The translations under genes were made by a program, and so were the position numbers. Below, one piece after another: positions 1 to 22,372 of a stretch of 22,372 nt of DNA. This stretch comes from a virus: IMG/VR virus record IMGVR_UViG_3300042907_000901, positions 1 through 22,372 of that record, one strand, 5' to 3'. Every line of letters begins with the position of its first letter. Within the stretch, counting starts at the first letter, position 1. The notes under the pieces were generated by a model. That model was not told where the DNA came from. It saw only the letters and a program-made list of their open reading frames with translations, and made no database searches.

Positions 1-287
1 TCATCGAATATCGATAAGAATGCAGGATTGAAGTTAATGTCATCGTTGCAAATTAATATGTTATCATACTTAGCACGCTCAACTCCGTAATTCCACGCGG
101 GGTTTACATAAATGTTTTCAGCCATTAAGTGTATGTCATACTTAGCGTTAAGCGGCAAAGGTCTGTATTCGGTTGTATCGTTGTCAATAATGATTATCTC
201 ACCGACAAATTCGCATGCACAAAGGTCTTCAACAAGCTTGATGATGCGTGGACTTCTCCACATAGTTGGAATGATTACGCTAAACAT
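1..287 (-). CDS. Glycosyltransferase family 2-like protein, N-terminal part (cut by window edge)
   Basis: The first 95 residues are visible, starting MFSVIIPTMWRSP; the rest lies beyond base 1. The opening hydrophobic strand followed by PT, the strand EIIIIDND near residues 30-37, and the acidic NDDINF near 81-86 (DxD-like metal/nucleotide-sugar site) match the start of a GT-A fold glycosyltransferase of family 2. Such an enzyme would move a sugar from a nucleotide-sugar onto an acceptor, possibly phage DNA, virion protein or host surface glycan; the acceptor cannot be told from sequence. The ATG overlaps the last 8 bases of the large terminase gene, so it is probably co-transcribed with it. 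The fold is fairly clear; the function is inferred. Confidence 0.75.
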   Translation of the reverse strand, partial: MFSVIIPTMWRSPRIIKLVEDLCACEFVGEIIIIDNDTTEYRPLPLNAKYDIHLMAENIYVNPAWNYGVERAKYDNILICNDDINFNPAFLSIFD

Positions 288-1590
288 TTGACAAATATAT
301 GAAATTTTTTAGATAAGTGTTACATGCATATCGAAATGTATCTAATGCATCCGCTTGTTGAGTCGGATCGTTTCGGTCTGTTTTCTTTATTGTGCCATCG
401 GGCAACACCGCAACGTTTTCCAAATCGAATTGCAAGCCCTTAGTAAACTGAGGGTCAAGTTCTACATTGCCACGCGCAAGAAGTGAGTTGACAAGCATTC
501 GGTTGTCTTCAAGTGATGGGTTAACGCTTGGCACTAACATTTGATTGTTGCTAAGGTTAAACTTTTGCCTTATCACAACATAATAGTTGAGGTTATCCTG
601 CACCAATGCACTCGATGACTTGCCACTTGCATCGCCAGTTACTTGGTAAAGTGCATTGCCATACTTAGACTTAATAACATCGCATAGTTGATAGATGTCG
701 CTATTGGCTAACTTAATCGTTTCTTTAACGCGTATCGTTGATGGCGGCATAACTTGAAGCACTGAGCAACATATTGGATTACGATTAAAGTCAAACGAAA
801 GTATAATCGGCAGTTGTTTGTTTAACTCAACGGGCTTAAGGTGTTTAGTCGAATCGTAAGCGTATGCCCATCGGTTGCCATCCATATCGAAGTTGGTCCA
901 ATCGCCACCGATAAACTGCCGCTTATAACGCTCATCCATACGTGACCATACCTTGCGTTGCTCCTCGGTTACGAATGCATTGTCATCGGGCAAGGCAAGT
1001 TGATAGTAAAACTCGGGACCTAATTCGCCTTTAAGATACGGAATATGTATCTCATCCTTAATCCACGTTTGCGTTGGGTTGAACGTTGCTAATATCAAAG
1101 GTGTTGGCATCTTATCAATGTACCAAGAGCCAACGCGTGAGCTGCCGATATTCCAAAGTTTCTTACTCAGTTCCTCAATTTGCTCAAAGTATATACCGTT
1201 TGTTTCAAGTCCTAAGAATGCATTCAACTCGGGGTCATGGCTTATGTTCTCAGCCATAAAGAATATCTTTGATTTGGTCTTAGTGTTTTCTAAGAAGTAG
1301 TTTGACTTATCGCGACTCCATCTAAAGTGTGCTGAGCCATCGATAATCTTTTCAAAGGTCGGTATAATTGTTTTAACTAACTTCGGAAAGTCAGAACGGA
1401 TAACATGCCACTTGCTATTTGGATACATTGATGCCAAACGCAAACAGATCGTGGCGCAGATAAATGACTTGCCACCACGAATAGCGCCGCCATAAAGTAG
1501 ATTGCGCTTCTCTGTCGCGCCTTGTGCCGCTGCCATCGCTTGTATGTAAAAATCATATTGCTTTGGGTTGGCTTGTAAATCGACATTCAT
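280..1590 (-). CDS. terL: Terminase large subunit (packaging ATPase and nuclease)
   Basis: 436 residues, the usual size. The ATPase half has a Walker A-like GGAIRGGKSF (34-43), a Walker B strand GIYFEQIEE (132-140) with acidic residues after the strand, and a coupling-type ATFNPT (168-173). The RNase H-like nuclease half has SFDFNRNP (265-272, D267), VTGDASGK (317-324, D320) and ADALDTFRYA (413-422, D414/D417), the three acidic clusters expected for two-metal cleavage. It pumps DNA into the prohead and cuts the concatemer. It follows the putative small subunit with a TAATG stop-start overlap, implying translational coupling. The terminase lies next to replication genes and far from the structural block in this window; portal and capsid genes are not seen here. 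Confidence 0.95.
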   Translation of the reverse strand: MNVDLQANPKQYDFYIQAMAAAQGATEKRNLLYGGAIRGGKSFICATICLRLASMYPNSKWHVIRSDFPKLVKTIIPTFEKIIDGSAHFRWSRDKSNYFLENTKTKSKIFFMAENISHDPELNAFLGLETNGIYFEQIEELSKKLWNIGSSRVGSWYIDKMPTPLILATFNPTQTWIKDEIHIPYLKGELGPEFYYQLALPDDNAFVTEEQRKVWSRMDERYKRQFIGGDWTNFDMDGNRWAYAYDSTKHLKPVELNKQLPIILSFDFNRNPICCSVLQVMPPSTIRVKETIKLANSDIYQLCDVIKSKYGNALYQVTGDASGKSSSALVQDNLNYYVVIRQKFNLSNNQMLVPSVNPSLEDNRMLVNSLLARGNVELDPQFTKGLQFDLENVAVLPDGTIKKTDRNDPTQQADALDTFRYACNTYLKNFIYLSNV

Positions 1591-1946
1591 TAAATCTCAA
1601 TCTTAGTGCCATCAGGCATCGTGACCGTTGAGGGTGGTCGCGTGTCGGTGATGGTCGTTTCGGTTTTAGTTATTTGCTCCTCTATTCCGTTATTCAATGT
1701 GTCAATGGCCTTAGCATTGCCCATCTTTGCGTTATTAAATAAACTATCGACATACTCTTCTAGGTTGTTTGAGCCCGTTAACTTTTCGATAATCTTTTGA
1801 GTCAATAACCTTTCAGCGCGCCTTGCCTCCCATCCTTTGCTCTTAGCTTCGGGGCTTGGTTGGTTATCTTTAGTGAAAGGTTTGCCAGTCTCGATTCCGT
1901 TCATTCTAATTCGAGGTTTTTTCGGTGTTTTGTCATCGGCTTTCAT
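1590..1946 (-). CDS. terS: Putative terminase small subunit
   Basis: 118 residues, charged and helical. An N-terminal basic segment (KKPRIRMNG, then GKPFTKDNQPSPEAKSKGWEARR at about 21-43) resembles the 'GKPFKKGNPKG...' start common to small terminase or DUF5681-like proteins of phages. The middle is helical (about 44-90) and the C-terminus is Thr/Pro-rich. It probably recognises the pac/cos site and recruits the large subunit. Assignment rests on its place directly upstream of terL, the 1-base overlap of its TAA with the terL ATG, and size; no catalytic motif exists to test. The ATG lies only 5 bases after a TATCTTTG promoter element, so the mRNA may be leaderless. Confidence 0.65.
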   Translation of the reverse strand: MKADDKTPKKPRIRMNGIETGKPFTKDNQPSPEAKSKGWEARRAERLLTQKIIEKLTGSNNLEEYVDSLFNNAKMGNAKAIDTLNNGIEEQITKTETTITDTRPPSTVTMPDGTKIEI

Positions 1947-1950
1947 AGTG

Positions 1951-1958
1951 CAAAGATA
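1951..1958 (-). promoter_or_regulatory. Putative Bacteroidota -7 element (TATCTTTG) of the terminase operon
   Basis: On the minus strand the sequence TATCTTTG matches TAnnTTTG, and the terS ATG begins at 1946, five bases downstream. No TTG is seen at the usual -33 distance, so this is a half-match. If real, transcription would begin at or next to the start codon. Confidence 0.4.
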
Positions 1959-1962
1959 AGAA

Positions 1963-2493
1963 TTATTTTAATAAGTTTAGTATTTCAGTTTGCATCTGCT
2001 CAAATGATGTAGCTACAATGTAATTACCTCCATCGGCTTCAATTGCTGCTTTGCGTTTAAGTTGTGCTTCTCCCATTCGGTCCGTTGGGGATTTGACTTC
2101 AATGGCAAAAAGTTTCCCTCTCAATATACATTGTATGTCTTCCATTCCTTTGTTAAGACCTGCAATGTAACCGATACCCTTTCGATATCTGCCCTCGCTG
2201 CTTATTCGCCTTGCACTATTGCAACTATGTACTGCTTTAAGGTAGGCAATGATAAGGTCAGTAAACTTATTAGTATTGAAAGCATCTTTAGTTTCTTTCG
2301 GTTGGATAACATTGTTAACTGGTAAGTCCAAATGGTTTGTGGTCAGCTCCGACTTTCGCTTCTTAACAACTTTCTTTTTGTTGAGGTTAAATCGCTCAAT
2401 CGGTAATGTTTGCCAAAACGCTTGGGCCATGTTTGACCGTTTGTATTGGTTGTGGTAATAAAGTTCGAATTCTGGGATTGTGTAAATTGTCAT
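1963..2493 (-). CDS. VRR-NUC domain nuclease
   Basis: 176 residues. The C-terminal half is a typical VRR-NUC (PD-(D/E)xK superfamily) domain: GRYRKGIGYIAG (101-112), GMEDIQCI with D119, AIEVK with E132 and K134, and GEAQLKRK with Q144, followed by the GGNYIVA strand. Stand-alone VRR-NUC proteins in phages are thought to cut branched or flapped DNA. The N-terminal about 75 residues are basic and unlike the family core (KKKVVKKRKSE near 39-49), possibly DNA-binding. It lies between the putative origin and the terminase genes, a position suited to resolving replication intermediates before packaging. The ATG follows an A/T-rich leader with no Shine-Dalgarno. The domain is clear; the biological substrate is inferred. 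Confidence 0.88.
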   Translation of the reverse strand: MTIYTIPEFELYYHNQYKRSNMAQAFWQTLPIERFNLNKKKVVKKRKSELTTNHLDLPVNNVIQPKETKDAFNTNKFTDLIIAYLKAVHSCNSARRISSEGRYRKGIGYIAGLNKGMEDIQCILRGKLFAIEVKSPTDRMGEAQLKRKAAIEADGGNYIVATSFEQMQTEILNLLK

Positions 2494-2523
2494 ATTATTT
2501 ATAATTTATAGAAAACGTAATTT

Positions 2524-2565
2524 TTTTCTAAGTCTTTTCTAATAACTTTTCTAAGTCTTTTCTAA
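2524..2565. repeat. Two 19-bp direct repeats TTTTCTAAGTCTTTTCTAA, period 23
   Basis: Copies at 2524-2542 and 2547-2565 are identical. Each contains TTTTCTAA twice, so the 8-mer recurs at 2524, 2535, 2547 and 2558, steps of 11, 12 and 11 bases, about one helical turn. That would put all four on the same DNA face, as in protein-binding iterons. Confidence 0.85.
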
Positions 2566-2733
2566 GCTATAACCCTTACTACTACTATATTTTATATATA
2601 TATAGAAAAAAGAAAGAGGTAAATGGCTAAAACTATTGCTATTATTATTATTGATAATATTTTTTATAGTAGTTTGCCAAATGCCTTTTCTATTTCTACT
2701 TTTTTCTAAATAATTAGTAATCAATAGTTTAAT

Positions 2734-2754
2734 ATAGAAAAGACTTTTAGAAAA
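2734..2754. repeat. Inverted, 2-base-expanded copy of the 19-bp repeat
   Basis: The plus strand here reads ATAGAAAAGAC then TTTTAGAAAA. It is the reverse complement of the repeat at 2524/2547 with one base changed and two T bases added. It sits 10 bases past the helicase stop, at the far side of the AT-rich region. Confidence 0.7.
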
Positions 2755-2764
2755 TACTTTACTG

Positions 2765-4321
2765 TTAAAATGGTTGTCTATTTTCATAATCGCTATAAGA
2801 TTCATTTTGAACGGTTTGAGTATTTTCCCTAACAAATAGGAATGGAGTGCCTTTCTTTTTTTCAAGGTAATTATTGCTATTAAATGGAAAATAATACTTA
2901 TTCGGTTGTGGTGTCATTTTCATTTCATTTTTAAGGACTTTAAGAATGTAAGACATCTTTTCTCTTTCTTTATCAAACCACCTTTCTTTAATATCTTTTG
3001 CAGTTGCTTCAAACTCATTTACATCGTTATTGTTAAAAAAGTCATCAATGTATATTTCAAGTTCTTTTCTCAATCCGTTTTTACTTTCTTTTTTAATAAG
3101 CTCCAGCGAATCAGTTTGTATTTCTTCCTGAGTGAAAACCATGCGCGAATTTGAAAAGTCGATTTCAGGCAGTTGTTCTAAATATTTAAGGAATTTAGGA
3201 ATCTCGTTAAATAAATCGTTTTCAATGTTGGTATTCTTTTTGCCAACGATTGGATTAATTTTCCTAATCCAAAAGCGAATCTCTTCGTCATCTATTCGCA
3301 TAAAGTCGGTTTCCTTATTTGTGCAAACTATAATTTTACCAAAGAATGGCACGCTGTAATGTTGAACAAACTTTTGCGATACTGAAATAGTTTTTGCAGT
3401 TGCTAAGGATTTAAGTTTTTCGACAACGTGTTGCTTTTCAATTACGGTTTCATCAATCATAATTATATTTTTAGTTGCATACGCATCGTTAAAACTACTC
3501 ATTAAATCACTTGGATTGATAAGTGTTGAATTCTCGCCAAATAGCATCTGAATATAATTTAAAAAAGTAGTCTTACCTGTTTCTCTTTCAGTTGAAACTA
3601 AAGAAAGCACTGGCAATATTTGACAAGGATACTCATAAAGTAACTTCATGTACTTTAAACCTAACTCTAATTGCTCGCCAAATATATGACTTAACAAACC
3701 AAGTGTAACGCTAATGTCATCGGTGTAAACAGTATCACTATATTTTGTATGTGGGAATTTGGCATACAAATTATAGCAATTGTTTTTTGATGGAATAAAA
3801 GTCACATTATTAGGAATAATTGTGAAGTCATCAAACTTATAAATTTTGCAAAGTATATTTTTGGTATGATCTTCTTTTATTTCATCTTTTTTCCATGACT
3901 TTAAAATAACATTAGTTCCTGAATAGCGGTCATCTTTTTTAATTACTTTAAAATAATCAGAGCCAACGCGAATATAAGGTATTTCGTTTTGCATTATATT
4001 ATAAGAAACGTGACTCATTGCTTGAAAATAATCGCCTTTAAATTTAACCGTTGTCAATAATATAAATTTACTGAAGCTTTGTCCGGTTGCTAAATCAAAT
4101 GGGTTTGACTTTTTAATGTCAATCTTACCGTTTTTATTTAAAATAAAATTAGGACTTTTAGACAAATCACTTGCATCACTTACAGGGTAAGTTGCTTCAG
4201 TATCTGAAAACGAAATACATTTTTTATCGCCCTCAAATATTTGCTGCATAGTTCCAAATTCGTTAAACCAATCTATTGGATTGTAGATTGAATTCTTTTC
4301 GGGTTTCTTAAATTTGTTCAT
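2765..4321 (-). CDS. SF3-type replicative helicase (D5/DUF5906-like)
   Basis: 518 residues from the ATG at 4321; a TTG two codons earlier is less likely. The C-terminal half has superfamily 3 signatures: Walker A STERETGKTT (about 243-252), Walker B NIIMIDET (285-292), sensor strand GKIIVCTN ending in Asn (328-335), and an Arg (about 349) in EEIRFW as candidate finger. This is the arrangement in DUF5906/D5-like primase-helicase proteins of phages and plasmids. No primase motifs are seen in the N-terminal 200 residues; the primase is probably the separate 4977-5855 gene. It would load at the origin and unwind it. It overlaps the preceding small gene by 14 bases, so translation is likely coupled. 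The gene ends next to iteron-like repeats. Confidence 0.88.
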   Translation of the reverse strand: MNKFKKPEKNSIYNPIDWFNEFGTMQQIFEGDKKCISFSDTEATYPVSDASDLSKSPNFILNKNGKIDIKKSNPFDLATGQSFSKFILLTTVKFKGDYFQAMSHVSYNIMQNEIPYIRVGSDYFKVIKKDDRYSGTNVILKSWKKDEIKEDHTKNILCKIYKFDDFTIIPNNVTFIPSKNNCYNLYAKFPHTKYSDTVYTDDISVTLGLLSHIFGEQLELGLKYMKLLYEYPCQILPVLSLVSTERETGKTTFLNYIQMLFGENSTLINPSDLMSSFNDAYATKNIIMIDETVIEKQHVVEKLKSLATAKTISVSQKFVQHYSVPFFGKIIVCTNKETDFMRIDDEEIRFWIRKINPIVGKKNTNIENDLFNEIPKFLKYLEQLPEIDFSNSRMVFTQEEIQTDSLELIKKESKNGLRKELEIYIDDFFNNNDVNEFEATAKDIKERWFDKEREKMSYILKVLKNEMKMTPQPNKYYFPFNSNNYLEKKKGTPFLFVRENTQTVQNESYSDYENRQPF

Positions 4322-4493
4322 TGTCAATTTGATATATCATTTCTATTCCAAATCCTTTAGCAACATAACATACAACTGATATTTCATCTTCATCTAAATC
4401 TTCATAACTTTTTTCAATTTTTGCAATCAAACTTTGCATTGCTAAACCTGCAAAATAGTCTAATCTTTCTTGTTTTGTTTTTTCGTTTTTCAT
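4308..4493 (-). CDS. Small acidic protein upstream of the helicase (unknown)
   Basis: 61 residues, MKNEKTKQERLDYFAG..., with a probable helix at 6-28 and an acidic YEDLDEDE stretch (about 30-37). No family recognised. It is the first gene after a strongly structured leader RNA and overlaps the helicase start, so it probably serves as translational lead-in to the helicase and may be a helicase partner. Gene reality is supported by position, coupling and good coding composition rather than similarity. Confidence 0.65.
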   Translation of the reverse strand: MKNEKTKQERLDYFAGLAMQSLIAKIEKSYEDLDEDEISVVCYVAKGFGIEMIYQIDNEQI

Positions 4494-4600
4494 AATTTTA
4501 AAAATAAAAAAGCCCTAGTGATTAAGTTTGCTTACGAAGCAAGTAAGGGATTGACTCCTTACACTTAATCATTAGGACTTCTAATGTTTTAATGTCAATC
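4494..4600 (-). promoter_or_regulatory. Structured leader RNA 1: three-way junction with loop-to-upstream pairing and U-tract
   Basis: Read on the minus strand. X = GATTGAC (4600-4594). Outer stem: 4579-4563 with 4527-4511, 17 positions with one G-U and one mismatch. Inside it are two hairpins with no unpaired junction bases: GTAAGG/CCTTAC (4562-4557 with 4548-4543, 8-nt loop AGTCAATC) and TTGCTT/AAGCAA (4542-4528, loop CGT). Seven of the eight loop bases are complementary to X. The outer stem ends in GGGCT followed by TTTTTATTTT and, 17 bases after the stem, the ATG at 4493. It could be an attenuator, a translational control site, or the terminator of a short RNA. Confidence 0.7.
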
Positions 4601-4631
4601 TATGTTACTTCGGTTCGTGACTCCGATGTTG

Positions 4632-4662
4632 CAAATGTACTTTATAATTATCTATTTTGCAA
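4632..4662 (-). promoter_or_regulatory. Bacteroidota promoter TTG-N20-TACATTTG
   Basis: On the minus strand TTG is at 4662-4660 and TACATTTG at 4639-4632, 20 bases apart. Transcription would begin near 4625, producing a leader with a small TCGG/CCGA hairpin (4626-4610) and then structured leader 1, before the small gene and helicase. Confidence 0.72.
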
Positions 4663-4675
4663 ATAAGTAATTGCA

Positions 4676-4975
4676 TTAATTAACCCACTCATAGGTTTCA
4701 ATAATATACTTTTTGCCATTTCTACTAAATAATGGCTTAATACTTGAATAGTCATCTAATGCTATAACAGCAGTACAAATACATAATACTGGTTTATCAT
4801 TGTCAACGTGTGTGCACATAGCTTGTTTACCAATTAAAAAATAATTATCTTTCTCTATTTGTTTTTTATACAATGCAAGTCTTTCAAAAATACTTTGTTT
4901 TTCTTTTTCAAGTTTTGCAATTTGCACATTTAATTGTTCAACTTGCTTTAATAATGTTTGTGGTAGTGTATTCAT
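4676..4975 (-). CDS. Small coiled-coil protein (unknown)
   Basis: 99 residues. Residues about 5-43 form a heptad-like amphipathic helix (LKQVEQLNVQIAKLEKEK...), suggesting a dimeric coiled coil; the C-terminal part has alternating hydrophobic strands and two Cys (CTH, CIC near 54-67). Not recognised. Its ATG lies 1 base after the stop of the primase gene (TAATATG), so it is translated with it. It is the last gene before the helicase promoter and could be a replication accessory, but nothing in the sequence proves this. Confidence 0.7.
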   Translation of the reverse strand: MNTLPQTLLKQVEQLNVQIAKLEKEKQSIFERLALYKKQIEKDNYFLIGKQAMCTHVDNDKPVLCICTAVIALDDYSSIKPLFSRNGKKYIIETYEWVN

Positions 4976-4976
4976 A

Positions 4977-5855
4977 TTATTTGTTTAGATAAGTTGGTTG
5001 TGTAGTTCCTTTGTTAATCATTTCTTTTGCAGTTTGTTTGTATATTGATGCCTTTTGCGATAGATAACAGTTGCCATCAATCATTTGCTGCATTGCATCA
5101 ATAGCATGTTGTTGGTCAATATAACCAGCACCAACATAACCACCCATTAAGTAAGCTGCGGCCCTCAATTGTGGATGACCATTGTCAACAATTACGTTTA
5201 TTTTTTTTGCAATAATACGCTCAATTGTTGAAGTTTTGTCATCAATTATGTATTGTTTTACTGCGGGCCTTACAATTTCAATATGCTTTGTTGACCAAGT
5301 TTGTGCATCATTTCGGTGCAGGATGTCGGCATCGTAACTGATAAACATCGGTAGGATGCAGTTCTTTGGTGCTGTATCAAATCCATTGTAACAGTTAAGG
5401 TGTCGCTCAATGCCTGCATAATAGTGTTTAAATTCATCAACCGAAGTGCAAATCGGAATCTTAACCAGTGCGCGAACACCATGCCTCGAAGCGGATAGCC
5501 ACGCGGTTATTATGTATTTATATTCGTTAAATAAATATTCTTTGAATTCAACCGCCACATCGGATGCTAAATGGTCGAAATCCAAAACAAGTAATCCAGT
5601 CCAATGTTGAATATTGGAATACTTACGCGGGCCGTTAACATAAACACATGGAGTAAATGAATATAGTTTTGACTTTAAAGCTTGCTTTTTCGCCATGTCT
5701 TTTTTTTCCTCTGCAATCCTTATCTCCTCAAATACATTGCGGATATCTTTTTTAGGCGTTCTAATCGCATTTATAAGATATTCAAGCGTAACACTACCTA
5801 ATGGAGTGCTACGTTTGATATCCGCTTCGTAATAGTTGAATGTTATTGGTTGCAT
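4977..5855 (-). CDS. Primase-like protein, BT4734/VirE-N type (AEP fold)
   Basis: 292 residues. The first about 185 match the BT4734-like/VirE N-terminal domain of Bacteroidota elements, an archaeo-eukaryotic-primase-type fold: LLVLDFDHL (88-96) gives the metal-binding D92 and D94, SASRHGVRALVKIP (121-134) gives the conserved S-x-H strand, and FISYDADILHRND (171-183) a third acidic/His element. The C-terminal about 100 residues are helical. It probably makes primers for the SF3 helicase encoded downstream, which has no primase domain of its own. It overlaps the preceding nuclease gene by 13 bases and is followed after 1 base by the coiled-coil gene. The family match is by motif recognition only. 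Confidence 0.8.
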   Translation of the reverse strand: MQPITFNYYEADIKRSTPLGSVTLEYLINAIRTPKKDIRNVFEEIRIAEEKKDMAKKQALKSKLYSFTPCVYVNGPRKYSNIQHWTGLLVLDFDHLASDVAVEFKEYLFNEYKYIITAWLSASRHGVRALVKIPICTSVDEFKHYYAGIERHLNCYNGFDTAPKNCILPMFISYDADILHRNDAQTWSTKHIEIVRPAVKQYIIDDKTSTIERIIAKKINVIVDNGHPQLRAAAYLMGGYVGAGYIDQQHAIDAMQQMIDGNCYLSQKASIYKQTAKEMINKGTTQPTYLNK

Positions 5856-6400
5856 AGTTTATCCATCATAAACTCATAATTGGCTATGTGAACATTTGTG
5901 TAATCAATACCGTTTGGATGTATCTTATGCTCAAATACTGGTTTATTGTTGATACTAAACTGATAGCCTAATGGTTTCTTTCGCACTTCACCAATGTTGA
6001 ACACACCAAGAAAACCGTTAAAAGAATGGTGATCATGTAGCTCCTCATGTCTATCGATGTGCAATTCTACTCCATCAATAATTGTTGATTGCTCATTTAA
6101 AATAAAATAGCTATAAGATAAAGGTGGGCAAATTAAAACAATAGCTTTAACAAATTCGCCTGGTTTATATTCCCACTCTGCGGTTGTGTATCTTTCGGCT
6201 TGCTTAATGTACTTGCCTATTTCCTCGCCTCTTTTTTTGTCTGGTATTTTGCATTCAATTGCAAAGTGATATTTACCATCAATAGTTAAAAGCAAATCAA
6301 TTCTGTTTTTTTTACACTTGCTTACTACTTCTCTTTGAACTTCAAAATACTTTTTAAATTTTAATTCAAGTTTGTTTACAAATTCTTTTTCTGTTTTCAT
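5843..6400 (-). CDS. PD-(D/E)xK nuclease-like protein with RecB-type QxxxY
   Basis: 185 residues. NRIDLLL (D35) and HFAIECK (E49, K51) form a PD-(D/E)xK active site on two strands, and QAERY (67-71) matches the QxxxY motif of the RecB/lambda-exonuclease branch. The C-terminal half (about 100-185) lacks known motifs and is His-rich (HIDRHEELHDHH near 113-124). In a cluster with a RecT-like annealing protein, a nuclease that makes single-stranded ends is expected, so this may be the exonuclease partner; it could also be an accessory endonuclease. It starts 1 base after the stop of the 49-residue gene and overlaps the primase. Confidence 0.75.
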   Translation of the reverse strand: MKTEKEFVNKLELKFKKYFEVQREVVSKCKKNRIDLLLTIDGKYHFAIECKIPDKKRGEEIGKYIKQAERYTTAEWEYKPGEFVKAIVLICPPLSYSYFILNEQSTIIDGVELHIDRHEELHDHHSFNGFLGVFNIGEVRKKPLGYQFSINNKPVFEHKIHPNGIDYTNVHIANYEFMMDKLCNQ

Positions 6401-6401
6401 G

Positions 6402-6551
6402 TTATTTTTTTTTAGGGTTTAGTTTATTGTACTCGGTTTGATTGTAATTAAAGCCATCCACTACCATTGCTTTTTGGATTGCGTGATAAATTGTTTCGGC
6501 CCATGTTGGAAGGATTTTCCCGCTTGGGGATTTTACTAAAAATATTTTCAT
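6402..6551 (-). CDS. 49-residue protein (unknown)
   Basis: Begins MKIFLVKSPSGKILPTW and ends with Lys-rich NPKKK. A short beta strand is followed by an amphipathic helix (WAETIYHAIQKAM, about 17-29) and a small acidic end. No family recognised. It starts 17 bases after the base of structured leader RNA 2, and its TAA lies 1 base before the nuclease ATG, so it is probably a real lead gene of the nuclease-primase operon. Like the 61-residue gene before the helicase, it places a tiny reading frame between a structured leader and a replication enzyme. Confidence 0.6.
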   Translation of the reverse strand: MKIFLVKSPSGKILPTWAETIYHAIQKAMVVDGFNYNQTEYNKLNPKKK

Positions 6552-6648
6552 TTAATTAAATAAAGAAACCCCTACCAAATTGCGCCACCCGCCAAGGGGC
6601 AACAATAAGATAGGGGCTATGTTAAAAATGTCTTTCACTTTGGCGGGT
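6552..6648 (-). promoter_or_regulatory. Structured leader RNA 2: 9-bp loop-to-upstream pairing
   Basis: Minus strand: X = ACCCGCCAA (6648-6640). Outer stem CCCCTA/TAGGGG (6616-6611 with 6574-6569, extendable by a G-U and an A-U). Inner hairpin TTGCCCC/GGCGCAA (6602-6596 with 6586-6580, one mismatch) with loop TTGGCGGGT (6595-6587), the exact complement of X over 9 bases. The outer stem is followed by TTTCTTTATTT and, after 17 bases, the ATG at 6551. Full loop pairing and the inner hairpin are sterically hard to hold together, which suggests two alternative folds. Confidence 0.75.
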
Positions 6649-6659
6649 TATTTGGGATG

Positions 6660-6690
6660 TAAATATAAGTAATAATTACTTAATCTGCAA
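6660..6690 (-). promoter_or_regulatory. Near-consensus promoter TTG-N20-TATATTTA with a palindrome in the spacer
   Basis: Minus strand TTG at 6690-6688 and TATATTTA at 6667-6660; the last base differs from TAnnTTTG. A perfect 7+1+7 palindrome AAGTAATAATTACTT fills 6667-6681 between the two boxes and could bind a repressor. It overlaps the end of the Gp157 gene. Transcription would start near 6653, just before X of leader RNA 2. Confidence 0.5.
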
Positions 6691-7170
6691 ATTACGATGT
6701 GTTGCAATGCTGCATCCAGCAATATCAACACCATCCTTTAATGCTGCCTTAATAGCAGCTTTATCGGCTTGTTCGGTTACCTTAACCACCTTGTATGCAG
6801 CAGGCAGTTGGTTGACATCTTGCACCTCAACTGTTTCCGATTTGCGAAAGTTAATCTTTACCAATGGTGTCTTTATTTCTTCAATGCTAAATAAATCCAT
6901 TGCGTGTTTAATACGATCCTTTAAATATTCGCTTGCCTTTTCGCGTTGTTTCTTTGCTGCCTGCAATCTCTTAATTTCAGCCTCAATAATTTCAACATCA
7001 GCATCCATTTGCTTTATAACAAACGAATAAGCAACTGATTTGTTTTGCAGTTGTTCTTCTGTAATGGCAAGTGCTTCCTCAAGAGAGGGGGTTAATTCAC
7101 CCCCATTCTCTATAAGTTCTTCGGCTAACTGATTGTAATTTTGTTCGATTTGATAGATTGTTAGTTTCAT
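6676..7170 (-). CDS. Siphovirus Gp157-family protein
   Basis: 164 residues. Pattern of the Gp157 family: N-terminal IYQIEQNYNQL, a Glu-rich middle, a long coiled coil (about 45-92, KQMDADVEIIEAEIKRLQAAKK), then SIEEIKTPLVKINFRKSETVEVQDVNQLPAAYKVVK (beta strands) and a Lys/Ala-rich end. Members lie next to SSB and annealing genes in many phages and were linked to phage resistance in Streptococcus thermophilus; a biochemical role is not established. Its ATG overlaps the RecT-like stop by one base (TAATG). The length is normal for the family. Confidence 0.85.
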   Translation of the reverse strand: MKLTIYQIEQNYNQLAEELIENGGELTPSLEEALAITEEQLQNKSVAYSFVIKQMDADVEIIEAEIKRLQAAKKQREKASEYLKDRIKHAMDLFSIEEIKTPLVKINFRKSETVEVQDVNQLPAAYKVVKVTEQADKAAIKAALKDGVDIAGCSIATHRNLQIK

Positions 7171-7844
7171 TATTCTGCAGGTGTTAATTTGGTTTTCATT
7201 TCATCCTTTGCTGCTAATACTCGTAGGTCTAATCGTTGCGCTTTGGTAATCTTTCCCCATACCGCTTTGATTTCATCAAGTGATACGCACACTTGAATGT
7301 CATTAATAATCTCATCAATAGTTGTGTCAACTTCGATGTGGGTAGCCTCTTCAGTAGTTACCACTTGCATTTCCTCTGGCACATACACTGGCCCGCTAAA
7401 TATGTCGGGGCAATACCATTTCACACCATTACTGATAGCCCTTGCAAATAGCATATTCTTTGGGAATTTGTCGATATTCTTGGTTAGTGCTTTCCTTGCA
7501 TCCTCAATAGTGAATGTGCTATTACCTATCTTTGTGTTACCTTGATAAAAGTCAATGCTGCAAACCTTTTCAGATGCTTCTACAACACGATAGTCATACT
7601 TGCCACTACCTTTAAGTCTTGATGCTATTAAACCAGCACCAATGGTCGGCTTTCCTTGAATTATATGAATACCAGTCATTGAGGCAAATGGAGGTATTCC
7701 TATTTCTTGCCCTGCGGATATTTTGACCATTGCTTGTGCAACACTTTTGATGTCGGTAAACATTCCGCTTTCATAAAATGCTTTACTGATATTCATTATA
7801 TCAGTAGTGTTAATTGTTGTTACTGTACTTACTTGTGTGTTCAT
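7170..7844 (-). CDS. RecT-like single-strand annealing protein
   Basis: 224 residues. SGMFTDIKSVAQAMVKISAGQEIGIPPFASMTGIHIIQGKPTIGAGLIASRL (26-77) and FPKNMLFARAISNGVKWYCPDIFSGPVYVPEE (127-158) match the phage annealase group usually annotated as RecT. It pairs complementary single strands in recombination and concatemer formation. The tail (about 160-224) is acidic then basic and variable. Neighbours are typical: SSB-like gene upstream, Gp157 and a PD-(D/E)xK nuclease downstream. It is preceded by the A-rich leader AAAAACAAATAACA and no Shine-Dalgarno. Confidence 0.8.
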   Translation of the reverse strand: MNTQVSTVTTINTTDIMNISKAFYESGMFTDIKSVAQAMVKISAGQEIGIPPFASMTGIHIIQGKPTIGAGLIASRLKGSGKYDYRVVEASEKVCSIDFYQGNTKIGNSTFTIEDARKALTKNIDKFPKNMLFARAISNGVKWYCPDIFSGPVYVPEEMQVVTTEEATHIEVDTTIDEIINDIQVCVSLDEIKAVWGKITKAQRLDLRVLAAKDEMKTKLTPAE

Positions 7845-7866
7845 TGTTATTTGTTTTTAGTTATTA

Positions 7867-8394
7867 TTAATTAATTGAGTTAATAAATTCAATGTGTGCT
7901 TCTTTTGTATCAAGGAGTATGTTATTATCTGCCCTACGATACATTTTACGTTCAGAATCATAAACCATATGTCTATGTGCTTTGTTATGGTCAGCAATTG
8001 ATAATTCAATAGTATCTTTAAAATGTTCTTCATTGTATGACCAATGATGCAATTCGTTGCCTTTAATTTTTGCTTTCATTCTCATTGATATATTTTTTGC
8101 TTTTTGCTTTTCGGGATACTTGGCTTTATATTTAGCCATTGTTATTTTTTTCTTTTCTGCTGTTGGTTTGTGTAGGTCTTTATATCCTAAACGATAGTAT
8201 TTATTGCGATGTCTTTCTTTTTCTTTTTCGGCCCATGCTGGATTTTGGCGAAGCAATTTTTCTCTTGTTTCTGCATCTTTTTTAGTGCAAATTATACATT
8301 TTCCCAAATGTCCATCTCCCATTTTTTTGTGCTTATAATAATCAGAAAGGGGCTTTTCAGTATTACATTTGAAGCATGTTTTTTTATTTTCCAT
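7867..8394 (-). CDS. HNH-like endonuclease with N-terminal zinc finger
   Basis: 175 residues. N-terminal C7xxC10...C33xxC36 (CFKC, CIIC) makes a zinc ribbon. A very basic middle (about 40-112) is followed by an HNH-like module: NELHHWSY (114-120), then DHNKAHRHM (135-143), giving H116/H117 and H136/H140/H142. Such proteins in phages are usually free-standing homing endonucleases. Support: it sits between SSB-like and RecT-like genes that normally neighbour each other, and it has its own promoter 5 bases before its ATG. It is Lys-rich compared with its neighbours. The HNH call is by motif spacing; the second His is not in a fully canonical place. Confidence 0.7.
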   Translation of the reverse strand: MENKKTCFKCNTEKPLSDYYKHKKMGDGHLGKCIICTKKDAETREKLLRQNPAWAEKEKERHRNKYYRLGYKDLHKPTAEKKKITMAKYKAKYPEKQKAKNISMRMKAKIKGNELHHWSYNEEHFKDTIELSIADHNKAHRHMVYDSERKMYRRADNNILLDTKEAHIEFINSIN

Positions 8395-8398
8395 GCCA

Positions 8399-8428
8399 CA
8401 AATGTAATAATTAAAATGGTAATAACAA
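8399..8428 (-). promoter_or_regulatory. Promoter TTG-N19-TACATTTG giving a nearly leaderless mRNA
   Basis: Minus strand TTG at 8428-8426 and TACATTTG at 8406-8399. The HNH ATG is at 8394, only 4 bases after the -7 box, so transcription would begin at about the ATG itself. Confidence 0.72.
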
Positions 8429-8443
8429 AATTAATTTACCATT

Positions 8444-8800
8444 CTAAAATGGAAGATCGCTTTCAACATCATTCTTTTGCACTGGCTTTGCATAGCTTGC
8501 TTGTGGGTCTTCTGTTTGTGTAAACGGATTAGCATCCACTTTCCAACACGCAATCGTATTAAATACCTTAACTTCACCTTGTGGCGATGTCCATTCACGC
8601 CCACGAATATTGATGTGAGCTTCAATGTCCTGACCAACAGATAAAGAATCTGCAAGTGAGCAGGCTTTCTGTTGTAGTTCAACTGATACTATTTGTGGAT
8701 ACTGGTCATTTGTTGTGAGGATTAATTCCCTCTTTGAGAATTTACCATCACTAACTGTTGTCGTTGCGCCTATGCGCTTGATTGTTCCTTTGATTGTCAT
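8444..8800 (-). CDS. SSB-like OB-fold protein (DUF3127-like)
   Basis: 118 residues. MTIKGTIKRIGATTTVSDGKFSKRELILTT is the start of the Bacteroidota DUF3127 family, an OB-type fold; the beta-rich core runs to about residue 90 (FNTIACWKVDANPF). The tail (93-118) is disordered and ends ESDLPF, like the acidic tip (DDDIPF-type) by which bacterial SSBs recruit partners. It very likely coats single-stranded DNA during replication and recombination. It lies just upstream of the HNH and RecT-like genes and is led by an A-rich leader (AAACAATT). The tail motif is the strongest argument for SSB function. Confidence 0.82.
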   Translation of the reverse strand: MTIKGTIKRIGATTTVSDGKFSKRELILTTNDQYPQIVSVELQQKACSLADSLSVGQDIEAHINIRGREWTSPQGEVKVFNTIACWKVDANPFTQTEDPQASYAKPVQKNDVESDLPF

Positions 8801-8810
8801 AATTGTTTAT

Positions 8811-9101
8811 TTATTTGTTTTTGTGTAAGAAATCTGTTAATACCATAGATAAGAATGAGGTGTGCGGAATGTAATCGTTGAATTGCAAGTTAATTTCGTG
8901 CTTGTCGTTAGATACTGCCAAGTCACATAGTTGCATTGTCCAGAACGCATCTTTACGGTCAATAGAAGCGGTTATCTCGTTGTCTTTATTCCACACGTAA
9001 AACGTTTCGTTGTCGCTTTCATACTCGATGCGTTCTTTAGAATTTTCGATTTGCCACGTTGTTGTGGTTGATACTTTTGTGATTACGTTAATTGAGTTCA
9101 T
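8811..9101 (-). CDS. Conserved-looking small protein (unknown)
   Basis: 96 residues, beta-rich at the start (NVITKVSTTTTWQIENSKERIEYESDNETFYVWNKD), followed by a helix and LSMVLTDFLHKNK. Not recognised. It starts after AAACAAACTAACA, the recurrent leader in this block, and lies 10 bases before the SSB-like gene, so it is probably co-transcribed with it. Confidence 0.65.
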   Translation of the reverse strand: MNSINVITKVSTTTTWQIENSKERIEYESDNETFYVWNKDNEITASIDRKDAFWTMQLCDLAVSNDKHEINLQFNDYIPHTSFLSMVLTDFLHKNK

Positions 9102-9131
9102 TGTTAGTTTGTTTTTATTGGGTTTGTAAAT

Positions 9132-9167
9132 GGGGGTGTTTAGCCCCCTTGTTTGTTTTATTTTTTT
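9132..9167 (+). terminator. GC hairpin with T-tract, reading against the surrounding genes
   Basis: GGGGG (9132-9136), 7-nt loop, CCCCC (9144-9148), then a T-rich tract to 9167. On the plus strand this is a plausible intrinsic terminator, yet all nearby genes are on the minus strand. On the minus strand it is a leader hairpin 30 bases before the ATG at 9101. Confidence 0.5.
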
Positions 9168-9324
9168 AAAGTCCAGTTACTTTGTAGTTAAATAATTCAT
9201 TACCTATCTTTATGGCAAATTCTTTTTTAAAATATTCAATTGCTTCTTTAAGGTTTTTACTTTTTTGGGTCGTTATGTGAAACCATCCATAACGGCCTTT
9301 TTTGTATAAATTAAAGTATTTCAT
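9166..9324 (-). CDS. 52-residue basic protein (unknown)
   Basis: Begins MKYFNLYKKGRYGWFHITTQK and continues SKNLKEAIEYFKKEFAIKIGNELFNYKVTGL. Beta-hairpin then amphipathic helix then strand, rich in Lys and aromatic residues; it may bind nucleic acid, but no family is recognised. Its ATG overlaps the stop of the upstream 59-residue gene (ATGA), so the two are translationally coupled. Confidence 0.6.
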   Translation of the reverse strand: MKYFNLYKKGRYGWFHITTQKSKNLKEAIEYFKKEFAIKIGNELFNYKVTGL

Positions 9325-9500
9325 TTTGTAATATTATTATCAATTATAAATTGAGCCATTTTTCTTAATCCATTAACGCCTTTTCTATCTTGATTTGAAA
9401 AATTTACCATTACTTTATTGTAACGTTCCATAGGACTTAAAGAATCCCATACTTTATACCCTTCTTGTAATTTAGCTGATTTAATTTCTGTTCTTGTCAT
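9321..9500 (-). CDS. 59-residue helical protein (unknown)
   Basis: MTRTEIKSAKLQEGYKVWDS, then LSPMERYNKVMVNFSNQDRKGVNGLRKMAQFIIDNNITK. Basic and mostly helical; no family recognised. It is the first gene after a good promoter at 9524-9552 and is preceded by the repeat AACAACAACAAC. Its end overlaps the next gene by 4 bases. Confidence 0.62.
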   Translation of the reverse strand: MTRTEIKSAKLQEGYKVWDSLSPMERYNKVMVNFSNQDRKGVNGLRKMAQFIIDNNITK

Positions 9501-9523
9501 GTTGTTGTTGTTATTTGTTGATG

Positions 9524-9552
9524 CAAATGTACACTTAAATTCATTACCTCAA
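9524..9552 (-). promoter_or_regulatory. Promoter TTG-N18-TACATTTG
   Basis: Minus strand TTG at 9552-9550 and TACATTTG at 9531-9524, leading to the ATG at 9500 through a leader made of CAACAAATAACAACAACAAC. The intergenic gap (9501-9579) holds nothing else. Confidence 0.72.
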
Positions 9553-9579
9553 AATAATATTTTCAACTAAAGTGTTAAT

Positions 9580-9828
9580 TTATGTTAAATATGCTTTAAG
9601 AAAATCATAAATCATAAAATGTTGTGGCTTCCACCGGTCAACTTTACCATTCATTAAACGCGCAATACCTGGCCGAGTGTATCCAAATTGTTTAGCCGCT
9701 TCAGTAATTGGGTTGCATTTAGCGGGTCGCGATCCATTATGCTCAACAAGTGCCAACATCTGTTTGTATTCTTGTTTAAGTTGGGTGTTGCTTGGTTTGA
9801 TTCTTGGTTGTTCTGCGGTTATGTTCAT
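9580..9828 (-). CDS. Small HTH-like DNA-binding protein (putative)
   Basis: 82 residues. ITEAAKQFGYTRPGIARLMNGKVDRW (about 41-66) reads as a helix-turn-helix: first helix with AAKQFGYT, turn, recognition helix RPGIARLMNG. The N-terminus is basic (RIKPSNTQLKQEYKQM). It is probably a transcription regulator or DNA-binding accessory. It overlaps the upstream 125-residue gene by 4 bases (ATGA). The exact family is not known. Confidence 0.6.
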   Translation of the reverse strand: MNITAEQPRIKPSNTQLKQEYKQMLALVEHNGSRPAKCNPITEAAKQFGYTRPGIARLMNGKVDRWKPQHFMIYDFLKAYLT

Positions 9829-10202
9829 ACTTCTGACATTATTAATAACTGATTTGTATTTGTTTTTTTAGCCACCTTATACGCGGCATGTAGTTTGGCC
9901 CTTATTTTATCTCTAAACAGTTGCCCATCTATCCATACACGAAATTCTTGTGTCCATTCCTTTTCGATAATTTTCGGTTTGTACTTTAGCAGCTCCACAA
10001 CCGTTGCCAATATCTGCACCACTTCAAACTTCTTTACGTGAAATAACATAGCGATTTCAACTTGTGTAAGTCCTGCATTATGCTTTAGCCACATATCCCA
10101 GTGCTTTGGGTCTATTGCTTCAGGTCTTATGATGTTAACGTAAGCATCACTAATGTAGCGGCTTATCTTACGGTTGCGTGTTTTAATTAACTCCTTTGGC
10201 AT
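9825..10202 (-). CDS. Putative HTH protein (unknown family)
   Basis: 125 residues. NAGLTQVEIAMLFHVKKFEVVQIL (about 42-65) has the form of a helix-turn-helix ('T..EIA..F.V....V'). The flanks are basic, and the C-terminal helix (LFRDKIRAKLHAAYKVAKK) is strongly amphipathic. It may be a transcriptional regulator for the early genes. Coupled on both sides: its start overlaps the 55-residue gene by 20 bases and its stop overlaps the next ATG. Confidence 0.58.
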   Translation of the reverse strand: MPKELIKTRNRKISRYISDAYVNIIRPEAIDPKHWDMWLKHNAGLTQVEIAMLFHVKKFEVVQILATVVELLKYKPKIIEKEWTQEFRVWIDGQLFRDKIRAKLHAAYKVAKKTNTNQLLIMSEV

Positions 10203-10350
10203 TGCGTATGTTATATTGCATTAATACCAGTGCTGAATGTATGGCCTCTGCATTGCCACCTTTGTACGTTAATTTCGCGCCACCTTTTGGAGTGTACGCA
10301 TCGGGGTTGTTTCGGTAACCGAAAAGTAAGCGTTGGATAAGTTGTTTCAT
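10183..10350 (-). CDS. 55-residue protein (unknown)
   Basis: MKQLIQRLLFGYRNNPDAYT, then PKGGAKLTYKGGNAEAIHSALVLMQYNIRNAKGVN. Basic, with a short amphipathic N-terminal helix and a C-terminal helix; not recognised. It starts after the leader AACAACTAACATT and overlaps the HTH gene by 20 bases. Confidence 0.55.
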   Translation of the reverse strand: MKQLIQRLLFGYRNNPDAYTPKGGAKLTYKGGNAEAIHSALVLMQYNIRNAKGVN

Positions 10351-10371
10351 AATGTTAGTTGTTTTGTTAGT

Positions 10372-10575
10372 TTATATTCCTGCTTTAAGTTTAAAGTCGT
10401 TAAGTATTTCTACAAGTTCATCAATGTTGTCAATAGCCCATCGTTCTGTTTCAAAAACTATATATTTACATGCTCCATTATCGTTTGTAAACATTTTAAT
10501 TAATTGCCAGTCTTGGCTTGATTCATCACATTCTTGGGTGTATGTTATTGATATTTCTTCTATTAGTGCTTGCAT
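10372..10575 (-). CDS. 67-residue acidic protein (unknown)
   Basis: MQALIEEISITYTQECDESS and on to DELVEILNDFKLKAGI: strand, acidic turn, strand, C-terminal helix, overall acidic. No family recognised. Acidic proteins of this size in early phage operons often act by binding host proteins, but there is no direct sign here. It lies between two other small genes with short gaps. Confidence 0.6.
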   Translation of the reverse strand: MQALIEEISITYTQECDESSQDWQLIKMFTNDNGACKYIVFETERWAIDNIDELVEILNDFKLKAGI

Positions 10576-10580
10576 TTTGT

Positions 10581-10853
10581 TTAGTTGTTTGATATTTTAT
10601 CAATAGTAATATTATACTCCATTAAGTTGCTCATAAATTGTTTTAATTCTTGAAGAGATTTTTTAATATAAACAACTGATAATTTATTTTTCTTAATCCT
10701 ATTAACATAAGATTCTAATATCTTAAATTCTAAATCTGTGCAATATTCAGTTATTGTTACCCATCCATAAGTGTTTTCCTTGTGAGTTCCATTGTCTAAA
10801 TGAAAGTTTTGTTGCTTTTCGTTAAATTCTAATCTAAATAATTTTTGTGTCAT
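10581..10853 (-). CDS. First small gene of the leftward block (unknown)
   Basis: 90 residues from the ATG at 10853 (MTQKLFRLEFNEKQQNFHLD...); a TTG start 27 bases upstream falls inside the promoter element and is rejected. N-terminal beta strands, then a helix-rich basic C-terminus (YVNRIKKNKLSVVYIKKSLQELKQFM). Not recognised. The leader AACTAACAAT is typical of this block. Confidence 0.6.
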   Translation of the reverse strand: MTQKLFRLEFNEKQQNFHLDNGTHKENTYGWVTITEYCTDLEFKILESYVNRIKKNKLSVVYIKKSLQELKQFMSNLMEYNITIDKISNN

Positions 10854-10877
10854 ATTGTTAGTTGTTAAAAGTTTCGG

Positions 10878-10885
10878 CAAACCTA
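10878..10885 (-). promoter_or_regulatory. Putative -7 element TAGGTTTG of the leftward early block
   Basis: Minus strand TAGGTTTG matches TAnnTTTG and lies 25 bases before the ATG at 10853. No TTG is found at the -33 distance, so it is weaker than the opposing promoter. The intervening 10886-10910 is AT-only. Confidence 0.45.
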
Positions 10886-10910
10886 CTAATAATATTTTTA
10901 AAAATAAAAT

Positions 10911-10940
10911 TTGTATTTAAAAAAGATTACTTTATATTTG
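10911..10940 (+). promoter_or_regulatory. Promoter TTG-N19-TATATTTG of the rightward block
   Basis: TTG at 10911-10913 and TATATTTG at 10933-10940, leading to the ATG at 10963 through AAACTAATAACT. Together with the element at 10878-10885 it makes a compact divergent control region of about 80 bases. Confidence 0.72.
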
Positions 10941-10962
10941 CCAAAATTTAAAACTAATAACT

Positions 10963-11130
10963 ATGGAAACAACACTAACATTACATTGGGAGTACGAAGA
11001 AACCGATAGAGAAAACAACATTAGAGGTGGATGGGTGCTAACCGACATCACAAATGGAAAAACATCAGTACATTTAAGCCCTAAATTAGAACAATTATTA
11101 AATGAGGAATTAGATCCCGAAAACTTTTAA
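10963..11130 (+). CDS. 55-residue acidic protein (unknown)
   Basis: METTLTLHWEYEETDRENNI, then RGGWVLTDITNGKTSVHLSPKLEQLLNEELDPENF. Strands then a C-terminal acidic helix; it resembles no family I recognise. First gene after the rightward promoter; 3 bases before the next ATG. Confidence 0.6.
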   Translation: METTLTLHWEYEETDRENNIRGGWVLTDITNGKTSVHLSPKLEQLLNEELDPENF

Positions 11131-11133
11131 ACT

Positions 11134-11325
11134 ATGAAAACTAAACCATCACTTATCCTATGGGCATTATCAGCCCTTTTTATGTCCTTTTGGGCAATCA
11201 AATTCGCAATGACTGGAGTTTTCTTTGGAAATTCCGAGTTGCTTACCTTTACTTTATCCTTTTGCGCCTCGTTAACCAGTGCGGTGTGTGGTGCAGGTTT
11301 TATGCAGCAGTATTTAAAAAAATGA
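11134..11325 (+). CDS. Small membrane protein, two helices (holin candidate)
   Basis: 63 residues with two hydrophobic segments, about 6-28 (LILWALSALFMSFWAIKFAMTG) and 36-57 (LLTFTLSFCASLTSAVCGAGF), and a basic end YLKK. The size, two membrane spans and position ahead of an endopeptidase gene fit a class II holin, but small membrane proteins are too generic to be sure. The stop overlaps the next gene's start (ATGA). Confidence 0.6.
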   Translation: MKTKPSLILWALSALFMSFWAIKFAMTGVFFGNSELLTFTLSFCASLTSAVCGAGFMQQYLKK

Positions 11326-11738
11326 AACTGCTATACAAACCCACCAATTTAACCTGCGAATTCATTATTTCTGATTTCGCGAAATCAAATGGTGTGCAAA
11401 AGGTTATAGGATTTTCCAGAGGTTGGCATCACTGGAATAGCATTAGGCTTGGAATACGCAAAGAGGAAAACTATTGCGTGTTGTACTTTTATGCGTATAT
11501 TAAAGGGCAAAGAATAATTCAACGGTTAGGTAGATACGCAATAGGTGAGAGAGTCAAGGTTGCGTTACAATGGGATTACTATATAGAATGCAAAGCTAAC
11601 GATGGTTATGCATTTAGAGTTGCACCAAAGTGTTCTTTTCCTATTGGTTATTTATTGTCGCCTTACGCAGAAAAAGATGGTGTAGAGGGTGTTGAAGTGC
11701 CTTTTAATATTGAGATTATTAATTTAAAAATAAGCTAA
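11322..11738 (+). CDS. 138-residue beta-rich protein (unknown)
   Basis: The start is set at the ATG overlapping the previous stop (ATGA), giving MKLLYKPTNLTCEF...; a longer reading from 11160 would cover the membrane protein in another frame. Alternating beta strands with WHHWNSIRLGIR (35-46), YCVLYFYAYIKGQRII (51-66) and RVKVALQWDYYIECKA (77-92) suggest a beta-sandwich, possibly a carbohydrate-binding jelly roll. No catalytic pattern. Followed after 3 bases by the endopeptidase, so perhaps part of the lysis or cell-wall module. Confidence 0.65.
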   Translation: MKLLYKPTNLTCEFIISDFAKSNGVQKVIGFSRGWHHWNSIRLGIRKEENYCVLYFYAYIKGQRIIQRLGRYAIGERVKVALQWDYYIECKANDGYAFRVAPKCSFPIGYLLSPYAEKDGVEGVEVPFNIEIINLKIS

Positions 11739-11741
11739 TTT

Positions 11742-12164
11742 ATGAAACCAAAAGATGAAAGTAAGCCATACGAATCGAGATTAATCGAGGATTTGCATCC
11801 AACACTTGCTAATGCTTATAAGAAAGCAGAAGCGCAATTTAACGCTGCTCACAACGATGTTCACGTTATAATAGTGTGTACTTACAGAAACAATGCAATG
11901 CAAGAAGTTTATTATGCCAAAAGACCAAAAGTATCACTTGCAAGAGCGGGACAGTCAGCCCATAACTACTACCCATCAAGGGCTTTCGATATTGCCTTTG
12001 TAAAAGTCGGCAAACGTGAACTTGACTATTCAGCAAAGCACTTTAAAGAGTTTTGGGAGTTATTGCAAACACATAGTAATAAGTTGACTTGGGGTGGCAA
12101 TTTTAAATCGTTTAAGGATATGCCTCACTATGAATTATCTAACTGGAAAATGACCATCGTATGA
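11742..12164 (+). CDS. M15-type L-alanyl-D-glutamate/D-Ala endopeptidase (endolysin)
   Basis: 140 residues, a single-domain M15 peptidase. The zinc site is clear: SAHNYYPSRAFDIAF (72-86) gives H74 and D83, and WGGNFKSFKDMPHYEL (117-132) gives H129 with the preceding D126 as likely base. TYRNNAMQEVYYA (48-59) is the conserved 'R...Q..Y' stretch of this peptidase. It cuts peptide cross-links of peptidoglycan, acting in the periplasm after membrane permeabilisation. No signal peptide, so it depends on a holin. Neighbours include small membrane proteins and an Rz-like gene. The stop overlaps the next start (ATGA). Confidence 0.9.
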   Translation: MKPKDESKPYESRLIEDLHPTLANAYKKAEAQFNAAHNDVHVIIVCTYRNNAMQEVYYAKRPKVSLARAGQSAHNYYPSRAFDIAFVKVGKRELDYSAKHFKEFWELLQTHSNKLTWGGNFKSFKDMPHYELSNWKMTIV

Positions 12165-12346
12165 CACGCAACACACGCTACACTAATGGTAAGGAGGTAA
12201 TAACATTTGTTAAGATTGATTTTATTGTCATCGGAGGTCGAAAGATTGACCACGTTTATTTTCGCAGGAAAGATAAACACGATTTGATTTTACCCTTGTT
12301 GGAATGGAATTTAAAAGGTAAATTTGAATGGGAAATAATTAATTGA
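12161..12346 (+). CDS. 61-residue protein (unknown)
   Basis: MTRNTRYTNGKEVITFVKID, then a beta-rich rest (FIVIGGRKIDHVYFRRKDKHD...) ending EWEIIN. Basic in the middle, no membrane span. Overlaps the endopeptidase stop by 4 bases and is followed 1 base later by the next ATG, so translation is coupled. Not recognised. Confidence 0.62.
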   Translation: MTRNTRYTNGKEVITFVKIDFIVIGGRKIDHVYFRRKDKHDLILPLLEWNLKGKFEWEIIN

Positions 12347-12347
12347 T

Positions 12348-12602
12348 ATGAATCTAAAACAAAAATACCGCAGCCCCGACAACAAGCAGTTAAAAAAGAT
12401 TGCAGACTATTTAATTTACGTTTTGCTGCCATTCATTCAAACATCTTTAGCACTTGCAGAAACGCAAGGTTTAATCAGTTTAAGACAAGCATTTTGGGGC
12501 GGTTTGGCTGCTACATTCTTGTTGATTAATACTAAATTTTTAACTAAATTCACAACCGAAAAACCAACAAGAACTGCGGTTATTGATGGGGATGGGTGCT
12601 AA
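12348..12602 (+). CDS. Small membrane protein (holin-like)
   Basis: 84 residues with two hydrophobic stretches, about 19-39 (ADYLIYVLLPFIQTSLALAE) and 46-62 (RQAFWGGLAATFLLINTKF), the second ending in a basic/Thr tail (TKFTTEKPTRT). The layout fits a class II holin or a related lysis protein. With the 63-residue gene this gives two candidates in the same operon, perhaps a holin and an antiholin. Assignment is by topology and context. Confidence 0.65.
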   Translation: MNLKQKYRSPDNKQLKKIADYLIYVLLPFIQTSLALAETQGLISLRQAFWGGLAATFLLINTKFLTKFTTEKPTRTAVIDGDGC

Positions 12603-12612
12603 AACAAACAAT

Positions 12613-13179
12613 ATGAAACCACAACACCAACTTATCACATTCGCTATCCTATGCCTATTGTTAGTAATAGGTCTTAATTATTGCGCCAAAGAGAAACCGA
12701 AAACTATTCCATTTGATTACAAATTAGAAGCGGAAATGATTAAAAAGCAATTCGGCATTGAGCAGGCTATTCTACTTAACCAATTGGAGAATGTTAACCG
12801 AAGATTGCAATTTGCGAACAACGCAAAAGATTCGATTAGACAACGCGAAATATCTTTAAGCAACACTAACATAGCTTTGATGAAGAAGTTGCGTCAAAAC
12901 TTACCAAAAGATTGTGACACAGTATTCGTGTTGTGCGATGAGATAATCAATGTTAAAGATTCAAGTTATGCTGCGTTATTTAATGCGTTTCAAGTTTGTG
13001 ATTCAGTATCAACTATTAAGGATAGTTTAATAGTTAACTACAAAGCGGAGAATATCACAGATAGCACGTTGTTAGTTATCAGTAAGCAAGAAACCAAGCA
13101 ACAACGAAGAGGCAAGGTAGCTGCTTGGTGTGTTGGTGGTGCAATGTTTATGCTTTGGTTGTTTGTTGGATTGAAATAA
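12613..13179 (+). CDS. Rz-like membrane protein with long coiled coil
   Basis: 188 residues from the ATG after AAAACAAACAAT; a TTG 10 codons upstream overlaps the previous gene and is rejected. N-terminal membrane anchor at 7-22 (LITFAILCLLLVIGLN), a periplasmic helical rod (about 38-150, many Gln/Asn/Arg and heptads: QLENVNRRLQFANNAKDS...), and a C-terminal hydrophobic segment (167-187). A membrane-tethered coiled coil after a holin and endolysin is the pattern of i-spanin (Rz) proteins, which disrupt the outer membrane. Two anchors at opposite ends are unusual; it may be a unimolecular spanin variant. Confidence 0.6.
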   Translation: MKPQHQLITFAILCLLLVIGLNYCAKEKPKTIPFDYKLEAEMIKKQFGIEQAILLNQLENVNRRLQFANNAKDSIRQREISLSNTNIALMKKLRQNLPKDCDTVFVLCDEIINVKDSSYAALFNAFQVCDSVSTIKDSLIVNYKAENITDSTLLVISKQETKQQRRGKVAAWCVGGAMFMLWLFVGLK

Positions 13180-13192
13180 ATTAGTACATTTG
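13163..13192 (+). promoter_or_regulatory. Promoter TTG-N19-TACATTTG before the ABC-GNAT leader
   Basis: TTG at 13163-13165 (inside the end of the Rz-like gene) and TACATTTG at 13185-13192. The start of transcription would be near 13199, two or three bases before segment X of leader RNA 3. Confidence 0.72.
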
Positions 13193-13201
13193 CAGCGTTG
13201 T

Positions 13202-13276
13202 GTAGGAGCAATATAAAGAAATTATAACAAAAGCCTTGACTTTAGCGACCTCCTACTCGCTATTGTTGAGGTTTTT
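13202..13276 (+). promoter_or_regulatory. Structured leader RNA 3 with overlapping terminator-like stem
   Basis: X = GTAGGAG (13202-13208). Outer stem AAAAGCCTTGAC (13229-13240) with GTTGAGGTTTTT (13265-13276), 12 pairs including three G-U. Inner hairpin TAGCGA/TCGCTA (13243-13248, 13257-13262), loop CCTCCTAC, of which CTCCTAC (13250-13256) is complementary to X. A T-tract at 13272-13277 follows. Start codon 16 bases after the outer stem (20 if the A-U pairs at its base are not counted). Confidence 0.72.
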
Positions 13277-13292
13277 TAATTTAAGTAACAAT

Positions 13293-14450
13293 ATGAAAAT
13301 AAATTTAAGTCACAAAATTAAAAATGATAAATACACAGAATATGTGTATGAATCATTTGACATTCAGAACAGAGAACAATCAAATGTATTAATAGATGCC
13401 AATTTAGAGCATTTGCCAAATAATTGGAATATAGGTGTAATTTATGGCGGAAGCGGAACAGGTAAAACTACAATATTAAAAAAATATTTTAAAAAAGAAA
13501 TAGATAAATCATATTTTGATAATTCAAAATCTTTAATATCCAACTTTAATTGGGTAGAGCCAAAAGATGCCGCTTTTTTATTAAGTGCTATGGGATTAAG
13601 TTCTGTGCCTACTTGGCTGCGACCTTTCAACACATTATCAAATGGAGAGCAATATAGAGCAAATTTAGCTTATATTGTAGGAAATTCAAAAGATAATGAA
13701 ATTATTTTAATTGATGAATACACATCAGTAGTGGATAGAGATGTAGCAAAAGCAATGAGCAATGCCTTGCAAAAGTATATTCGCAAAACCAACAAAAAAA
13801 TAGTTTTAGCATCTTGCCATTTTGATATTATGGAATGGCTGCAACCAAATTGGATTTATTCACCATCTAAAGGGCGTCTTGAAATAGCGTCATTGCTTCG
13901 GCAAAAACCAACAATTGAACTTTCGATATTTCGATGCAGATATGAAACTTGGAACTTATTCAAACAACATCATTATTTAACCGAAGATTTAAATTTAGCT
14001 GCCAAATGTTTTGTAGCTATTTTTAATGGTAAGCCTATTTGTTTTATAGCTATACTCCCAAGCCCAAGCGGGTATTATAAGAATGGATTTAGAGTTAGCA
14101 GGCTTGTTGTTATGCCTGATTTTCAAGGGTTAGGGGTTGGATGTAAAATACTTAATTACATTTCTTCTTTATATTTAGCAAATAATAAAACAATGTATAT
14201 TAAGACATCTAATCCAAGTTTGACTAATAATTTAGAAAATAATACAAATTGGAAAAAAGTAAAGGATTTTAAAAATATTAATTCTTTAAAAAAGCATAAC
14301 GAAAAGTTTGAAAATAAACATAAAATAAAGGTTTCTATTTCAAAGTCTTTTAAATATATTGGAGAAGCATCAACAGAAGATTTATCAATTATAAAATTTA
14401 AGAGTGAAATATACAAAGATGTTGCTCAAAACCAAATATCAATGTTTTAA
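13293..14450 (+). CDS. ABC-type ATPase fused to a GNAT (Mom-like) acyltransferase
   Basis: 385 residues from the ATG; a TTG start at 13236 lies inside the leader structure and is rejected. N-terminal ABC ATPase: Walker A GGSGTGKTT (52-60), signature LSNGEQ (115-120), Walker B EIILIDE (136-142), D-loop VVD (146-148), H-switch H176. After about residue 205 a GNAT domain: FKQHHYLT (223-230), strand CFVAIFNGKPICF (239-251), RVSRLVVMPDFQGLGVGCKIL (267-287) with the acyl-CoA loop QGLGVG (278-283), then IKTSNP (303-308). No membrane segment, so not a transporter. Homologues in phages are usually labelled 'ABC transporter'; the GNAT half resembles Mu Mom. Possible role: ATP-gated modification of DNA or another nucleic acid. 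The substrate is unknown. Confidence 0.82.
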   Translation: MKINLSHKIKNDKYTEYVYESFDIQNREQSNVLIDANLEHLPNNWNIGVIYGGSGTGKTTILKKYFKKEIDKSYFDNSKSLISNFNWVEPKDAAFLLSAMGLSSVPTWLRPFNTLSNGEQYRANLAYIVGNSKDNEIILIDEYTSVVDRDVAKAMSNALQKYIRKTNKKIVLASCHFDIMEWLQPNWIYSPSKGRLEIASLLRQKPTIELSIFRCRYETWNLFKQHHYLTEDLNLAAKCFVAIFNGKPICFIAILPSPSGYYKNGFRVSRLVVMPDFQGLGVGCKILNYISSLYLANNKTMYIKTSNPSLTNNLENNTNWKKVKDFKNINSLKKHNEKFENKHKIKVSISKSFKYIGEASTEDLSIIKFKSEIYKDVAQNQISMF

Positions 14451-14456
14451 CACATT

Positions 14457-14486
14457 TTGAAACATTAATAATTTTCCCTATCTTTG
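14457..14486 (+). promoter_or_regulatory. Promoter TTG-N19-TATCTTTG of a short terminated transcript
   Basis: TTG at 14457-14459 and TATCTTTG at 14479-14486. The start would be near 14493, about 60 bases before the T-tract of the hairpin at 14521-14544. Confidence 0.68.
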
Positions 14487-14520
14487 CCTCGTTCAATGTT
14501 AGTTAAGTTATTTAGGTCAT

Positions 14521-14553
14521 AGCCCTTGCAGAAATGTGAGGGCTTTGTTATTT
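14521..14553 (+). terminator. 10-bp GAAA-tetraloop hairpin plus T-rich tail
   Basis: AGCCCTTGCA (14521-14530), loop GAAA, TGTGAGGGCT (14535-14544), ten pairs with two G-U, then TTGTTATTT. A good intrinsic terminator in the gene direction. With the promoter at 14457-14486 it would define an RNA of about 60 nt; with read-through it is a leader hairpin. Confidence 0.68.
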
Positions 14554-14576
14554 GTATGAATAAATCACTATCTTTG
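14545..14576 (+). promoter_or_regulatory. Second promoter TTG-N21-TATCTTTG, inside the terminator tail
   Basis: TTG at 14545-14547, the first bases after the hairpin, and TATCTTTG at 14569-14576, leading to the ATG at 14592 through AAACTAACAACA. It restarts transcription immediately after the short terminated RNA. Confidence 0.68.
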
Positions 14577-14591
14577 CTAAAACTAACAACA

Positions 14592-14813
14592 ATGGAAGCA
14601 ACATTGAAATTTAATCTACCTGATGACAAAGGTGACTTTGAACTGGCAGTCAAAGCAAGTGCTATGTACTGTGTTTTGTGGGATTTCAAGCAGTTTATGC
14701 GTGATGAAATCAAGTACAATGGCAACCTTACCGATAAGGAATACGAATTAGCAGAGAGATTCCAAGAGAAATTCTTTGAGATATTGCAGGACAACGCAAT
14801 CTCGTTAGATTAA
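14592..14813 (+). CDS. 73-residue acidic protein (unknown)
   Basis: The ATG at 14592 is chosen because it follows the AACTAACAACA leader and its own promoter; earlier in-frame starts at 14526 and 14556 lie in the hairpin and promoter. MEATLKFNLPDDKGDFELAVKASAMYCVLWDFKQFMRDEIKYNGN..., a strand followed by long helices ending ILQDNAISLD. Phage proteins of this shape are often annotated as hypothetical; the DFKQFMRDEIKY stretch recurs in some phage proteins of unknown role. No function assigned. It lies 12 bases before the phosphoesterase gene. Confidence 0.7.
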   Translation: MEATLKFNLPDDKGDFELAVKASAMYCVLWDFKQFMRDEIKYNGNLTDKEYELAERFQEKFFEILQDNAISLD

Positions 14814-14825
14814 CATCTATAACAT

Positions 14826-15992
14826 ATGCCACAAGTTACTTTAGAATTTTACAAGTATGATTCAATAGTAGCTGAAATGCTCCAGCAGGGATTGGCTTGT
14901 GCAGAAATAGTTGCTAAAATATTAAACACAACTGCAACCAGAGAAGAAGATGCAAAGGTAAGGTCGTTCAGAAAGTATATTCATAGGCATAAGAAAAGGA
15001 TACTGGATGAACACGAAGGAATCTACCAAGCGACAAACAATTTAGATGTTCCAAACACCTCCACAAAGAATATGTGGATTAAGAATAAGGAAGCATCGTT
15101 GTTTGTTGTTAATCCTAATTACAAAAAGCCTGAACCAAAAGAACAAGAACATTTTAAAGAAGCACTTTTAAAAGACTTACAAGCTTATGTGCCAAAGTTC
15201 CCACAAATAGAAAGAGTAAAGAGTAATGATTCTTATTTGCTTGTTTTAGATCCTGCCGATATTCACATTGGTAAATTATGCACATCGTTTGAATCGGGTG
15301 AAACATACGATAACCAAGTAGCAGTTAAAAGGGTTTTAGAGGGTGTAAAAGGAATACTGCAAAAGGTAAGCTCGTTTGATATAGATAAAATATTGTTTAT
15401 TGGTGGAAACGATATATTGCACATTGACAATCCAAAAAGAACAACTACCAGTGGAACACCGCAAGACACAGATGGAATGTGGCACACAAACTTTTTAATT
15501 GCTAAACAGTTGTACGTTGATGTTTTAGAAATATTAATAGGTGTTGCCGATGTTCACTTTACTTTTAATCCAAGTAACCACGACTACACAAACGGTTTCT
15601 TTTTGGCCCAAGTTGTAGAAACATATTTTAAGGATTGCAAAAATATAACTTTTGATTGTACGATAGCACATAGAAAAGGTTATAAGTATCATAATAATTT
15701 GATTGGCACAACGCATGGAGATGGCGCAAAGCAAGGAGATTTACCGCTATTGATGGCGCAAGAATTTAGTCAAGAATGGGGCGAAACAAAGCATAGATAT
15801 ATTTATACGCATCACGTACACCACAAAACAAGCAAAGATTTCATAGGAGTAACGGTTGAAAGTTTAAGAAGTCCAAGTGGAACAGATAGTTGGCATCATA
15901 GAAATGGTTATCAGCACGCACCTAAAGCGGTTGAGGGTTTTTTACATTGTAAAGAGAATGGTCAAATAGCAAGAATAACACATATTTTTTAA
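14826..15992 (+). CDS. Calcineurin-like metallophosphoesterase with N-terminal helical domain
   Basis: 388 residues. All five metallophosphoesterase blocks are present: DPADIHIG (142-149, D145/H147), FIGGNDILH (191-199, N195/D196), NPSNHDY (248-254, N251/H252), GTTHGDG (294-300, H297) and YTHHVHHK (327-334, H329/H330/H332). The N-terminal about 125 residues are helical (VAEMLQQGLACAEIVAKILN at 15-34 looks like a helix-turn-helix) and could hold DNA. Enzymes of this fold hydrolyse phosphodiesters of DNA, RNA or nucleotides using two metals; Mre11/SbcD-type DNA nucleases belong here. The presence of a DNA-binding-like arm suggests a DNA nuclease. Substrate inferred. Confidence 0.85.
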   Translation: MPQVTLEFYKYDSIVAEMLQQGLACAEIVAKILNTTATREEDAKVRSFRKYIHRHKKRILDEHEGIYQATNNLDVPNTSTKNMWIKNKEASLFVVNPNYKKPEPKEQEHFKEALLKDLQAYVPKFPQIERVKSNDSYLLVLDPADIHIGKLCTSFESGETYDNQVAVKRVLEGVKGILQKVSSFDIDKILFIGGNDILHIDNPKRTTTSGTPQDTDGMWHTNFLIAKQLYVDVLEILIGVADVHFTFNPSNHDYTNGFFLAQVVETYFKDCKNITFDCTIAHRKGYKYHNNLIGTTHGDGAKQGDLPLLMAQEFSQEWGETKHRYIYTHHVHHKTSKDFIGVTVESLRSPSGTDSWHHRNGYQHAPKAVEGFLHCKENGQIARITHIF

Positions 15993-16028
15993 TGATTAAT
16001 CACTCACTAACCACTAATTCCAACGATA

Positions 16029-16352
16029 ATGGATAATACATCATTCATTATAATGGACTGCATACATTGTATTTATGAGAAGCAATTTGACAAGGATTTG
16101 TTAGAATACATTGACATACCAACAAACGAATACAATGATGAGGTGTTTGTGTTTGATGTTAAAGAAGTAAGGATAAAGTATTTTTATAGCACTAAAACGC
16201 TAATAAAAGAAAGGATGACAGACACTACTGTTATTGTGTTAACCGATGACAACGAACTATTGAGCAAGTTAGAAATAACCGAATTTATTTTTATATTTTT
16301 TAAGGATTATACAGAAAAGTTAAAGCAATATTTTTTAGAAAACAAAGAGTAA
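16029..16352 (+). CDS. 107-residue acidic protein (unknown)
   Basis: MDNTSFIIMDCIHCIYEKQF..., alternating strands and helices with high Asp/Glu content, ending KQYFLENKE. Not recognised. It follows the phosphoesterase after 36 bases without a promoter-like site and precedes the next gene by 2 bases. Confidence 0.65.
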   Translation: MDNTSFIIMDCIHCIYEKQFDKDLLEYIDIPTNEYNDEVFVFDVKEVRIKYFYSTKTLIKERMTDTTVIVLTDDNELLSKLEITEFIFIFFKDYTEKLKQYFLENKE

Positions 16353-16354
16353 TT

Positions 16355-16573
16355 ATGAGCATAACAGAAAGAGTAAACACCTACCCAACCAAGTATGAAT
16401 ATGGTTTTATTAAATCAGAAATAGAAACTTTGCTAAAAGAATATCCTATTGACATCGAAAGATTTAATCTATCAATGATGGGGCATACTTGTATGTTAAT
16501 TGATAATGAAACAATCTGGTATCATTGTGACATTATTAAAGCAATAAAGTATAGCATTCGAATGTATAAGTAA
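16355..16573 (+). CDS. 72-residue protein (unknown)
   Basis: MSITERVNTYPTKYEYGFIK..., mostly helical at the start with a beta end (MLIDNETIWYHCDIIKAIKYSIRMYK). Not recognised. Last gene of the rightward block; its stop is 1 base from the stop of the opposing 59-residue gene. Confidence 0.63.
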   Translation: MSITERVNTYPTKYEYGFIKSEIETLLKEYPIDIERFNLSMMGHTCMLIDNETIWYHCDIIKAIKYSIRMYK

Positions 16574-16574
16574 A

Positions 16575-16754
16575 CTATTTTTGGTCATCAATAATGCCAA
16601 GCATAACTAACAAAGCTATTACACCGCCTTTAAAGAATCTTCCTACATTCTTTGCAATTTCTCTGTACTGGTATAGCATTGCAATCAAATAAAAAAATAA
16701 AACAAATAAGACTAATATCAAAGGTTTGAGTGCAACTATTTCTTGATTACTCAT
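16575..16754 (-). CDS. 59-residue two-span membrane protein (holin-like)
   Basis: MSNQEIVALKPLILVLFVLF..., hydrophobic spans at about 10-28 (KPLILVLFVLFFYLIAMLY) and 43-55 (GGVIALLVMLGII), with a basic linker REIAKNVGRFFK between. A basic cytoplasmic-type loop and two spans fit a holin or membrane accessory. Its ATG overlaps the end of the next upstream gene by 8 bases. Confidence 0.6.
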   Translation of the reverse strand: MSNQEIVALKPLILVLFVLFFYLIAMLYQYREIAKNVGRFFKGGVIALLVMLGIIDDQK

Positions 16755-16953
16755 TCTTATTTTTCTTGGCTACACGATACGAAGCCCACATAGACACTAT
16801 TAATGCACCAAGTTTAGCGAAGTCATAAATAGTGTCATAGATGCCGACTAAATTCATATTACCAAACCAATCCGATGTCCATACCCCTGCTTGAATGATA
16901 ACGCTTGTAATGATAACTAATATGCTATTGTCGGGTTGGTGGGAATGTATCAT
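16747..16953 (-). CDS. 68-residue membrane protein
   Basis: A hydrophobic stretch at about 10-25 (SILVIITSVIIQAGVW), a central polar segment (SDWFGNMNLVGIYDTIYDF) and a second hydrophobic stretch (about 47-59, AKLGALIVSMWAS) ending in a basic tail RVAKKNKNE. This matches small phage holin-type proteins encoded after tail genes. Coupled to both neighbours (ATGA at its start). Confidence 0.62.
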   Translation of the reverse strand: MIHSHQPDNSILVIITSVIIQAGVWTSDWFGNMNLVGIYDTIYDFAKLGALIVSMWASYRVAKKNKNE

Positions 16954-17114
16954 AGAATTAAATCATTTACTGCGGTTTGTAATTCTTCCATTGTCTTAAA
17001 TTCTGTGTCCGACAAATGTACTAATCTTATGCAATTGTCTAATTCCAAATGGCAGCAAGTTTCATCAATATAATCAAAGAAATTGCTTGTTACTTTATAT
17101 CCGTTTATTATCAT
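16950..17114 (-). CDS. 54-residue acidic protein (unknown)
   Basis: MIINGYKVTSNFFDYIDETC and on to KTMEELQTAVNDLIL; three Cys within 20-28 (CCHLELDNC), overall acidic. No family recognised. It starts 7 bases past the end of the fibre gene after a TTAAATTAAATTAAA leader and overlaps the next membrane gene (ATGA). Confidence 0.6.
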   Translation of the reverse strand: MIINGYKVTSNFFDYIDETCCHLELDNCIRLVHLSDTEFKTMEELQTAVNDLIL

Positions 17115-17120
17115 TTTAAT

Positions 17121-19478
17121 TTAATTTAATTTTATCATTACACCTACTGATGAATCTGTTCCTGATGTGTTTTGCACTGCGCATATTAAATAGCCATCAA
17201 TAGTCCAATTAATAGCAACTGTTGCAGGCCCTCCAGAGCCTGCTACCCATCCTACTGCTGAATTTCCCGTTGTATTTACTGTTCTTGTTGCATTTCCAGT
17301 TCCGTTTGCAACTTGAATCATTAACACCCTTACCATAGATGAATAAGTTGCACCAGCAGGCCCCGATGTGCCTAATAATATAGGACTACCTGCCAAATCA
17401 TTTGTTGTGTTCCAATACATTCTTATTGTAACATTACCACTTGAACCTGTTTTTAAAGCAGTTACCTCAATTTGTGGGGCATCATTTGCACCTCTTGAAT
17501 TAGCAGGTATCAATAAACCTTTAGAATATTGATTAGTAGTAACTCCAGTAATTGCAGTTCCATCAGCGCAATTTGCCAAAGTTTTAGCTTGTTTGTTATT
17601 TAATTGCGTTTGAATTGCACTTGTTACACCACTTAAATAACCTAATTCCGTTGGTGTTGCTCCATTTATATTTTGAGCAGTTGTAATGTTTCCATTGGCA
17701 CGATTAATAGCTATTGGGCTATCTATATAAGCTCCTGCATCATTATATCTTCTTAATTGAAAATCACCCCCACTATTTGCCCCACTTTCTATGCCATCAA
17801 CACGTAATGCCCATCGTTGAAGATCATCAGTTCTAAAAGACAAAATTCTATTAACTCCATTATCTGCATCAATTTTTACTCGTGTAGTTGTAGCCCCCCC
17901 ATCAATATGCAATTTTTCAGCACCAGCGGCAACACCTATTCCTATTGTGTCAGCAGTTAGTGAATGAATTCCTAAATCTACATCGGCAGTTGCACCAGTA
18001 TAAGGAACACCACCAGCGCCACCACCAATGTAGCTTACTGCTAATGTGCTTAAATTAGTTACTACTATCCTATCGTTTGGAATGTCAAAGTAACGATGAA
18101 AGTTAACGCTACCATCGGTAAAGATTGTTGCTGGATAATTTTGGGAATACATAAAACTATAACTACCAGCAGTATAATTTGCGCCCGTTGTGTTTGCTTC
18201 AATCGTTACGTTTTGCAAACCACCACCAAAAATAAATCCATTTGCGTATTGCTTAAAAGTATTAGCACCGCAATTTATTCCAAGTTCATTGTTGGCAGCA
18301 TCTTGCTCAAATGTATTTAGGTAGTTGCCAGTTCCAAGTGTGTTGCTTGTTGCACCTTGGTAGAAAGTGTTTTTAGTTGAGCTTCCTCCTAATGTAGTTG
18401 CACTCGGTAAACAACCATTCCATGTATTACCATCAATGTCAGACATAGTGCCATTTACAATCGTGTTGGTAGCCAAATCGTAATATACAGATCCACTAAA
18501 AGTCAAATCAATTATAGTTCCATTTGCGCCTATTTTATTAACTGCCTCTGCTTTTAATGCTATTCTATAAGGTGCATCTGTAACAACGTATATTGTTGTT
18601 AAACTTAATGCTGATGCGCCCTCTAATGCTGCTAAATTTGCAAATGCTATTTGTATTATAAAAGCATTGCCTTTATTAACCCACACCGCAGCTCCCGTAG
18701 TTGCATCGCTGCATTCATAAACAGTTCCATCATCCAATGTCCACAATGAGCCTACTGAATATCCTAATGTGTCATCATCGGTAACCGTTGGAGTTGTGGT
18801 TAAATTATACAAAGATTGTCTAATGGTGTTTCCAGAACTGCCCATCACATACAACCTACCATTCTCCCACTTTAACTCATAGCCAGCACCACATATTTGA
18901 GCAATTCCTTTTAATCCTCCAAGTCCTGCATCAATTGTGCCCTCTCTTAACCTCGATGTGTTTGCAAATAACAAACCTTGTGTTGCATCGAACTCAATAT
19001 CGTTTGCGCCAGAAGTATTGCCTAATATTAATGTTTGTGCTAATGTTTGTGCGCTACTAACGATAGGAGAAAATACATCGGTAGTAATGTCGTATGTGCC
19101 TATCTCGCCCGTTTGAACATCAATAGCAAAGTCATGCAATATAAATGCATTTTCGGCACATACTTGTAATGTTATTGTACTGCCAACCGCATCGTTAATT
19201 TGATAAAACTTATTACCAACTAATTCGCCTAACCCTTGCTTTGTTATAATGTTAGCGCGACTATCATTTTCGTTATAATAGTTTGAAAACATTTCATTGT
19301 TTGCATCGGTAGACACATAGCCATTTGCTTGACTTGCATCACTTAATATATTTGGGCTGCTATCGAGCAAGTTTACAAACCTATCTTGCGCGTTTTGGCC
19401 CGTAATAAAGTTTATTAAATTGTTGTAGATATTACTTACAATATCTGTGAGCATATTCGCCCTATTCTTTTGTGCCAT
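17121..19478 (-). CDS. Tail fibre / receptor-binding protein
   Basis: 785 residues, Gly/Ala/Thr/Asn-rich, few charged residues. Order: N-terminal helical adaptor (1-100), beta-rich region (110-330), 18-residue beta-helix-type repeats with NTF at 370, 388 and 406, a Gly-rich hinge (484-500, IGGGAGGVPYTGATADVD), GIGVAAGAEKLHIDGG (513-528, a stretch typical of fibre proteins), TPTELGYLSGVTSAIQTQLNNK (608-629, the coiled-coil segment common to phage fibres), and a beta C-terminal domain (640-785). It mediates binding to the host surface and is the last large gene of the tail operon. No S74 autoprocessing chaperone end was seen. The adhesin tip is probably the last 140 residues. Confidence 0.85.
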   Translation of the reverse strand: MAQKNRANMLTDIVSNIYNNLINFITGQNAQDRFVNLLDSSPNILSDASQANGYVSTDANNEMFSNYYNENDSRANIITKQGLGELVGNKFYQINDAVGSTITLQVCAENAFILHDFAIDVQTGEIGTYDITTDVFSPIVSSAQTLAQTLILGNTSGANDIEFDATQGLLFANTSRLREGTIDAGLGGLKGIAQICGAGYELKWENGRLYVMGSSGNTIRQSLYNLTTTPTVTDDDTLGYSVGSLWTLDDGTVYECSDATTGAAVWVNKGNAFIIQIAFANLAALEGASALSLTTIYVVTDAPYRIALKAEAVNKIGANGTIIDLTFSGSVYYDLATNTIVNGTMSDIDGNTWNGCLPSATTLGGSSTKNTFYQGATSNTLGTGNYLNTFEQDAANNELGINCGANTFKQYANGFIFGGGLQNVTIEANTTGANYTAGSYSFMYSQNYPATIFTDGSVNFHRYFDIPNDRIVVTNLSTLAVSYIGGGAGGVPYTGATADVDLGIHSLTADTIGIGVAAGAEKLHIDGGATTTRVKIDADNGVNRILSFRTDDLQRWALRVDGIESGANSGGDFQLRRYNDAGAYIDSPIAINRANGNITTAQNINGATPTELGYLSGVTSAIQTQLNNKQAKTLANCADGTAITGVTTNQYSKGLLIPANSRGANDAPQIEVTALKTGSSGNVTIRMYWNTTNDLAGSPILLGTSGPAGATYSSMVRVLMIQVANGTGNATRTVNTTGNSAVGWVAGSGGPATVAINWTIDGYLICAVQNTSGTDSSVGVMIKLN

Positions 19479-19481
19479 TAT

Positions 19482-20096
19482 TTAAGGTATATCAAATGAT
19501 TCATCAAAACTATTATCGAAACTTGCACCATACACCACTGATGGGGCGCAAACAAATACACCATCTGGAATGCTAAACTCCAATGGCATCTTATCGTGTA
19601 TCCATTTGTAATTCAATACAAAGTTTACCTCATCCTTTAATGAATTTGCAACGGGATTACTTGCTATCAATGTGCCTGGTCTTTGTGTAATCCGCATCAA
19701 TGTTTCTGAGCAAAATGCTAAGTAAAAATTGCGGCTTCCCGTTATTGAATTATAATGCGGTAAATTAGAAACGTAATCGGGGTCTTTATAATTTACTTCA
19801 AAGTTATAGGCAATCAATGTTTCATCACTCCAACCAAAGCCACGACCAACGATAGGACTGCCACCATTATACTCGCCATGTGTTTGTGGCAACACGATAA
19901 TCATTCCCGCAGTGATACCCGTTTGCCAAATCAATGTTGATTCGGGGTCAGTCATTAACTGTTGGTAAAATGTTTTGTGTATCAATGCCACCGACCTAAC
20001 GCGTGCAAGCTCGATGCTTGTGCATCCTCCGCTTCCGCTTAAGCCGCAAGCAAAATGACTTTCAATAGTATTACAATTTGATGGATAGAATGCCAT
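19482..20096 (-). CDS. Tail-tube-like structural protein, paralogue 2
   Basis: 204 residues. Strongly related to the 180-residue protein encoded just upstream: shared MA[FY]YPS.C start, E.L.RVR (28-34), GEYNGG/GEFDGG, [DN]Y[VI]..... HYNS.. GSRNF.. AF.SET, and .PDGVFVC/IPSNLFTCYVV ends. Beta-rich, no membrane or catalytic motif; consistent with a major tail or minor tail tube protein. It differs by an extra C-terminal 20 residues (CAPSVVYGASFDNSFDESFDIP). It is separated from paralogue 1 by a hairpin leader (20114-20141), which may set the copy ratio. Confidence 0.65.
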   Translation of the reverse strand: MAFYPSNCNTIESHFACGLSGSGGCTSIELARVRSVALIHKTFYQQLMTDPESTLIWQTGITAGMIIVLPQTHGEYNGGSPIVGRGFGWSDETLIAYNFEVNYKDPDYVSNLPHYNSITGSRNFYLAFCSETLMRITQRPGTLIASNPVANSLKDEVNFVLNYKWIHDKMPLEFSIPDGVFVCAPSVVYGASFDNSFDESFDIP

Positions 20097-20159
20097 TATT
20101 TTAAAGTATTAAAGGCGGCCACCTTACGGGGTGTTACCGCCAATGATTAAACTACGTAA
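20097..20159 (-). promoter_or_regulatory. Leader hairpin 4 between the paralogous tail genes (possible weak member of the pseudoknot set)
   Basis: Minus strand: GGCGG/CCGCC outer stem (20141-20137 with 20118-20114), TAA/G internal loop, CACC/GGTG inner stem (20133-20130 with 20123-20120), loop CCGTAA. Five loop bases pair with TTACG at 20159-20155, inside the upstream gene's stop region. TTTAATACTTT follows and the ATG at 20096 is 17 bases after the stem, as in leaders 1 and 2. It may also simply terminate part of the upstream transcript. Confidence 0.5.
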
Positions 20160-20689
20160 CAAGTAAACAAGTTAGATGGAATAGCTGACTCTTCAGGGAA
20201 GTTGTCAGATGTCCACTTAACTTCTACATCCCAAGTGCGCTCAACTTTTAAGTCGTTAGCAATCGGATTTTTTGGTACGATTGTGCAAGGCTCATCACTA
20301 ATAGCAAGCACTGTTTCACTTCTGAAAGCTACGTGAAAATTACGTGAGCCCTTTACAGAATTATAATGGTTACGATTACCTACATAGTTAGGGTCTTTGA
20401 ATGACAATAAGAAAGTATAAGAATTTAAACTCTCTTCAGTGTCGCCATATCCTTGGCCCATGTTAGGTGTTCCACCATCAAATTCTCCTTGTGTTTCAGG
20501 GTAAACAATGATTGCGCCTGATGCTATGCCCGCATTCCACAACGCTTCATCTTCAAAGTCAGTAGATAGTGTAGGGTAATAGCTTTTATTTATGAATGCA
20601 GTTCCTCTAACGCGAGATAACTCAACGCCGCAAGTACCACAACTGTGGGCGGTAATGTTTTCATCACAACCCGATGGATAATATGCCAT
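20147..20689 (-). CDS. Tail-tube-like structural protein, paralogue 1
   Basis: 180 residues. Start at ATG after AAAAACAAATAATC. MAYYPSGCDENITAHSCGTCGVELSRVRGTAF..., beta-rich, four Cys in the first 20 residues, conserved HYNSVKGSRNFHVAFRSE (112-129). Its place after the head-tail and terminator-position genes suggests the major tail tube protein. It was likely the parent of the second copy by tandem duplication. No catalytic residues. Confidence 0.65.
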   Translation of the reverse strand: MAYYPSGCDENITAHSCGTCGVELSRVRGTAFINKSYYPTLSTDFEDEALWNAGIASGAIIVYPETQGEFDGGTPNMGQGYGDTEESLNSYTFLLSFKDPNYVGNRNHYNSVKGSRNFHVAFRSETVLAISDEPCTIVPKNPIANDLKVERTWDVEVKWTSDNFPEESAIPSNLFTCYVV

Positions 20690-20701
20690 GATTATTTGTT
20701 T

Positions 20702-21253
20702 TTAGCATTCGCAAATGACTGTGCAGCCTCTGCGATATGATTGTTTGATTTCGTATCGAACTGCTAACAGTCCATGGTTTAGACCGACTCTCACATCGGG
20801 GATTGAACATTCCTCTCTAAACACTAAAGTTGAATTCATTTCGGTTTCCGTTAACTCGAATGTGCAGTCAAATACGTTAATGCTCTCACACACTAATTTA
20901 CTCAACACACTTGGAATAGCCGAAACAAATATATCCTTAATTGTTTGCGATGTTAATGTTTTATTTGCATAAATGACAAGTGTAACTGGTGTTGTTTCCT
21001 CCACCTTATCCATCTTGTCACCAAAATTGTTTTCAATTACTGTTAGTCGTGATGACTCCGAACGATGATACCAACTAATTGCGTATTGATCTTGCAATAA
21101 ACAGTTAGTTACTTCGCCATTAATGTTAATGCCAGGATAACGCTTCTCGCCATCGTAATAAAACTCAGCAAGCCCAAACGCCTTGTTAGGTGTTAATGGT
21201 AACGCTGCGATAATAGCGTTGTCAATTTCGGTTATTACTTGCTTTAAATTCAT
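20702..21253 (-). CDS. Tail terminator-position protein (putative)
   Basis: 183 residues, mixed alpha/beta, with Cys-rich C-terminus (GCTVICEC). No family recognised by motif. In lambda/HK97-type gene orders the protein between the gp10-like gene and the tail tube gene is the tail terminator or tail-completion protein, so this is the likely role. Overlaps the previous gene by 4 bases (ATGA). Confidence 0.5.
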   Translation of the reverse strand: MNLKQVITEIDNAIIAALPLTPNKAFGLAEFYYDGEKRYPGININGEVTNCLLQDQYAISWYHRSESSRLTVIENNFGDKMDKVEETTPVTLVIYANKTLTSQTIKDIFVSAIPSVLSKLVCESINVFDCTFELTETEMNSTLVFREECSIPDVRVGLNHGLLAVRYEIKQSYRRGCTVICEC

Positions 21254-21690
21254 TTGTTCATAATTAATAAAGCGGTTTCTTGCGCAACGATTTGAGTCAT
21301 CTCAAGCTCACGTTCTGTTAACTGCCAAATGTCACCATACTTTTCAGTTAAGTGACCGATTATCTCCTCGTTTGCGGGCGATGTGTTGCCTATTGTATAA
21401 CCTTTCTCTGTGGCTTTTAATGTGTACCCATTTTCAAGTTGGCGTGTTAACGATATGATTACCTTAGTGCTTGTTCCTCTATTGTTTTGCTCACGAATCT
21501 TTAAATAACTATTGCTATAAGTTCCGATTGCACCACCGTTTGAATTCTTGCCATCTACGTGAATGCGATAACGCAATTCAGGCAGCACCGCAATAGCCGC
21601 AGCCCTTGAAACCGTTTCGGGGTTTCCAAGTTCGCGAAACTTTGCAAGTATATTGCCAATTACAAATGGTATGTTAGAGGTTATATCCAT
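21250..21690 (-). CDS. HK97 gp10-like / head-tail joining protein
   Basis: 146 residues. RAAAIAVLPELRYRIHVDGKN (29-49) followed by ISLTRQLENGYTLKATEKGYTIG (79-101) and a C-terminal helix match the gp10-like (virion morphogenesis) family that helps join tail to head. The pattern 'L..Sg......G....Ig' is the recognisable part. It overlaps the neighbouring genes on both sides (stop-start 1 base, ATGA), consistent with a morphogenesis operon. Confidence 0.65.
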   Translation of the reverse strand: MDITSNIPFVIGNILAKFRELGNPETVSRAAAIAVLPELRYRIHVDGKNSNGGAIGTYSNSYLKIREQNNRGTSTKVIISLTRQLENGYTLKATEKGYTIGNTSPANEEIIGHLTEKYGDIWQLTERELEMTQIVAQETALLIMNK

Positions 21691-22372
21691 TAAGGTAGTT
21701 GAGTAAACACTTGTATTTGACTATTGCACTCTAAACATGCATCACATTCTAATTTAATGCCACCTAATGCATTCTTAATTGCCTCCTCATAACGTGTGGT
21801 GTAAAGTGCTAACAACTCGTTTGCCTCCTCACGTTTAACGGTTGTGTAGAAGTTAGTTCTTTCAGAGTATAAACGCTCGGTCATAAACTCGATGCCTAAT
21901 GCATACCAATAAGCCTCAGCAAATAGCATTCTATTTGAGCACACCGCAGAATCATAACTGCATCCAAGTGTTAATAGTACTTGTAATGAGTCAGCAATAG
22001 TGTTGTATGATAGTGTTCCGTTTGCGCTTGCATTTGATGAAACAAAGCCATTTATTTGACCGCATGTTCCGCAGTCATAATAAGCGCTAAAACAACTTGC
22101 AAAAAACGTATCTGAATCGGTGGTCGAATAGGTAACACCGTTAATGTTTGTGTCTAAAAAACCGATGGCTAAAATAGCGCAATCGAATTGTTTTAATATA
22201 GAGAATTCATTCCAACCATTAACCATATTAGCTACGGTTAAAGTTTTAGTGAATAGTACTTCCTTAGATAAGTAATTAAAAAACTTTACATCAATTGTCG
22301 TTGCAGTTGTTGTTGCCGACTTGTAAAATCTTATTTTGTCAACCGTTGTTGTTTGCAATGGGCTAATCTTCC
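21690..22372 (-). CDS. Structural protein (neck/adaptor position), 5' end outside the window
   Basis: The frame stays open to base 22372 (residues before the TTG at 22358 read K-I-S-P), so the true start lies beyond the window; a TTG start inside is not needed. At least 227 residues. A beta-rich N-terminal part with a Cys-rich segment (CGTCGQ), then a helical part (MLFAEAYWYALGIEFMTERLYSE...) and a Cys-rich end (CDACLECNSQ). The helical half and position just before the gp10-like gene fit a head-tail adaptor, but no family is recognised. Confidence 0.55.
   Translation of the reverse strand, partial: KISPLQTTTVDKIRFYKSATTTATTIDVKFFNYLSKEVLFTKTLTVANMVNGWNEFSILKQFDCAILAIGFLDTNINGVTYSTTDSDTFFASCFSAYYDCGTCGQINGFVSSNASANGTLSYNTIADSLQVLLTLGCSYDSAVCSNRMLFAEAYWYALGIEFMTERLYSERTNFYTTVKREEANELLALYTTRYEEAIKNALGGIKLECDACLECNSQIQVFTQLP

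Follow-up and report, generated by a model that had tools for sequence, protein, structure and literature searches.

The locus raises the question of how three leaders with unrelated sequences, each lying between a promoter and a gene, come to share one architecture, and what this architecture does. They were found in the window, i.e., the whole 22,372-nucleotide stretch of viral DNA that was analysed. The leaders correspond to an RNA of about 100 bases at the 5' end of several early messages in phages related to the present one. They follow a common order of TAnnTTTG promoter, a P1 hairpin with a segment X in its loop, an A-rich linker, a terminator-like stem, a U-rich tract and the start codon. 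The apical loop of the long terminator-like stem (X') is complementary to X, which comprises 7-11 nt. The structure of the leaders is regarded as near certain, and their best explanation is that they are cis-acting leader RNAs.

Architecture of the three leaders

Leaders A, B and C are present at the positions given by the original prediction, which had described the X-loop pairing, the stem and the U-rich tract and had overlooked the P1 hairpin that usually holds X in its loop. P1 is strong in leader C and weak in leader B, and leader A has a more elaborate form in its place. Leader C lies on the plus strand behind the promoter -7 element TACATTTG (13185..13192). Its P1 hairpin, GTTG-t-GTAGGAG-CAAT (13197..13212), has the stem GUUG/CAAU and exposes X, GTAGGAG (13202-13208), in the loop. 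X pairs with the loop X' CTCCTAC (13250-13256) of the terminator-like stem (13230..13275, arms 13230-13248 and 13257-13275). The U-rich tract and the ATG (13293-13295) span 13272..13295, and the gene behind them (13293..14450, plus strand) encodes an ATPase-GNAT fusion, which we take to be Mom-like.

The promoter-like sequence of leader B on the minus strand had to be corrected to TATATTTA (6660..6667) and reads TATATTTG in the relative L109. X, ACCCGCCAA (6640..6648), is surrounded by a weak P1 (CAU/GUG) and pairs with the loop X' TTGGCGGGT (6595-6587) of the terminator-like stem (6567..6618, arms 6618-6602 and 6583-6567). In five of ten relatives X loses one C and the loop loses one G jointly. 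The U-rich tract and the ATG (6551-6549) span 6549..6568, and the genes behind them (4977..6551, minus strand) encode a 49-aa ORF (6402-6551), a PD-(D/E)XK nuclease (5843-6400) and a BT4734-like protein (4977-5855).

Leader A, also on the minus strand, shares the -7 element TACATTTG (4632..4639). Sequence and fold place a 5' hairpin, TCGG-AGTCACGAA-CCGA, at 4610..4626, followed by X, GATTGAC (4594..4600). The terminator-like stem (4511..4579, arms 4579-4563 and 4527-4511) encloses two inner hairpins, namely P3, whose loop X' GTCAATC (4555-4549) pairs with X, and TTGCTTCGTAAGCAA (4542-4528) with the kissing loop TTCGT (4538-4534). The latter, as UUCGU, forms a second loop-loop pairing with ACGAA (4618-4614) in the loop of the 5' hairpin. 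In each pairing the two sides change together among relatives: the X/loop pair becomes GATTCAC/GTGAATC in L066 and L108, and the second pair becomes ACCAA/TTGGT in L019 and L061. The U-rich tract and the ATG (4493-4491) span 4491..4511, and the genes behind them (2765..4493, minus strand) encode a 61-aa ORF (4308-4493) and a DUF5906 protein (2765-4327). The siting close to promoters and ahead of early-type genes was correctly anticipated. The more specific claim that each leader precedes a replication or modification gene needs adjustment, as leaders A and B directly precede the short ORFs of 61 and 49 aa and the replication and nuclease genes come after these.

Comparative evidence for the structure

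Shuffling of the X regions yielded an equal or longer match in 1 of 5000 cases for leader B, which is striking, in 72 of 5000 for leader C, which is modest, and in 405 of 5000 for leader A, which is not significant by itself. The leaders are judged to be real because of comparative evidence from a swapped-X control and an out-of-sample set, and not because of these three shuffles alone. An X-loop match of at least 7 is present in 46 of 102 leader clusters, versus 10.7 on average (maximum 22 of 200) with X regions swapped. Among clusters selected by geometry without U-tract or ATG filter, 28 of 32 are U-rich (background 12.6%), and an ATG follows closely in nearly all although none was required. 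The out-of-sample set comprises 69 leaders in 24 sequence clusters; 67 of the 69 are U-rich, and an ORF lies a short way downstream in nearly all cases. The Markov-shuffle control gave 0 leaders versus these 69, which refutes a chance origin. Furthermore, a model built solely from locus-B-type leaders detects leaders A (E 0.005) and C (E 0.006) in the window.

A covariance search in relatives had been named beforehand as the check for selected RNA structure, and its outcome supports that claim: compensatory changes are plentiful in all four alignments and extend to the X-loop helix in three of them. In alignment A1, 97.8% of cells are paired, 18 of 32 pairs have changed on both sides and the kissing helix is 100% paired. 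In alignment A2, the family of leader A, 98.8% of cells are paired and 21 of 42 pairs are double-sided, including both pseudoknot pairings. The family of leader C shows 97.2% paired cells and 12 of 28 double-sided pairs. Across the alignments 96.7-100% of the kissing helix is paired, and its changes are either double-sided or consist of matching deletions. Judged by these complementary and covarying loops, or segment and loop, the leaders contain an intramolecular kissing loop or H-type pseudoknot. Isolated non-Watson-Crick pairs in the outer stem comprise 29 G-U versus 1 A-C, which points to selection at the RNA level. To speak of covariation within one genome, as had been proposed, is an overstatement, since leaders A, B and C are not alignable; the true covariation comes from the relatives.

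The same plan with unrelated sequences is found in dozens of further leaders from related IMG/VR phage contigs. Their letters differ near-totally between leader copies while the fold is identical, and by this comparison selection acts on leader shape and not on sequence. The dimensions are likewise held: the promoter-to-X distance is 10 nt (9-12), the A-rich linker 21 nt (20-24), the distance from stem start to X' 21 nt (IQR 19-23) and that from stem end to ATG has a median of 14 nt (IQR 11-18). P1 around X scores 10.5 versus 5.6 in shuffled sequences. No correlation was found between linker length and stem length among the leaders.

Occurrence and exchange of leaders

The 37 curated clusters are set apart by the absence of shared sequence, and 16 new ones came in addition. 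One leader family stands before different genes and the families assort freely with genes, which include DNA methyltransferases and homing endonucleases, many of them handling DNA. Between near-identical phages the leader is swapped precisely from promoter to ATG; going by such comparisons, the leaders behave as cassettes. Most homologues of the ATPase-GNAT gene in relatives have no leader there, and only L158 and L194 have one, of unrelated sequence. No X was found twice within one contig, which may be due to chance or simply follow from locus-specific families.

Scans with the Rfam 15 covariance models at gathering scores, or with E up to 1 or 0.1, gave no match in the window and its relatives, in line with the original remark that no known RNA family could be recognised. 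No matching leader was found in the mostly open-access literature that was covered. The phage isolates P12024S, phi18:1, lotta8-1 and the part of pT24 that was covered have no clear leader, and nothing clear was found at three Flavobacterium or Psychroflexus genome loci. In FPSV-S1 the detector found no convincing leader and the model gave weak matches only, with poorly complementary loops; two units in tandem, with no ORF downstream, are weakly indicated. A covariance model run against 395 Bacteroidota genomes under strict filters and without positive control returned nothing, and among the matches listed in a P1-motif pattern search of IMG/VR almost all were due to chance. RNA families are usually recognised by a combination of structure and conserved sequence. 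In these leaders the letters are replaced with hardly any constraint, and what persists is a tertiary plan of fixed dimensions, so profile models of one type reach other leaders only weakly, which may explain the absent Rfam match.

Possible roles of the leaders

Our tentative best guess is a promoter-proximal conditional intrinsic terminator, with an intramolecular kissing loop as its tuning element. The transcript, starting just after the TAnnTTTG promoter, would present X at its beginning, either in a 5' hairpin or in an exposed segment. The long hairpin and the U-tract would act as intrinsic terminator, so that many transcripts would stop before the gene. The X-X' kissing could form just as the polymerase arrives at the U-tract, would alter how fast or in what geometry the terminator folds and might thereby set the read-through frequency. 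A factor, the elongation rate or ribosome loading are candidate switches for the kissing, and the whole cassette would be exchangeable between genes. Termination, the direction of the effect and any signal are what we infer here. A stable hairpin followed by a U-rich tract, the hallmark of intrinsic terminators, is present in the 28 of 32 and 67 of 69 cases given above, and the folds computed for leaders A, B and C are stable; some tails are weak as terminators, such as UAUUUAUUU in L064 and AAUUUUU in L162.

The original prediction had the X-loop pairing compete with the terminator-like stem. X pairs with the loop and not with a stem arm, and all three minimum free energy (MFE) folds keep the outer stem whole, with X and its partner both unpaired in those of A and C. 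X-X' pairing thus leaves the stem unbroken and adds to it in the manner of a kissing loop or H-type pseudoknot; there is no need to invoke the proposed competition, and a mutually exclusive antiterminator is rejected. A leader-peptide attenuator was likewise discarded because leaders A and C have no short ORF between promoter and terminator: the first ATG of leader C, at +100, is the gene's own start, and that of leader A, at +59, lies within the stem.

There is some, if limited, probability that the leader caps the 5' end of the mRNA structurally and so serves its stability or translation. In this reading the 5' hairpin and the pseudoknotted hairpin would protect the message, and the latter would end about 14 nt before the AUG, leaving a U-rich unstructured landing site for the ribosome. 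P1 starting about at the expected transcript start (10 nt from promoter to X), the fairly constant distance between stem end and ATG and the ATG behind nearly all clusters, though not demanded in the search, agree with it. However, stem and U-tract resemble an intrinsic terminator and exceed the needs of a ribosome site, and several promoters of the same phage yield short, apparently unstructured leaders. It appears unlikely that the terminated RNA of ~100 nt is the main product and acts in trans on copies with the same leader, e.g., in a superinfecting phage, the sequence diversity then reflecting immunity types. Promoter, two hairpins and terminator have the anatomy of a small RNA, and the exact cassette replacement, the free assortment with genes, the unrepeated X and, weakly, the tandem units of FPSV-S1 would fit. 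Against this stand the ORF shortly downstream in nearly all cases, the locus-specific families that may by themselves account for the unrepeated X, and a search of the window for an antisense partner or trans target, in which none of notable length appeared beyond a 15-nt repeat.

A put-like RNA, which would bind the RNA polymerase of the host and let it pass later terminators, is very unlikely. Contact with the β' zinc-binding domain and distant antitermination are hallmarks of HK022 put. The put RNA is a phage antitermination RNA of two stem-loops and ~70 nt near early promoters that acts in cis (PMC9378689), and the present leaders, with two hairpins in ~100 nt directly after early-type promoters, may resemble it and presumably also influence transcription in cis. 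However, put sites share sequence, whereas here the sequence is almost free and the loop-loop pairing constant, and the present leaders include a terminator-like stem and a U-tract of their own, with a start codon immediately after. An element that works as DNA (a cruciform, an origin or a recombination site) is hardly credible, and so is chance: many genes behind the leaders handle DNA and the cassettes are exchanged, but the G-U bias in the outer stem, the fixed order of promoter, leader and ATG and the empty Markov control argue against both.

In attenuator leaders and riboswitch expression platforms, too, a terminator-like stem separates the promoter from the gene and pairs with elements upstream; the present leaders differ in that leader C lacks a leader peptide, no Rfam aptamer matches and the pairing is compatible with the stem. 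In the ColE1 RNAI/RNAII kissing complexes, hairpin loops of ~7-8 nt pair over 7 or more bases, whereas the present kissing is intramolecular and joined to a terminator-like stem. In phage antisense immunity of the c4 or P4 CI type, a processed leader RNA pairs with its target in trans. In the conAn system of conjugation operons, a promoter-linked RNA component governs how intrinsic terminators are passed in mobile elements (PMC8955417); conAn requires protein plus RNA and its action extends over a large operon, whereas here the terminator-like stem lies within the leader, which is not known to have a protein partner. GOLLD and ROOL are phage-borne structured RNAs held by kissing loops (PMC12286853) that, in contrast to the leaders, measure hundreds of nt, have their own Rfam models and are not leaders.

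If the leaders gate early transcription, Bacteroidota phages would possess a layer of regulation that is so far uncharacterised and portable between genes, and the leaders would offer a ready supply of orthogonal RNA regulators for use in Bacteroidota. As the kissing sequences differ among leaders of one genome, cross-pairing between leaders would be avoided. It is conceivable, if rather improbable, that the leaders form a sequence-free RNA class of interchangeable promoter-leader cassettes that have nothing in common but a terminator bearing an intramolecular kissing loop, the letters of which would be an address against cross-reaction within a genome or among competing phages (RNA-based immunity or insulation code). 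The U-rich tract, which adjoins the ATG, could alternatively serve translation.

Architecture and geometry of the leaders

The window comprises the 22,372 bases of an IMG/VR virus record and is judged from its promoters and relatives to derive from a Bacteroidota phage; distant homologues of its BT4734-like protein occur in Cellulophaga and Flavobacterium phages. The three predicted leaders are all present with their X-loop complementarities: A (X at 4600-4594, minus strand), B (X at 6648-6640, minus strand) and C (X at 13202-13208, plus strand), where the 5' segment X is complementary to X' in the apical loop of a long outer stem. Without relatives, the window is no more than suggestive of this pairing, because shuffled X regions give an equally long match in 8% (A), 0.02% (B) and 1.4% (C) of cases. 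The X-loop pairing of the original prediction was retained, and its plan is extended by a 5' hairpin around X, P1, that had not been recognized: X usually sits inside the P1 loop, and many leaders consist of two hairpins with kissing loops. The P1 stem score averages 10.5, compared to 5.6 for shuffled flanks (highest of 500 shuffled means, 7.0).

Related loci were retrieved with DUF5906, BT4734-like, ATPase-GNAT and terminase protein queries, covering one phage lineage and its neighbours. A first heuristic detector using promoter, outer stem, U-rich tail and ATG, but leaving out X-loop pairing, yielded 102 sequence clusters from these loci, which partly overlap on some contigs. In 46 of the 102, the leader's own X matches the loop over at least 7 bases, while swapping X regions between clusters gave a mean of 10.7 and a maximum of 22 such clusters (200 permutations). 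A second, likewise heuristic detector that included the pairing found 41 clusters, 37 after evident false matches were discarded. Despite the wide ranges permitted, the dimensions are tight: 10 nt from promoter end to X (IQR 9-12), a linker of 21 nt (IQR 20-24) and 21 nt from stem start to X' (IQR 19-23). In many leaders a purine internal loop (UGAA opposite GGAU, or GGA/GAA) separates the lower from the upper stem; it resembles tandem G-A pairs, and the flanking stems are free in sequence. Examples lie on the plus strand of the related loci L191 (4460), L174 (2427), L175 (4001) and L124 (6465).

Selection by geometry and pairing, with U-tract and ATG not required, gave 32 clusters; in 28 of these the stem end is U-rich (5 or more T in 9; background 12.6%), and in most an ATG follows within some 25 nt. 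With the detector kept fixed, 120 out-of-sample loci obtained by two new queries, DUF6291 and a PriCT-type primase, yielded 69 leaders that form 24 clusters, of which 16 are new; 67/69 leaders have a U-rich end and almost all an ORF close downstream. First-order Markov versions of these sequences, used as a control, yielded no leader. A covariance model built from the locus-B type alone retrieved leaders A (E 0.005) and C (E 0.006) in 0.95 Mb. No Rfam family matches the leaders in the window or its relatives.

Covariation in related phages

In an alignment of 14 leaders of the type that relatives carry at locus B, 97.8% of cells are paired in the full structure with kissing helix and 18/32 pairs changed on both sides; sliding the structure by 1-3 columns left 29-50% paired and 0-3 double-sided changes. 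Here and in the alignments below, each cell stands for a sequence and not for an independent event. The kissing helix is broken in none of 112 cells, and 4/8 of its pairs changed on both sides. Leader A's family (98.8% paired, 21/42 pairs double-changed) shows the X-loop helix as GAUUGAC/GUCAAUC, GAUUCAC/GUGAAUC and CUCUAAC/GUUAGAG, and a second kissing helix changes from ACGAA/UUCGU to ACCAA/UUGGU. The compensatory changes named in the prediction as support are found in the X-loop helices of these two groups and of leader C's family, and in the outer stem of leader B's family (5 pairs); in B's family, X and the loop vary only in that the same 5/10 sequences lack both a C of X and a G of the loop. 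In leader C's family (97.2% paired), the 12/28 double-changed pairs are owed largely to its two most divergent sequences, of which one has a misaligned loop. Isolated non-Watson-Crick pairs of the outer stem, in a register set from Watson-Crick pairs only, comprise 29 G-U and 1 A-C, which points to sense-strand RNA; the ratio is somewhat inflated because candidates were selected with G-U allowed.

Possible mode of action

The long stem and U-tract, about 14 nt ahead of the start codon, have the look of an intrinsic terminator. It had been proposed that X-loop pairing competes with this stem. Folding A, B and C gives a stem that is already complete before X pairs with X' and that this pairing does not break; as X' sits in the loop and the stem stays whole, a mutually exclusive antiterminator would not be the natural reading. 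RNA polymerase covers some 14 nt of RNA. With about 19 nt between the end of the loop and that of the stem, the loop would leave the polymerase about when the U-tract is synthesised, and the kissing pairing could therefore form just ahead of the termination decision and might speed, brake or misplace closure of the terminator. Alternatively, the leader may possibly act in translation or stability, as a trans-acting small RNA or as a put-like antiterminator. Sequence comparison establishes the structure and its conservation, its RNA nature and fixed geometry, the U-tract with the ATG and the exchange of cassettes; termination by the leaders, control of read-through, any signal and any insulation between leaders are inferred.

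Exchange of leaders and further elements

The leaders behave as exchangeable cassettes. At locus B, the window and its relative L005 are homologous (95.7%) as far as the ATG at 6551 and again from 6657 (86%); in place of leader B and its promoter, L005 has a leader that follows the same plan, is unrelated in sequence and has GGTCTCAC as its X. At locus A, homology stops at 4496, at the ATG. The gene MKIFLVKSPSGK... is paired with at least 4 leader families, and the genes preceded by the GTAGGAG leader family include C5 methyltransferases, the ATPase-GNAT gene of the window and others. Among the contigs compared, no X was seen twice within one contig, which may be chance.

A 15-nt exact repeat, AGATTGACATTAAAA (about 4110-4124 and 4587-4601, minus strand), links the X segment of leader A with the interior of the DUF5906 gene; after shuffling, matches reached at most 13-14. 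At 14479-14560 (plus strand), downstream of a fourth promoter, TATCTTTG, come a hairpin of 10 bp capped by a GAAA tetraloop, then a U-rich segment and an ATG; this hairpin has no X partner, and the element also occurs in the relatives L067 and L006. The cultured Flavobacterium phage FPSV-S1 carries two tandem promoter-hairpins-terminator units (32260-31975, minus strand) with no ORF behind them, which match the model at E 0.005 with unconvincing kissing partners. Homing endonuclease genes, GIY-YIG and NUMOD4-type, have their own kissing-loop leaders (plus strand; L119 at 6816, L065 at 3072 and L124 at 6465 in related loci). The gene at 13293-14450 (plus strand) encodes an ATPase-GNAT fusion protein whose homologues are common among phages from many phyla, with 71 GenBank phage records.
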